Below are positions 1 through 54,446 of a stretch of DNA of 54,446 nucleotides, in pieces. Origin of the DNA: Phycisphaerae bacterium (GTDB lineage: Bacteria > Planctomycetota > Phycisphaerae > Phycisphaerales > Phycisphaeraceae); assembly GCA_030432595.1 (NCBI GenBank), contig JAUIGU010000026.1, positions 1 through 54,446 on the forward strand, written 5' to 3'. Below the pieces are notes generated by a model that was given only the letters and a program-made list of their open reading frames with translations, had not been told where the DNA came from and made no database searches. Both the position numbers and the translations under genes were made by a program. Numbering within the stretch: the first letter of the stretch is position 1; each line of letters starts with the position of its first letter.

Positions 1-427
1 GTCGGTGAGGCCGTGTCTCGGGAAAACGCAGCGTTCCTCTCATCGGCCGACGGGCCGGTCACGAACGTCGACGGGACACACGCCAAGGGAGTCCGATCCG
101 AACGCACGGCTCGCCGGGGCTTCCGTTCCAAGTGAGGCAGGCGTCCAACCTGTGGCACTTGGAACCGGACGCGTGGTGCTGCGTGAAGTGGGAGCCGCCG
201 CCGCGTGGGACATGAAGGTCCGGCCCTGGTGAAGGTGGTGATATAAAGCGGCCGACGGTGTCGGCCGTTCGGGGCGCGTGGGTTTGCGAGCGCTCGACGG
301 CGGCCGCCGGCCGCCGCTTTATGGAGCTGCCGGCTCTTTGACAAGTGAAGCAGGGGCGTAAGGAGCTCCACCTTTGCAGGATGAAGAGACCGAGCACCGC
401 ATGTCAATGCGGTGCCCACCCCACGCG
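1..427. other. non-coding stretch with nested inverted repeats
   Basis: I see no convincing gene here; the open frames lack a good start and resemble nothing I know. Positions 243-322 hold nested inverted repeats. An outer 9-bp arm (ATAAAGCGG at 243-251) pairs with its exact complement at 314-322. Inside lies a hairpin with 8-bp arms at 249-256 and 260-267, and a GC palindrome around 299-315. On the minus strand the first hairpin is followed by CTTTATAT, so it could terminate transcription of the esterase gene whose stop is at 428, about 160 nt upstream on that strand. Confidence 0.4.
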
Positions 428-1663
428 TCAGTTCCCCTCCGGGGTTTCGTCCGCGGCCAACGACCCGCTCGTCGGCACGTCCACCGCGGCCGCCGTCGGC
501 GGATCACCCGGATCAAACGGCTTCAACCCCTCAATCAAGTGTCGGGCGAGCGGCAGGTCGTGCTCGCGGATGCCCTCGACCACGCACCGGGCCAGGACGT
601 ACGCGCCGTAGTTGTTGTGGTGGCTGTCGTCCTTGAGGCGTTCGGTCTGGCCGGGGAATGTGCCGGCCGGGTAATGCACGAACGCGCCTTTCGACCCCTC
701 GGGCCCGAGCGCTTCGTAGAACGAACCGCTCATGTTTTGCAGGTCGATCAGCGGGACATCTTCCGCCTCAGCCAGATCCCGCATCGCCTGCGGGTAGTCG
801 CCGTGCGTCGGCTTCACCGTGCCGTCGTCGTTGAACCAGCGGCGGTGCATCGGCGTGACCAGGACGGGGTGCCCGCCGTTTTCACGGATCGCGGCGAGCA
901 TCTTCCGCAGGCCTTCGGTGAAGTTGCCGTACGCCCCGGCGCCCTCCCACTTCTCTTTCATGTCGTTGTGGCCGAACTGGATCAACGCGTAGTCGCCCGG
1001 CTTCATCATCGCCATCGCCTTCTCGAACCGGCGCTCGGCGACGAAACTGCTCACCGCCCGGCCCGACTCGGCGTGGTTCGACACCGCAACCGTCGGCCCG
1101 AAAAACACCGGCAGCATCTGGCCCCAGCCCGCCCACGGCTCGTCCGGCTGATCAACCACCGTCGAGTCGCCCAACAAAAACACCGTGACCGCCTCGGCCG
1201 GGAACACCTCAATCGAACGCACCGCCGGCCGTTCACCGAGAAACTCCAGCGAGAGGTCCGCGTCCCAGGTGGCCCGGTCCTTTTCACGGTCCCGGAGCCT
1301 GACCTGCCCGCCGTCGGGCAACGCGGGCGTGCGGACATTGACCACGAATGCGACGTCGCGGAACTCGCCGGGCGCAAGCGCGACACGCGGCACCATGTAC
1401 CGGCGGGCCTCGGCCTTGACCGCCGTGTCCGACGCCCGCCGCGCGTCGCCGAGTTGAACGCGGACGAGGTAGTTGCCCTCGGGCATCGGCAGCGCCGGTC
1501 GGTGGTCTTCGCCGTCGCGATCACTTTCGTAATTGAACTGCCACAGCGGGGCGTCGGTTTCGTGTTGAGTTTCGGCGACCGCGCAGCCCGGCATCCCGAG
1601 CCCCGCCGCGATCAAGAGACAGACGAAGGGCGAAACGCACGTGGTTTGAAGCGTCGTTTTCAT
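428..1663 (-). CDS. secreted SGNH-hydrolase esterase, rhamnogalacturonan acetylesterase type (CE12-like)
   Basis: A 411-aa exported esterase. The N-terminus has a hydrophobic signal segment (about residues 9-26) ending near a cysteine, so it may be a lipoprotein, although the lipobox MPGC is poor. Residues 35-145 look like a beta-rich accessory domain. The SGNH/GDSL domain follows: block I GDST with nucleophile Ser167, the oxyanion-hole block GHND at 231-234, and the Asp345-x-x-His348 pair in DDSHHNNYGA. This layout matches CE12 enzymes, which remove acetyl groups from rhamnogalacturonan, a pectin backbone. A secreted arabinofuranosidase lies elsewhere in the window (30.4 kb), which suggests pectin use, but the two genes are not linked. 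The exact acetylated substrate is inferred from family resemblance only. Confidence 0.85.
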   Translation of the reverse strand: MKTTLQTTCVSPFVCLLIAAGLGMPGCAVAETQHETDAPLWQFNYESDRDGEDHRPALPMPEGNYLVRVQLGDARRASDTAVKAEARRYMVPRVALAPGEFRDVAFVVNVRTPALPDGGQVRLRDREKDRATWDADLSLEFLGERPAVRSIEVFPAEAVTVFLLGDSTVVDQPDEPWAGWGQMLPVFFGPTVAVSNHAESGRAVSSFVAERRFEKAMAMMKPGDYALIQFGHNDMKEKWEGAGAYGNFTEGLRKMLAAIRENGGHPVLVTPMHRRWFNDDGTVKPTHGDYPQAMRDLAEAEDVPLIDLQNMSGSFYEALGPEGSKGAFVHYPAGTFPGQTERLKDDSHHNNYGAYVLARCVVEGIREHDLPLARHLIEGLKPFDPGDPPTAAAVDVPTSGSLAADETPEGN

Positions 1664-1705
1664 CGCGGCATCGTAGGTGGCTCGTCGAAAGGGTATGCTG
1701 GCCGC

Positions 1706-1849
1706 ATGACTTTTCGGTGGATCATGGATTTCGAGGACGTCGGCGGGGCGTTGCCGGCGGCCGACGCCGGCTGCAAGTTCGAGGTGCAGTTGAATCAGGG
1801 GGGCAGCCGATTCTTTTTGAGGTGGTGCCGTTTCGGGTGCGGTGTTTGA
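1706..1849 (+). CDS. possible 47-aa small protein in the 1664-2024 intergenic region
   Basis: The 361-nt gap between the divergent esterase and carboxypeptidase genes contains one short frame with an ATG at 1706. A purine-rich GAAAGGG lies about 12 nt upstream, which is rather far for a ribosome binding site. The product is slightly acidic in its first half and basic and aromatic at its end, with no recognisable domain. It could equally be an untranslated leader or promoter region for the flanking genes. I see nothing else in the gap. Confidence 0.2.
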   Translation: MTFRWIMDFEDVGGALPAADAGCKFEVQLNQGGSRFFLRWCRFGCGV

Positions 1850-2024
1850 GCGAAGGGCTGGTAATAGGGGTAGGGGGGCGGCGATGCGACGACTGATCTT
1901 CGCGGGGTGTGTTGTCGTTTAATGGCTCCGGAGTGGCGGTTCGCCGGTGCGGTATGCTCCACCGAGAGGCTTGGTCAGGGGGAGCCGTCGTCGTGATCCG
2001 TCACTTGAATTGGAAGGGTCTGCC

Positions 2025-3089
2025 ATGTGCCGGTGCTTTGCTCTTTGTGTGTCGATGTTCGGTTTAACGTGTCTGATCGCCGGGTGTTCGGGCGGGCCGT
2101 CGGCGGTGGTTCCGAGCGTTCGCCACTACGCGCATCCGGGGGATGCCGACGCGCTGGCGGAGATCGTGGCGTACAGCTCGCGGTCGCGCACGAAGCTGCC
2201 GCCGGACTACGTGCTGGGGCGGCTGCGGCAGCGCGGCGGCGTGCCGGTGATCGACGCCGCGTTCGATCGGGTGGTGGCGCACGACACGCCGGCGACACGG
2301 TCCGAGTTGTTGCGCGCGATTGAGCTGGACTTTGTGCACCGCGCGGACACGTCGTCGCTGGACCTGGTGGGGACGGAGTTGGGCGAGCGGTTTCGGTCGT
2401 TCGACTGGCAGCACGAGGACTACCCCGGTGGGGACGAGGGGCCGAACGAGATGTACGCCGGGACGTTGGCCGATGCGCTGGACGGGGTGACGCCCGAGCG
2501 TCGGGCGAACCGGGCGGCGGTGGCGGTGATCGTGCGGGACGAAGCGACGCCGGAGTTGTGGGAATACATGCTCGGGCAGTGGCGTGAGGTGCCCGGCGAA
2601 CCGCGGCGGGAAGGCGAGGGCAACTGGAAGCTCAACCGGCACGCGGTGGGGGCGTACGTCGAGATGCGCGAGGCGGCGGCGCGCGACGGCGTGGACCTGA
2701 CGATCCTCTCGGGCCACCGCGACCCGCGGCGCGCCCGAGAGAACGCGGCGCGGGTGGGCAACAGTTTTGCGGTGGCGAGTTTTTCGTCGCACTCGCTGGG
2801 GCTGGCGATTGATTTCGAGTTGCCCCGGCCGGACGGCGAAACTTCGGATGACGAGGACGCGGGCGGGCGATTCCGGCTTTCGACGCGGCCGATGTCCGCG
2901 GTGGTGGACATGCGTCGTTCGCCGGTGCACAAGTGGCTGCACCTTTACGGCCGGGAGTTCGGGTGGTACCCGTTCCAGCACGAGCCGTGGCACTGGGAGT
3001 ACAACCCGCCGGGGTTCCGCGCGGTGTTCTTCGACGAGTTTCCCGGCGGGCCTCCGCAGCGCGACGCCGCTTCGGTTGCCGGCACTTAG
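2025..3089 (+). CDS. D-alanyl-D-alanine carboxypeptidase lipoprotein, VanY / peptidase M15 family
   Basis: A 354-aa predicted lipoprotein. The start at 2025 is chosen because GGAAGG lies 7 nt upstream and because it opens a classic lipoprotein signal ending in the lipobox LIAGC (Cys21). The first half has no domain I recognise. The C-terminal half carries the M15 zinc-peptidase signature: SSHSLGLAIDFE supplies the His and Asp ligands, and HEPWHWEYN supplies the catalytic Glu and the final His. A lead-in of the type SGHRDPRRARE is also typical of VanY. Such enzymes trim the terminal D-Ala from peptidoglycan stem peptides in the periplasm. The insert between the two motif blocks is acidic and somewhat longer than in short VanY proteins. 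No vancomycin-resistance partners are nearby, so a housekeeping wall-remodelling role is likelier. Confidence 0.85.
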   Translation: MCRCFALCVSMFGLTCLIAGCSGGPSAVVPSVRHYAHPGDADALAEIVAYSSRSRTKLPPDYVLGRLRQRGGVPVIDAAFDRVVAHDTPATRSELLRAIELDFVHRADTSSLDLVGTELGERFRSFDWQHEDYPGGDEGPNEMYAGTLADALDGVTPERRANRAAVAVIVRDEATPELWEYMLGQWREVPGEPRREGEGNWKLNRHAVGAYVEMREAAARDGVDLTILSGHRDPRRARENAARVGNSFAVASFSSHSLGLAIDFELPRPDGETSDDEDAGGRFRLSTRPMSAVVDMRRSPVHKWLHLYGREFGWYPFQHEPWHWEYNPPGFRAVFFDEFPGGPPQRDAASVAGT

Positions 3090-3097
3090 TCGCCTCG

Positions 3098-6000
3098 TTA
3101 ATACGGCAGGCCGTCGCCGGGCACGAATGGTTGCGTGTATTGCTCGATCGCGCGGGAGGCGAGTTCGGGGATGGCGACCTGAGGTTGATCCAGCCAGGTG
3201 TGGACGCGCTCGTAGGCGAAGCGGGCTTCCGAAGGCCGTCCGACTTCGGTCAGGATCAACACGCGGTAGGCGTCGGCGATGAGCGCGATGTCTCTGGGCG
3301 CTTTGGACAGCAGTGGGTCGGCGCGGCGCATGACCGTGAGGGCTTCATCCGCCTGGCCGACACGGAAGTGGGCCAACGCGGTCAGGACCAGCGCGGTGGG
3401 GTCGTCGGGGAATCGGTTGCTCAGCGCCGGGGCGAGCCGCATCCCGAACGCCTGCACACGGCGCTCGGCCTGGGCGCGGGGGGCTTCGCGGAAACGCGGC
3501 ACCATGAGCTCCTTGGCGACCGACTTGACCTGGTCGATGCCGGTCGCGTTGAGCCCGTTGAACAGCGACGGATCGAATGGGGCGGGCGGGTCGTCGTCCG
3601 ACGTCGGCGGGTGGAGCTGAGCGATCACGGCCGCGTAGCCGGGCAGTTCTTCGCTTTGGCAGGCGGCGGCCAGGACGTCGTACAAAGCCGACGCGTCTTC
3701 GGCGTTTCCGGCGTCTTCGGACTGCCCGGTGTGGAGGTAGACGTAGTCCGCGATGGCCAGCGGCATCAGTCGGCCCGAGCGCGAGAACAGCTCGACGGCG
3801 CGGGTCAGCCGCGCCCGGGCGGCGGCGTTGTTCCCGACCATGAACTCGTAGGCGGCCATGGTGCGCACGACCAGGCCCCAGTCCGCGTTGAGCATCTCGG
3901 GCGGGGTGTGGTCGAACCATTGCTCCGTGCGCTCATGCATGAGGGCGGCCGCGTCCGTGTCTCCGTCTCTTTGCAGGCGGAGGACGCCGCGCTCGAGCGT
4001 GAGCAGGGCCCACACGGACACCGGGGCGCCGACGCTTTCACGCTCGGCGATGATGTCCACGAGCATCTCGCAGCCGCGCAGCGCATCGCCGGAGCGGGCG
4101 TGGCTGGCGGCGAACATGTACAGGGCGTACTGGACCTCCGGGCTGTCTTCGTCGTAGACATCGCGGGCGATCTGCAGCGCGCGGTCGGCGTGCATGAGCG
4201 AGTGCTTCGGTCGGTTGGAGGTGTGGTAAGCGGTCGCCAGGGCGGAGTGCATGCGCGTCTGGCGGTGGAGGTCGCCGATGCGTTCGGCGGTGTCGAGACT
4301 GCGGTGGAACCAGTCCAGGGCGTCCTGGTCCTGGAGCCCGGCGTGGTAGACCCAGCCCATCGCGGCCATCGCCCGCGCGCCGGTCTGCGTCGGTTGGTTT
4401 TCGTCGGGTTGGGCCAGGGCGAGCGCTTCGCGGATCAATTCAAGGAGGTGTTCGTTCCGGGTTTCGCGCAGGGTCGGGGCGACGTCGACATGGTCGAGGA
4501 TCGCGTTGGCCAGGTCGGTGGGCGGCGTGTGGTCCTGGCTGCGCAGCAACTCGACGGTGCGTCCGAAGTGGTGGCCGGCTTCGGGCCGGAAGCCGAGCTC
4601 GCGGAGCGCTTTGGCGACGGTGGCGTGGAGGTCGGCGGCGACCTCGGGTTGGTCGGCGGCGAGTGAATCGATGTCGGTGCCGAAGTCGGTGAGCATTTCG
4701 ACCACGGTGTAGTCCGGTGATCGCCCCGGGCGTGGTTCCGCGAGCGTGACCATCCGGCTGAGCATGTTCCGCAAGGACTCGGACCGCACGAGCGCTTCTT
4801 CGGTTTGCGCCTGCAAGTGTTCGGCCCGGACACGGGCTTGCCGTTCGTCGGCGGCTTTTTGCACCGCGATGCCCAGACCGATCAGCAGCGCGAGGACGAT
4901 CAGGCCCGCCGAAACGATCACCGGTTTGTGGCGGCGCACGAGCTTTCGTACGCGGTACGCCACGGTCGGGGGTCCGGCGGAGACGGTCTTGCCTTGCTGG
5001 TGCCGGCGGAGGTCGTCGATGAGCATGTTGACGCCGCCGTAGCGCCGGGCGCGGTCGTTTTCCATGGCCTTGATGACGATCCAGTCGAGGTCGCCGCGCA
5101 GGGTTTTGTGCAGGCGGGTGGCGGTTGTGCGCCGGTGCCGGGCGGCCTGGATGCCGCCGTCGTTGAGCGAGCGGATCCGGGTGCTGGGGCGGGTCGGCTC
5201 CTGCTCGCGGACGGCCGAGAGCATGCGGTCGTACGCCATCTCCTGGAGCTTGGTGCGGTCGAACTGGGTCGTGCCGGTCAGCAGTTCGTGCAGCAGGACG
5301 CCCAGCGAGAACACGTCGGTCCGCGTGTCCAGGTCGCGTGCGGCGCCGGCCTGTTCGGGGCTCATGTATTCGGGCGTGCCCAGCAGGAGGCCGTGCCCGG
5401 TCTGCATGATCAGGTCGCCGCGGCTCTGGTCCGTCGCCTTGGCGATGCCGAAGTCGATGACCTTGGGCGTCGGGCTCATGTCCGGGTCGGCGATCAAGAC
5501 GTTGGACGGCTTGATGTCGCGGTGGATCACGCCTTTCTGGTGCGCGTGCCAGACGGCTTCGCAGACTTCGAGGAACAACTCGATGCGTCGCTCGACGGGC
5601 AGGCGGTGTTCGTCGCAGAAGCGGGTGATCGGCGGGCCGTCCACGCGTTCCATGACGAAGAAGGGCCGTCCGGACGCGGTCGCGCCGCCGTCGTAGATGG
5701 CCGCGATGTTGCGGTGCGACATGAGCGCGAGGGCTTGTCGTTCGGCCTCGAACCGGGCGGCGATCTGTTTGGTGTCCAGCCCAGACTTGATGACTTTCAG
5801 GGCCACCGGTCGGCGCAACGGCTCGAACTGATCGGCGGCGAACACCGTCGCCATGCCGCCTTCGCCGATGACCTGCTCCAGGCGGTACCGGCCGGCCACG
5901 ACGTCGCCGGGCTTGAGTTCGGCGTGGCGGTGTCCGGGCAGGTGTTCGTCGAGCGCGTTGGTTTCGAGAAAGCCGCCCGCCTTGTCGTGGGCGCGGAGCA

Positions 6001-6133
6001 GCGACTCCACGCGTGCCTGCAGAGAAGGGTCACCGGCGCACTCATCGGCGACGAACTGCGCACGCTTCTCCGGGCTGCCCTCGCGGACGGCTTCGAGAAA
6101 GATGCGCTCTTCAACGGAGGTTTCGTCGGACAT
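3098..6133 (-). CDS. membrane Ser/Thr protein kinase with periplasmic TPR-like region (PknB-type)
   Basis: A 1011-aa one-pass membrane kinase. ATG at 6133 is preferred over an in-frame GTG at 6139. Residues 1-75 are a helical N-terminal extension. The kinase domain spans about 82-370: glycine loop GEGGMATV at 90-97, Lys113, catalytic loop HRDIKPSN at 204-211, DFG at 227-229 and a GTPEYMSPEQ activation segment. A single transmembrane helix lies at about 404-424, followed by a coiled stretch and roughly 550 residues of helical TPR-like repeats outside the membrane. It follows the ECF sigma gene at 6226-6798 with a 92-nt gap on the same strand. Sigma-factor/kinase pairs of this form are abundant in planctomycetes. 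The kinase probably senses an extracytoplasmic cue and controls the sigma factor; that link is inference from adjacency. Confidence 0.92.
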   Translation of the reverse strand: MSDETSVEERIFLEAVREGSPEKRAQFVADECAGDPSLQARVESLLRAHDKAGGFLETNALDEHLPGHRHAELKPGDVVAGRYRLEQVIGEGGMATVFAADQFEPLRRPVALKVIKSGLDTKQIAARFEAERQALALMSHRNIAAIYDGGATASGRPFFVMERVDGPPITRFCDEHRLPVERRIELFLEVCEAVWHAHQKGVIHRDIKPSNVLIADPDMSPTPKVIDFGIAKATDQSRGDLIMQTGHGLLLGTPEYMSPEQAGAARDLDTRTDVFSLGVLLHELLTGTTQFDRTKLQEMAYDRMLSAVREQEPTRPSTRIRSLNDGGIQAARHRRTTATRLHKTLRGDLDWIVIKAMENDRARRYGGVNMLIDDLRRHQQGKTVSAGPPTVAYRVRKLVRRHKPVIVSAGLIVLALLIGLGIAVQKAADERQARVRAEHLQAQTEEALVRSESLRNMLSRMVTLAEPRPGRSPDYTVVEMLTDFGTDIDSLAADQPEVAADLHATVAKALRELGFRPEAGHHFGRTVELLRSQDHTPPTDLANAILDHVDVAPTLRETRNEHLLELIREALALAQPDENQPTQTGARAMAAMGWVYHAGLQDQDALDWFHRSLDTAERIGDLHRQTRMHSALATAYHTSNRPKHSLMHADRALQIARDVYDEDSPEVQYALYMFAASHARSGDALRGCEMLVDIIAERESVGAPVSVWALLTLERGVLRLQRDGDTDAAALMHERTEQWFDHTPPEMLNADWGLVVRTMAAYEFMVGNNAAARARLTRAVELFSRSGRLMPLAIADYVYLHTGQSEDAGNAEDASALYDVLAAACQSEELPGYAAVIAQLHPPTSDDDPPAPFDPSLFNGLNATGIDQVKSVAKELMVPRFREAPRAQAERRVQAFGMRLAPALSNRFPDDPTALVLTALAHFRVGQADEALTVMRRADPLLSKAPRDIALIADAYRVLILTEVGRPSEARFAYERVHTWLDQPQVAIPELASRAIEQYTQPFVPGDGLPY

Positions 6134-6225
6134 GATCACGGACCGGGGGCGCGGCGACGGCCGAAGAGAGATTCAAGTTTCACGGCGGCCCGCATCCGTG
6201 GCAAGCCGAATGCTTGAGGTTTGGC

Positions 6226-6798
6226 TCAGGCCGCGCCGCCGATCGCGTCGAGCAGCCACGCCCGCGCGAACAGCCAGTCGTTGTCGGCGGTGGACCGGGA
6301 GATGCCCAGCAGCGCCGCGGCCTCGCTCTGGGTCAATCCGCCGAAGAAGCGCAGTTTGACCAGGCGGGCCTTGCGCTCGTTGGTTGCTTCCAGGCGCGTG
6401 AGCGCCTCGTCGATCGCAAGCAGGTCGTCGTCCGGCCCGCCGCCGTCGAGGTCGATCAGGCCCGTGTCGAGGTCAACGCGTGCCATGCCCCCGCCGCGCT
6501 TGGCGCGGCCGCGTTCCCGGGCGTGGTCAATGAGGACGCGGCGCATGGCTTCGGCGGCGGCGGCGAAGAAGTGGCCACGGTTCTCGAAGTCACGCAGCGA
6601 CGGGCCGACCAGCCGCAGGTACGCCTCATGCACCAGGGCGGTCGGGTTGAACAGTTGGCCCGGGCTTTCCCTTGCGAGCTTGGCGGCGGCGATGCGTTTG
6701 AGCTCGTCGTAGACGATCGGCAGCAGGCTGTTGACCGGCGAGCCGTCGCCGGGCGTCTTGTCCTGCAGGATGCGCGTGATCGGGCTGGCGTCGTCCAC
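6226..6798 (-). CDS. ECF-type RNA polymerase sigma factor, planctomycete TIGR02999-like family
   Basis: A 190-aa sigma-70 family regulator with a GTG start at 6798. Region 2 is visible in the middle of the first half (LVHEAYLRLVG, then a FFAAAAEAMRRVLIDHAR segment). Region 4 is near the end (RLVKLRFFGGLTQSEAAALLGISRSTADNDWLFARAWL), a helix-turn-helix that would contact the -35 element. The LVHEAYLRL and AMRRVLIDHARER blocks are characteristic of the ECF group common in planctomycetes and acidobacteria that pairs with Ser/Thr kinases rather than classical anti-sigma factors. The kinase gene directly downstream is the obvious partner. No anti-sigma gene is adjacent. The 310-nt region upstream is shared divergently with the first PEP-CTERM protein. 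Confidence 0.92.
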   Translation of the reverse strand: MDDASPITRILQDKTPGDGSPVNSLLPIVYDELKRIAAAKLARESPGQLFNPTALVHEAYLRLVGPSLRDFENRGHFFAAAAEAMRRVLIDHARERGRAKRGGGMARVDLDTGLIDLDGGGPDDDLLAIDEALTRLEATNERKARLVKLRFFGGLTQSEAAALLGISRSTADNDWLFARAWLLDAIGGAA

Positions 6799-7109
6799 GG
6801 GCGGATTTTACTCGGGATTCCCCTAAACGGAATGGTGACGTAGACGCGGAATCTCAACGGGGGGGCGATGCTTGCGACGTCTCACATCCATCGGAATCGA
6901 CCAGATCGATGATTGAGAAGGCGTGGTTTTCCGTGTGTTTTTTGCTTGTTTGTCGCGGCGTGTGCGTCTTGCCGGCGCGTTTTGTCGCTCCCTTAGGGAA
7001 AACGGCAGGTAAGCAGGTTTGCCCGGTTTGACGCATGACGTTTTGACGCGACGTCCGCGCCGACTTCAACCCTGTGTTTCCCCTCACCCCTCCGAAAGAG
7101 AGAGTCGCT
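6799..7109. promoter_or_regulatory. divergent intergenic region with a direct repeat upstream of the first surface-protein gene
   Basis: This gap lies between the divergent sigma-factor gene and the PEP-CTERM gene starting at 7110. It is T-rich on the plus strand around 6920-7010. It contains an exact direct repeat TTTGACGC at 7027-7034 and 7042-7049, a 15-bp period, about 60 nt before the start codon. This could be a regulator site or a sigma-factor element; no binding protein can be assigned. The ribosome binding site for the downstream gene is the purine run GAAAGAGAGAG just before 7110. No riboswitch that I recognise is present. Confidence 0.35.
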
Positions 7110-9410
7110 ATGTCTCGTACCACACTTCCCGGAAACGTTCAATCCCCCGTCGGCTTCTCCATCCCCACGCGGGCTCTGTTGTCGGCCACCGTCGCCACGA
7201 CGATCTGCGCCGCAACGCCCGCGCTGGGTGCCCAGCGAGAGTGGACCGGCACGTTCAGCGAATTCTGGACCAGCTTCCAGAACTGGTCCGCCTCAGACAT
7301 ACCCGATGACGACGACACCGCGCTCATCGGCAACGCGCCCAACAACAATGTTCTTCTCAACACCGACACGAACACGATCGACGGCCTGACGCTGACCGGC
7401 GGCGCGACGCTGAACACCAACGGTCAGCGGCTGCTGGTGGACAACGTGCCCAACAACGCGCCGGTGAACATCGGCGACGGGTCGACGCTGTACGTCTCGA
7501 CGGTCAACTTGAACCCGTCGACTTCGGGCCTCGATACCGACCGCCTCAACGTGCTCGACGGCGGGACCTTCGCCAACATCGATTTCTCCGTGATCGATGA
7601 CCGGATGGACGTGTTTGAGGGCGGTACCGTCGCCAGCATCGGCACCATCGTGATCGGCGGGGGCGTGAATCCGGGCACCATCGGCCTCATCAACGACGGC
7701 GTCATCACCGCCAGTGTTCTCGGGGCCGGCACGCTCACGCTCCAGGCTACCGACAACAAGACGATCGACCTCGACGGCTCCTTCGGGAACGGCGAGGTCC
7801 GCGCCTCGGCCGACCAGTTCCTGGGCGGCGTGGGCACCGCGACGCTCAACATCAACGCCCCGCTCAGCGACGCGTTCGACGGCACCGCGGTCATCGGCCG
7901 CGCCGACGTCATCAACTTTCAGCAGGGCTGGGTCAACAGCGGCCAGCTCGAGTTCAACGGCACCGACGCCGACCCCGCCAGCCTCAACGGCGCCCAGATG
8001 ACGCTCACTGACGACACGGCCGGTGACGGCGGCTCGGTCGGCGACGGCTGGGTCACCGTGAACTCCGGCACCGCGGTCGTCAACGCCGACGTGGTCGCCA
8101 CCGGCGGCACCTGGAACATGGAGGACAACACGACCGTGACCTTCAACGGCGACGCCAACTTCCTGCCCTCGGCCGTGCTGGACCTCAGCGCCTCCTCCGT
8201 GACCGTCAACGTCAACGACTCACTGCGGATCCAGCAGTCCTCGGTCGATCTCGACGGGATCGTTCCCGCGGACAACGTCATCAACGTCAACAACAACGCG
8301 AGCCTCCGGATCGACGGCGACTTTTCCGACCCGTTTGGCGGGACCGTGAACATGGCGAACGGCAGCACGCTGACGCTCAACGGGAACGGCACCTTTTCGG
8401 CGGAATCGACGTTCAACAAAACCGGCAGCGCCATCACTCTCAACATTGGTGGGCAGACCACGTTCCACACACCGATCGACCTGGACGGCCAAGGCCTGCC
8501 CCTGAGCACCATCAACATCACCAACGACACCGCCAGCCTGACCCTTAACGCCGGGATCGAGAACGTCGGCGCCGAATTCGACGGCACGATCAACAACCGC
8601 GGGGCGCTCACCGTCGCGCCCGGCACCGTCTGGACCAACGGCGGCACGATCCACCTGATCGATGAAGGCATCGACCCGACCGTCAACGGCAACGGCATGA
8701 CCAACGAGGGCACGCTCCGCGGGGACGGCACGTTCAACGTCGCGGTGACCAACACCGCGGGTGGCCTGATCCAGCCCGGCACCGGTTCGACCGCCGGGCA
8801 CCTCGACTTCAACTTCCCCCTGACCATGGGCGCCGGTTCCGAGATGGAGATCGACCTGGGCGGACTCACGCCGGGCACGGGCCACGACCGCATCGACGCC
8901 ACCACGCTCAACCTAGACCCCGGCTCCACGCTCGACGTTGATTCGCTCGGCGGGTATCTGCCGGCGCTTTACACGACCCACACCATCGTGGACGCGAATC
9001 TGATCAACGGCGTGTTCAACTTCATCGAGGGCGTGGTCATCGGCGCCACCGATACCGGCTGGGCGGTCACCTACGACTACAGCCTCGACCAGGTGCTCGT
9101 GCAGCGGGCCTTGCTGGGCGACGCCAACCTCAACGGCCAGGTCGAGCAGGCCGACCTCGACGCGATCCTCCAGAACTGGGGTAAGCAGGCGTCCGACGGC
9201 GTGACCTCGTGGGTCACCGGCGACCTCAACGGCAACGGCCAGGTCGAGCAGGCCGACCTCGACTTTGTCCTGCAGAACTGGGGCAGCCTCGCCGCGCCGA
9301 GTTTCAAAGCCTCCGCCGTTCCCGAGCCGTGCAGCGTCGTTCTGGCCTCCGCCGGTTTGGCCACGCTTCGGCGTCGCCGGCCGACCCGGGGAGCCGGCAC
9401 GTCCTGCTGA
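7110..9410 (+). CDS. secreted beta-rich surface protein with dockerin-like repeats and PEP-CTERM tail (paralogue 1 of 3)
   Basis: A 766-aa exported protein. The start at 7110 is chosen for its strong purine-rich ribosome binding site and the signal peptide that follows (hydrophobic run ending in ATPALGA near residue 40). After a W/NW-rich N-terminal motif and an aligned D-D-D-T-A-L-IGN block come about 550 residues of Asn/Thr/Gly-rich beta-strand repeats like those of autotransporter-type or beta-helix adhesins. Near the C-terminus are two dockerin-like Ca-binding repeats of the form GDxNxNGQVEQADLDxxLQNWG. The chain ends with AVPEP, a short hydrophobic segment and an Arg-rich end, the PEP-CTERM sorting signal used by exosortase/archaeosortase-type systems. 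It is probably exported and then anchored or released at the cell surface. Ligand and partner cohesins are unknown. Confidence 0.85.
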   Translation: MSRTTLPGNVQSPVGFSIPTRALLSATVATTICAATPALGAQREWTGTFSEFWTSFQNWSASDIPDDDDTALIGNAPNNNVLLNTDTNTIDGLTLTGGATLNTNGQRLLVDNVPNNAPVNIGDGSTLYVSTVNLNPSTSGLDTDRLNVLDGGTFANIDFSVIDDRMDVFEGGTVASIGTIVIGGGVNPGTIGLINDGVITASVLGAGTLTLQATDNKTIDLDGSFGNGEVRASADQFLGGVGTATLNINAPLSDAFDGTAVIGRADVINFQQGWVNSGQLEFNGTDADPASLNGAQMTLTDDTAGDGGSVGDGWVTVNSGTAVVNADVVATGGTWNMEDNTTVTFNGDANFLPSAVLDLSASSVTVNVNDSLRIQQSSVDLDGIVPADNVINVNNNASLRIDGDFSDPFGGTVNMANGSTLTLNGNGTFSAESTFNKTGSAITLNIGGQTTFHTPIDLDGQGLPLSTINITNDTASLTLNAGIENVGAEFDGTINNRGALTVAPGTVWTNGGTIHLIDEGIDPTVNGNGMTNEGTLRGDGTFNVAVTNTAGGLIQPGTGSTAGHLDFNFPLTMGAGSEMEIDLGGLTPGTGHDRIDATTLNLDPGSTLDVDSLGGYLPALYTTHTIVDANLINGVFNFIEGVVIGATDTGWAVTYDYSLDQVLVQRALLGDANLNGQVEQADLDAILQNWGKQASDGVTSWVTGDLNGNGQVEQADLDFVLQNWGSLAAPSFKASAVPEPCSVVLASAGLATLRRRRPTRGAGTSC

Positions 9411-9427
9411 GTCTCACCACACCACAA

Positions 9428-9463
9428 CGCGCCGCCGCCGCCCCAAAGCGGCGCGGCGCTTTC
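9428..9463 (+). terminator. GC hairpin after the first surface-protein gene
   Basis: An 8-bp inverted repeat (CGCGCCGC at 9428-9435, complement at 948-9455 of the same block, i.e. 9448-9455) lies 18 nt after the stop codon. It is followed within a few bases by CGCTTTCCCC. The U-tract is poor, so it may be an attenuator or mRNA-stabilising hairpin rather than a true terminator. Confidence 0.3.
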
Positions 9464-9518
9464 CCCTCGCACAGATCAAACCAACCCGGAAAACACTCGC
9501 ACCCGAAAGGTCTCAATC

Positions 9519-11858
9519 ATGTTCCGTACTTCCACGCACTCTCTGCTCGCCGCGTTTTTCTCGATCGGTCTGGTTTCCGCCGCCGGCGCGGACAGTTGGA
9601 ATGACGACGGCGACGGGTTCACCTGGTCAGATGCTGACAATTGGGTCTTCGACGTTGTCCCGTCGAGCACGGACTCGGCCTTCATCGGAAATCTTGCGGG
9701 CGTCGAGAACGGCCAGGTCTGGCTCGACGTCAACGACACCGTCGCCGGCCTGTCGATGTCGGATGGCATGGCGCTGCGGACCGAAGGGTTCAGGCTGTTG
9801 GTGAACGGCGAAACCTTCTTGACCGGTGAGAACACGACGGTCAACCACGTGATCTACCGATCAGGCTTGGTGATCGAGCGCGGCGTCGCGCTCAACGACT
9901 TCGACACCGACATCCTGGGCGTCTACGACGGCGCGTCACTCCGGCTTGAAGACGGTGGGATCCTGGAGGTCGATCAGGTCGCCACCATCGGCGAGAACGC
10001 CGCCCTCCGGGGAGACGGGATCGTCAACCTGGCGCAGGGTTCGGGCACCGTCCTGATCAACGACGGCCTCATCGACCCGACGGTCCAAGGCATGACCATC
10101 AACGCGCTCGGGTCGGGGCTGATCGATCTGGACGGCACCTCGGGCGACGGGCGCGTCGGTATTTCTACGTCAATGACGGACGGGTCCGCGTTCGACAACC
10201 TCACCATCAACGCCACCGGCCTGACCGACGCGTTCGACGGTGAGATCAGCATGACCAGCAACGCGTTCCTTAATATGAACCTGGCCAACCCGTGGACGCT
10301 GGGGGCCGGCGGCGTGCTGTCCGTGTTCGGCAACCTCAACCACCCCGGACCCGCCGCGATCAACGGCGCGCCCGTGACCGTGGCCGGCACCGTCGAGGCC
10401 ACCCCTGCGTCGGCACACGCCCAGTTCAACGCCGACACCACCTTTGCCGCCACCGCGCAGGTCGTCCTCATGACGGACGACCAGCTCGAGGTCAACGGCG
10501 CCGCCGACGTTCAGGGCGCATCGTTCTCGATCGGCGAGGACTCCGAGGTCAACTTCGACGGGGCGACCACCGTCGGTTCGGCGACGTTCAACTTCGACAA
10601 CCCCAACTCCGGCGTGGTCCGCTTCAATGGCCCGACCACCCACACCTTCAACACCCAGATCACCTCCAACGGCTTGATCCAGCAGTCCGGCGACGCCACC
10701 GTCGTCGGCAACATGGTCGTCAACGGCGGCCGCTTCGACCTCGACGGCGCGTTCGGCACCACCACGATCAATCTCGGAAACGCCGCCAACAACGGGTCGC
10801 TCACTCTCAACGTCGAGGCGATCGACCAGACCAACAACGTCTTCGACGGCACCATCAACACCGCCGAGGCCGGCCTGACCGGAAAGCTCACCGTCAACAC
10901 CAACTCGGGCCAGTGGGGCATGCTCGGCACGCTCAACCTCACCGGTAACGGCGGCCTGGGGCGTCCCGTCCGCGTGGCCGGCTCGGAGATGATCGTGTCG
11001 GGCACCGTGAACGTCGCCAACGACGCGACGACCATCGCCTCGGACGTCCAGTTCACAAACTCCGCCGTCGTCAACTTCGCGAGTCTCGGCTCGGAACTCA
11101 ACGTCACCGGTGATACCGTCGTCTACACCCACGCCGACTTCAACAACTTCGGCACGTTTTACAACCGCGGCGGCGACCTGACGATGTGGGACGGCGTCGA
11201 CTTCAGCCTCGGCCGGCTCATCAACGGCGGCACGATGCGCATCGGCGACAACCCCGGCGACACCGGCCAGGCCACTGCGACCCGCTTTACGCAGACCGAT
11301 ACGGGCACTTGGGAGGTGGAGATCGGCGGCATGACCCCCGGCGTCGAGCACGACCAGTTCGTCGCCGGGGGCACCGTCGAGCTCGCCGGCACGCTCGACC
11401 TCACCCTCATCAACGGCTACAGCCCGAGCGAGGGCAACGTCTCGGTCATCTTCGACGGCGGCGTCGGCGGCATCGACGGCGTGTTCGATCAGGTCACCGG
11501 CAGCGGCTTTGTCGTCAGCCCGACCCTGCGCTCGGCCGTGCTCTACGACGCCGACGCCGTCCGCGTCTACACCGCGCTCTTCGGCGACGTGAACCTCAAC
11601 GGCCAGGTCGAACAAGGCGACCTCGACATCATCCTCCAGAACTGGGGCATGGACGACGGCGCGTCCTGGGTCACCGGCGACATGACGGGCAACGGGCAGG
11701 TCGAGCAGGGGGACCTCGACGGTGTGCTACAGAACTGGGGTGCCACCGCCGCACCCGACTTCACCGGCCACGCCGTCCCCGAGCCCGTCTCCGTGGCGAC
11801 CCTCGCCGGCGCGGCAGTGCTGTGCTTCCGCCGCCCGCGTCACCGCGATACGCGATGA
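9519..11858 (+). CDS. secreted beta-rich surface protein with dockerin-like repeats and PEP-CTERM tail (paralogue 2 of 3)
   Basis: A 779-aa paralogue of the preceding protein. A signal peptide covers roughly residues 1-24 (LLAAFFSIGLVSAAGA). The mature N-terminus repeats the family motif: F-T-W-S-D-A-D-NW, then D-S-A-F-IGN. A long Asn/Thr/Val/Gly-rich beta-repeat region follows, with recurrent phrases such as LTINATG, DAFDG and INLDG-type turns. An EIGGMTPGxxHDQ block matches EIDLGGLTPGTGHDR in paralogue 1, so this pre-C-terminal domain is conserved. The end has paired dockerin-like repeats with NGQVEQGDLD and LQNWG, then AVPEP, a hydrophobic segment and a basic tail. The 108-nt spacing from the upstream gene allows co-transcription. 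Likely a surface-sorted structural or adhesive protein; no enzymatic motif is seen. Confidence 0.85.
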   Translation: MFRTSTHSLLAAFFSIGLVSAAGADSWNDDGDGFTWSDADNWVFDVVPSSTDSAFIGNLAGVENGQVWLDVNDTVAGLSMSDGMALRTEGFRLLVNGETFLTGENTTVNHVIYRSGLVIERGVALNDFDTDILGVYDGASLRLEDGGILEVDQVATIGENAALRGDGIVNLAQGSGTVLINDGLIDPTVQGMTINALGSGLIDLDGTSGDGRVGISTSMTDGSAFDNLTINATGLTDAFDGEISMTSNAFLNMNLANPWTLGAGGVLSVFGNLNHPGPAAINGAPVTVAGTVEATPASAHAQFNADTTFAATAQVVLMTDDQLEVNGAADVQGASFSIGEDSEVNFDGATTVGSATFNFDNPNSGVVRFNGPTTHTFNTQITSNGLIQQSGDATVVGNMVVNGGRFDLDGAFGTTTINLGNAANNGSLTLNVEAIDQTNNVFDGTINTAEAGLTGKLTVNTNSGQWGMLGTLNLTGNGGLGRPVRVAGSEMIVSGTVNVANDATTIASDVQFTNSAVVNFASLGSELNVTGDTVVYTHADFNNFGTFYNRGGDLTMWDGVDFSLGRLINGGTMRIGDNPGDTGQATATRFTQTDTGTWEVEIGGMTPGVEHDQFVAGGTVELAGTLDLTLINGYSPSEGNVSVIFDGGVGGIDGVFDQVTGSGFVVSPTLRSAVLYDADAVRVYTALFGDVNLNGQVEQGDLDIILQNWGMDDGASWVTGDMTGNGQVEQGDLDGVLQNWGATAAPDFTGHAVPEPVSVATLAGAAVLCFRRPRHRDTR

Positions 11859-11866
11859 ACGAAAAA

Positions 11867-11895
11867 GGGCATCCCACCGTCCAGTGGGACGGCCC
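11867..11895 (+). terminator. hairpin directly after the second surface-protein gene
   Basis: A two-part stem, GGGC with GCCC and CCCAC with GTGGG, lies 9 nt after the stop codon. No U-run follows, so termination is uncertain. It may be a 3'-end processing or stabilising structure. Confidence 0.35.
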
Positions 11896-11974
11896 TGAAC
11901 ACATCGGACTCATGGACCGAGCTTGCCACTTAACCATTGGATGAGTCGGTAACCCCACAACTTAATTCAGCCTA

Positions 11975-12012
11975 GGGAATGCCCCATCCGCACGGATTGG
12001 GCGTTCCCTTTT
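11975..12012 (+). terminator. probable intrinsic terminator between surface-protein genes 2 and 3
   Basis: A nearly complete 16-bp stem (arms 11975-11990 and 11993-12008, mostly paired including a G-U pair) is followed by TTTT at 12009-12012. It separates the second and third paralogues. The third gene therefore probably needs its own promoter, or is reached by read-through. Confidence 0.6.
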
Positions 12013-12083
12013 CCGTTGTCGCATGGATGGACAGACACCGCCCGACCCCGGGTTGTTCTGTCCACCCACTCCGCGAGAACGCT

Positions 12084-14378
12084 ATGACTCCCGTAACACG
12101 CTCATCGACACAAAGAGGTTGGAACCTGCCTGTCCTCACCGTCCGTACCGTGTGGCCATCGCTTATGGCCAGGGCACTGGTGGCCTGCCTGGTCGCGCTC
12201 GACGCCTCCGCCGCGACGAAGAACTGGAACGGCGGCGTGCTCTGGCACAACGTGGGCAGTTGGAGCCCCACCGGCGTGCCGACCACCAACGACATCGCGG
12301 TCCTGGCCCGGCCGAACATCTTGCTGCTCGACGCCCACAGCGCCTTTATCGAATCGCTCGAAATGAGTTCGGGGGCCACCCTGGCCACCAACGGCTCGCT
12401 CCTGACCATTCGCACCAACGCCGGCACCGGCACCATCCAACTCGCCGGCTCAACTACGCAACTGGTGGTCAACCCGCGGAAGTCCGGCAGCACATCCAAC
12501 GCGGTCGATACCCACCAGCTCAACCTCAGCGGGTCCACGCTGGCGATGAACGGCGGCGTCGTGAACGTCCGAGATCGTCTGCGTAACGTCAGCGGCGACA
12601 TCATCGGCAGGGGCACGGTCGATATCGAAGGCACCGGGTCGCGCAGCCTCGACAACGTGAACGGGACGATCTCCGCCGAAGGCGGTTTACTGAAGATTCA
12701 GAACAGCACCAGCGGCCGGCTGGATCTGGACGGGTCTTCGCCGAACGAGACGCTGGCCGTTATCAATGCGGTCGAGGGAAACTCGACGCTGGTTGTCGAC
12801 GGTCCGCTCAACGACGCCTTCGACGGCACGTTTAACATCGGGAGCTCGAACTTGGCCCAGTTTTTCCAGGGGTTGTCGATCGGGGCGCAGGGCGTGCTCA
12901 ACTTCGACGCCGCCGGCGGGGCCGGCACACTCAGCGCCGACCAGTTCAGCAACCTGGGCACGGTCAACGTCCACAGCGGCACGGCCGCGATCGGCGCCAC
13001 CAACGGTACGGCTCGGCTGTCCAGCAACGCGGGCAGCTCGGTCAACGTCGCCAACGCGGGCCGGCTTCAACTCCAGACCGACGCCGAGATCAGCAATGCC
13101 GGAACCATGAACATGGCCGGCGGGTTCGTGTTTGGCTCGCCCCTGACCAACCACGGGACCATCGTCGGCCAGGGCCAGATCGGCACCCAGAACCTGATCA
13201 ACCACGGCACCATTGAAGCCAACGGCGGGACCCTCACGATCAACACGGTGGTCGGCGTGCCCGATCTGGGGGGCGCTGCCGGCACCGGGCAACTCAAGGC
13301 CCACAACGGCACGCTCGACCTGGACTTCAACCTCATCGGTGTCGCCGTGTATGACGGCGGCGTCGTCCTGCACAACCAGGGCGAACTCCGCTCGAGCAAC
13401 CCGTTCCGGGTCGATGGGGGCGGCTTCGTGGTCATGAACCCGGGATCACGTTTCGTTGTGGAAGACGGTGGCTACATCCAGAGCGAGGGGTCGTCGCTCA
13501 CCGTGACCAGTGGCGGCGCGGCCCGCATCGAGTCCGAGTTCTTCACTTCACTCAACGGCAACAACGTCATCAACGGCCAACTCGAGCTCGACGGCACGTT
13601 CTACGTCGGCAACACCGCCAGCCTCGCCGGCAACGGCGCGCTGCTCGTCGAGGACGACGCACGCCTCGCCGCGCAGACCGGCACCTTCTTCGGCGTCAAC
13701 GTTCTGAACGACGGCCGCCTCACCCCGGGGATTCTGTCGTCCGGCTCGGCCGCCGCGATCAACTTCGATCAGCTCATCCTCGGAAACACCTCCGTCCTTG
13801 AGATCGAGATCGGCGGCACCACGCCCGGTGCCGACCACGACCGGATCACCGCCGACGCCCTCTTCCTCAATGGTGAACTCACGCTCAACGTGGTGGGTGG
13901 GTTCTTACCCGCGGCGGACGACACTTTCGACATCACTTCCGCCGACCAGATCACCGGCATCTTCGACAACGTCCTGAACGGGCAGCGGCTGGACACCATC
14001 GATGGCGAGGCGTCCTTCATGGTGCATTACGGACCCGGCAGCGCCTTCGATCCCAACCGCATCATCCTCAGTGACTTCATGTTCAACTCTTTCGGCTTCA
14101 GCGGCGACTACAACGGCAACGGCCAGATCGAGCAGGGCGACCTGGACCTGGTCCTGCAGAACTGGGGTGTCGACACCGATGCGGCGGGTGCGCCCGCCGG
14201 TTGGACCGGTTCTCCGCCGGAAGGTTTGATCGACCAGCTCGAGCTCGACGGCGTCCTGCAGAACTGGGGCATCCTCGACGCGCCGGAATTCCACGGGTTG
14301 AACGTACCGGAGCCGGCCTACGCAACTTGGTTGCTGTTGCCCTGGGTGATGCGTTACTGCTACTCAACCCGGCGCTGA
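12084..14378 (+). CDS. secreted beta-rich surface protein with dockerin-like repeats and PEP-CTERM tail (paralogue 3 of 3)
   Basis: A 764-aa third member of the tandem family. The upstream in-frame ATG at 11979 lies inside the terminator hairpin, so the start is placed at 12084, which opens a Sec-type signal with an unusually long, basic n-region (hydrophobic part about residues 28-43, ending DASA). The mature N-terminus has the same NW-containing opening block. The body is Gly/Asn/Thr-rich beta repeats. The EIGGTTPGADHDR block and the two dockerin-like units are present, but the second unit is degenerate (GLIDQLELDGVLQNWG replaces the usual NGQVEQGDLD loop). The end is NVPEP, a short hydrophobic stretch (WLLLPWVMRY) and RR. 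It probably goes to the same surface location as its neighbours. Confidence 0.83.
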   Translation: MTPVTRSSTQRGWNLPVLTVRTVWPSLMARALVACLVALDASAATKNWNGGVLWHNVGSWSPTGVPTTNDIAVLARPNILLLDAHSAFIESLEMSSGATLATNGSLLTIRTNAGTGTIQLAGSTTQLVVNPRKSGSTSNAVDTHQLNLSGSTLAMNGGVVNVRDRLRNVSGDIIGRGTVDIEGTGSRSLDNVNGTISAEGGLLKIQNSTSGRLDLDGSSPNETLAVINAVEGNSTLVVDGPLNDAFDGTFNIGSSNLAQFFQGLSIGAQGVLNFDAAGGAGTLSADQFSNLGTVNVHSGTAAIGATNGTARLSSNAGSSVNVANAGRLQLQTDAEISNAGTMNMAGGFVFGSPLTNHGTIVGQGQIGTQNLINHGTIEANGGTLTINTVVGVPDLGGAAGTGQLKAHNGTLDLDFNLIGVAVYDGGVVLHNQGELRSSNPFRVDGGGFVVMNPGSRFVVEDGGYIQSEGSSLTVTSGGAARIESEFFTSLNGNNVINGQLELDGTFYVGNTASLAGNGALLVEDDARLAAQTGTFFGVNVLNDGRLTPGILSSGSAAAINFDQLILGNTSVLEIEIGGTTPGADHDRITADALFLNGELTLNVVGGFLPAADDTFDITSADQITGIFDNVLNGQRLDTIDGEASFMVHYGPGSAFDPNRIILSDFMFNSFGFSGDYNGNGQIEQGDLDLVLQNWGVDTDAAGAPAGWTGSPPEGLIDQLELDGVLQNWGILDAPEFHGLNVPEPAYATWLLLPWVMRYCYSTRR

Positions 14379-14432
14379 CTCCGGAGGTTGCGCACCGGCG
14401 TGGACCATCGATCACACGACCCGGGCAGAGAG

Positions 14433-15308
14433 TCAACCGGGTCTGGTCATGAAACCGACGGTCGAGTTGAGGATGCGGTCGCGCAGCGTTTCACGGTCGG
14501 CCGCGTCGGTCTGGCTTTGGAGGTCGTCCAGGCTGGCGCGGCAGGTCGGGCATTCGGCGGCGTCGAGGTGGGCCTGCGTGTAGCGTTGCCACGGCGCGTC
14601 CAGGGTGCCCAGCAGGTACCCGCCGATCGTGCTGCGTTTCGGGCAGCCCAGCCGGTAGTCGCGCCACAGGCCGGCAAGCGTCTGATTGTCCGGGAGCGCG
14701 GCGGGCGACGTGTTCCGTGCGTCGTGTGACTCTTGCATCAATGCCTGCAGTCGCTTGAAGGCGCGGTGTTTCACCACGGCGACGCGTGGCCGGGGGACGC
14801 TGGCCCGGGCGGCGATGTCTTTGTTGCGGTCGTCACTGGTAAAGATCAGGTCCAGCACCAACAGGTCGTCGAAGCGCTGCTCGTCTTGAAGCCCCGCGAC
14901 CAGGGTTTGCAGGGCCGACACGAGCCGACTCTGGTTCAGGACCGTCTCTTCGTCGTTGCGGGCGTAGAAGCTCGGCGATGGGTCTCGTCCGGGCAAGACT
15001 TCCGCCGCCGCGGCCGAGAGCGGGTCGGGCAACCGCCGGCCGCGCAGTTGATCAATGATGCGTCGCCGGAGGATGGTGAACAGGTACGTCTCGAGCCCGG
15101 CGTCGCCGCGGTAGCGGTGGAGGTGTTGGAGGAAGGCGAGGAAGCACTCCTGCACCAGGTCTTCGGCCGAGGCCGGGTCCGCGCAACGCGACCGGGCGAA
15201 CGCGACGAGCCGGCCCTGGTAGGCATCGACGAGCTGCCGCCACGCGTCCGCGTCCCCACGGCGCACGCCGTCGAGCAGCAGACGGTCGGCTTCGGACAGT
15301 ACCGGCAT
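14433..15308 (-). CDS. ECF-type sigma factor with C-terminal Cys/His extension
   Basis: A 291-aa protein, about 100 residues longer than a standard ECF sigma factor. Region 2 is clear (AWRQLVDAYQGRLVAFAR, then SAEDLVQECFLAFL and LETYLFTILRRRIIDQLRG). Region 4 is near residues 165-205 (DRNKDIAARASVPRPRVAVVKHRAFKRLQ). The C-terminal 90 residues contain GCPKR and then HLDAAECPTCRASL, a Cys/His arrangement resembling the zinc-binding fold of anti-sigma domains but with the spacing His-x5-Cys-x2-Cys. This suggests a built-in redox- or zinc-responsive regulatory tail (inference). It is the last gene of the five-gene kinase operon, starting 24 nt after the stop of the membrane-protein gene. It converges with the third surface-protein gene across a 54-nt gap. 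Confidence 0.82.
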   Translation of the reverse strand: MPVLSEADRLLLDGVRRGDADAWRQLVDAYQGRLVAFARSRCADPASAEDLVQECFLAFLQHLHRYRGDAGLETYLFTILRRRIIDQLRGRRLPDPLSAAAAEVLPGRDPSPSFYARNDEETVLNQSRLVSALQTLVAGLQDEQRFDDLLVLDLIFTSDDRNKDIAARASVPRPRVAVVKHRAFKRLQALMQESHDARNTSPAALPDNQTLAGLWRDYRLGCPKRSTIGGYLLGTLDAPWQRYTQAHLDAAECPTCRASLDDLQSQTDAADRETLRDRILNSTVGFMTRPG

Positions 15309-15332
15309 GGCATCAAGACGCTTAAGACGTGG

Positions 15333-16595
15333 TCAGACGGACCCTATTCGCAAGAGAATAGCAAGCAGCCCCACGACCACGGCAAATAGCGCCGCCGCGC
15401 GGAGTTGCCAGAGGTAGTAGTGTTTGGTGAGCGTGTTGAGCAGCGCGTACACCAGCACGATCAACACAACCAGCGCGCCGACCGAGAGCACTTGGTGTGC
15501 GATCGACTTTCGCTTGCTGATAATCGTGGCGACCGCGTGTTGGTCCGCCGCCTGGACCGCAGCGTTGTAGTTCTGCCAATGCGTGGACCCGGCCTGGACG
15601 AGGACGGCGGCGCGGTAGACGTGGCCGTACGGCCGGTCGATGCGCTGGAGGAACCGATCGCGGACCAGATCGCCGGTGTAGATCACGTCTCGGACAGCGA
15701 GGGCTTGCTGGTCAACATCGATCACGGTACCCGACGACGCCGGCACCGGTAGCGTTTCTCGGATCTGTCGCGCCGCGGCCAACACCGCGCTGCGTTCGGC
15801 CTCGGTCGGGTCGGCGAACAGCCCGTCGGAATGCCCGACCACGCCGGGCCAGCCCAAGTGCACGTTCGGGCTCCAGTTCGGGTCGTCGACCCAGGGCTTG
15901 TCGCGGATGGCGGTGCTCAATTCGGCGGCACCGTCGCCGAGTTGCCAGTTCAGCCAGCGGACGCCATCGCCGACGGTCGTTTCGTCGTAACGCACCGTCA
16001 AGCGCTCGTGCGCGTCGTCGAACTGGTCGTCGGCGGAGCGTTTGCGTTGCACCGGACCGATGGCGGGCATGGCGTCGAGGATTGCGGCCTTGGCGGCGTC
16101 TGCAGCGTTTATTTGGGCGGGCGAATCCGAAATCATGACAACGGTCAGCCCGCTCGGTTCGTTCTCCATGGTCGCGAGACGGTCGGATAGCTGCCGCGCA
16201 AGCCCGGCGCTGGCCGCCTTCATCGAGGGGTAAACGTCGGCATCAAAGTGCTGCGCGGCGGCGTGTTGCCAGCCGGCTTGTGCGACGTGCACGGCGGGAC
16301 TCGGTTCGCTTGTGGCCGGTGCCGGTGCCATGAACGAGGGCGCGGCTCGTTCAGCGCGGAGTGTCGAACTGGTGGCGTGCGAGGAAGGGGGAACGTGAGA
16401 CATCCTCGCCGTAAACACAAAGCCGAGAATCATCAACAAGCCGCTGACCGACACGAACAAGACCACGCCGACCACGGCCGCGACGGCCATCCCGCCGTTG
16501 CGGCGTTTGGCGAACGCCACCACCAACGCCACCACGGCCACGACAACAACCAACAACACGATCGCGAACAAAAAAAGCAATGGGAACGCACGCAT
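15333..16595 (-). CDS. four-helix membrane protein of unknown function in kinase operon
   Basis: A 420-aa protein with two N-terminal transmembrane segments (about residues 5-29 and 36-62), a roughly 270-residue soluble region, and two C-terminal segments (about 360-380 and 390-415). The soluble part has no domain I recognise. It includes a W-L-N-W-Q-L-G motif and a stretch of Trp/Asp/Pro-rich sequence, and it is probably periplasmic given the helix count. The ATG overlaps the kinase stop codon as TAATG, so translation is coupled to the kinase upstream. The sigma factor follows 24 nt downstream. Its position between a TM2-domain kinase and a sigma factor suggests a membrane component of one signalling pathway. 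Function otherwise unknown. Confidence 0.75.
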   Translation of the reverse strand: MRAFPLLFLFAIVLLVVVVAVVALVVAFAKRRNGGMAVAAVVGVVLFVSVSGLLMILGFVFTARMSHVPPSSHATSSTLRAERAAPSFMAPAPATSEPSPAVHVAQAGWQHAAAQHFDADVYPSMKAASAGLARQLSDRLATMENEPSGLTVVMISDSPAQINAADAAKAAILDAMPAIGPVQRKRSADDQFDDAHERLTVRYDETTVGDGVRWLNWQLGDGAAELSTAIRDKPWVDDPNWSPNVHLGWPGVVGHSDGLFADPTEAERSAVLAAARQIRETLPVPASSGTVIDVDQQALAVRDVIYTGDLVRDRFLQRIDRPYGHVYRAAVLVQAGSTHWQNYNAAVQAADQHAVATIISKRKSIAHQVLSVGALVVLIVLVYALLNTLTKHYYLWQLRAAALFAVVVGLLAILLRIGSV

Positions 16596-19279
16596 TACGA
16601 CGCCACCTCCATTTTCTGATCAACCGTCCGTCGCGGCGGCCACACGAGGGTTACGACGCCGGCCAGCGCGAGGAACGACGCCATGATGATCGCGTCCGTC
16701 CCGCCCCGCATCGTGACGATCACGTCTTGCAACGACTCTCCCGGTGCCGGGACGTTGATCCAGCCGGGACCAAAGTTCTCCCGCGCCATGAACACCGACA
16801 TCCCGAGTATGGCGACGGCCGCGACCGCCCGGATCATGTGGACCGGCCCGTTCCACCGCCGCGCCACAACCAGCAGCGACGCGGCCACGAGCATCTGCCC
16901 GATCCACAACAGAGCGAGAAACTGCGCCACGACGACGGCCCAGCCGGTGTTGCCGTACTCGCGTTGCAGGTCCGACGCCAACCCCGATCCCAGCACGCCG
17001 GACTGCGCCATGCCCGGCACGTCGATCGCGTAGGCCAGGCCGGTCAGCATGCCGGTCAGAAGGACCAGGCTGGCCAGCGCGGTGAGCACGAGCGACGTGA
17101 TCCACGTCGGGTCGGACCACGGTCGGCCGTCGCCCCAGGCCGAGGCCTGCGCCGAGAGACGGTTCGTCCGGGGCGCGGGACCGGCTTCGCGATGCGCAGA
17201 GGTCGCGGGTGGGCGATGCCACTCGACGATGCGACGTCCGTGTTCGTCCGTGAATGAGCCGGCGAGGATGAGGATCAGGTCCACGAGCTGACCCACGCCG
17301 AGCAACCCGAAAGTGAACAGCCAGAGCACGCCCGTGCCGACCTTGCCGGCGTAAAAGCGGTGCAGCCCGAAGATGGGCACGCCGATCACCGGGACGCCGG
17401 CCAGCAGCGACGCGAGCAGCCGGCTGCAGGGAGAGGCGTCGGGATCGTTCGGCGCGGCGTCCGGTTCGCGCGGCACGTCGGCGCTGATCGGAGCGTGAGC
17501 GTGATCGGCAGGCGTGTTGGCCGTGGTTTGTGTTTCGGTGGGGCGAGGTTCCGGCTCGGGGGTGGTCTTCGAGAGCCAGCTGCGCCTCCGGCGCTCGTGC
17601 GGGATGAAGGCACACAACGCCTGCGTGGCCAGCGCCGCGCCCGCCAACGTGCCGACGACCCACACCGCGTCGGCCGACGTCATCAACGCGCCCAGCCAGC
17701 CGATGCCCGCGGTGGCGGCGACCGGCCCCAGCGCGACACGCTCGGCCCGCAACGGGTCGGCCTGCCGATCCCAGCCGGACAACGCCATCGCCGCGGCAAT
17801 GCACAGGATGGAGACAACGAAATGATCGAGCAGATCGATCCCCGGCAACCCGGTCACGATCAACGCCGGAATCAGCGCGATCATCGCGAAGCCGGCCCGT
17901 TGAATCAATGGCGACGTGTCGCGCAGCAACGGGCGGGCCAGGAACTGCGAGGCAACGCTTCCCAACGCGATCCCCGCCGCGGCCAGGCCCGCTATGACCC
18001 CGGATTCAAATGCGCGCCGCCCCGAGGACAACGCGCCGACGCCGAAGGCAAAGACGGTCGAAACCCCCGCCGTCATGATCAGCCGCACCAGCCAGGGGAT
18101 CGGGTCCAGCCGGCGGGCCCGGCGTTCGAGATCGGCGGCAAACTCGGGCGCGAGTGCCCCGCGGTAACGCCGGTCCTTCAGGCCGGGTGCCCGTTTTTCG
18201 GCCGCACCGTCGTGCGACGGCACGGGCCGACCCACCGCCTGATCCATCGTCGGCTCGGCCTGCGCCCAGCGTTTGCCCAGCGCGACATCCATCACTCGGT
18301 CGGCCGGGTCGGTGGTGCGTGCGTCTTGTGTTTTCTCCGGCGGTGATCCCTGCTCTGCCGGTTTAGCCTGTCGCGCTGCGTGGGCCGCCCGTACCGAGAT
18401 GCTGTCCGGCGAAAAATGCGACACACTCTGGCGGATGTGTTCGGTGCCGAACAGGTCTTCCACCATCGCCTGCACCGACGGGTAGCGCTGGGCGGGGTCT
18501 TTGGCGATGGCTTTGCTGATCACGCGGCGCATCGGCTCGTCGATGCTCGAGAGGTCGGGCTGCTTGCTGACGTGTTGAAGCAGGATCTCGCCGGGCGTCG
18601 AGCCGAGGTACGGCACCTGGCCCGTGAGCATCTCGTAAAACAGAATGCCCAACGCGTAGATATCGATCGCCTGGTCGTAGCGGCCCTCGCCGATCTCGGG
18701 CGCCATGTAGTGGACGGTGCCGACGGTGACGGTGTGCCCGGAATATTGGGTGGTGCCGATGGCTTTGGACAGGCCGTAGTCGCCGATCTTGACGTAACCG
18801 TTGTCGTAAAAAATGTTCGCGGGTTTGAGGTCGCGATGCACGACGCCGGCCTCGTGGAGGTACGCGAGTCCCTTGGCGATCTCGCGCAGAAAGAAGCTCG
18901 CTTTCTGCACGCCCAGCCCGCCGGGCGCCTCGTCAATGATCTGTCGCAGCGAAGGCCCGCCGACGTATTCCATGAGCACGAACGGGTCGCCGCCGTCGTT
19001 GAAGCGGATGTCGAAAATGGTGACCAGGTGCGGCGACTTGAGGTTCATGCACTGCTTGATGCCGCGCAGCTCGATCTGGTCGTAGCCCTGAATGGACTTG
19101 AGCGCGACCTCGCGGCCGGCGTCGCTGACGGCGTAGTACACCTCGCCGAAACCGCCGCGCCCCGCCGCGCCTTTGACGGTGTAGCCCTCGAGCGGGCGGT
19201 CGCCGGAGCGGTAGCGGAAGCCGCGCGTCACGGGCGGCGACGTCGGTTCGGGTGGGTTGTGGGGGGCTTGGGTGTCCAC
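16595..19279 (-). CDS. Ser/Thr protein kinase with TM2 domain and multiple membrane helices
   Basis: An 894-aa kinase. The GTG at 19279 is chosen because sequence further upstream in this frame runs through the TPR/FHA-like gene, and AGAGAAG precedes this codon. Kinase domain about 32-295: GRGGFGEV at 40-47, Lys61, HRDLKPAN at 148-155, and DYG at 167-169 in place of DFG. The second half is hydrophobic, with several helices, then a TM2 domain (about residues 615-675: [12 protein letters not shown], then [14 protein letters not shown]) and about five further helices. TM2 domains are found in many membrane proteins of unknown role. The gene starts 23 nt after the TPR/FHA-like gene and overlaps the next by one base, so it is part of one operon. 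An input to the sigma factor two genes downstream is plausible but unproven. Confidence 0.9.
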
Positions 19280-19302
19280 CGCCGTGCTTCTCTCGGAGGG
19301 GG

Positions 19303-20895
19303 TTAGGCGAAGGTTGACAACGTGATCGTGAGGCCGCCCAGATCGATGGGCGTGTCCAGGGGCAGCGCCGCGTCGGTCGACATCGCGTTGCCATCGACGT
19401 GCGGTGTCTGCGGCCCGCGTGCAACCAGGCCGTGCCCGTGCCGGACCAGTGCAACTTGCGCCGCCAGCCCCGGCGTGACGACGTGCGCCGGGCTCGTGGG
19501 TCCCAGCAGCAACTCGCGATCCAATAGCACGGCCCCGCGGATGTCGGCCCGCGGCAGGCGCGCGCCCGAGAACCGCAGCAACGCCGTGCCGCTGGCGGGG
19601 TGCGGCTGCGTCAGCGTCATGCGGCAGCGCGGCGACAGCGCAGCGCTCTCGCCGTGTCGCAACAGCCGTTCGGTCGATGCTGGCTCGCCGACGCGCACCG
19701 GCCGCTCGGCCCGGACGATGTAGCCGCCGTCTGTACGGCGCAGCACGGCCGGCGGCATCGAAGGATCGGTCACCAGCGGCAGGTCCGGCGCGGTCGGCGC
19801 GCTGATCGGCCCGACGCGGACCTCCGGCTCGGTGAACACGATGAACGTGCCGGCACCGTCGATGGTGAGCAGGAACGGTTCGGGCAGGGCGGCGCCTCCG
19901 GTGGCCAGGGAACGTCCGCGCGGTGACGCGGGTCGGTCGTGAGTCTGCAGCCCGCGCTGCCGCACGGGTCGTCGGTCGGAGTGGCGCGGCGGCGCGACGG
20001 GTTGGGTCCCCGACGCCAACGTGACCGACCCCAACGGCCCGGCCCGGAGATGCTCCAGATCCTGCGCGGCCCGGCCCGCGGCGGCAGCCATCTCCGCCGC
20101 CCACTTCGCCTTGGGCTCCGACCGGCACAACCGCGTCAGCGCGGCTTCGCACGAACGCATCCGCCCGCGCCGCAGGTCCTCTGCCGCCCGGTCGCACTGG
20201 GCCAACGCTTCACGCATCGATCCAACCCGCATGTTACCCGGGCTGAGCGTTTCGGCGTGCTCGATCAGCGTCCGGGCCGAAGCGAGCCGACCCTCGCGCA
20301 AACAACGCTGCATCCCCTCAACGGCCGCATCGGTCGCGCGGCGGATCAGCGGCGACAATCGCGGGTGGCCCGCGTGGTGGCCGCGCGCCTCGAGCAACGC
20401 GGGGCAGGCCTCTTCCAGGTCGCCCGACTTCAGCGCCGCCTGCGCTCGGTCCAGGCACGGCTCCGCAAGCCGACGACGCGCCTGCGCCCGCTGGCGCAGC
20501 AAAGCATCATCTTCCGCGTCCGATCCGTCCAGCAATGCCTCGGCCATGGTGAGTCGGCCTTGGGCGAGTTGTTCGCGCGCTGCCTGTGTCGCTTCGTCCC
20601 GTCGGCGTTTTGCCGCCCGCCCATGTTCCAACGCGGTCTGAGCCTCATCTCGCAACGCCACGAACGCGGGCTTCGGCCCCGCCAGCGCAATCGCCAGACC
20701 GCAGTCCGCCAGCGCCGCCCGCGGCTGGCCGGCCTCGAGGTGTTCACGGGCGCGGTCCCCGAACCGTCGCGCCAGACGGTTGACCAGCCGCTGACCCTTC
20801 CGGTGCTCGCGCAGCGACGGCGCTTCCAACAGCCGGTGCGCCTCGTCCAGCCGGCCGTCGTTCAGCGCCACCTGGGCTTGACGCAGACGCAGCAT
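19303..20895 (-). CDS. helical-repeat (TPR-like) protein with two degenerate FHA-like domains
   Basis: A 530-aa soluble protein. The ATG at 20895 overlaps the previous stop codon as TGATG, which decides the start over a GTG 6 nt upstream. Residues 1-260 are Ala/Arg/Leu-rich helical repeats of TPR type. A polar linker follows. From about 330 the sequence is beta-rich and looks like two tandem FHA-type folds: [14 protein letters not shown], then VGPISA..DLPLVTD, and later [17 protein letters not shown]. The canonical FHA phosphothreonine residues (GR..S..H) are not clearly kept, so phospho-binding is uncertain. Its gene immediately precedes a Ser/Thr kinase gene, so it may scaffold the kinase or bind its phosphorylated product. 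This helical-repeat plus FHA-like plan beside kinase genes is, in my recollection, typical of planctomycetes. Confidence 0.75.
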
Positions 20896-21104
20896 CAACA
20901 CGGCGACACCTCATCACAAACATCGGCAACCGGCGGGACGTACCAGGCCAGGTCGCCCGTACGCCCCAGGTGTCGCGTGAGAAACGCCTCCGTGTCACGG
21001 AGCATCTCCCGGCGAAGCTCGGCGATCGATCCGCCGAACGACCCGCCCGCACACGCCGCGTCTCGGCATCCGTCAAGCGTCGGATTGTCAGCAGTAGCGA
21101 TCAT
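20895..21104 (-). CDS. small 69-aa protein leading the kinase operon
   Basis: A short protein with a Gly/Ala/Cys-rich start and a central amphipathic helix (IAELRREMLRDTEAFLTRHL). It ends in a motif with two cysteines and acidic residues. The stop codon overlaps the ATG of the TPR/FHA-like gene as TGATG, and such coupling supports real translation. No homologue is recognised. As first gene of the operon it could be a small regulator or adaptor for the kinase system. Confidence 0.6.
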   Translation of the reverse strand: MIATADNPTLDGCRDAACAGGSFGGSIAELRREMLRDTEAFLTRHLGRTGDLAWYVPPVADVCDEVSPC

Positions 21105-21209
21105 CGCGAAAACACCTGCTCAACAAGGTCAAACTCAAAAATATCAAACGGGGAGTCAACACCACGGCGGGCGCGGCCGACCCCGCGGCCGGCCGGGCAC
21201 CACCGCCGT

Positions 21210-22043
21210 TTACTGGTCGCGCGACAGTTGCAGCGGCGCCTCGGCCGGCACCGCAGCCTCGGCGGGCGGCGCGAAGTAGTCGTCGATCTGCGCCAGCAGC
21301 TCGGGCTCATCGACCGGCTCGTCGAACGTGATCGCCGCCGTGAACTGGGCCTCGTGCGCCAACGCGCGCTCGGCCACGTCCAGCCGCTTCTTGATGTCGC
21401 GGATCAGCCGGTCGGTCTGCGCGATCTTCGTGTCGTTGATCTCGAACCGCGACCCGCTCCCCGCCGCCTGCACCAGGCGGAACTGCCCCTCGAGCGCCGC
21501 GATCTGGTCCTCGAGCGCCAGTTTGCGGGCCCGGGTGTCTTCCAGCAGGCGCACCGCCGACGACAGCGTCTGCTCGCGCGTCTCCAGCAGCCGCTGCTTG
21601 CCGGCCAAAACAATCTCCGCTTCCTTATAACGATCGAAGCTGCGCGAAAGGTCTTCCGACAGGTCCTGCCGGTCGTAACGCACGCCGGCCACGACGAACC
21701 GCTGCTCCGATCCGTCCAGCAGGTTCCGTACCTTGGCGATGCGCTGGCCTTCCTGCGTCAGCGACGTCTCCGACCCGTCGATCTCGGCACGCAGCTGCTC
21801 GATCTCGACCTCTTCCTGGGCGATCAGGCGGATGTTCGCCTGCAGCTCCGGGAGGATCTCACCCAGCAGGTCCCGCGCCCGGGCGAGCTCGAACTCGAGC
21901 GGCACCGCCTCCTTGGCCGACTGGCGGACCTGGCCCACCGAGGTCCTGGCGTAGCTGAACAGGTCCGGGCCGAAGAAGACGAGACCGCCCAGGGTCAGCG
22001 CCGCGGCACCGACCGTGCCGTATTTCACGAGGCGAACGAGCAT
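21210..22043 (-). CDS. membrane-anchored coiled-coil protein of unknown function
   Basis: A 277-aa protein. The ATG at 22043 is preferred because a strong AAGGAG lies 8 nt upstream; the much longer frame upstream has shadow-like composition. One N-terminal transmembrane helix (about residues 8-27, VKYGTVGAAALTLGGLVFFG) is followed by about 200 residues of continuous Glu/Arg/Leu-rich coiled coil. A short acidic, Pro/Ala-rich tail ends the chain. The coil includes an RFVVAGVRYDRQDL insertion between two helical parts. The architecture resembles cell-envelope spacer or tether proteins, but no named family was recognised. It lies upstream of the kinase operon on the same strand, about 105 nt away, so co-expression is possible. 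Confidence 0.8.
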   Translation of the reverse strand: MLVRLVKYGTVGAAALTLGGLVFFGPDLFSYARTSVGQVRQSAKEAVPLEFELARARDLLGEILPELQANIRLIAQEEVEIEQLRAEIDGSETSLTQEGQRIAKVRNLLDGSEQRFVVAGVRYDRQDLSEDLSRSFDRYKEAEIVLAGKQRLLETREQTLSSAVRLLEDTRARKLALEDQIAALEGQFRLVQAAGSGSRFEINDTKIAQTDRLIRDIKKRLDVAERALAHEAQFTAAITFDEPVDEPELLAQIDDYFAPPAEAAVPAEAPLQLSRDQ

Positions 22044-22196
22044 GAGAACACTCCTTGCCAACCGGGTTGGCATCGTGGGGACAAAGTCGGGGCCGGCGAC
22101 CTCCGCCGTCCCGAGGGGGTAGACGAAATGTTCGGCCCCCGATTGCGCCCTCAGCCCGACTTTTTTCTCCACCACGTCCCACGCCGTACGCGACCC

Positions 22197-22237
22197 GCCT
22201 GCGCGGCGAGCGGCAGGGGTTGCACCCCTGCACCCCC
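22197..22237. repeat. dispersed hairpin repeat, copy 1 (REP-like)
   Basis: A short intergenic element whose first 23 nt are identical to the copy at 23100. It contains a hairpin with arms GCAGGGG and CCCCTGC. It sits in the 341-nt gap between the coiled-coil gene (start 22043) and the small membrane-protein gene (stop 22385). I see nothing else in this gap beyond GC-rich sequence and a T-run near 22161. Confidence 0.7.
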
Positions 22238-22384
22238 GGATACAGACCCGGCGTGAAACCTCAAGAACGTTGCTACCGGCGACTCCCCTCCCAAGGGAGG
22301 GGTTGAGGAGGGGGCGCCTCGTGGCGCACGGCCGAACTCTCACGCACACTAAAACCTCGCGCCGCTTCCCAAGCACCCCGCCGT

Positions 22385-22972
22385 TTACTCGCCCTCTCCG
22401 CGATCCTCCTGACGGTGATCCTCGATGCGCACGCCGCGCTCGTCGAGTTTCCGCAGCACGTGCGCCAGCACCGCCCGGCCCGCCTCCCCGCCCATCTCCA
22501 CCTCCTGCCGCGTGCCGTCGGGGCGGTGCAGCCACAACAGGTCCACCCACCGCCGCTTCCCCGCCGAGCCGCCGCCGCGCCGACGCAGCACCCGGTGCAC
22601 CGACACGTGCTCCACCGGGTGCAGCTCCACCACCTCCGGCCCGTCGCCGAACACCGCCGACACCCGCTCGATCCGCTCGCCGTCGCCGCGCACATATACC
22701 CGCCCGTGCTGCATCACCGACGCCGCCGCCAGCACCACGCCCAGCCCAACAAACAGCGCCGCCCCCACGCCCCGCTTGACGCCGGGCTTGCCCTTGACCG
22801 CGACCAGCACCCCCAGGGCCACGAACGCCAGCCCCATCGCCACGCCCACCGCCGTGCCCCCCGCGCCGGGCGTCGCCACCACGCCCTCCCCCTCGACCCG
22901 CACCACCGCCGCCTGACAACCCGCCCCCGCCCACACGGCCACCCCCAAACCCATCCGGCCCATCCAGCGCAT
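22385..22972 (-). CDS. small membrane protein or lipoprotein of unknown function
   Basis: A 195-aa protein if started at the ATG at 22972; an upstream in-frame ATG at 23011 is also possible. The chosen start gives a signal-like N-terminus reaching a cysteine (WAGAGCQAA), so it could be lipid-modified. Two adjacent hydrophobic segments follow (about residues 35-60 and 68-88). The remainder is a soluble domain with Val/Glu/Arg-rich beta strands, including VSAVFGDGPEVVELHPVEHV and DLLWLHRPDGTRQEVEMGG, which reads like a PH-like fold. That fold guess is weak. No operon partner is obvious; dispersed hairpin repeats flank the gene on both sides. Confidence 0.6.
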   Translation of the reverse strand: MRWMGRMGLGVAVWAGAGCQAAVVRVEGEGVVATPGAGGTAVGVAMGLAFVALGVLVAVKGKPGVKRGVGAALFVGLGVVLAAASVMQHGRVYVRGDGERIERVSAVFGDGPEVVELHPVEHVSVHRVLRRRGGGSAGKRRWVDLLWLHRPDGTRQEVEMGGEAGRAVLAHVLRKLDERGVRIEDHRQEDRGEGE

Positions 22973-23099
22973 TAAGTCCACCCCGCCACACACTCGCCGC
23001 CACTGATGCATCCACGCATGCTAACCCCCGCTCCCGCCAACCCGCGCCGCCCGGGCCGAGCCGTCGGCGGCAAACCCGCCACATGTCACAAACCCCCGC

Positions 23100-23139
23100 G
23101 CCTGCGCGGCGAGCGGCAGGGGGCGTCCCCCTGCACCCC
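23100..23139. repeat. dispersed hairpin repeat, copy 2 (REP-like)
   Basis: The first 23 nt match the copy at 22197 exactly. The stem is extended by one compensating pair (GCAGGGGG with CCCCCTGC, loop CGT). It lies just past the stop codon of the metalloprotease gene, so it could also act as a 3'-end hairpin. Confidence 0.7.
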
Positions 23140-23148
23140 AGGCCCCTC

Positions 23149-26061
23149 TCAGGCGGCCCGGCGCCGGAGAGACAACACCGCCAACCCCGCCAGCACCCCG
23201 AACCCCGCCGGCTCGGGCACCACGCCCGGATTCACCGCGAAGCTCGGCGCACTCGTGCTGCCCCAGTTGAGCAGCACACCGTCCAATTCTGTCTGCTCGA
23301 TCTGGCCGTCGGGCAAGTCGTTGCTCCATCCGTCCGGCACGCCTTGGGTGTCGGTCTGCCGGCCCCAGTTGAGCAGCACCAGGTCCAGGTCGCCCTGTTC
23401 GACTTGTCCCGAGCCGTTGTAGTCGCCTAGCACACCATCGACGAGAGCTTGGGCCATCATGGTCCAGGTTGCGAGGGTTTCGTAGTCTTCGTCGCCAAGA
23501 ACCCGTTGCAGGAACACAGTGTCGTCAATCGCCCCGATTTCTAGATTCTGTGTGTCGTAAGGATTACCAGTAGCAAATGCGGTATCCCATTCTCCGCCAG
23601 GAGTCGAGGCGCCAAAAAGTGAAAACACTTGATATCCGGCAACCTGTATAGTGAGCGCATCAAGCTGTGACAACGATAGAGCATCAAAAGTTCCGTATGT
23701 CCAAGCTTCTTCGCCTTCACCAATCATCAAGGCTGCGTCATAAATAACTGCGACATCATCGATTTCGGAAGGCGAGTCAAGGAAATGGCTTTTAACGGGG
23801 TTAAGGGGGTTTCGACCCAACTCGATACTAAAAATTCCGGATTCGTCATCCTCCTCATCCCACGCCCCGTGTTTAATATTGTTTTCCTCCAAAGCGCTGC
23901 CTTTGTATCGTCCCGCGTACCGCTTTGCGTGATAAATGGGATTGTGATCTACTAAATAAGAATAATAGCCAGCGAACTGACCATTCGTATCATAGCGCAC
24001 TCGTTTGCTTACCGCATTTATAAATTCAGGCATCGAAGAAGGTGTGTAATCTAGGACTTCCGAGTCTGATGGGTCAACAGATGTGTCAGGCTCGACATGG
24101 AAAAGACCAATCGCATGTCCTATCTCGTGGGCCACTACTTCTGAGATGAAATCCAGTCGCTGTTGAAGCAGCAAGTCATCCGAAGGGCGAAATACAAACA
24201 CCTCATCGGCATTTCGCTTATTAAAGCGATCGACGTCACCACTGATCAGTTTTCCAGCAATATTTGTGCCCGTAATTTGGTCGGGCAGGTACACGGTAAT
24301 ATTTGCTAGGTCACGATTGTCAGTAAACTCAAAAAAATGCATGCCTGATCGCTTAAATATTTCAGTAACTCGATTTTTTAGATCCGCTTTTGTGTTAACG
24401 GAAAGAGGCGTGCCTTCCATACTTCGCTCGCGCAGCAGAACATGGCGGGCTGAGTCGATCCAACCAACAGCTTTAGTCTCAACTCGATATGGGGTATCTA
24501 GACCATCAGCCAAGAAAATTTTAGTCGTATCGCTCTGAAACCGCACCGCATCAGTCAGGCCTATGCCCTGTTCGCCGTTTGCAAGGCGATACTGAAACGC
24601 AACTGACCCGAGGTCGTTAATGCCACTCTGCTCGTTGGGGACATGGCCAGCACCGCCGCCACTCCCGGAGAAACTCAGCGATTGGATCGTACTGCCGCGA
24701 AACGGTTGACCGGTCCGTGCTATTTCGCGGAGGCTGCCGCCGGGCTCATAAAAAAACAAGCCGTTCTCGCGAACAGAAGACCCGTTTCCGAGATCAGTAT
24801 CGACTCGAAACTCAAAAGCAACTTGACCCGCGTTATTGATGGCGAACGGCCCACTGCTACTTGCGAACGTTCCGCCGTTGGGCGCGCTCATTTCTTGCAA
24901 AGCAATCGTTTTAATTGCACCCCCGTCCCCCATGAACAGGCCCGCGATCGTGCCCGAGCCGGTCGATTGCTCGACGGTGTCGGCCATGAACAAGACATCG
25001 CCGCGATCATTCATGTCCGTGACGGTGGACCACCCGCTCCGAAGCTGGTCACCGCTGTTACCGATTGGATCACCGTGACGGGCGATGACGATCGGAGTTG
25101 TTCCGGGGTCTGCCCTGTAGATACCACCAAATGTGTTGATACTCTGGGCTCTGGCTTGACCGTAAAACGAAACTTGCCCGGCATTGTTGAGCGTTGGGTT
25201 GTAAAGACGGTCGGTGAAGGTCGCTTCTTCTTCGGTGTCCAAAGGGTCCGCGGGTTGGAGCGGAGGTGCCGGATCGTTGTATCTCACAACTTTAGAATTG
25301 CGACCCGCGCTGTTGATGAAGATTCCGTAGTCCGGAGAGGCAATCCCACCTTGAATCTCGGCCCCAAAAACGATATCACCAGCGTTGTTGATTGCAGACG
25401 GCGGAAAAACCTCCTCATAGGTGCCGACACCATTGGGAACTGAATCACCTTTCCGAACAACTTCAATCAGGTCCTGATTGGGGCCATCGAATCGGTAAAT
25501 GCCTTCGTCGGTGGTGCTGCCGCCGGGCGAATCGATAATGCTAGCCCCGACGGCGATTTGGCCACCGTCGTTAATTCTCGGGTTTATTCCACGTGAATAG
25601 AGACTCCCACCCCCCGGTGCTTCGTCGTAGCTAAGTAGTACTTTTTCCACCATTCCGTCGATCTGGGTTGCGGTGTATAGCCTTGTGGTGATACCTCCAA
25701 TCCGGAGTTGACCGCTGAATGTAGGAATGCCGGCGTGTGAAACGGGGGGAGGTCCGTTGAACGTTTGATACCGGCCATCCGAAAACGGAACCGTCATGTT
25801 TCCGCGGGCAATCTCGTCAAGTTGCAGACTGTTTACGCCGGGCGTCGCGAGTGTCAGCAAACGCGGGCCAATGACTGCATTATCCAAGTAGCCTGTAAAC
25901 GCGATTTGCCCAAGATTGTTGAGTGACGGCACACCGACGGTGTCGTAGGTTCCGTCTCCGGTCGGGCTTTGGTCTCCGGAATGAACGAGAACGTTGAACT
26001 GGGCCAAAGCCTGACACTGCAAGCCGAGGATGAATAAGGCTAGACTGATCTTGTTCTTCAC
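23149..26061 (-). CDS. secreted metzincin-like metalloprotease with NxxGxxAF repeats, dockerin-like units and PEP-CTERM tail
   Basis: About 970 aa. The GTG at 26061 is preferred over a TTG at 26094 because GGAG precedes it by 10 nt and it gives a compact signal peptide (KNKISLALFILGLQCQALA). The N-terminal 480 residues hold about seven tandem units of the type N-x-x-G-x-[IV]-x-F (NNLGQIAF, NNAGDIVF, NNAGQVSF, NDLGSVAF), typical of NxxGxxAF choice-of-anchor proteins. A zinc-protease domain carries HEIGHAIGLFH at residues 645-655, the complete metzincin HExxHxxGxxH site. Then come two dockerin-like units ending LLNWG and a VVPEP sorting tail. It is probably an exported, surface-sorted protease. 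The body has clearly lower GC than its neighbours while the last 100 codons match the host. A hybrid origin is discussed in the findings. Confidence 0.85.
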   Translation of the reverse strand: MKNKISLALFILGLQCQALAQFNVLVHSGDQSPTGDGTYDTVGVPSLNNLGQIAFTGYLDNAVIGPRLLTLATPGVNSLQLDEIARGNMTVPFSDGRYQTFNGPPPVSHAGIPTFSGQLRIGGITTRLYTATQIDGMVEKVLLSYDEAPGGGSLYSRGINPRINDGGQIAVGASIIDSPGGSTTDEGIYRFDGPNQDLIEVVRKGDSVPNGVGTYEEVFPPSAINNAGDIVFGAEIQGGIASPDYGIFINSAGRNSKVVRYNDPAPPLQPADPLDTEEEATFTDRLYNPTLNNAGQVSFYGQARAQSINTFGGIYRADPGTTPIVIARHGDPIGNSGDQLRSGWSTVTDMNDRGDVLFMADTVEQSTGSGTIAGLFMGDGGAIKTIALQEMSAPNGGTFASSSGPFAINNAGQVAFEFRVDTDLGNGSSVRENGLFFYEPGGSLREIARTGQPFRGSTIQSLSFSGSGGGAGHVPNEQSGINDLGSVAFQYRLANGEQGIGLTDAVRFQSDTTKIFLADGLDTPYRVETKAVGWIDSARHVLLRERSMEGTPLSVNTKADLKNRVTEIFKRSGMHFFEFTDNRDLANITVYLPDQITGTNIAGKLISGDVDRFNKRNADEVFVFRPSDDLLLQQRLDFISEVVAHEIGHAIGLFHVEPDTSVDPSDSEVLDYTPSSMPEFINAVSKRVRYDTNGQFAGYYSYLVDHNPIYHAKRYAGRYKGSALEENNIKHGAWDEEDDESGIFSIELGRNPLNPVKSHFLDSPSEIDDVAVIYDAALMIGEGEEAWTYGTFDALSLSQLDALTIQVAGYQVFSLFGASTPGGEWDTAFATGNPYDTQNLEIGAIDDTVFLQRVLGDEDYETLATWTMMAQALVDGVLGDYNGSGQVEQGDLDLVLLNWGRQTDTQGVPDGWSNDLPDGQIEQTELDGVLLNWGSTSAPSFAVNPGVVPEPAGFGVLAGLAVLSLRRRAA

Positions 26062-26376
26062 GATCGTGGTGCTCCGGTCTTTCGCTGCCGACAATTTTGG
26101 TGTGCTTGAATGATAACCCTAGGATGGCAGGCCGATTAATTTGTGACGGTTTTAAATCTAGCGTTTGGTGCCGGGCCGGGTGCCACGCTTCACCGCAGGT
26201 GATGTGTGCGAGTGACATGCCACGTCGTGTCTTGGAGTGAGGCCAGGCACCCATCGACCGCGCCCCTGAAACCGGCGAGATGTGCCACCTGACGTTTCGC
26301 TTCTATCGCGTTGATGTTGGCCGCCGAAAGACCGTCTGTCGCCTCCGACCGGTTGGCGGTCGCTTCCTACGGTCGG
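26062..26376. other. non-coding stretch upstream of the metalloprotease gene
   Basis: This stretch is AT-richer near 26090-26160, where the protease promoter probably lies. A segment at 26170-26230 contains GTGCCACG-type words and a small TCACC/GGTGA hairpin that look repeat-like. No open frame here is convincing. Confidence 0.4.
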
Positions 26377-26540
26377 CCTTTCGCCATCGACAGGGGAGCC
26401 GTGGCGACCGACGCCTCATCCGTGGCGACCGATGACTCGTTTTCCGCTTCCGGAAGGAAATCTTTCGCCACCGATGACCTTTCTTTCGCTTCCGATGACT
26501 TGTCTTTCGTGACCGATGGGTTGTCTCTGACTTCCGGGGG
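26377..26540 (+). repeat. degenerate 21-bp tandem repeat tract
   Basis: About seven imperfect 21-bp units (one is 24 bp) run in tandem, with recurrent words such as ACCGATGAC, CTTCCGATGAC and TCTTTCG. Because the unit is a multiple of three, the plus-strand frame reads as heptapeptides of the type ATDDLSF, ASDDLSF and VTDGLSL, ending GGGYAR with a stop at 26554-26556. The frame starting at 26311 (81 aa) has no clear ribosome binding site, so I treat the tract as a repeat rather than a confident gene. The last unit contains the 11-bp motif described elsewhere. Confidence 0.7.
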
Positions 26541-26789
26541 AGGGTACGCCCGATAAGGTCGGGCATCCGGGGGCGGGACACGGGGCGGGTGCGGGTTTTT
26601 CGGGATTTGCGGGTGAGCGGGGTTGCGACGGTGAAGTCGGTGGGGTGGTTTGGCGATGAGGGGAGTGGCCCCGAATGGGCGTGGCCGCGTGGCTGCGTTT
26701 GAGTCGTTCACACGGCGGGGCTGGACGCGTCGGCTCGAGGGGCCGGCCTTTCCGGGAATCATGTCAATGCCCCTCGGGAGAGTTGCCTC

Positions 26790-27545
26790 ATGGCTAGAGA
26801 TAGCTTGTCGGCGATGTCGGATTCGGGCCTGCGGGACTGGATCCTTAACTTTGTGTCCGTGCTCGAGGCGGCCCCGCTGGGGCCCAGTGAGTTCGGGTTG
26901 TCGGCCGAGCTGGCCGCGGCCGTGATCAGTGCGAGCGGCGTGTACGTCGCGGCGTACGCGAAGGCCAACGAGGAGGCGACCCGCGGGCCGCTGTCGATCC
27001 GCGAAAAGGACGAGGCCCGTGATTCGTTGTTGAAGGTGGCTCGGGAGGCCGTGGCGGTGATCCAGGCGAACCCGGACACCACCAACAACCAGCGGCAGGC
27101 GCTGCGGGTGAAAATCCGCGACACGACGCGCTCCGTCGTGCCCCCGCCCAGTGTGGCCCCGACACTGCTCGTGACGGGCGTGCTGGGCAACGTGATCTCG
27201 GTGCGGATCAAGGACAGCACGGACCTGAACCGGCGGGCCAAGCCCGAGGGCGTGAACAGCACGACGCTGTTTTACGCGGTGGGCGAGGCGCCCCCGGCCG
27301 AGCCGGAGGGCTGGACGTTCAGCGGGACGACGAGCAAGACGAGCACGCAGGTGCAGCTGCCGCCTGGCACGGCGGGCGGGACATCGGTGTGGTTGATTGC
27401 GTTTTATGCAAACACGAAAACGCAGTCGGGGCCGCCGAGCGTGCCGGTGCAGACGTGGACGCAGGTGACGGCGTCGAATCCGGCTCAGCCGGACGGCGGG
27501 ACGACGCTGGGTGCGGACGAGCAGTCGCCGCGTTTGGCGGCGTAA
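26790..27545 (+). CDS. conserved hypothetical with helical N-terminus and FN3-like C-terminus
   Basis: A 251-aa protein. The ATG at 26790 has GGGAGAG about 7 nt upstream. Residues 1-110 are helical with the phrase DWILNFVSVLEAAP, Ala-rich helices and an end of the type VIQANPDTTNNQRQALRVKIRD. Residues 115-220 are beta-rich, with a WTFSGTTSKTSTQVQLPPGTAGGTSVWLIAFYANTKTQSGPPS pattern (two neighbouring pieces here) that resembles a fibronectin type III fold. There is no signal peptide. I recall similar proteins from planctomycetes and verrucomicrobia annotated only as hypothetical, often near low-complexity repeats. A structural, phage-tail-like or contractile-particle role is conceivable but not supported by neighbours. 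Confidence 0.7.
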   Translation: MARDSLSAMSDSGLRDWILNFVSVLEAAPLGPSEFGLSAELAAAVISASGVYVAAYAKANEEATRGPLSIREKDEARDSLLKVAREAVAVIQANPDTTNNQRQALRVKIRDTTRSVVPPPSVAPTLLVTGVLGNVISVRIKDSTDLNRRAKPEGVNSTTLFYAVGEAPPAEPEGWTFSGTTSKTSTQVQLPPGTAGGTSVWLIAFYANTKTQSGPPSVPVQTWTQVTASNPAQPDGGTTLGADEQSPRLAA

Positions 27546-27555
27546 AGCCAAGTCC

Positions 27556-27582
27556 GAAGTTCGAAGTTCGAAGTTCGAAGTT
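27556..27582. repeat. 7-bp tandem repeat (GAAGTTC)x4
   Basis: Four consecutive GAAGTTC units, the last with one change, lie 10 nt after the stop codon at 27545. Two adjacent units contain the palindrome GAACTTCGAAGTTC-like word. It starts the repeat-rich 312-nt gap before the GNAT gene. Confidence 0.8.
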
Positions 27583-27649
27583 GAATACGTGTGTGCCCCG
27601 GCTCGTGAGAGCGGGTCGGGGCGGTTGGTTTGGTTGATCAGGCAGGTTG

Positions 27650-27814
27650 CACCACGGAGAGCACAGAGGGCCACGGAGACGGGTAGGGAGTTTTTTGACG
27701 CGATGTCCAGGCACTGCGTTTCGAACCCTGTCCATCCGGTTCATCCTGTCTAAACGTTCTTCTTCGGTTTTTTTCTTGGTGTCGTCTCGGTGGCCCTCCG
27801 TGTTCTCCGTGGTG
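27650..27814. repeat. palindromic intergenic element A (31-bp imperfect terminal inverted repeats)
   Basis: Left arm 27650-27680 and right arm 27784-27814 match as inverted repeats at 28 of 31 positions; both are built on the word CACCACGGAGA. The core holds the complement of AGGATGAACCGGAT at 27734-27747, nearly identical to a word in element C. It has no coding capacity, so it looks like a MITE-like or REP-like unit. It fills most of the gap 27546-27857. Confidence 0.75.
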
Positions 27815-27857
27815 AATCTTCTCTCTGTGATTGTTCCTTTTCCGGAAAGGTTGAACC

Positions 27858-29201
27858 ATGTCGGACTTTCAGATCGTGGACCCCTTCGAACCGCGCCACC
27901 TGCCGGCGAGCCACGCGGCACCGTTATTGCGCCCACTTCCGGGGGCGGGGATTGATTTCGACATTCGGCCGGGCACGGTGGACGACATCCCGTGGATTGA
28001 TGCGTTGCAGAAGGAGCACAAGCGCGGCCTGGGGTTCATGCGCTTCGGGGAACTCGAAGGGCATTTGGAGAAGGGGCACGTTTACGTCGCGGTCGCGACG
28101 GGGCTTGAGGCTCGAGTGATGAGGGCTGAGGAAGACGCGACCGATTCGAGCCTCAGGCCTGACGCCTCAAGTCTCAAGCCTTCGCGCATCGCGTACTGCA
28201 TCGCGGCGGACCGGTACTACCAGCGCGACGAGGTCGGGCAGGTGTATCAGATGTGTGTTCCCCGGAAGTATCAGCGGCAGAAGATCGGGGCGAATTTGTT
28301 GGCGAAGGTGTGGGCGACGTGGCCGCGGGGCGTGAAGCTGTGCGGGTGTTGGTGTGCGCAGGACCTGGAGGCGAACCAGTATTGGGAGGGCTGCGGGTTC
28401 ACGGCCGTGGCGTTCCGGGCGGGGTCGCGATACGCGAGGGGGGCGAAGAAGGGCGAGCGGCGCATCCACATCTATTGGCAGAAGCGGATCCGGTCGGGCG
28501 ATGGCGAAACCCCCCTGTGGTACCCGAAGCAGACTTCCGGGGGCGCGATGAACGAGGCGCGGATCGTGTTTCCGATCCCCCCCGGAAGTTCTTGGAGAGA
28601 TGCGAAGCCCGCCGTGTACCCCGGGGTGGAGGAGCTGTTCGAGAAGATCGCGGCCGAGCGCGAGGCGAAGGCGAAGCAGGTGCTTCTTCAACTCGCGCCT
28701 CCAGAAGGCGCGGAAGGAGCGGAGCCGAAGCTGAGCAGGGCGGAGCGGCGGAAGGCGGAGCAGGCGGGCAAGGCCCAGCGCGACGCGAAGCGGGAGGAGG
28801 CCGAGTTGCGGGACGCGACGGCCGCGGGCCACGGCGGTTTGCGGCTGGGCTGGAACGCGGCTCCCCCGGAAGTGGTGCCGACTGAGGAAGAAGTCGCGGC
28901 GCAGGAGAAGGCGCAGCGGCAGGCGAGCAAGCGGGCGCTGCGCGAGGCGAAGCTGAACGCCAAGGCGGCGGCGAAGAAGGCGGCCAAGGCGCTGCGCAGC
29001 CAGAACGACCCGGTGCTGGTCGCGGCGGCGCGGGACCTGCGCGACCGGTGGATGGAGGCGGTGCAGCAGGACCCCGGAATGTTGTCGTTGGCGAGCGAGG
29101 AGAGCGCGGGGGCGCGTTACGACGTGGCGCGAGTGATCGAGGATGCGCCGGTGGCAAGCGGGGTCAGGCGTGTGGAGAATGTGAGGCGGTTGGCGGCTTA
29201 G
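27858..29201 (+). CDS. GNAT-like acetyltransferase domain fused to long charged coiled coil
   Basis: A 447-aa protein with GGAAAGG upstream of the ATG. Residues 30-215 resemble a GNAT fold: DFDIRPGTVDDIPWIDALQK, then the acetyl-CoA-loop region RKYQRQKIGANLLAKVW, then ANQYWEGCGFTAV, the standard late GNAT motif. A palindromic repeat has been inserted in frame at residues 82-108. Residues 250-385 are Lys/Glu/Ala-rich, mostly helical and highly charged. A separate C-terminal module (about 391-430) has ARDLRDRWMEAV and ARYDVARVIE blocks, and a frameshifted copy of this module lies at about 30049-30155. The substrate is unknown. The charged helix suggests binding to nucleic acid or another protein. 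Confidence 0.72.
   Translation: MSDFQIVDPFEPRHLPASHAAPLLRPLPGAGIDFDIRPGTVDDIPWIDALQKEHKRGLGFMRFGELEGHLEKGHVYVAVATGLEARVMRAEEDATDSSLRPDASSLKPSRIAYCIAADRYYQRDEVGQVYQMCVPRKYQRQKIGANLLAKVWATWPRGVKLCGCWCAQDLEANQYWEGCGFTAVAFRAGSRYARGAKKGERRIHIYWQKRIRSGDGETPLWYPKQTSGGAMNEARIVFPIPPGSSWRDAKPAVYPGVEELFEKIAAEREAKAKQVLLQLAPPEGAEGAEPKLSRAERRKAEQAGKAQRDAKREEAELRDATAAGHGGLRLGWNAAPPEVVPTEEEVAAQEKAQRQASKRALREAKLNAKAAAKKAAKALRSQNDPVLVAAARDLRDRWMEAVQQDPGMLSLASEESAGARYDVARVIEDAPVASGVRRVENVRRLAA
28102..28180. repeat. palindromic repeat inserted in frame inside the GNAT gene
   Basis: Ends GGCTTGAG (28102-28109) and CTCAAGCC (28173-28180) are exact inverted repeats, with further imperfect pairing inside (words such as GGCTCGAG and CGAGCCTC). 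The 79-bp element adds about 26 residues between two predicted strands (AVATG before, RIAYCIA after) without breaking the frame. Confidence 0.7.
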
Positions 29202-29342
29202 GAAATAATCCGAGCAATAAATAATCCGCAGATGACGCTGATGCTGCACCGTGAGAAGAGCGTCGGCAGACGATTTTCTCGGTCGGATACTATGGCCTGC
29301 TCGGTGGACGTACTGCCGAATGAGTGCGATCCATTGATTGTG

Positions 29343-29870
29343 ATGAAGCGAAGGGACTTTGCCGTGATTCAATGGCAGTATTACCCCAAATCGGATGCCG
29401 CCCCTGCGATCGTTGATACGGTCGTTTCCGCGTTCAAAGCGGTTTCTGATTCAATTGATTCATCTCAACACAAACTCGACAGCAACGGCGTCCTTGCTGC
29501 GATCACGACACAACTCTTAGATGCGGGTTTCAGGGTCGAAACCGGGAAAAAAGCGGCCGACAAGATACCGGTCCCGGTGTTGTTTGGCCTTAACGGCCAA
29601 CTCGAAAAAACGTTCGACGCGGACGCCTTTCACGTTGAAGCTGGATTCGTCCTTGAGGTAGAAGCCGGCCGCGCTGTCGCCAACAACCAGTTTTTGAAGG
29701 ACCTGTTCCAGGCGTGCATGATGCACGACGTCACACATCTTGCCATCGCGGTCCGAAATGATTATCGCGGTTCGCCCGACTTTGACAGGGTGCTTCGGTT
29801 CTTCGACACGATGTACGCAAGCAATCGACTCGTGTTGCCACTGCACGGGATTCTCATTATTGGGTACTGA
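29343..29870 (+). CDS. orphan restriction-endonuclease-like protein (BglII/BstYI-like, tentative)
   Basis: 175 aa from the ATG at 29343; in-frame ATGs at 29292 and 29232 are alternatives, and none has a strong ribosome binding site. The N-terminus (RDFAVIQWQYYP) is followed by helical sequence, then KIPVPVLFGLNGQLEKTFDADAF and GFVLEVEAGRAVANNQFLKDL, with acidic residues placed like a PD-(D/E)xK-type active site (Asp, then E-x-E). The end is a strand-rich block finishing LHGILIIGY. This recalls the BglII/BstYI restriction enzyme fold. No methyltransferase gene is adjacent, so it is either a solitary nuclease, an inactive relative or a defence remnant. Base composition is visibly less GC-rich than in neighbouring genes, consistent with horizontal transfer. 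The family assignment is tentative. Confidence 0.5.
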   Translation: MKRRDFAVIQWQYYPKSDAAPAIVDTVVSAFKAVSDSIDSSQHKLDSNGVLAAITTQLLDAGFRVETGKKAADKIPVPVLFGLNGQLEKTFDADAFHVEAGFVLEVEAGRAVANNQFLKDLFQACMMHDVTHLAIAVRNDYRGSPDFDRVLRFFDTMYASNRLVLPLHGILIIGY

Positions 29871-29958
29871 TGCCTCGACGTACGGCTGCCACTAACCTGA
29901 CGGGTCTCAGTGGGCAAGGGTTTTTGAAGGGTGAAGCGGTTGGCGGCGTGAGAGTTGG

Positions 29959-30343
29959 ATGAGACTGTGGGAATTTTGGGGTTGTGTGCGCCTGCGCGGC
30001 GGGCGGTCAGGGGCGGTGCCCCCGACACCCCCCGAGCAGGAGGCGTTTGCGCGGGAGTTGAAGGGGCGGTGGTTGGAAGAGGTGGGGGGCGCGGCCGGCG
30101 CTGCTGGAGGATTTGGAGGGGCGGGCGAAGTGCGACGTGCGGCGGGCGCTGGAAGTGCCCCCGGAATTTTTGGCCCCGCTCCCGGCAGTTCCGCCCCCGG
30201 AAGTACTGCCGCCGGAAGTTTTGCAGCTGCGCAAGGAAGCCTTGGCCCGTATTCAGACGCTCAGGGGTTTCGGGGTGGCGACGTCTGACGGTGGGCGGCG
30301 TGACGGTGTGGGCGGCGCGGCCGGGAGGCTTGGGTTTCGCTAA
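29959..30343 (+). pseudogene. frameshifted remnant of the GNAT protein C-terminal module
   Basis: Frame 1 encodes ARELKGRWLEEV at 30049-30084. After a G6 run (30084-30089) the matching sequence continues in frame 2 with LLEDLEGRAKCDVRRALEV from 30101. Together these align with ARDLRDRWMEAV and ARYDVARVIED at the end of the GNAT gene product. The shift is consistent with one G gained or two lost. Frame 2 then reads a Pro/Glu-rich PPPEVLPPEVLQLRKEALARIQ tail containing one 11-bp motif copy. The start contains dispersed hairpin repeat copy 3. It could instead be two short real frames, but the split homology favours a decayed gene. The rest of the gap 29871-30402 shows nothing else. Confidence 0.55.
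29990..30031. repeat. dispersed hairpin repeat, copy 3 (diverged)
   Basis: Begins with the same GCCTGCGCGGC as the copies at 22197 and 23100, then diverges (GGGCGGTCAGGGG). A GGGGC/GCCCC stem is retained, so the loop and outer pairs have changed while a hairpin remains possible. Confidence 0.55.
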
Positions 30344-30402
30344 TCTGCTGCGGTGCCCACGGCCTTGGACCCGTCTTGACGCCGACTCACCGAAATCATC
30401 AC

Positions 30403-33123
30403 ATGGACAATCGAACCCGTACGCGTGCGAACACGGTGTGGCTGCTCGGGTTGACCGCGCTCGTCGCCGTCGGGTTGGAGGTTTTTACGATGGCGCAGCC
30501 GATGTCGGAGCCGTTGCCTGTTGAATCGCCGCGGGTGAACCTGGCCGTGGCGGCCGAGCCTTCGACGTCTTACGTCAGTGGCCACGAGACCTTGGGCGCG
30601 ATCCAGGACGATTTCGCGCCGCGGACTTCGGGCGACCGGGACCACGGGGTCTACGGGAACTGGCCGCGGCAGGGCGAGCAGTGGGTGCAGTACACCTGGC
30701 CGCGGCCGATCACGACGGACGGCGTGGGTGTGTACTGGTTCGAGGATCGACAGGGCATCCGGCTGCCGGCGTCGGCCCGGCTTGCTTGCCTGGACGGCGA
30801 GCGGTGGCGCGACATCGACGTGGCGGTCGGCACGGAAGGCGACACGGAGAACGTTGCGCGGTTCGAGCCGGTCACGACGGAGGCGCTGCGGCTGTACTTC
30901 GTGGGGCGGGATGCGTTCTCCACGGGCATCGTTGAGTGGCGGGTGTTTGACGAGGGCTCGTCGCCGGCGTTCGCGCCCAAGGTCGATGCCGGCGGCGACC
31001 GGGTCGTGGTGATCGGCGACCGCACGCACCTGCGGGCGCAGACGCGCGGGACCGGGCAACAAGGCGTCACCGGCGCGTGGTCGAAGGTGGACGGTCCGGG
31101 GGAGGTGGCGTTCAGCGCGGCCGATTCGACGGTGGCCGCGGCGACCTTCACCGAGCCCGGCGGCCACGTGCTGCGTTACACGGCGAGCGCCGGCGAACAC
31201 GCATCGCACGACGACGTCAAGGTCACGGTGCGTCCGCCCCTCGCGGCGTCGGGGTTGCGGCCGGTCGCGACGCGGCGGTACACGCTCGACAGCGCGTTCT
31301 GGGAGCCGCGGCTGCGCAACACGATCATCAATTGGATCCCGCACGTCGTGGCCAAGTGCGAGGAGGCGGACCTCAAAGAGGGCGGGATCAACAACCTGCT
31401 CGACGCGGCGGCGAAGCTGCGCGGCGAGCCGCACGAATACCACCGCGGGTACCCGTTCTCCAACGCCTGGGTGCTGAACACGCTCGAGTCGATGTGCGTC
31501 GCCCAGATGCTGGACCCCAAAGGCGATGAGCAACTCGCCGAGGCGCAACAGAAACTGCGGGAGAAGATCGACGAGTGGGTGCCGATCGTGCTCGCGGCGC
31601 AGGAGCCGGACGGGTATTTCCAGACGCGCTACACGCTCGGCCGACGGGAGAACGAGAACCCGCAGCGTTTCTCGGCCGGGCTGCGCCGCGACCACGAGGG
31701 CTACGTGGCCGGCTACTTCCTGGACGCGGCGGTCGCGCATTACCGCATGACCGGCGGTGCGGATCGGCGGATGTACCACGCGGCGAAGAAGCTGGCCGAC
31801 TGCTGGGACGCCGCCATCGGCCCCGAGCCCGGGAAGCAGCCGTGGTGGGACGAGCACGAGGGCATGGAGCTGTCGCTGTTCCGCTTCGCGCGGCTGGTGG
31901 ACGAGGTCGAAGGCGACAACGCGGGACAGACCTACCGGGACTTGTCGAAGTTTTTGATGGACTGCCGCGGCGTCCACGGCACGGGCGCAACTTACGACCA
32001 GGCGCACGTGCCGGTCACGCAGCAATACGAAGCGGTGGGGCACGCCGTCCGCGCCGTGTATCTCTACACCGGCATGGCCGAGGCCGCGCGGTACTACGAC
32101 GACGCGGCGTACCAGTCGGCCGTGCTCTCGCTCTACGAAAACCTCGTCCACCGCAAGTACTACGTCACCGGCGGGATCGGCAGCGGCGAAACGTCCGAAG
32201 GCTTCGGCGAAGACTACTCGCTGCCGCACCACGCATACTGCGAGAGCTGTTCCGGCGTGGGCGAGATGTTGTTCCAGCACCGGCTGCAACTGCTCACCGC
32301 GCAAGCGAAGCACGCGGACCTGCTCGAGGAAACGCTGTACAACGCCGTGCTCAGCGATTTGGACCTCGAGGGCCAGAACTTCACCTACACCAACCCGCTG
32401 GCCACCGACGACGAGCGCTACAAGTGGCACGTCTGCCCCTGCTGCGTCGGCAACATCCCCCGCGCGTTGCTCATGCTGCCCACGTGGACCTACACCACCG
32501 GCGAAAGCGACCTGTTCGTCAACCTCTACGTCGGCGGCACGATGTCCGTACCGTCGGTCGCCGGCGCGGCACTCACCGTGAATCAAGAGACGGACTACCC
32601 GCGCGGCGGCAACATCAAGCTTACGCTTCGGCCGGACAAACCCGCGGAGTTCACCGTTCACTTGCGCGTCCCCGACCGCAGTGTTAGCGACCTTTATCAC
32701 AGCGAGCCCGCGGTCGGCGGTCTTGTGGCCTTGACGATCAACGGGGAAGCGGTGCCCTTGGAAGCAGAATACGGCTACGCGTCGATCACCCGGACGTGGT
32801 CGCCCGGCGACACCATCGAATTCGAACTGCCGATGCCGGTGCAGCGGGTACGGACGATCAAGGAAGTCCCCGCCAACCGCGGTCTGGTGGCGCTGCGACG
32901 CGGGCCGCTGGTGTTCAGCTTCGAATCGGTCGATCAGGACCTGGACGCGAGCTTGTCGCCGGACGCCGAATTGAACGCGGCCTACGATCCGGACCGGCTC
33001 GGCGGCGTGATGACCGTGCGCGGCGCGTTCGAGAACGGCGCACCGTTCGTCGCGATCCCCAACTACGCCCGCAACAACCGCGGCGGGCGCTCGACGGTGT
33101 GGATCAACGAAGTCGGCGACTGA
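30403..33123 (+). CDS. secreted GH127 family beta-L-arabinofuranosidase (DUF1680)
   Basis: 906 aa from the ATG at 30403, preferred over a TTG at 30376; a hydrophobic export segment covers about residues 15-33. Residues 45-190 look like an F5/8-type carbohydrate-binding domain and 195-275 like a PKD/Ig-type domain. The GH127 (alpha/alpha)6 barrel follows (LRNTIINWIPHV, GYPFSNAWVLNTLESM, EPDGYFQTRYTL). The zinc/thiolate site known from HypBA1 is intact: E614-S-C616 and C678-P-C680-C681, with Cys680 as probable nucleophile and Glu599 or a neighbour as acid/base. These enzymes release L-arabinofuranose from plant glycans such as arabinan or hydroxyproline-linked arabinosides. The CE12-like esterase at 0.4 kb could act on the same pectic material. 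Confidence 0.88.
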   Translation: MDNRTRTRANTVWLLGLTALVAVGLEVFTMAQPMSEPLPVESPRVNLAVAAEPSTSYVSGHETLGAIQDDFAPRTSGDRDHGVYGNWPRQGEQWVQYTWPRPITTDGVGVYWFEDRQGIRLPASARLACLDGERWRDIDVAVGTEGDTENVARFEPVTTEALRLYFVGRDAFSTGIVEWRVFDEGSSPAFAPKVDAGGDRVVVIGDRTHLRAQTRGTGQQGVTGAWSKVDGPGEVAFSAADSTVAAATFTEPGGHVLRYTASAGEHASHDDVKVTVRPPLAASGLRPVATRRYTLDSAFWEPRLRNTIINWIPHVVAKCEEADLKEGGINNLLDAAAKLRGEPHEYHRGYPFSNAWVLNTLESMCVAQMLDPKGDEQLAEAQQKLREKIDEWVPIVLAAQEPDGYFQTRYTLGRRENENPQRFSAGLRRDHEGYVAGYFLDAAVAHYRMTGGADRRMYHAAKKLADCWDAAIGPEPGKQPWWDEHEGMELSLFRFARLVDEVEGDNAGQTYRDLSKFLMDCRGVHGTGATYDQAHVPVTQQYEAVGHAVRAVYLYTGMAEAARYYDDAAYQSAVLSLYENLVHRKYYVTGGIGSGETSEGFGEDYSLPHHAYCESCSGVGEMLFQHRLQLLTAQAKHADLLEETLYNAVLSDLDLEGQNFTYTNPLATDDERYKWHVCPCCVGNIPRALLMLPTWTYTTGESDLFVNLYVGGTMSVPSVAGAALTVNQETDYPRGGNIKLTLRPDKPAEFTVHLRVPDRSVSDLYHSEPAVGGLVALTINGEAVPLEAEYGYASITRTWSPGDTIEFELPMPVQRVRTIKEVPANRGLVALRRGPLVFSFESVDQDLDASLSPDAELNAAYDPDRLGGVMTVRGAFENGAPFVAIPNYARNNRGGRSTVWINEVGD

Positions 33124-33180
33124 CCCGACGAGCGGGCGGGCGGATCGTGGGTCACCGAGCGCGCCGAACCTGACGCTGCC

Positions 33181-36100
33181 ATGACCACGCCGCGCGACGA
33201 CCAACCCGAAGACTATTCGTCGCTCGCAGACGACCGCATCGACGCCGCGATGTCCGCGGATCAACCGGCGCTGCGCAGCTTGGCGTCGCGTATCCGCAGG
33301 GCCCGACGCGACGGCAAGCCGCACGACCGCAACCTCCGCCGCTTCCACGAGCAACTCGCACCCTCGATCGAGCGCCGCGAGGCCCGCGCCGCGTCCCGGC
33401 CGACGATCACGTACCCCGACGAGCTGCCGATCTCGCAGAAGCGCGACGACATCTCGGCGCTGATCCGCGAACACCAGGTGGTTATCGTCTGCGGCGAAAC
33501 CGGCTCGGGCAAGAGCACGCAGCTCCCCAAGATCCTGATGGAACTCGGGTTCGGCACGGCCGGGACCATCGCGCACACCCAGCCGCGCCGCATCGGCGCG
33601 CGCACCCTCGCCACGCGTGTCGCCGAGGAACTGAACGTCCCGCTGGGGCAGCAGGTCGGCTACGCGGTGCGGTTCAACGACACGTCGGGCCCCGACACGT
33701 TGGTCCGCTATCTCACCGACGGCCTGCTCCTGGCCGAACTGGCGCGGGACCGCGACCTGCTCGCCTACGACGCGATCATCGTTGACGAAGCGCACGAACG
33801 TTCGCTCAACATCGACTTCCTGCTCGGCTACCTCAAACAACTCCTGCCCCGCCGGCCCAACCTCAAGCTCGTCATCACGTCCGCCACAATCGACCCCGAA
33901 CGCTTCGCCGAACACTTCGGCCACGGACAAGGCGACACCATAGAACCCGCCCCGATCATCGAGGTGTCCGGCCGCATGTACCCGGTCGATGTGCGTTACC
34001 GCCCGCTCGTTGAAGACGACGAAGAAGTATTGGAAGGTGCGGCGCTGGACCACGCACTCTGCGCCGCGCTCGACGAAATCAATACGGATACGGACGGCGA
34101 CGTCCTGGTCTTCATGCCGACTGAGCGCGCGATCGGCCAGGCGGCGAAGGTGTTGCGCGGGCATGTGCAAAGCTCCCCGAAGTTGTCCCGCGGCAAGCCG
34201 GTCGAGGTTTTGCCGTTGTACGCCCGGCTTTCCAACGCGGAACAGCAAAAGGTGTTTCGGCCGACGGGCCGGACGCGCCGCGTGGTCATCGCCACCAATG
34301 TCGCCGAGTCGTCGGTGACCGTGCCTGGCATTACGGCGGTGATCGACCCGGGCACCGCGCGGATCAGCCGGTACTCACCGCGCACCCGTATGCAGCGCCT
34401 GCCCATCGAGCCGGTCTCGCAGGCCTCGGCGAACCAGCGCGCCGGTCGTTGCGGACGCGTCGCGCCCGGCGTGTGCATTCGGCTGTGTTCGCAAGAGCAG
34501 TTCGCGCAGCGCGAAGCGTTTACCACGCCCGAGGTGCTGCGGACCAGCCTCGCCGCGGTGATCCTGCGGATGGCGGCGCTGAAGCTGGGCGACGTCCAGG
34601 ACTTCCCGTTCCTCGAACCGCCCCGGTCCGCCGCGGTCCGCGAGGGTGTGCAGACGCTGCGCGAGCTGGGCGCGGTCGAACCGTCGGGCCGACTTACGAA
34701 AACCGGACATCAACTCGCGGCGCTGCCGATCGATCCGCGTGTCGGCCGGATGGTGATCGCCGGGGCAGAAGAGAACTGCCTCGCCGAAGTCCTGGTGATC
34801 GCCTCGGCGCTCGAAGGCCAGGACCCGCGCGTCCGCCCGATGGAGCACGCCGCCGCCGCCGACCAGGCCCACGCCGCATTTAACCACCCCGACAGCGACT
34901 TCCTCACCCTGCTCAAGCTCTGGGACTTCCTCCACGAACGCAAAGCGGCGCTGTCGAACAGCCAGTTCCGCAAGCTCTGCCCGAAGCACTTCCTGAGCTA
35001 CCCGCGCGTGCGGGAGTGGTTCGACCTGCACCGGCAGCTGCACGACCTGGCCCGCGAAGCGAAGCTCAAAATCAAGCCGCGCCAATCCGGCGAAGACGGC
35101 ATGAACAAGATCGCCGACTCCGTCCACCGCGCGCTGCTGGCCGGGTTGCTGTCCAACGTTGCGCACAAGACCGGGGACCGCGAGTACACCGGCGCTCACA
35201 ACGTCAAGCTGCGCCTCTGGCCCGGCTCGGTGTTGGCCCGTGCCCGTCCGCGCTGGATCGTCGGGGCCGAGACCGTCGCCACCTCGCAGCAGTTCGCCCG
35301 CACCTGCGCCCGGATCGATCCCAAGTGGGTCGAGCCGATCGCCGGCGACCTCGTCACCCGGACCCACAGCGAGCCGCACTGGGACCGGCGGGGCGGGTTT
35401 GTCGCGGCGTTCGAGCGCGTCACGATGTACGGCCTCGTACTCACGCCCAAGCGACGCATCCGCTACGCCAAGGTCGACCCGGCCAAGGCCCGCGAGGTCT
35501 TCATCCACGAAGCGCTCGTCGAACAGGACGCCGACATCGCCGCGCCGTTCTTTTCGCACAACCGCGCCCTGCGTGAGGAGGTGGAAAGGCTTCAGGCCAA
35601 ACGGCGCCGGTTCGATCTGTTGGCCGACGCGCAGGTCCGCTTCGACTTCTACGACCGACGCCTCCCGCCCGAGGTTGTCGGGGTGCCCGAGCTGAACCGT
35701 TACCTCAAACAGGTCGAACGTGAAGACCCGCGACGTCTCTTCATGTCTGAAAACGACCTGCTGATTGCCGAGGATACGCAACGCGACACGCAGCCGGATC
35801 AGCTCGAAGTGGCGGGCATGAAGCTGCCGCTGGTCTACAAGTTCGACGCGGGGGCGGACGACGACGGGGTCACGCTGGAGGTGCCGCTGCACGCGCTCGG
35901 TCGGCTGACGCCGAGCGTGGTGGACTGGGGCGTGCCGGGCACGCTGATCGAACGCATCACCGCGCTCATCCGCAGTCTGCCCAAGGCGACGCGCAAGGCG
36001 CTGGTCCCCGCGCCCGGGTCGGCGGAGCGGGCGGCGGAACTCATTGCGTTCGGCGAGGGCGACTTCCACACGGCGGTCGCCGACGCGCTCGGCCGGGTGG

Positions 36101-37188
36101 CCGGCGAAATCATCGACCCGGCACAGTTCGACCTGAGCAAGCTCGAATCTCATCAACGCATGAATGTGGCGGTGATCGATGAGAACGGCGACCGCGTTGC
36201 CCAAAGCCGGAACATCGACGCGCTGCAGAACAACCTTGGCGCCAGATCGAGCACGGCCGTTGCCAAGCTCGTAGACCCGGTCTGGCACCGCGACGGACTG
36301 AAGGCGTGGTCCGAACTCCCGCACGCCGGCAAACTGCCGCCGCAGATCGAGACCACACAGCACGGCTTTACGCTGCGGGCCTACCCGGCGCTCATCGACC
36401 AGGGCGACGCCATCGGGTTACGCCTCGCGGAGACGCCGGAGCGCGCCGAGGCGTGGCACGCCGCGGGTGTGCTGAGGGTGTGCACGATCGACAGTGAGGA
36501 CGAAGTGATTCGGGCGTGGCGTGCCTGGCCCGACCGTGATCCGCTGCTCTTGTTGTTCAGTCCGTTGGGTGAGGCCGACCGCTTCGAAGCACAGCTCGTT
36601 CACCGGGTGTCACTCGACGTCTACCGACGACCCGTCCACGACTACCCGCCGCGATCGACCGACGCCTACGAGGCGTTGCTGTCCACCGGGCGATCCGAGA
36701 TCAAGCCGGCCGTGTACGCGGTGTGCGGCACGGCTCTGTGTGTGCTTCGTGCGGGCCAGAGCCTGCGACTCGAACTCGACGCGTTGAAGAATAACTGCCC
36801 GCCCGGGTGGGAGCCGGCACTTCGCCAATCGGTCGAGCAGCTTCGAGATCTCGTTTCGCCGACGTTCCTGCACGACACGCCGGCCGAATGGCTTGAACAT
36901 GTCCCGCGCTTCCTCGCTGCTTCCAGCGCCCGTCTTCGCAAGCTCCGCGAAGGCAAGATCGAGCGCGATGGTCAGGCCGCCGCGCAGCTCGAGGACCATC
37001 TCAGCCGGTGGCGTTCATCGCTGTCCACCGGACCCGACAACCCCGAAGGGGACCTGTACCGTTGGATGCTCGAAGAGTGGCGCGTGCAACTGTTCGCGCA
37101 GGAACTTGGCACGTCCATCCCCGTGTCGGAGAAGCGCCTCGACCGGCAATGGAGAAAGGCCGAACGTCAAGCATCATCGTCCAGATGA
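33181..37188 (+). CDS. hrpA: ATP-dependent RNA helicase HrpA (DEAH family)
   Basis: 1335 aa, close to the usual 1300 for bacterial HrpA. Walker A GETGSGKST is at 105-113 and the DEAH box at 202-205 (VDEAHERS). The SAT motif (ITSATIDPERF), a motif VI of the type QRAGRCGRVAPG and the helicase-associated and OB-type regions follow. The last 600 residues form the HrpA-specific C-terminal region (DUF3418-like). The enzyme unwinds RNA, and in E. coli HrpA has been linked to mRNA processing and to rescue of stalled ribosomes. It starts 57 nt after the arabinofuranosidase gene but is probably functionally unrelated. The last 22 nt overlap the convergent ccoS gene. Confidence 0.96.
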   Translation: MTTPRDDQPEDYSSLADDRIDAAMSADQPALRSLASRIRRARRDGKPHDRNLRRFHEQLAPSIERREARAASRPTITYPDELPISQKRDDISALIREHQVVIVCGETGSGKSTQLPKILMELGFGTAGTIAHTQPRRIGARTLATRVAEELNVPLGQQVGYAVRFNDTSGPDTLVRYLTDGLLLAELARDRDLLAYDAIIVDEAHERSLNIDFLLGYLKQLLPRRPNLKLVITSATIDPERFAEHFGHGQGDTIEPAPIIEVSGRMYPVDVRYRPLVEDDEEVLEGAALDHALCAALDEINTDTDGDVLVFMPTERAIGQAAKVLRGHVQSSPKLSRGKPVEVLPLYARLSNAEQQKVFRPTGRTRRVVIATNVAESSVTVPGITAVIDPGTARISRYSPRTRMQRLPIEPVSQASANQRAGRCGRVAPGVCIRLCSQEQFAQREAFTTPEVLRTSLAAVILRMAALKLGDVQDFPFLEPPRSAAVREGVQTLRELGAVEPSGRLTKTGHQLAALPIDPRVGRMVIAGAEENCLAEVLVIASALEGQDPRVRPMEHAAAADQAHAAFNHPDSDFLTLLKLWDFLHERKAALSNSQFRKLCPKHFLSYPRVREWFDLHRQLHDLAREAKLKIKPRQSGEDGMNKIADSVHRALLAGLLSNVAHKTGDREYTGAHNVKLRLWPGSVLARARPRWIVGAETVATSQQFARTCARIDPKWVEPIAGDLVTRTHSEPHWDRRGGFVAAFERVTMYGLVLTPKRRIRYAKVDPAKAREVFIHEALVEQDADIAAPFFSHNRALREEVERLQAKRRRFDLLADAQVRFDFYDRRLPPEVVGVPELNRYLKQVEREDPRRLFMSENDLLIAEDTQRDTQPDQLEVAGMKLPLVYKFDAGADDDGVTLEVPLHALGRLTPSVVDWGVPGTLIERITALIRSLPKATRKALVPAPGSAERAAELIAFGEGDFHTAVADALGRVAGEIIDPAQFDLSKLESHQRMNVAVIDENGDRVAQSRNIDALQNNLGARSSTAVAKLVDPVWHRDGLKAWSELPHAGKLPPQIETTQHGFTLRAYPALIDQGDAIGLRLAETPERAEAWHAAGVLRVCTIDSEDEVIRAWRAWPDRDPLLLLFSPLGEADRFEAQLVHRVSLDVYRRPVHDYPPRSTDAYEALLSTGRSEIKPAVYAVCGTALCVLRAGQSLRLELDALKNNCPPGWEPALRQSVEQLRDLVSPTFLHDTPAEWLEHVPRFLAASSARLRKLREGKIERDGQAAAQLEDHLSRWRSSLSTGPDNPEGDLYRWMLEEWRVQLFAQELGTSIPVSEKRLDRQWRKAERQASSSR

Positions 37189-37394
37189 TTTGCCGTAGTC
37201 TTGCCGGAGACCGACGTGGATTGTTCTGGGCTTCCTTTTTGTCGGTCTGTGCCCCAGTCGTCATCGAACACGGCGCGCATCGGCGGCGAGTCCATGTCGT
37301 CGAGTTGCCCCTTGCGGACGCTCCAGAGAAACGCGCCCAGCGCTCCCGCCGCCATCGCCAGCGCCAACGGGATCAGGAGATAAAGGACGGACAA
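37167..37394 (-). CDS. ccoS: cbb3-type cytochrome oxidase assembly protein CcoS
   Basis: A 75-aa protein with one N-terminal membrane helix (YLLIPLALAMAAGALGAFLW) and then the CcoS signature VRKGQLDDMDSPPMRAVFDDD, which follows the helix in the family. The start is a TTG at 37394 placed 1 nt after the ccoI stop, so it is coupled to ccoI. CcoS is needed for cofactor insertion into cbb3 oxidase. The tail after residue 50 is longer and more polar than in the shortest homologues. It is the last gene of the operon and overlaps the end of hrpA convergently. Confidence 0.9.
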   Translation of the reverse strand: MSVLYLLIPLALAMAAGALGAFLWSVRKGQLDDMDSPPMRAVFDDDWGTDRQKGSPEQSTSVSGKTTANHLDDDA

Positions 37395-37395
37395 C

Positions 37396-39951
37396 TCAGA
37401 GGCTCCGTTCCGTGTGGTCGTGCCGACTCGCCGAAAGGGCTCGTCGACGCCCGGAGACCGCGATTAACAGGGCAAGCCCCGAACTGACGGGCATGATGAC
37501 CGCGGCGACGAGGGGTGTGACCCAGCCCGCGGCGGCGGCCGACACGGCCAAGAGGTTGTAGGTCAGCGAGAGCAACAAGTTGACGCGGACTCGGGTCATG
37601 GTCTGGTGCGCCAGCGCGAACAGGTCGCCCAGCCCTTGCAGGTCGTGGCGGGCGAGCGTGATATCGGCGGCGGCGAGCGCGGCCTCGGCGCCGCGGTGCA
37701 TCGCGATGCCGACGTCGGCGGCGGCGAGGGCCGCCGCGTCGTTCACGCCGTCGCCGATCATCAGGGTCGGTTCGTCTGCGTCGCGGATCGTCGCGAGCTT
37801 GGTTTCCGGACTGACGCCTGCCATCACGTCCTCGGCATCAATCGATACGGCCTCGGCGACGCGTTTGACCACGGGCTCGGCGTCGCCCGACATGACGCCG
37901 ACACGCCAGCCGGATCGGCGGACTAACTCGACCGCTTCCTTAGCGGCGGTTCGCGGCGCATCGGCCAAGGCAAACAGCGCTTCAATCTGGCCGCCGCGGG
38001 CCAGCAGCGCCGTGGTGCAGCCGTCGGCTTCGTGGTCTCGAAGCAATCGCGCCCAATGGTCCGACACCGCCACGCCGTGCGACGTGACGAATCCTGGCGA
38101 ACCCAGTTGGACCGTTTGGGCATCGACGGTTGCGGTGATCCCGCCGTCGCCGCGCTCCATCCGGTCACGGATGACCGGCGGGTCGTGTTGGTCGGACACG
38201 TTGCGGGTCAGTTCCTGGGCCAGCACGACGCCGATCGGGTGTGAACTGTCTGTTTCGAGACGCCCGACGAGTGCGCCGTCACCGGGCGATCCAACCCACG
38301 CGACGAGCTTTGGTCGCCCCTCGGTGAGCGTGCCGGTCTTGTCGAACCACGCCCGTCCGCCGCGCGTGAGCGCTTCAAGCGCCGAGGCCCGCTTGATCAG
38401 GATGTCCTGATGCGCGGCGCGTCCGACCGCCATCGCCAGGGTCAAAGGCGTCGCCAGTGCGAGCGCACACGGGCACGCGACGATCAGCAGCGCGACGGTG
38501 TGGTTGATGGCCGTGCCTAAATCGCCTTTGATCGACCACCACCCGACCAGAACGATCACCGCAAGACAACAAACAACCGCGACGAACACGCCCGCAACCC
38601 GGTCGGTGATCTGCACGATGGGTGGACGGGCATCGCTGCCGTCGCTGACCAGCTTCATGAGTCGACCGACGCGCGTTTGTTCGCCCGTGGAATTGACCGT
38701 GATGCGCAGCGTTGCCCCGGTGTTTCGTGTGCCGGCAAACACGGGCTGTCCGGGCGCGACCGGGACGGGGTTGGCCTCGCCGGTCAGCAGTGCCGCTTCG
38801 ATACTGGATTCGCCCTCGGTCACCGTGCCGTCGGCCGGAACCAGTTCGCCGCTGCGTGTTTCCACAACGTCACCGGACTGGAGTGCTTCGAGCGGGACGT
38901 CTTCCGTGCGTCCGTCGTGCGTGACGCGTCGGCAGGACAGCGGCGTGAGGCTGAGCATCAGGTCGACCGTGTCCTCCGCCCAGCGCTGCTGCCGGTACTG
39001 CGCGTAACGCCCCAGCAGCAGCAGAAACACGAGCACGCTCAGCGAATCGAAATACAGGTCGCCGCGCCCCGTGACCGTGTTGACCAGCCCCGACAAACCA
39101 CCGACACCCAGCGCGAGCGCGATCGGCAGGTCGAGGTTCGCGCGACGAACCCGCAGCGCGTTGAGCGCGCCGCGGAAGAACACCGCGCCCGGCCCCGCCA
39201 ACGCGATCATCCCGACCGCCGCCGACAACGCGCGGAACATCCACACGAAGCCGGGTGCCATCGTTTCGGGCCCGCTCGAATACAGCGCGAACGCCAGCAG
39301 CATCGCGTTGCCCGCGCACGCCCCGGCGACCCCGATCCGCACCCAGTGCCGGCGTTCCTCGGCCCGCAGCGCCGCGACGCGGTCTTCCGTCTTCGTGCCC
39401 AGCGGGCGCGGCGGGTAGCCCAGTTCGTGCAGCGTCCGCGCGATCCGCGACAGCGACACCGCGTCCGGATGCCACGACACCCGCACGACCTTCCGCCGCA
39501 GGCTCAGCCGCGCCTCGATCACGCCGGGCAGCAGGCGCGGCAGCCGTTCGATCAGCCACAGGCACGCGGCGCAGTGCACGCCGGCCACCACGAGATCGAC
39601 ACGACACGTCCCGTTTGCGTCGGTAAGGACGTAGTGTTGTTGGAACTCTTCGCGGTCGTACGTTTGGTAGGTGTCTCCGTCCGCTTCGAGACGCGTGGCA
39701 CCGGGCGTGGCGTCATCTGGTGATCCGAGTGCATCACGCAGCCGGTAGTAGTTGTCCAGCCCGCAGGCGTGCAGCGCATCGAACACCGTGCGGCAACCGT
39801 GGCAACAGAACGCGTGCTCGACGTTTTGGTCGTGTTCGTGATCCGGGACCGGTAAGCCGCAGTGGTCACAGGCGCGCGGGCTCCGTTTGGCGTCGGCTTG
39901 TTGAGTATTCGCCGGTTCTTCGACGGGTTTCGGAGGGGCTTCAGTGAACAT
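37396..39951 (-). CDS. ccoI: copper-translocating P1B-type ATPase CcoI (FixI)
   Basis: An 851-aa heavy-metal P-type ATPase. The ATG at 39951 overlaps the end of the upstream gene by 11 nt. The N-terminus has a Cys-rich metal-binding domain typical of CcoI/FixI (CDHCGLPVP, then CCHGCRTVFDAL, residues 28-60), followed by an HMA-like domain with GVHCAACLWL (C127 and C130). The membrane CPC motif (CPCALALATPL), the phosphorylation site DKTGTLTEG and the hinge GDGVNDAAAL are all intact. CcoI delivers copper for the CuB site of the cbb3 oxidase encoded upstream in the same operon. Confidence 0.95.
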   Translation of the reverse strand: MFTEAPPKPVEEPANTQQADAKRSPRACDHCGLPVPDHEHDQNVEHAFCCHGCRTVFDALHACGLDNYYRLRDALGSPDDATPGATRLEADGDTYQTYDREEFQQHYVLTDANGTCRVDLVVAGVHCAACLWLIERLPRLLPGVIEARLSLRRKVVRVSWHPDAVSLSRIARTLHELGYPPRPLGTKTEDRVAALRAEERRHWVRIGVAGACAGNAMLLAFALYSSGPETMAPGFVWMFRALSAAVGMIALAGPGAVFFRGALNALRVRRANLDLPIALALGVGGLSGLVNTVTGRGDLYFDSLSVLVFLLLLGRYAQYRQQRWAEDTVDLMLSLTPLSCRRVTHDGRTEDVPLEALQSGDVVETRSGELVPADGTVTEGESSIEAALLTGEANPVPVAPGQPVFAGTRNTGATLRITVNSTGEQTRVGRLMKLVSDGSDARPPIVQITDRVAGVFVAVVCCLAVIVLVGWWSIKGDLGTAINHTVALLIVACPCALALATPLTLAMAVGRAAHQDILIKRASALEALTRGGRAWFDKTGTLTEGRPKLVAWVGSPGDGALVGRLETDSSHPIGVVLAQELTRNVSDQHDPPVIRDRMERGDGGITATVDAQTVQLGSPGFVTSHGVAVSDHWARLLRDHEADGCTTALLARGGQIEALFALADAPRTAAKEAVELVRRSGWRVGVMSGDAEPVVKRVAEAVSIDAEDVMAGVSPETKLATIRDADEPTLMIGDGVNDAAALAAADVGIAMHRGAEAALAAADITLARHDLQGLGDLFALAHQTMTRVRVNLLLSLTYNLLAVSAAAAGWVTPLVAAVIMPVSSGLALLIAVSGRRRALSASRHDHTERSL

Positions 39952-40831
39952 GGTCGTGCTCACTTTTGTCTTCGTTCGGTGCTTCGGCCTTGCCCGCGTC
40001 GGACAGCGCGCAGCACGCGGGCAAGGCAGACGACGCACCTGGCTCGGTCGGATCGTGGCGCGCTGCCTGCCTCGCCGTCACCGTGCCCGCCATCGCCACG
40101 GGGTCCAGTGCGAGGCGGTGCGAGACGGTCAGCGCCCCGATGACGATCATCGCCGCGCCGGTGACGAACGGCAGGCGTCGGCCCGCGATACCGAGCAGGC
40201 CTTGCAGTCCCACGCCCAGCGTCAGCAGGATCGGCACGGTGCCCAGCCAGAACGCGGCCATCACCAACGCGCCGTGAAGCGGTTGGGCGGTGCCCGCGGC
40301 GGCAAGCACGAACGCGTACAGCCAGCCGCAGGGAAGCAGGCCGGTACACAGTCCGATCACCGCGGCGCGCGGCACGGCGGGCCACGCCGTGGCTTTTGCG
40401 TGCGCTTTACCAAATGCGGCGCTCAGCCACGCCGGCGTGAAGGTGTGGTGCAGCCGGCCGCGCAGCGCCGGTGCCATCGTCGCGACGCCCACGAGCATGA
40501 TCGCCACACCCGCCATCACCGCCGCGACCGGTTGAAGGCCCGCGAGTACGCCGCCCAGGTTCAGCAGCCCGCCGACCGCGCCCGCTGCCGCGCCCAGCGC
40601 GGTGTACCCGAAGAGTCTTGCCGTGTGGTACGCCGCCTGAGGCCGGCAGCGCGACCACCACAGCGCGGTGCGCGTCGCACGGCCGAACCCGTCGCCGAGT
40701 TCCGCGAACGAAGCGCTGCCCGAGGTGCTTCGCCCAGCGACCGCACACGCCAACAGCGGGCCGCACATGCCGGCGCAGTGGAGCGAGCCAATCAGGCTCG
40801 CGACGAAGACCGCGGTCAATAGCGTCGTCAT
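39941..40831 (-). CDS. TauE/SafE-like (DsbD-2-like) membrane transporter of the cbb3 operon
   Basis: A 296-aa protein with about six membrane helices and the N-terminal Cys motif SLHCAGMCGPL, which with a later GLLPCGWLYAF block is typical of the family annotated sulfite exporter TauE/SafE or DsbD_2. Genes of this family frequently accompany ccoGHIS and are thought to move copper or reducing equivalents for oxidase maturation; sulfite export is unlikely here. The start overlaps the ccoH stop (ATGA) and the end overlaps ccoI. The tail is Asp/His-rich (SEHDHVH), possibly metal-binding. Confidence 0.85.
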   Translation of the reverse strand: MTTLLTAVFVASLIGSLHCAGMCGPLLACAVAGRSTSGSASFAELGDGFGRATRTALWWSRCRPQAAYHTARLFGYTALGAAAGAVGGLLNLGGVLAGLQPVAAVMAGVAIMLVGVATMAPALRGRLHHTFTPAWLSAAFGKAHAKATAWPAVPRAAVIGLCTGLLPCGWLYAFVLAAAGTAQPLHGALVMAAFWLGTVPILLTLGVGLQGLLGIAGRRLPFVTGAAMIVIGALTVSHRLALDPVAMAGTVTARQAARHDPTEPGASSALPACCALSDAGKAEAPNEDKSEHDHVH

Positions 40832-41388
40832 CCCGCACCCGCCCCGACGTCGGTCGGCGTGGTGGGTTTGGATGGCGGCGCGGCGATGATCTGGTCTAGC
40901 GTGCGTGCAAACGTGTCATCGCCGCGCCTCATGGTCACAGTGATCCGCCATTCGCCGGTGCGCTGCATCGGCAGCCTCGCCTCGAACACGCCCGGCGCGA
41001 CACGCTGCGCGACGGCTTCTCGCTTCGCTTTGGGCGCGAGGCGGTGGAAGGCCGTGAGTTCAATGGCTGCGTCGGCTATCGGTCGGGCGTTGGCGTCGGC
41101 GGCGTTGATACGCACGGTGCGTTGGCCTTCGGCGTCGAGCCAGATGTCCGGCGTCACGTCTACCCGCCAACCCAACGCATCGCTTTCGCGCTGCCGGGCG
41201 CGTTGCTCGTCCCAGCGCAGCGCATCCTCGTAGTAGTCCGGCGTGATGCCGGCCGCGCCGTGCCCGCGGACCGCGAGCGTCACCGCGGTCGTCATCAGTA
41301 CGACGTGCCCGCCCAGGAAGGCGGCGGCGATCCACGCCCAGCGGCGCGGGAATCGGCCTGAATGTTCGTGGGGTATCCGGGTATTCAT
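40828..41388 (-). CDS. ccoH: FixH/CcoH cbb3 oxidase assembly protein
   Basis: A 186-aa protein with one membrane helix (WIAAAFLGGHVVLMTTAVTLAV) and a periplasmic domain of the FixH type. It shows the ITPDYYEDALRWDE block and the pattern GEWRITVTMRRGDDTFART near the end. It overlaps both neighbours by four bases (ATGA), consistent with tight translational coupling. CcoH stabilises assembly intermediates of cbb3 oxidase; direct copper handling is not shown by the sequence. Confidence 0.9.
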   Translation of the reverse strand: MNTRIPHEHSGRFPRRWAWIAAAFLGGHVVLMTTAVTLAVRGHGAAGITPDYYEDALRWDEQRARQRESDALGWRVDVTPDIWLDAEGQRTVRINAADANARPIADAAIELTAFHRLAPKAKREAVAQRVAPGVFEARLPMQRTGEWRITVTMRRGDDTFARTLDQIIAAPPSKPTTPTDVGAGAG

Positions 41389-42884
41389 GGCGTGACCTTT
41401 CCTTCAGACGCTTCGTTCGTGTTCGTTCCGTTCACGCCTTTTGCGTTGTCCGATGGATTCTTCGTGTTCAACCGTGCCGGTCCTCTCAGCACGACCGTTT
41501 CGTTGACCGCGGTCCCTTCGTCGTCGGTCACGGTCACGACCGCGTCGAGTCGGCCGGCCGTGTACTTTGCCGGGTCCACAAACAGCCGCAGGGGCACGGT
41601 GGTCATTTCGCTGGGCTTGAGGGCAATGATGTCGGCGTCCACCTGTTCCTGCGGCAGCGCGTCGCCGCCCTGGACCGTATGCACCGCGATGGCGTACTGC
41701 CGCGGCGCTTCGGTGCGGTTGACGATCTTGATGCGCAGCTGGTTCTCGACGCGGCCGTCGCTCATCACGCTGAACGGCCGCCCCATCCCGCGCAGCACGG
41801 TCAGGTCGGTCGCCGGCTTGTTCAGCAGCACCACCGTGAAGAGCGTGCCCAAGATGAGCAGCGCGACCGGGTAGAGGATCACACGCGGGCGCAGGAAACG
41901 GAAGGGCTCGCCGTCGCTCTTCGCCTGGGCGCTGTAGCGGATCAGGCCGCGCGGCCGATCGACGCGGTCCATGACGTCGTCGCAGGCGTCGATGCACTGC
42001 GTGCAGTTGATGCACTCCATCTGCAGGCCGTCGCGGATGTCGATGCCGGTTGGGCACACCGCGACGCACATTGAGCAGTCGATGCAGTCGCCGAGCACAG
42101 GCAGTTCGACATCACCTTTCGTGGAACGGCGGGGTTTGCCGCGTGGCTCGCCGCGCTGCGGGTCGTAGGTGACGATCAGCGACTGCCGGTCGAGCATGAC
42201 GCTCTGAAACCGTCCGTACGGGCAGCCGACGATGCACAACTGCTCACGCCAGAACGCCATGTCCCACATGATCCACGCGGTGCATACCAGCACGACGCCC
42301 ACGGCCACGGGGTGCCGCCACGGCGGGGACGTGAACACCCAGCGGATCAGGTTCTCCATCCCCACGAAATAACTGACGAACGTGTTCGCCAAGTACAGGC
42401 TGATCAGCAGGAACACCGCATACATCGCGAGTTTCCGCCAGCCCGCAACGTTTCTTTTCGGCGGCCCGCCCACACCCTTCTTGCCCGTGAACCAACGCTC
42501 GATCGGGCGGTACACGAACTCTAGGTACACCGAGTGCGGGCACACCCACCCGCAGAACACCCGCCCGAACACTGCGGTGAAGAAGAACACCGACACGAAA
42601 CACATCAAAACCAGGATCGCGAGAAGCACCGTGTCCGTCGGCAGGAACGTGAAGCCAAAGACGTGGAATTTTCGATGCAGGATGTCCAGGAACAGCAGCG
42701 GCTGGCCGTTGAGCCGAACCCACGGCAGGAGCAGGAAAAACGCAATCAATGCGTAGGCAAAGACGCGGCGGCGCTGCCACCACCGGCCGCGCGAGAGGCG
42801 TGGGAACATCCACCGCCGCGACCCATCGGCCTCGAGCGTGGAGAGGACGCGCTCTTCGGGTTGGAGGAGCGACTCGGATTCCAT
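41385..42884 (-). CDS. ccoG: cbb3 accessory ferredoxin-like membrane protein CcoG (FixG/RdxA)
   Basis: A 499-aa protein with about five membrane helices in the first 330 residues and 4Fe-4S ferredoxin motifs after the last of the first block: CIDCSMCVAVCP, then CINCTQCIDAC, with an earlier CGWVCPH and a GCPYGRFQ block. A C-terminal Ig-like domain is visible (FxVMSDGRVENQLRIKIVNRT). CcoG reduces copper or otherwise prepares it for cbb3 maturation. It lies 54 nt after ccoP and overlaps ccoH by four bases. Confidence 0.95.
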   Translation of the reverse strand: MESESLLQPEERVLSTLEADGSRRWMFPRLSRGRWWQRRRVFAYALIAFFLLLPWVRLNGQPLLFLDILHRKFHVFGFTFLPTDTVLLAILVLMCFVSVFFFTAVFGRVFCGWVCPHSVYLEFVYRPIERWFTGKKGVGGPPKRNVAGWRKLAMYAVFLLISLYLANTFVSYFVGMENLIRWVFTSPPWRHPVAVGVVLVCTAWIMWDMAFWREQLCIVGCPYGRFQSVMLDRQSLIVTYDPQRGEPRGKPRRSTKGDVELPVLGDCIDCSMCVAVCPTGIDIRDGLQMECINCTQCIDACDDVMDRVDRPRGLIRYSAQAKSDGEPFRFLRPRVILYPVALLILGTLFTVVLLNKPATDLTVLRGMGRPFSVMSDGRVENQLRIKIVNRTEAPRQYAIAVHTVQGGDALPQEQVDADIIALKPSEMTTVPLRLFVDPAKYTAGRLDAVVTVTDDEGTAVNETVVLRGPARLNTKNPSDNAKGVNGTNTNEASEGKVTP

Positions 42885-42938
42885 AGGGGGCTCACATTTG
42901 TTCCGCGATCGCGCGTGACGCGGTGTGCGGGGGGCGGT

Positions 42939-43553
42939 TTACTCCACCGTCCACGGCGGGATGGTTTCGCCCTCGGCCGGTTTGCCGCCGGGCGCGTTCG
43001 TGCCGCGCAGCGACGCGATGTAGGACGCGGTCAGCACGACCGCGTTGGGGTGCAGGCGGTTCCCCCAGGCCGGCATCGCGCCGCCGGCTGCACCGTTGGC
43101 GATGACCGTGGCGATGTCTTCGACGGTCTGGACGTTTTTGTAGTGGTCGTCGGTAAGGTTCGGTCCGGAGTTGCCGATGCCGCCGTCACCGTGGCAGCTC
43201 ACGCAGTTGGTCTTGAACGTCGATTTGCCGACGGCCAGCCACTTGTCGTCGTCGATGTAGCGCATGATCGTTGCGGCGTTGGGCTCGAGGTCGCCCAACT
43301 CTCCGAACTGCTGTTCGAGGTTGGCGGCGTACGCGCGGTCGTACTGGCCCAGCACGTCGCGCTCCATGCCCGGCGCGTGGAACCACACGATGTAGATCGG
43401 CGTGAACACGATCGACGCCACGAACAGCCATGTCCACCACCCGGGGATGGGGTTGTCGTACTCCTGGATCCCGTCGTAGTTGTGGCCGTCGATCAGTTCG
43501 TCGGCCACTTCCGGGGTCGGTTTAGGGTTCGGCGTGAGGTTGAGGTCAGACAT
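42939..43553 (-). CDS. ccoP: cbb3 oxidase subunit CcoP, mono-haem form
   Basis: A 204-aa protein. Residues 20-60 contain the CcoP N-terminal helix with the family block HNYDGIQEYDNPIPGWW. A single class I cytochrome c domain follows with one haem-binding motif, CVSCH, and an axial-methionine region GGAMPAWGNRL. Typical proteobacterial CcoP is about 300 aa with two CXXCH motifs, so this is a short form that lacks one haem domain. It receives electrons for the CcoNO core. The ATG overlaps ccoQ by 8 nt. Confidence 0.92.
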   Translation of the reverse strand: MSDLNLTPNPKPTPEVADELIDGHNYDGIQEYDNPIPGWWTWLFVASIVFTPIYIVWFHAPGMERDVLGQYDRAYAANLEQQFGELGDLEPNAATIMRYIDDDKWLAVGKSTFKTNCVSCHGDGGIGNSGPNLTDDHYKNVQTVEDIATVIANGAAGGAMPAWGNRLHPNAVVLTASYIASLRGTNAPGGKPAEGETIPPWTVE

Positions 43554-43776
43554 CGGAGGAAGCCTCGCTTTGCGGGGGCGTGTCGTTTCGGGGGTCCATG
43601 GGCGCGGGGCCGTCGTGCAGAGGCAGCTCCGACCAGTGCTTCACGCTTTTGCGCGACCGCGTCAGTGCCCACACCGCGATGCCGACGAACGTGGCGACGA
43701 AGATCACCAGGCCCCACGTCGCGTAGTGCGTCAGCGCCCCGTTGCTCAACGCGTCTTTAACCACGGCGATCAGCAT
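43546..43776 (-). CDS. ccoQ: cbb3 oxidase small subunit CcoQ
   Basis: A 76-aa protein with one membrane helix (TWGLVIFVATFVGIAVWAL) and a short charged cytoplasmic tail (SRKSVKHWSELPL), matching the shape of CcoQ, which stabilises the core complex. The start overlaps the ccoNO stop (TGATG) and the end overlaps ccoP by 8 nt. Assignment depends partly on position because CcoQ is weakly conserved. Confidence 0.8.
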   Translation of the reverse strand: MLIAVVKDALSNGALTHYATWGLVIFVATFVGIAVWALTRSRKSVKHWSELPLHDGPAPMDPRNDTPPQSEASSDV

Positions 43777-46229
43777 CAGCGGCCTCCTTGGGCTTGCCCC
43801 AACAGCGCGGCGGCGTTGGAAGTTGTATCGTCACCGTCCGAGCCTGCGGTTGCGGGTGTTTCGGTTGCGGGCACGGTGCCCTCTTCCTCCGCCGGCGTCG
43901 CGAACAGGTCCGTCCCCAGCCGTTGCAGGTACGCGATCAGCGCAACGGCCTGCTTGTCCGACAGGTCGATCACCTCCCCGTCGGGGTTGATGTAGTGCCC
44001 CTCGACGCCCGGCTCGACTTCGAGTTGGGTCTTGACGTTCTCGGCGATGGCGAGCGCCTGCGCCTCGGCGTGCGCGACCGCTTCGTCGCCGGTGGGGTAG
44101 CCGTCGAAGTTTTCGTCGCCGGGGTGAAGCAGCTTGATCGCGTTGACGCGGGCGGGGATCGACTTGAAGTCCGCCTTCTTGTCCATCAGGAACGGGTAGG
44201 GCGGCATGATCGACCCCGGGCTCCAGACGTTCGGCTCCTCGAAGTGCAGGACGTGCCACGAGTCGCTCTGCTTGCCGCCCTCGCGCGCCAGGTCCGGCCC
44301 GATACGCCGGCTGCCCCACTGGAACGGGTGGTCGTAGACGAACTCGCCCGGCTTGCTGTACTCGCCGTAGCGCTTGGTCTCCGCGACCATCGGGCGGATC
44401 ATCTGGCTGTGGCAGTTGTAGCAGCCCTCCGCGACGTAGATGTCCCGGCCCAGCAGCTCGAGCGGCGTGTACGGCTTGACCGTCGCGATCGTCGGCACGT
44501 TGCTGCGGATCACGAACGTGGGGATCAGCTCGAACAGCGACGCCACCACGACCGCCACGATCACCAGCACCGTGAACTTCACCGGCATGCGTTCCCACAC
44601 GCGGTGCCACCACATCGTGCTCCACACGTCGTACTTCTTCGCGAACTCGAGCACGCCGACCATCTCGGACTTCGGCCGGACCTCTTCGTGCAGCGGGACG
44701 TCCTTGAGCGCCGGGGCCCGGTGCACGGGCTCGTCGTACTTCGCCGGCCGGGCCTTCCAGGTCATGAACAGGTTCCACCCGCCGACCAACGCGCCCGCGA
44801 TATAGAGCAGTCCGCCGACCACACGGAACCAATAGAACGGGATGATGTTGCGTGTGGTCTCGACAAAGTCCGGATACGCGAGCGCGCCGTTCTCATCGAT
44901 CCCCCGCCACATCAGGCCTTGGTAGATGCCGGCGATGTACATCGACACGACGTAGACCAGGATGCCCAGCGTCGCGAGGTAGAAGTGCAGGCTCGCCTGC
45001 TTGACCGAGTGCAGCGGCGCCTGGAACAGCCGCGGCGCCAGCCAGTACATCATCCCGAAGCCCATGAACCCGTTCCAGCCCAGCGCCCCGGCGTGGACGT
45101 GGCCGATGGTCCAGTCGGTGTAGTGCGAGAGCGAGTTGACGGCCTTGATCGACAGCAGCGGGCCCTCAAAGGTCGACATGCCGTAGAACGTGATGCCGAC
45201 GACGAAGAACTTGAGCACCGGATCGGTCGTGACCTTGTGCCACGCGCCGCGGAGCGTGAGCAGGCCGTTGATCATGCCGCCCCACGAGGGCATCCACAGC
45301 ATCAGCGAGAAGAGCATGCCCAGCGTCGACGCCCACTGCGGCAGCGCGGTGTAGTGCAGGTGGTGCGGCCCCGCCCAGATGTAGATGAACACCAGCGACC
45401 AGAAGTGCAGGATCGACAGCCGGTACGAGAACACCGGGCGCTCCGCGGCCTTGGGCAGGAAGTAGTACATCAACCCCAGGAACGGCGTGGTCAGGAAGAA
45501 CGCCACCGCGTTGTGCCCGTACCACCACTGCATCATCGCGTCCTGCACGCCCGCGTAGATCGGGTAGCTCTTGATCAGCGTGCCCGACATCACCGGCACC
45601 CAGATGTTGTTGAAGATGTGCAGGATCGCCACCGTCACGATCGTCGCGATGTAGAACCACAGCGCGACGTACATGTGACGCTCGCGCCGCTTCACCAGAG
45701 TCATGAAGAAGTTGACGCCGAAGAACCCCGCCCACACCAGCGCGATGGCGATGTCGATCGGCCACTCTAACTCGGCGTACTCCTTGCCCTGCGTGATGCC
45801 GAACGGGAGCGTCAACGCTGCGCTGACGATGATGAGCTGCCAGCCCCAGAAGTGCAGCCAGCTCAGGGCGTCGGACCACATGCGGGCCTTGCACAGGCGC
45901 TGCGTCGAGTAGTACACCGCCGCGAACACCGCGTTGCCCGCGAAGGCGAAGATCGCCGCGTTGGTGTGCAGCGGGCGGATCCGGCCGAACGTGATGTACT
46001 CGATCCCGCCATTCACGGAAGGAAATGGCAGCTCGATCGCCGCAAGCAACCCCACCAGGAACGCGACGATCGCCCAGACGTACATCGCGACCATGAAGAA
46101 GCGCGAGATCTTGTCGTCGTAGACAAACGACTCGAGCTGGCCGGCCGCCGCGCTCGGGGGCGACGGCGCGGTGCCTTCCTGAGAAGCGGCCAGCGGGGAA
46201 GGTTCGGCGGCGGAGGGGTGCGTGGTCAT
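43776..46229 (-). CDS. ccoNO: fused cbb3 cytochrome oxidase catalytic and monohaem subunits (CcoN-CcoO)
   Basis: An 817-aa fusion. Residues 1-about 520 are CcoN: 12 predicted helices, the low-spin haem ligand region LHTNAAIFAFAGN, a CuB/Tyr region WWYGHNAVAFFLTTP, the AGPHHLHYTALP block and DWTIGHVHAGALGWN. After a linker and one helix (about 560-585) comes CcoO with the haem c site CYNCHSQMIRP and MPPYPFL, whose Met is the likely axial ligand. The complex reduces oxygen with high affinity at the cytoplasmic membrane. The fusion brings the first electron acceptor and catalytic subunit into one chain. The ATG overlaps the rrf2 stop (ATGA). Confidence 0.95.
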   Translation of the reverse strand: MTTHPSAAEPSPLAASQEGTAPSPPSAAAGQLESFVYDDKISRFFMVAMYVWAIVAFLVGLLAAIELPFPSVNGGIEYITFGRIRPLHTNAAIFAFAGNAVFAAVYYSTQRLCKARMWSDALSWLHFWGWQLIIVSAALTLPFGITQGKEYAELEWPIDIAIALVWAGFFGVNFFMTLVKRRERHMYVALWFYIATIVTVAILHIFNNIWVPVMSGTLIKSYPIYAGVQDAMMQWWYGHNAVAFFLTTPFLGLMYYFLPKAAERPVFSYRLSILHFWSLVFIYIWAGPHHLHYTALPQWASTLGMLFSLMLWMPSWGGMINGLLTLRGAWHKVTTDPVLKFFVVGITFYGMSTFEGPLLSIKAVNSLSHYTDWTIGHVHAGALGWNGFMGFGMMYWLAPRLFQAPLHSVKQASLHFYLATLGILVYVVSMYIAGIYQGLMWRGIDENGALAYPDFVETTRNIIPFYWFRVVGGLLYIAGALVGGWNLFMTWKARPAKYDEPVHRAPALKDVPLHEEVRPKSEMVGVLEFAKKYDVWSTMWWHRVWERMPVKFTVLVIVAVVVASLFELIPTFVIRSNVPTIATVKPYTPLELLGRDIYVAEGCYNCHSQMIRPMVAETKRYGEYSKPGEFVYDHPFQWGSRRIGPDLAREGGKQSDSWHVLHFEEPNVWSPGSIMPPYPFLMDKKADFKSIPARVNAIKLLHPGDENFDGYPTGDEAVAHAEAQALAIAENVKTQLEVEPGVEGHYINPDGEVIDLSDKQAVALIAYLQRLGTDLFATPAEEEGTVPATETPATAGSDGDDTTSNAAALLGQAQGGR

Positions 46230-46720
46230 CGGCGCGGTCTCGCGGCAGCAGATGGAGGGGTGGGGGAGGTTGAGGCGGGGGAAGCGGTACTCGGTTCAGT
46301 CGGCGACGCGGAGTCGGCCGGCAGGAGCTCACGGACGGTGGTCTGCGCGAAGGTCTTCTCGGTGTCCTCGACTACCCCCGACAGCAACAACTGCAGCGGG
46401 CAGAGCGTCGGGTGGACGTCGAGGTCTTTGTGCTGGCACGGCTCGATGCGCGGCAACGGGTCCACGCACTGAACCACGCTCAGCACGGTCAGCTCGCCCG
46501 GGTCGCGCTGGAGCGTGTACCCGCCGTGCAGCCCGCGCTGCCCGGCGACCAGCCCGCCGCGGATCAGCGGCTGCAGCACCTTGGGCAGGTAGCTCGACGG
46601 CACCCCGGTCGCCTCGGCAAGCTGCGGCGAGGTCTGCGGCGTCCCGCCGTCCGGGCTCCAGTGCCGGGCCAGCCAGACCACGGCCCGCAAGGCGTATTCG
46701 GCGGTTTGGGAGACGGACAA
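46226..46720 (-). CDS. Rrf2-family transcriptional regulator, likely Fe-S sensor for the cbb3 operon
   Basis: A 164-aa regulator with a TTG start preceded by GAGG. The N-terminal winged helix is typical of Rrf2 (SVSQTAEYALRAVVWLA, SYLPKVLQPLIRGGLV, RGLHGGYTL). Three cysteines follow (VVQC, IEPC, PTLC), spaced C-x9-C-x11-C, which could bind an iron-sulfur cluster as in IscR or NsrR, although the spacing differs from both. The C-terminal 35 residues are Ser/Pro/Thr-rich. As first gene of the cbb3 operon with a four-base overlap, it probably controls its own operon in response to oxygen, NO or iron (inference). Confidence 0.9.
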   Translation of the reverse strand: MSVSQTAEYALRAVVWLARHWSPDGGTPQTSPQLAEATGVPSSYLPKVLQPLIRGGLVAGQRGLHGGYTLQRDPGELTVLSVVQCVDPLPRIEPCQHKDLDVHPTLCPLQLLLSGVVEDTEKTFAQTTVRELLPADSASPTEPSTASPASTSPTPPSAAARPRR

Positions 46721-46800
46721 GGCGGGGTCCTCGGAGTTCAGTTATTGCCCGAATCACGGGCCATTTCGCTCATCAAGGAGTCCAGAGCCGTGTCACACGA

Positions 46801-46988
46801 ATTCTGGACATCAATATCGTTTAATCAACATATCGTCACTTTCGGTAGACGTCAAACAGACTTTTTTATCCACTTTTCTGGGTGTCGACTGGACAGACCG
46901 CCGACGAGGCTGATAAATTGATAATCAGACCTATTGATCTTTTTATTTTGCCCCGGTGCCTCGCACCACAGCCTCGAAAGGAAGACGC
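46801..46988. promoter_or_regulatory. divergent promoter region between rrf2-cco operon and outer-membrane protein gene
   Basis: An AT-rich gap between the two divergent transcription units. A candidate plus-strand promoter is TTGATA at 46918-46923, 17 nt, then TTTTAT at 46941-46946, about 43 nt before the start codon at 46989. It overlaps an inverted repeat CTGAT/ATCAG at 46910-46928, a plausible operator. On the other side ATCAA words occur at 46810-46814 and 46824-46828, a directly repeated TTGAT on the minus strand with a 14-bp period. The regulator could be the Rrf2 protein or an FNR-type factor; neither is shown. Confidence 0.45.
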
Positions 46989-47912
46989 ATGCCTGCCGCC
47001 CCCGCCAGCTTCTTACCCGCCGCGGTGTCCGCCGCATTCGCGCTGACCGCCGCCGCCGCGCTGACGACATCCGCTTCCGCGCAGCACGCCGAATACGTCG
47101 TGTTCAGCGAGCCCAACACTGCCGGCCTCGAACTGCCCGCCGAACGCAAGCACGTCCACCCCATCACCTCGCCCTACACCCACGAGGACAGCTTCGTCAC
47201 CACCGACGTCCGCACCTGGTTCCTCTACCACGACTTCCCCAAGTCCTCCGCGATCGCCGGCGGCAACGCTAAGGTCTACGCCGTGCAGGTCCGTGTCGCG
47301 CTCACCGACCAGCTCCAGCTCGTCGCCTACAAAGACGGCTACACCGCGATCGACTCGGGCTTGGTGGATGACGACGGCTGGAACGACGTCGCGGCCGGCC
47401 TGAAGTGGAACTTCCTGCAGGACTGGGAGAACGACCTGCACGCCGCCGTCGGCGTCGGCTACGAGCTGGGCATCGGCGACGACGAAGCGCTGCAGGAAGA
47501 CGACGAGGTCCGCCTCTGGGCGTCGATCGACAAGGGCTTCGACAAGCTGCACGTCGGCGCCACCGTGAACCTGCTCCTGGCCGTCGGGAGCGAAGACCCG
47601 CTGGGCGACGCGGACCGCCTGCACTGGCACGCCCGCGCCGACTACTACACCTGCGAGTGGTTCAGCCCCGTCGTCGAGATGAACGGCTACCACGTGCTCA
47701 ACGAAGGCGACAACACGCCCCTGCCGTTCTCCGGCGTCGACGTCGCGAACCTCGGCGGCGGCGACGGCGAGGACGTCATCACCGTCGGCTTCGGCGGCGA
47801 GTTCCGCCCGTTCGACGACGTCGCCATCCGCGCCGCGTACGAGACCCCGCTCACCGACAACGACGACCTGTTCGGTTACCGCTGGACGCTGTCGGCGGTG
47901 TTCAGCTTCTGA
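46989..47912 (+). CDS. predicted outer-membrane beta-barrel protein
   Basis: A 307-aa protein. The ATG at 46989 has AAGGAAG 7 nt upstream. A signal peptide ends near residue 33 (AAALTTSASAQ). The mature part is rich in alternating strands with Asp/Gly turns (VYAVQVRVALTDQLQLVAYKDGYT, HAAVGVGYELGIGDD, EDVITVGFGGEFRP, WTLSAVFSF) and ends in Phe, the usual signal for barrel assembly. Acidic loops suggest cation or small-solute passage, but no substrate can be named. It is transcribed divergently from the cbb3 operon and may share its regulation. Confidence 0.8.
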   Translation: MPAAPASFLPAAVSAAFALTAAAALTTSASAQHAEYVVFSEPNTAGLELPAERKHVHPITSPYTHEDSFVTTDVRTWFLYHDFPKSSAIAGGNAKVYAVQVRVALTDQLQLVAYKDGYTAIDSGLVDDDGWNDVAAGLKWNFLQDWENDLHAAVGVGYELGIGDDEALQEDDEVRLWASIDKGFDKLHVGATVNLLLAVGSEDPLGDADRLHWHARADYYTCEWFSPVVEMNGYHVLNEGDNTPLPFSGVDVANLGGGDGEDVITVGFGGEFRPFDDVAIRAAYETPLTDNDDLFGYRWTLSAVFSF

Positions 47913-47957
47913 GGATTCGCGCCCGCGCGACTCCTTCCGGTGTGTGGCGGTGGACGA

Positions 47958-49349
47958 CTACCTCCGCAACAGTCCGCCGTGGCCCACTGTGCCCACAAAC
48001 CGGCCGTCCCGCGCGACCACGCTGCCCCGCACCGTGACCGCGGCGGGGCGGCCGGTGATCTCGAAGCCCTCGAACCCGTCGTAATCGGTATTCATGTAAT
48101 GATCGGCCGCACGGATCGTGCCGCGATGGTCGGCGTCCCACACGACCAGGTCCGCGTCGGCGCCGAGTTGCACGACCCCTTTGCGCGGGAACAGGCCGAA
48201 ACGTTTCGCGGCGTGCGTGCTGGCGACATCCACAAAGCGGTGCAGGTCAAGCACGCCGTTGATGTTGTCGGGCCTTGCCTTGGTCCAAAGCAGCGTGACG
48301 CGATGCTCGACCGACGGGATGCCGTTGGGGATCTTTGTGAAGTCACCTTGCGGCGGCTTGCCCATGTCTTTCTGTCCGACGAAATCGAACGGCGCGTGGT
48401 CCGTTGCCACCGTTGAAAGATGCCCGGCCTTGAGCGCGTTCCACAGGTACGGCTGGTGCTCGGCCGCGCGGATCGGCGGGCTCATCACGTACTTCGCGCC
48501 CTCGAAGTCGCCGCGTTCAGCGTAGCTGCTGTCGAGCGTGAGGTACGGGATGACGGTTTCGAGATCGACATCCACGCCGCGGGCGCGGAAGGGCAGGGCG
48601 GCTTCGACCGCGTCCCGGCAGGACGTGTGCACGATGTAGCCGGACGCGCCGGTGAGTTCCAGGAAGGTGCAGAAGTGGTGTACCCCCTCCGCCTCGACGC
48701 GCGGGGGACGCGACGGCTCGTGCCACTCCGGGCCGGTTTTGCCTTCGGCGAGCAGTTTTGCCTGCAGCGCCGCGACCAGGTCCGCGTTCTCGCAGTGCGC
48801 GGTAACGACCACGCCGAGTTCCTTCGCGAGCTTCAGCGTCGCGTACAGCTCGTCGTCGGTGACGCCGAACGCGCCCTTGTACGCGAGGAACACCTTGAAC
48901 GACTTGATCCCGTCTTCAACGATCTTCCGCAGCTGTGCCTCGGCTGAGTCGTCGTAGCGCGTCACGCCCATGTGGAACGTGTAGTCGCACGCCGACTTGC
49001 CCTCGGCCTTGCCCGCCCACAACGCGAGAGCCTCTTCCGGTTCGTCGGTGCGGGCCGGGCACACCATCTCGATGAGCGTCGTCGTCCCGCCGACCACCGC
49101 GGCCTTCGACGCCGTCTCGTAGGTGTCCTTGGCGTAGGTGCCCATGAACGGCAGGTAGATGTGCACGTGCGGGTCGATAAAACCGGGGAACACATACTTG
49201 CCCGCCGCGTCGATCACTTCTTCGGCGTTGACGTCCGTCGGCTCGATGCGCGACGCGATGCGCGTGATCGTCTCGCCCTCGCAGAAGACGTCGGCCTTGA
49301 ACATGCTGTCGGCGTTGACGACGGTGCCGCCGCGGATGAGCAAGGACAT
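47958..49349 (-). CDS. hydA: dihydropyrimidinase (D-hydantoinase family)
   Basis: A 463-aa amidohydrolase. The ATG at 49349 has GGAGAA upstream and is preferred over an earlier frame start. The zinc site is intact: HVH at 61-63, the carboxylated Lys151 in FKVFLAYKG, His184 in TAHCE, a later His in YIVHTSC and the Asp in ATDHAPF. It hydrolyses dihydrouracil or dihydrothymine to N-carbamoyl-beta-amino acids, step two of reductive pyrimidine breakdown. It lies downstream of the dehydrogenase gene on the same strand, separated by a 183-nt gap holding palindromic element B. D-hydantoin activity is a common side reaction of the family. Confidence 0.93.
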   Translation of the reverse strand: MSLLIRGGTVVNADSMFKADVFCEGETITRIASRIEPTDVNAEEVIDAAGKYVFPGFIDPHVHIYLPFMGTYAKDTYETASKAAVVGGTTTLIEMVCPARTDEPEEALALWAGKAEGKSACDYTFHMGVTRYDDSAEAQLRKIVEDGIKSFKVFLAYKGAFGVTDDELYATLKLAKELGVVVTAHCENADLVAALQAKLLAEGKTGPEWHEPSRPPRVEAEGVHHFCTFLELTGASGYIVHTSCRDAVEAALPFRARGVDVDLETVIPYLTLDSSYAERGDFEGAKYVMSPPIRAAEHQPYLWNALKAGHLSTVATDHAPFDFVGQKDMGKPPQGDFTKIPNGIPSVEHRVTLLWTKARPDNINGVLDLHRFVDVASTHAAKRFGLFPRKGVVQLGADADLVVWDADHRGTIRAADHYMNTDYDGFEGFEITGRPAAVTVRGSVVARDGRFVGTVGHGGLLRR

Positions 49350-49391
49350 AAAGTTCTCCGTTCTGGGACCGCATGATAAAGAAGAAACGGA

Positions 49392-49497
49392 TTGCACCAA
49401 GGTCGCGAAGGCGCAAAGGCGCGAAGAGGTCAGATCAAAACTGATTCTTCATCAAGTGCTTCCTTCGCGCCTTCGTGTCTTCGTGACCTTCGCGCAA
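49392..49497. repeat. palindromic intergenic element B (35-bp imperfect inverted repeats)
   Basis: Arms at 49392-49426 and 49463-49497 match as inverted repeats at 29 of 35 positions and are built from GCGAAG-type words. The element lies between the dihydropyrimidinase and dehydrogenase genes and could form a long RNA hairpin that separates their expression. It has no coding capacity. Confidence 0.75.
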
Positions 49498-49532
49498 TCA
49501 TTTTCCCTTTTCCTCGTCTTTTGCTGCGACGA

Positions 49533-50699
49533 TCACTCGCTGACCAAATCTTCCGTCTGCTTCACGAAGTCGTCGCCGTCCCACTTGTCGTCGCGGGTGA
49601 TTCCGTCAGCCTTCTTCTTCGCCGCCTCTTTGGCCGCCGCCTTCGCCGCGACGGCCGCCCGTTTCTGCGCCTGGGACTCGGCCTGCATGCGGACAAGCTC
49701 GGCGTGCGTGGTGAAGTACGGCAGTGCCTTGCCCTTGAAGTCGTCGAGCGTCTCGAAGCCGTGCTTCTCCATGAACGCGAGCAGCTCATCCAACATCGGC
49801 TTGACCATCTTGTAACCCAGCTTCATCACGCCGGTACAGACTTGCACGGTATCGGCCCCGAGCAGGATGAACTGCGCTGCGTCGCCGCCGGTCTCGATCC
49901 CGCCGATGCCGGAGATGCTGCGCTTCCCGTCAAACTCGTCGCGGATGAGCGTGGCGATCTCCATGACCATGCGCAGGGCAATCGGGCGCACGGCGACCGA
50001 TGAATACCCGCCCGGCGTCGTGTAGCCCTCGACCGTGGGCATCGGGCGCAGCGTCTCAAGATCGACGCCGATCACGCTGCGGATTGTGTTGATCGCGCTG
50101 ATGCCGTGGGCGCCTGCCTTGAGTGACGCGCGCGTCGGCTCCTCGATCCGGCCGACGTTGGGCGTCATCTTCGCCCACACGGGGATGGTCGCCGCCTTCA
50201 TGACCCAGCCGGTGACCTCTTCGAGGATCTCGGGGTCTTCGCCCATGGCCGCGCCCATCTTGCGTTCGGGCAGGCCGTGCGGGCAGGAAAAGTTCAGCTC
50301 GAACGCGTCGACGCCGGTCTCTTCGCAGCGCTGCACGATCTCGACCCACGCATCGTGGTTGTATTCCTCCATGATCGACGCGATCAGCGGGCGGTCGGGG
50401 TACGCGTCTTTAATGGCCTTGAAGTCGTCGAGCCAGTCCTCGAACGACGTGGTGGCAATAAGCTCGATGTTCTCCCAGCCGAAGACTTCCTTTTTGTTCT
50501 CGCCGGAGAGCTTGCCGTAGCGCGGCGCGACGTTGATGACCTTGGAGGCGTCGAGCGAGACGGTCTTGGCGATGACGCCGCCCCAGCCCTCGTCGAAGGC
50601 CTTGCCGATGACCTTGCGGTTCGTACCGGGCGGCCCGGAGCCGATGACGTAGGGGTTGGGGAACTTGATGCCATCGACGGTGGTTTCAAGGGTGGGCAT
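49533..50699 (-). CDS. preA: dihydropyrimidine dehydrogenase pyrimidine-reducing subunit (PreA-like)
   Basis: A 388-aa FMN flavoprotein of the dihydroorotate dehydrogenase fold. The N-terminus has the family block GIKFPNPYVIGSGPPGTN. The catalytic Cys139 is in ELNFSCPHGLPERKMGA, as in mammalian and bacterial DPD. FMN-binding regions include AKMTPN, SAINTIRSVIG and GIGGIETGGDAAQF. The chain ends in a Lys/Ala-rich helix rather than the C-terminal 4Fe-4S ferredoxin domain of E. coli PreA. It reduces uracil and thymine. The NAD(P)H-oxidising partner PreT is not in this window, so electron delivery is unexplained here. Confidence 0.9.
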   Translation of the reverse strand: MPTLETTVDGIKFPNPYVIGSGPPGTNRKVIGKAFDEGWGGVIAKTVSLDASKVINVAPRYGKLSGENKKEVFGWENIELIATTSFEDWLDDFKAIKDAYPDRPLIASIMEEYNHDAWVEIVQRCEETGVDAFELNFSCPHGLPERKMGAAMGEDPEILEEVTGWVMKAATIPVWAKMTPNVGRIEEPTRASLKAGAHGISAINTIRSVIGVDLETLRPMPTVEGYTTPGGYSSVAVRPIALRMVMEIATLIRDEFDGKRSISGIGGIETGGDAAQFILLGADTVQVCTGVMKLGYKMVKPMLDELLAFMEKHGFETLDDFKGKALPYFTTHAELVRMQAESQAQKRAAVAAKAAAKEAAKKKADGITRDDKWDGDDFVKQTEDLVSE

Positions 50700-50720
50700 G
50701 GGTTGATCCTAGGTTTTTTG

Positions 50721-50869
50721 CCGCAGATTTCGCAGATGACGCAGATGAAAACCATCAAGCAGGATGAACAGGATCATCAGGGTTCAACAGACCAATAAGG
50801 GAAGCCCATTCTGATTCTCATGTCCATGCTGTTACGGTCCGGAATCTGTGTGATCTGCGAAATCTGCGG
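50721..50869. repeat. palindromic intergenic element C (24-bp inverted repeats)
   Basis: Arms at 50721-50744 and 50846-50869 match at 22 of 24 positions (words CCGCAGATTTCGCAGAT and its complement). The core has AGGATGAACAGGAT at 50761-50774, 13 of 14 identical to the core word of element A on the other strand. The right arm abuts the stop codon of the aminotransferase gene at 50870. It may serve as a 3'-end hairpin. Confidence 0.75.
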
Positions 50870-52249
50870 CTAGGTTTTCTTCTCGATCTCGCACAAACAC
50901 TCATCCATCACGGCCAGCAGGAAGTCGGCGTCGTCCCTGTTCACGCACATCGGCGGCTTGATCCGCATGGTGTTGCCGAACAGCCCGCCCTTGCCGAGGA
51001 TCAGGCCGCGGTCCTTCGCGAGTTCCATCAGGTCGGCGGCCTCGGTCTTGGCGGGCTCTTTGGTTTTCCGGTCGCGCACGAGTTCGACACCCAACATCAG
51101 GCCCAGGCCGCGCACGTCGCCGATGAGTTCGTGCTTGTTATGGAGTTCGAGCAGGCCTTGTTTCAGATGTTCGCCCATGGCCTTCGCGTTCTGCTGGATG
51201 CCGTCGGCGTCGATGACTTCCATCGTCGCCAAACCGGCCGCCATCGACACCGGGTTGCCGCCGTAGGTGTTGAAGTGGACACGTTTGGTCATGGTCTGGG
51301 CGATGTCGGCCGTGGTGGTCACGCCGGCGAGCGGCGCGCCGTTGCCGATGCCCTTGGCCATGACGACAAAGTCGGGCTGAACGCCGAAGTGTTGGTGGGA
51401 CCAGTAGTGTTCACCGGTGCGCCCGAAGCCGCCTTGCACTTCGTCGGCGATGCACAGGCCGTCGTGCTCGCGGACGATGCCGTAGACGATCTCGAAGAAC
51501 TCTTTGGGCGGGACCACCGCGCCACCGACGCCCTGGATGGGTTCGCCGATGAAGGCCGCGATCTCGCCGGAGGTCTGGTACTGGATGACGTTCTTGATGT
51601 CATGGGCGCACTTGAGCCCGCAGGTCGGGTGTTCCAGGCCGTACGGGCAGCGGTAGCAGTAGCCGGCGTTGGTGTGGTGGAGGTTCACGGTCGGGTTGGC
51701 GGGGAAGCGCCACGACCCGTGCGCGGTCAGGCCCATGGGGGTGGTCGTGCCGCCGTGGTACCCGTTGCGCAAGGCGATCACGTCGCGGCGGCCGGTGAAC
51801 TCGCGGGCCATGAGGATCGCGAGCTCGTTCGCCTCGCTGCCGGAGTTGGTGAAGTAGGACTTGTCGAGCGGCTGGCCGTCGGGGTTGGTCGGCATCTTGC
51901 CCGCGAGCTTCTCGGCGAAGCGCGGCAGGGTCGGGTGCAGGTAGATCGTCGTCGCGTGCTGCAGTGTGCCGGATTGTTTCTTCACGGCGTCGGCGACGTG
52001 CGGGTGGCAGTGCCCGACGCTGACTGTCACGATCCCGGCGAACGCGTCGAGGTAGCGCTTGCCCGCCTCGTCCCAGAGGTACTGCATGTGGCCCTCGACC
52101 AGCATCAAGGGCTCGCGGTAGTACGTCAGCACGCCGGGGTTGACGTACTGCTGCCGCAGCGCGATGACCTCGTCGCGCGACGGGCCGTCGTAAGGCGCGG
52201 GTTGGTGGTCGCACCGGGGAAGCGAGATGGTCTTGGTGGTGGTCGTCAT
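50870..52249 (-). CDS. class III aminotransferase, beta-alanine/3-aminoisobutyrate-type (AGXT2-like)
   Basis: A 459-aa PLP enzyme. The ATG at 52249 is chosen because upstream sequence in this frame lies in the permease gene and is shadow-like. PLP-binding landmarks are present: SGSEANELA at 136-144, IADEVQGGFGRTG near 268-279 and the Schiff-base Lys299 in VVMAKGIGNG. The Cys-rich block CYRCPYGLEHPTCGLKC is shared with AGXT2-like enzymes. In this cluster it most likely transaminates beta-alanine or 3-aminoisobutyrate, the end products of uracil and thymine reduction, to semialdehydes. Alanine-glyoxylate activity cannot be excluded. It follows the permease gene with 25 nt between them. Confidence 0.87.
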   Translation of the reverse strand: MTTTTKTISLPRCDHQPAPYDGPSRDEVIALRQQYVNPGVLTYYREPLMLVEGHMQYLWDEAGKRYLDAFAGIVTVSVGHCHPHVADAVKKQSGTLQHATTIYLHPTLPRFAEKLAGKMPTNPDGQPLDKSYFTNSGSEANELAILMAREFTGRRDVIALRNGYHGGTTTPMGLTAHGSWRFPANPTVNLHHTNAGYCYRCPYGLEHPTCGLKCAHDIKNVIQYQTSGEIAAFIGEPIQGVGGAVVPPKEFFEIVYGIVREHDGLCIADEVQGGFGRTGEHYWSHQHFGVQPDFVVMAKGIGNGAPLAGVTTTADIAQTMTKRVHFNTYGGNPVSMAAGLATMEVIDADGIQQNAKAMGEHLKQGLLELHNKHELIGDVRGLGLMLGVELVRDRKTKEPAKTEAADLMELAKDRGLILGKGGLFGNTMRIKPPMCVNRDDADFLLAVMDECLCEIEKKT

Positions 52250-52274
52250 GGCGATCGGTCTCCGCCGGTTGCGT

Positions 52275-53918
52275 TCAGGAGGTTTGAGGGTTGTCGATGT
52301 CGTCGGCTTCGGGGACCAGTGTGGAGGGGCGGTCGATGAGCCCGCGTTCTTCCTTGCTGCCGGGGATGGCGTTATCGAGCGCGAGCCCGAGGATGGCGGC
52401 GACGGCCATGCCGGTGGTCCCCAGCGCGATGCTGACGGCAACCGCCGCGTCACCCGCTTCGCGCAACCAGGATGCTTCGGTGAGAACAACACCAAACCAG
52501 TTAGCCAGTTGTTCGAGAAACACCGGGACCGATTCGGCGACGTCGTCGCTCCCGCCGTTTTGGAAGTAGAACGGCACACTCAGGCCCATGAACAGCGCGA
52601 ACCCGCCGATGAACAGGTTGCGGTCGCTGGACAGGTCGGCCCGGGCAAACTGGCGGACACCCACCGCGGCGATCAACCCGAACATCGTGCAGTACAGCCC
52701 GCCGACCACGGGCTGCGGGATCGCCGCGGCGAACGCGCCGAACTTGCCAAACAGCCCGAGCAGGATGAGGATCACCGCGCCGATCTGCACGACGTAGCGC
52801 GAGCCGACCTTTGTCAGGCCCACGAGCCCGATGTTCTCGGAGTAGCTGGTCGAGCTGAACCCGCCGAGCAGCCCGGTGATGGAGCACGCGACGCCCTCGC
52901 AGCCGATGCCGCGCGAGACCTCGGCGGGGGTGGGGTCGGTGCCGTCGGCCATCTGCTTGCAGGCGTGGTAGTCGCCGAAGCTCTCGATCATCGACGCGAG
53001 GTAGCCGGCGAGCACCGCCACCGTCGCCGCCACGCCGAACTCGGGCCAGCCCCAAGGCAGGAACACTGTGTTGGTCCGCAGCCACTCCGACTGCTGCACG
53101 GCCGAGAGGTTCACGTGAGCCGCGTCGTCGGGCCCGATCACGCCCGCCGCGCCCAGCACCGCGCAGGTCGTCACCGCCGTGACGATCGCCAGCAGCATCG
53201 GGAACAGCTTGAAGAACCGCAGCTGCCGGGACAGCACCAGCGCGAACAGCACGATCAGCGCCATGGTGAGGATCGAGATGGGCCAGTTGCTCGCGGCGAA
53301 CGGCGCGCCGAACTGGTAGAGCGCCAAGCCGATCAGCATGATCACCGGCCCGACCACCACCGGCGACAGCACCCGCCGCACCAGCCCCATTAAACCCGTG
53401 AAGCCCACGACCGCCTCGGCGATGCCGCCCAGGATGATCGCCCCGGCGATGGTGCGCATGCCCAGCGCCCCGGCGTCCTGCCACTGCGCGACCGCGGCCT
53501 GCACCGTCGCCTCGGACGTGTCCCCCGCGAGGACGGGCGACCAGTCCGGCGCGGCCTGAAGCTGCGTGCTCGCCACGATGCCGAAAAACGCCGCGAGAAA
53601 CGAGAACGATACGCCCTGGATGATCGGCAGCCTCGAACCAAAGGTCGATTGGATCAGCGTTGCCACCCCCGAGCACAGCATGACGCTGGAGATCAGCAGG
53701 GCGGTGTTGGTCAGTTGCTGGAGCTTGAGCGACTCCGTGAGTTCCGCGGACAACCCATCGGGGATCGGCCATAGCGCCGGCCCGAACAGCAGCGGCACCG
53801 CGACGGTCGAGCCGAACATCGTGAGCACGTGCTGCAACCCGAGCACCGTCGCCTTCCCCGGCGGCGGCTTGTCGTTCAGGCCATAGAGCATGCGGGATGT
53901 GGACGGCGCTTTACTCAT
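52275..53918 (-). CDS. NCS2 (NAT) family nucleobase permease, probably uracil/thymine
   Basis: A 547-aa membrane protein with about 14 helices. NCS2 signatures include the PIIQGVSFSF block after the second helix pair, the GDYHACKQ block and the substrate-binding SENIGLVGLTKVGSRYV motif of the family. It resembles the large SLC23/uracil-xanthine type more than short UraA. The position between a beta-ureidopropionase and a beta-amino-acid aminotransferase gene points to import of pyrimidines for degradation. The start at 53918 is chosen over 53945 because it removes an upstream stretch overlapping a hairpin. A C-terminal acidic tail faces the cytoplasm. Confidence 0.88.
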   Translation of the reverse strand: MSKAPSTSRMLYGLNDKPPPGKATVLGLQHVLTMFGSTVAVPLLFGPALWPIPDGLSAELTESLKLQQLTNTALLISSVMLCSGVATLIQSTFGSRLPIIQGVSFSFLAAFFGIVASTQLQAAPDWSPVLAGDTSEATVQAAVAQWQDAGALGMRTIAGAIILGGIAEAVVGFTGLMGLVRRVLSPVVVGPVIMLIGLALYQFGAPFAASNWPISILTMALIVLFALVLSRQLRFFKLFPMLLAIVTAVTTCAVLGAAGVIGPDDAAHVNLSAVQQSEWLRTNTVFLPWGWPEFGVAATVAVLAGYLASMIESFGDYHACKQMADGTDPTPAEVSRGIGCEGVACSITGLLGGFSSTSYSENIGLVGLTKVGSRYVVQIGAVILILLGLFGKFGAFAAAIPQPVVGGLYCTMFGLIAAVGVRQFARADLSSDRNLFIGGFALFMGLSVPFYFQNGGSDDVAESVPVFLEQLANWFGVVLTEASWLREAGDAAVAVSIALGTTGMAVAAILGLALDNAIPGSKEERGLIDRPSTLVPEADDIDNPQTS

Positions 53919-53936
53919 GACAGAACCGAACGCAAC

Positions 53937-53965
53937 GAAGCCCACGCTGTGACAGCGTGGGCTTC
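53937..53965 (-). terminator. perfect 13-bp hairpin between beta-ureidopropionase and permease genes
   Basis: Arms 53937-53949 and 53953-53965 are exact inverted repeats (GAAGCCCACGCTG and complement) with a 3-nt loop. It lies 12 nt beyond the stop of the beta-ureidopropionase gene. The following minus-strand bases (GTTGCGTT) are only modestly T-rich, so it may reduce rather than stop read-through into the permease gene. Confidence 0.6.
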
Positions 53966-53977
53966 AAGACCAAACAC

Positions 53978-54446
53978 TTAAAGCGCCGTGATCGCCTCGT
54001 ACGTCTCCGGCCGGCGATCCCGGAAGAACTGCCAGGTGTTACGCACCTCGCGGATCAGGTCCAGGTCCATGTCGGCGATGACGATGTCGGTCTCGGTGCG
54101 CTTCTCGGTTTGCGCGATGAACTGGCCGCGCGGGTCGCAGAAGTACGACTGCCCGTAGAACTCGCCGATGTTCCACGGGCCTTCGGTGCCGGGCCGGTTG
54201 ATCGCGCCGACGAAGTACTGGTTGGCGACGGCGTGGGCGGGCTGTTCGATCTTCCACAGGTACTCGCTCAACCCCGCGACGGTCGCGCTGGGGTTGAACA
54301 CCATCTCGGCGCCGCCCAATCCGAGGCAGCGTGCGCCGTCGGGGAAGTGCCGGTCGTAGCAGATGTACACGCCGACCTTGCCGACACGCGTGTCGAACAC
54401 GGGGTACCCGAGATTGCCCGGGCGGAAGTAGAACTTCTCCCAGAAC
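53978..54446 (-). CDS. beta-ureidopropionase / N-carbamoyl-beta-alanine amidase, nitrilase superfamily (5' end off window)
   Basis: The C-terminal 155 or so residues of a nitrilase-superfamily amidase; the frame stays open to the window edge (FWEKFYFRPGNLGY precedes the visible Val-Phe-Asp). The catalytic cysteine is in VYICYDRHFPDGAR, and the later INRPGTEG and SYFCDPRGQFIAQ blocks fit the family. The N-terminal Glu and Lys of the catalytic triad are outside the window. In this context it would hydrolyse N-carbamoyl-beta-alanine to beta-alanine, CO2 and ammonia, step three of the pathway. N-carbamoylputrescine amidase is the main alternative. Confidence 0.82.
   Translation of the reverse strand, partial: FWEKFYFRPGNLGYPVFDTRVGKVGVYICYDRHFPDGARCLGLGGAEMVFNPSATVAGLSEYLWKIEQPAHAVANQYFVGAINRPGTEGPWNIGEFYGQSYFCDPRGQFIAQTEKRTETDIVIADMDLDLIREVRNTWQFFRDRRPETYEAITAL

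Follow-up and report, generated by a model that had tools for sequence, protein, structure and literature searches.

A decayed tail module in a Phycisphaerae contig points to an apparently undescribed array-FN3(-GNAT) gene unit of planctomycetes with anti-phage neighbours

A short frameshifted stretch (module B) next to a GNAT gene of a Phycisphaerae bacterium is, as judged from its sequence, the decayed 3' end of a second copy of a gene unit present in several copies. This unit combines a tandem array, whose ~21-bp repeats are often palindromic, with an FN3-like gene; a GNAT-coiled-coil gene is often part of it, and sometimes also a small gene of Ig-like appearance. Such an array-FN3(-GNAT) unit of planctomycete bacteria has apparently not been described before. 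Unrelated anti-phage systems often lie next to it, with a bias to one side, and the aligned genomes show one site at which defence cargo was cleanly exchanged between syntenic flanks. We infer that the unit is a platform carrying or regulating defence cargo. The following features were found in the window, that is, the whole stretch of 54,446 nucleotides analyzed here (contig JAUIGU010000026.1).

26315 to 26545, + strand: tandem array of 11 degenerate units with a period of 21 bp (coordinates derived from offsets)
26790 to 27545, + strand: P0003, 251 aa, helical N-terminal part and fibronectin type III domain, ends SPRLAA
27858 to 29201, + strand: P0001, 447 aa, GNAT domain, coiled coil and conserved tail, ends VRRLAA
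28983 to 29198, + strand: C-terminal tail module inside P0001 (NDPxLVAxARELRDRWxExV...YDVxR...RLxAA)
29232 to 29870, + strand: P0002, 212 aa, cargo gene located between intact P0001 and the relics
29931 to 29951, + strand: possible vestigial gene end (VKRLAA stop), tentative, from direct reading of the sequence
29977 to 30036, no strand assigned: interspersed DNA repeat truncating the relic tail; a 95% identical copy lies near a paralogue on contig C11
30037 to 30144, + strand: module B, decayed tail from a second GNAT gene that belongs to another subclass; the G6 run at ~30084-30089 contains one inserted nt

P0001 has a GNAT fold according to Foldseek matches to structures of NatA/Naa10 and RimI (E values from 2e-7 upwards), and its match to Pfam Acetyltransf_7 (2.5e-5) reached 25 bits, below the cut-off of 27. 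In the alignment, the acetyl-CoA motif region reads QRQKIGA in P0001 and is RRSLVAA-like in other GNAT relatives, so that the canonical motif has lost its first glycine. In viral contigs, 49 stretches matched the P0001 pattern and none of them was a relative. The P0003 model (pLDDT 88.7) forms an FN3 beta-sandwich with numerous FN3 domains among its Foldseek matches (E values from 4.4e-6 upwards), but the Pfam FN3 profile gave no match at E≤1; a Foldseek search against viral models returned only general FN3 matches, e.g., tail proteins, and P0003 had no match in plasmids and phages. For P0002, the earlier label "nuclease-like" turned out to be an impression: no family above noise was obtained in Pfam, NCBIfam or PHROGs, no relatives occurred at the 27 other loci searched, and plasmids gave no match. 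When orthologues of the gene at 33181 were used to look for an empty site of the window unit in six genomes, the 40 best tblastx matches per genome revealed no synteny to the left of the gene.

The C-terminal region of P0001 (447-aa ORF, 27858-29201) holds ARDLRDRWMEAV...ARYDVARVIE, while ARELKGRWLEEV is encoded from 30049 and GRAKCDVRRALE from ~30119 in a different frame. When window positions 29201-30380 were compared with the relatives by blastn, module B aligned to locus L032 with 83/108 identities (77%, E 2e-17), to L045 with 63/72 (2e-19) and to L046 with 59/73 (2e-13), each with one gap, which bears out the first-pass annotation that a tail-like module is repeated in a frameshifted neighbour. 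In all three alignments the gap is one additional base in the window's GTGGGGGG run, and therefore the frameshift is real relative to these three relatives; the L049 alignment (47/55, 8e-12) stops ahead of the G6 run and has its single gap near its own start. At the protein level, module B resembles the tails of another GNAT subclass ('FDPAQEAFARELKDRW'; 76% over 34 aa with L032, E 1.5e-9, and 5e-6 with L045), and tblastn with the P0001 tail as the query (E≤0.05) recovered its own sequence in the window and missed module B. Local duplication of the P0001 tail was rejected, since module B groups with the other subclass; what had been taken for a duplicate of the local module is a relic of a different gene copy. 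The proposed split by a frameshift at the G6 run stands relative to L032, L045 and L046. At its upstream end, module B is truncated by the interspersed repeat at 29977-30036, which has nine matches in the genome including itself. GTGAAGCGGTTGGCGGCGTGA (VKRLAA stop, 29931-29951) is possibly a further relic, too short for proof.

It is improbable that the second tail is intact apart from a spurious base, introduced by sequencing or assembly, at 30084-30089. The additional base does fall in a G6 run and the genome is a draft of 73 contigs, but the tail is also truncated upstream by the repeat, and therefore the gene would be broken at any G-run length; moreover, other copies carry internal stops too.

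At 23 of 24 GNAT loci, defined by a strong GNAT-core match (E≤1e-26, leaving out L057 at 2e-4), the FN3-like gene lies immediately 5' of GNAT, in agreement with the earlier suggestion that it is part of the system. GNAT was found in 12/121 genomes and FN3 in 65/400 genomes of the order, and several copies are relics or contain internal stops. The view of a rapidly turning-over accessory system is supported. Some loci have the array and the FN3 gene but no detected GNAT, in other families of the phylum too; the array-FN3 pair occurs in three other planctomycete families (f20, f32 and f57). Outside P0001, the tail recurs in orphan form (L033, L035 and L049). By eye, L049 comes after a 21-bp-like repeat stretch and L033 adjoins a likely R-M gene pair. 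Five GNAT relatives (L054, L055, L056, L121 and L122) align with the profile over its GNAT part, end at position 314-360 of 404 and lack most or all of the tail, yet have -AA at the end. The earlier proposal that the RW-E/Y-D-V tail module is the core of the system has the orphan-ORF tails in its favour, but these look like leftovers after loss of the rest of the gene, and neither the short GNAT relatives nor the FN3-only loci have a tail, which makes it very improbable.

The array is located upstream of FN3, and its unit sequences vary from locus to locus. In the window, identity at lag 21 was 0.63 (best 105 bp) compared with 0.53 at the best other period, and TRF reported period 21 at 26461-26518. 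Among 55 stretches upstream of FN3, period 21 was observed in 32 and period 20 in 4 (R≥0.55), with their multiples 42 and 40 in 28 and 4, respectively, and every other period from 13 to 44 in 0 or 1. An array at R≥0.5 was not found at 15 of the 55 FN3 loci, most of them with ≤1.5 kb of upstream sequence, and three of these 15 have an array farther up, ahead of a second FN3 gene. Twenty stretches of ~20 kb contained 16 places at R≥0.6, 14 of which are within ~2.5 kb of an FN3 gene; one of the 16 sits upstream of a second FN3 fragment. A cruder test on 1.5 kb upstream also gave 21 as the best period in 13/154 other genes of the same loci, some adjoining the same arrays. Palindromes with arms of at least 6 occur in 10/40 array consensuses versus 2.7% of shuffles. 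In most cases (32/40), 108-442 bp separate the end of the array from the FN3 domain; the other 8 arrays lie 1.1-3.3 kb off, some with intervening genes. At 16 FN3 loci of f20, f32 and f57, the best period just upstream of FN3 was 21 or 42, with R≥0.5 at 15. The candidate CCCCGGAAGT was rejected as a genome-wide array unit; its copies listed for nine regions are mostly single.

The C-termini have a common feature. Full-length FN3 (55/55) and GNAT (40/42) proteins end in -AA, as do 20/21 further closed FN3 ORFs, compared with 4/198 crude background genes, and the host's own tmRNA tag ends VRLAA. In the P0001 and P0003 models, the last blocks have pLDDT ~35-56, and the terminal Ala-Ala is predicted to lie on an exposed C-terminus, the ClpXP C-motif-1 arrangement; in several FN3 proteins, -AA follows straight after the last strand with no such exposed end. 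The -AA end was rejected as a phylum-wide rule: outside the order, 0/16 FN3 proteins have it, and the tags there end LAA or FAA (3/4 genomes). The final codons are GCG/GCA-GCG in 42/56 FN3 genes versus ~30% internally, a nucleotide preference beyond what protein selection alone predicts. An origin of the gene ends from tmRNA-derived DNA was also discarded, the last two Ala codons being GCT or GCC in 13 tags and mostly GCG-GCG in the genes. In family f1, tags end RLAA in 11/13 genomes read and GNAT ends RLAA, RLDAA, RLEAA, LPAA and others; in f5, tags end ALAA and the proteins LLDAA. Hence a strict tag-tail match across genomes is partial only and inseparable from descent.

In this order, at least 14 of 34 FN3-GNAT loci have defence systems upstream (Gabija, HerA-SIR2, retron RT, Cas9, R-M), the weakest being L046 (REase_III, 1.6e-12) and L037 (HamB-like helicase, 6e-31). 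A PADLOC scan of 103 of the 123 upstream ORFs gave matches to 321 models (HerA 2.6e-233, SIR2 1e-113), whereas 113 of the 131 downstream ORFs matched 36, with two ORFs per model among the downstream matches listed; the ORFs left out were mostly the shortest. Four loci with 0-0.4 kb downstream (L032, L050, L110 and L115) gave no downstream ORF, and L051 gave none upstream. On inspection of the sequences, the members behind the HerA/SIR2 counts were attributed to L040 and L042 and the downstream helicases to L054 and L055. By Fisher test, 13/34 upstream versus 2/32 downstream gave p 0.003, and versus 0/32, p 6e-5; the test excludes the retron locus L032 and uses 32 downstream loci, where the correct number is 30. 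At the other 20 loci, including the window, no upstream defence gene was identified among the matches listed; 12 of them had one ORF scanned singly, resulting in no PADLOC match for 10 and only a non-defence Pfam match for 2. Sampled loci in genomes G691, G410, G459 and G696 had, by eye, no obvious defence neighbours, and therefore the defence link may be order-restricted.

Interchange of unrelated defence systems at one site was seen in two settings, both outside the window. The congeneric genomes G058 and G070 have different R-M systems at one syntenic site: a left flank of ~11.5 kb in three pieces (86-88% identity) and a right flank of 7.5 kb (FN3-Ig-like-GNAT and beyond, 80-84%) enclose unrelated DNA of 5.6 kb (MTase and BsoBI) and 8.4 kb (ResIII and IIG R-M), and the cargo junctions have no common repeat of at least 10 bases. 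In family f2, 7/8 cargoes between paired FN3 genes match defence models; these eight came from 20 FN3-only loci as those with two FN3 genes in view, and the proteins were picked after reading them. A further congeneric pair (G019/G038) has a common left flank and different cargo, but its FN3-GNAT genes themselves differ, and it was left out of the proof of cargo exchange. In the ORFs read, nothing linked an integrase or transposase to the unit.

Several known systems share part of this organization. The defence islands and hotspots described in an E. coli survey (PMC10121019) and a P. aeruginosa study of core hotspots (PMC10250203) likewise have unrelated anti-phage systems swapped between constant flanks; there, the edge is formed by core genes or a known mobile element, whereas here it is a multi-copy self-similar unit (21-bp array and FN3, often GNAT) at several sites per genome. 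Integron gene cassettes also place exchangeable cargo next to short palindromic repeats, but they have one repeat per cassette, whereas the 21-mers here are contiguous, with one array per unit, and no attC-like site or integrase was recognised in the ORFs read by eye. CRISPR repeats are separated by unique spacers, unlike the contiguous 20-21-bp units. Type II GNAT toxin-antitoxin systems similarly have a GNAT fold in an accessory two-gene unit; the present proteins have ~310-540 aa, with a coiled coil and mostly a tail, and no adjacent DNA-binding antitoxin gene was encountered, the partner being FN3-like rather than a ribbon-helix-helix/HTH antitoxin. REP and GTAG repeats are short palindromes too, reported also in planctomycetes (PMC3733652), but REPs are dispersed elements, whereas the present tandem arrays are phased and precede members of one gene family. 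The ssrA-like degrons of ClpXP substrates (PMC7652416) resemble the -AA at the low-confidence (disordered) C-termini of P0001 and P0003, which have RLAA like the host tag; here, the -AA end occurs in this order alone, and according to the same paper GFP bearing only LAA was not degraded in vitro.

As a whole, the best explanation, to which we assign a probability of about 55%, is that module B is the decayed end of another copy of the unit and that the unit serves as a defence-carrying platform. Repeats two helical turns apart would present one DNA face to a dimeric or oligomeric protein, candidates being the FN3 protein, the GNAT tail or the AP2/HNH protein present at some loci. The bound array might then be a preferred site of gain and loss and/or provide shared control of neighbouring defence genes. 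More tentatively, the ssrA-like C-termini could keep both proteins scarce via a ClpXP-type protease; phage attack or translation stress might saturate this route, their levels would rise, and GNAT could then acetylate a target. The boldest form seems quite unlikely to us: a planctomycete-wide, recombinase-free platform to gain, swap and co-regulate anti-phage systems, in which a dedicated FN3-like protein reads or binds the phased 21-bp palindromic array, the degron-tagged GNAT is an optional effector, and the host's ssrA-type proteolysis silences the platform as long as ClpXP is not saturated by phage attack or stalled ribosomes.

Passive co-residence, with FN3-GNAT units as accessory genes that gather in variable islands alongside defence genes without a functional link, is somewhat unlikely. 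The patchy distribution of both genes, the relics and internal stops, and the 20/34 loci with no identified defence gene among the matches listed agree with it, but a generic island would not predict the one-sided association (321 upstream versus 36 downstream models), and the f2 cargo is located between two FN3 genes. It is also possible, if unlikely, that the unit itself is a defence or toxin-antitoxin system in which the hairpin-rich array yields a repeat RNA controlling the FN3/GNAT proteins, as in type III toxin-antitoxin systems. Those likewise have tandem repeats ahead of a protein-coding gene, and the palindromic units, the frequent defence neighbours and the GNAT fold fit this idea as well. 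However, type III repeats are ~34-48 nt long and adjoin the toxin gene, whereas the units here are 20-21 bp with locus-variable sequence and larger spacing from the gene (mostly 108-442 bp before the FN3 domain, 1.1-3.3 kb at eight), and arrays also commonly accompany FN3 genes that have no GNAT. Both proteins of the unit lack the RNase fold, and no ToxN/CptN/TenpN-type endoribonuclease was encountered beside the repeats, where the next constant gene is FN3-like and has a helical N-terminal region.

The usual explanations for defence islands are phages, satellites, transposons or core-gene hotspots. If the platform reading is right and this multi-copy, repeat-tagged unit without known relatives predicts where defence genes are located, it would offer a new handle on island formation. 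It could then also serve as a search marker for undescribed planctomycete defence systems, with P0002 and the cargo in L053, L096, L110 and L210 as candidates. Finally, the unit may provide a test case for C-terminal resemblance between proteins and the tmRNA tag of their host.

The 447-aa protein P0001 has a GNAT fold according to Foldseek, which matches it to N-terminal acetyltransferases (E 2e-7); a long coiled coil comes next, and then a tail with predicted disorder (pLDDT 72.8 for the whole protein and <50 from residue 407 on). Its 251-aa FN3-like neighbor, P0003, comprises a helical N-terminal region and an FN3 domain (predicted structure pLDDT 88.7, with matches to FN3 structures). No recognised family was found for the product of the 212-aa cargo gene, P0002, in the libraries searched, which give a known function for none of the three proteins. 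Within the GNAT domain of P0001, residues about 83-110 form a loop that varies and carries in-frame inserts, as does the same loop in its relatives; the inserts resemble short interspersed repeats (e.g. REQSTVNSGEEGSAVDGSLFTNHSP in locus L040), each copy having its own, and short GNAT relatives lack them. The following features of the window are considered here:

23149-26094 (-), left of the unit: 981-aa protein with DUF7453 (5e-61) and a PEP-CTERM-like C-terminus
26315-26545, upstream of P0003: 21-bp array, from periodicity analysis
27858-29201: P0001
30037-30144: module B, a frameshifted second tail copy

A search of 121 genomes detected relatives of P0001 in 12, among them its own, and as many as nine stretches matched in a single genome; a paralogue (42%) lies on contig C11 of the window's genome. 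A scan of named genomes yielded 33 loci: 22 carry a Phycisphaerae or Phycisphaerales label, five are labelled Methylococcaceae or Vicinamibacteraceae, and the remainder bear other planctomycete names; the two Vicinamibacteraceae labels look wrong, the contigs apparently being those of G062, a genome within Phycisphaerales. A P0003 homologue is located directly upstream of the GNAT gene at 23 of the 24 loci where the GNAT core matches strongly, and at some loci a third small gene, which we read as Ig-like without a profile match, is found between the two. FN3 matches occur in 65/400 genomes within the order and 12/392 across the phylum, often with no GNAT gene in view both outside and inside the order. 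At the sequence level, a constant unit is evident: array and FN3-like gene, often with a GNAT gene.

The degenerate tandem array upstream of FN3 was examined in 55 stretches of up to 4 kb each at periods 13-44. An identity at the given lag (R) of ≥0.55 was reached at period 21 in 32 stretches and at period 20 in 4, and at the multiples 42 and 40 in 28 and 4, respectively; every other period reached it in 0 or 1 stretch. At R≥0.5, an array is present in 40/55 stretches. A cruder first test (1.5 kb upstream) gave 21 as the best period for 32/54 FN3 genes vs 13/154 other genes, some of the latter 13 adjoining the same FN3-associated arrays. Twenty stretches of about 20 kb contained 16 arrays with R≥0.6, 14 of them within about 2.5 kb of FN3 and one more upstream of a second FN3 fragment. 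In distant families (G691, G410, G459, G696), the best period just upstream of 16 FN3 loci was 21 or 42, with R≥0.5 at 15. The unit sequence varies by locus; palindromes with arms of 6 or more occur in 10/40 array consensuses vs 2.7% of shuffled ones. A coding repeat is disfavoured because of the 20-bp variant. A length of 20-21 bp corresponds to two helical turns, and a protein may bind the array in helical phase. Separately, the 10-mer CCCCGGAAGT is a highly iterated word, with 8 copies in the window (26530-43516; 0.06 expected), five of them inside P0001, and 146 in the genome, where the reversed control has 4; across the regions examined, its copies are scattered and mostly single, without tandem arrangement.

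The first-pass annotation had proposed that the P0001 tail is repeated in a frameshifted neighbor, and both peptides it named are present where it placed them. The homology is real: module B aligns with GNAT-gene tails at three loci of related genomes (G001, G038) with 77-88% DNA identity, and the frameshift reflects a G run that is one base longer in the window than in these tails. The alignment with a fourth relative, L049, spans 55 bases ahead of the G run. The P0001 tail did not find module B at E≤0.05, whereas a tail from the same-genus genome G001 matches it (76% over 34 aa). Judged from these matches, module B is what is left of a different gene copy, which belongs to the 'FDPAQEAFARELKDRW' subclass: the decayed end of a second GNAT gene. 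The DNA immediately upstream is an interspersed repeat, for which the genome has 9 matches, including itself. Tails also occur as orphans, at three loci (L033, L035, L049).

At these loci, 55/55 full-length FN3 proteins and 40/42 full-length GNAT proteins end in -AA, the two exceptions having a premature stop or frameshift, against 4/198 other genes from crude gene calls on the same DNA. Among further closed ORFs from FN3-only loci, 20/21 end in -AA, the exception being a frameshift fragment. Within this order, the -AA rule holds. The tmRNA tag of the window's genome ends in VRLAA, P0001 in VRRLAA and P0003 in SPRLAA. In 16 further genomes, tags end in RLAA (10), RMAA (1) and ALAA (1) in the same family (12 genomes) and in ALAA in 4 sister-family genomes. 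The family's tags (L058, L061-L076) are long, mostly with -RLAA ends (e.g. ANDNIAGRIGFDSPVRLAA) instead of -ALAA. We infer that the -AA ends may be degrons, a reading weakened because 0/16 FN3 proteins outside the order end in -AA, though tags found there end in LAA/FAA, because some proteins end nearer the fold than the published minimum allows, and because the final codons show an additional nucleotide preference.

Across 34 FN3-GNAT loci, 103 ORFs upstream of FN3 matched 321 PADLOC defence-system models (top HerA, 2.6e-233; SIR2, 1e-113), vs 36 models for 113 ORFs downstream of GNAT (from 30 loci), where the matches listed are mostly helicase-type models with two ORFs per model. A defence system lies upstream at at least 14/34 loci; none was identified among the matches listed at the other 20, the window included. 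A second DUF7453 match was noted among the upstream ORFs.

Defence genes upstream of FN3
L003: ApeA
L032: retron RT type III-A, 7.5e-103
L036: Gabija, GajA 7e-210 and UvrD helicase
L037: HamB-like helicase
L039: cytosine methyltransferase and type II enzyme
L040, L042: HerA-SIR2
L046: weak type III enzyme match
L054: BsoBI and methyltransferase
L055: ResIII and IIG
L056: EcoRI methylase and GmrSD/HNH
L099: Cas9
L100: PADLOC candidate, caspase-like match
L107: methyltransferase-HNH set

The defence neighborhood is accordingly one-sided, on the upstream side, as judged by these profile matches. The Cas9-like gene (L099:18-3437) is directly upstream of FN3, with no cas1/cas2 seen between them. 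Of twenty fetched FN3-only loci, eight in family f2 have two FN3 genes flanking cargo, with no PADLOC match in 1/8 and a match in 7/8: an AAA/DUF3226 candidate pair, methyltransferases of R-M type at two loci, IIG, ThsB with a partner, PD-T7-4-like DUF4145 and Old. L202 and L209 also encode an AP2/HNH/MerR-type protein (HTH, HNH, AP2 repeats) that ends in -AA and, by our reading, has a C-terminal FN3-like part; such proteins occur among defence cargo at L202:8315-10405, L209:7397-9532 and L165:4955-5710. In G019, the HerA-SIR2 genes are preceded by a partial homologue. Large cargo ORFs of 617-1322 aa adjoining array-FN3 units (L053:9929-12355, L096:341-3088, L110:1705-3555, L210:2909-6874) have no Pfam or PADLOC match and are candidates for undescribed defence genes.

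One cargo exchange is seen between G058 and G070, two genomes of one genus. Synteny on the left covers about 11.5 kb, split into three pieces (86-88%). On the right it begins at about codon 11 of FN3, takes in the Ig-like gene and GNAT and continues into the genes that follow, over 7.5 kb in all (80-84%). The intervening 5.6 kb and 8.4 kb share no homology; the former encodes a methyltransferase and BsoBI, then an ORF read as AbiTii-like, and the latter IIG-type genes and a ResIII helicase. Since 21 bp is the strongest period in both segments (0.54 and 0.62), the array seems to travel together with the cargo. No repeat of at least 10 bases is common to the junctions.

No description of the array-FN3-GNAT unit was found among the titles and abstract openings listed from the open literature, nor in passages of two papers on satellites and REP repeats. 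The association may reflect favoured co-residence of units and defence genes instead of an active platform. Our own reading of the neighborhoods is that the unit would act as a platform by which defence genes are carried or controlled.
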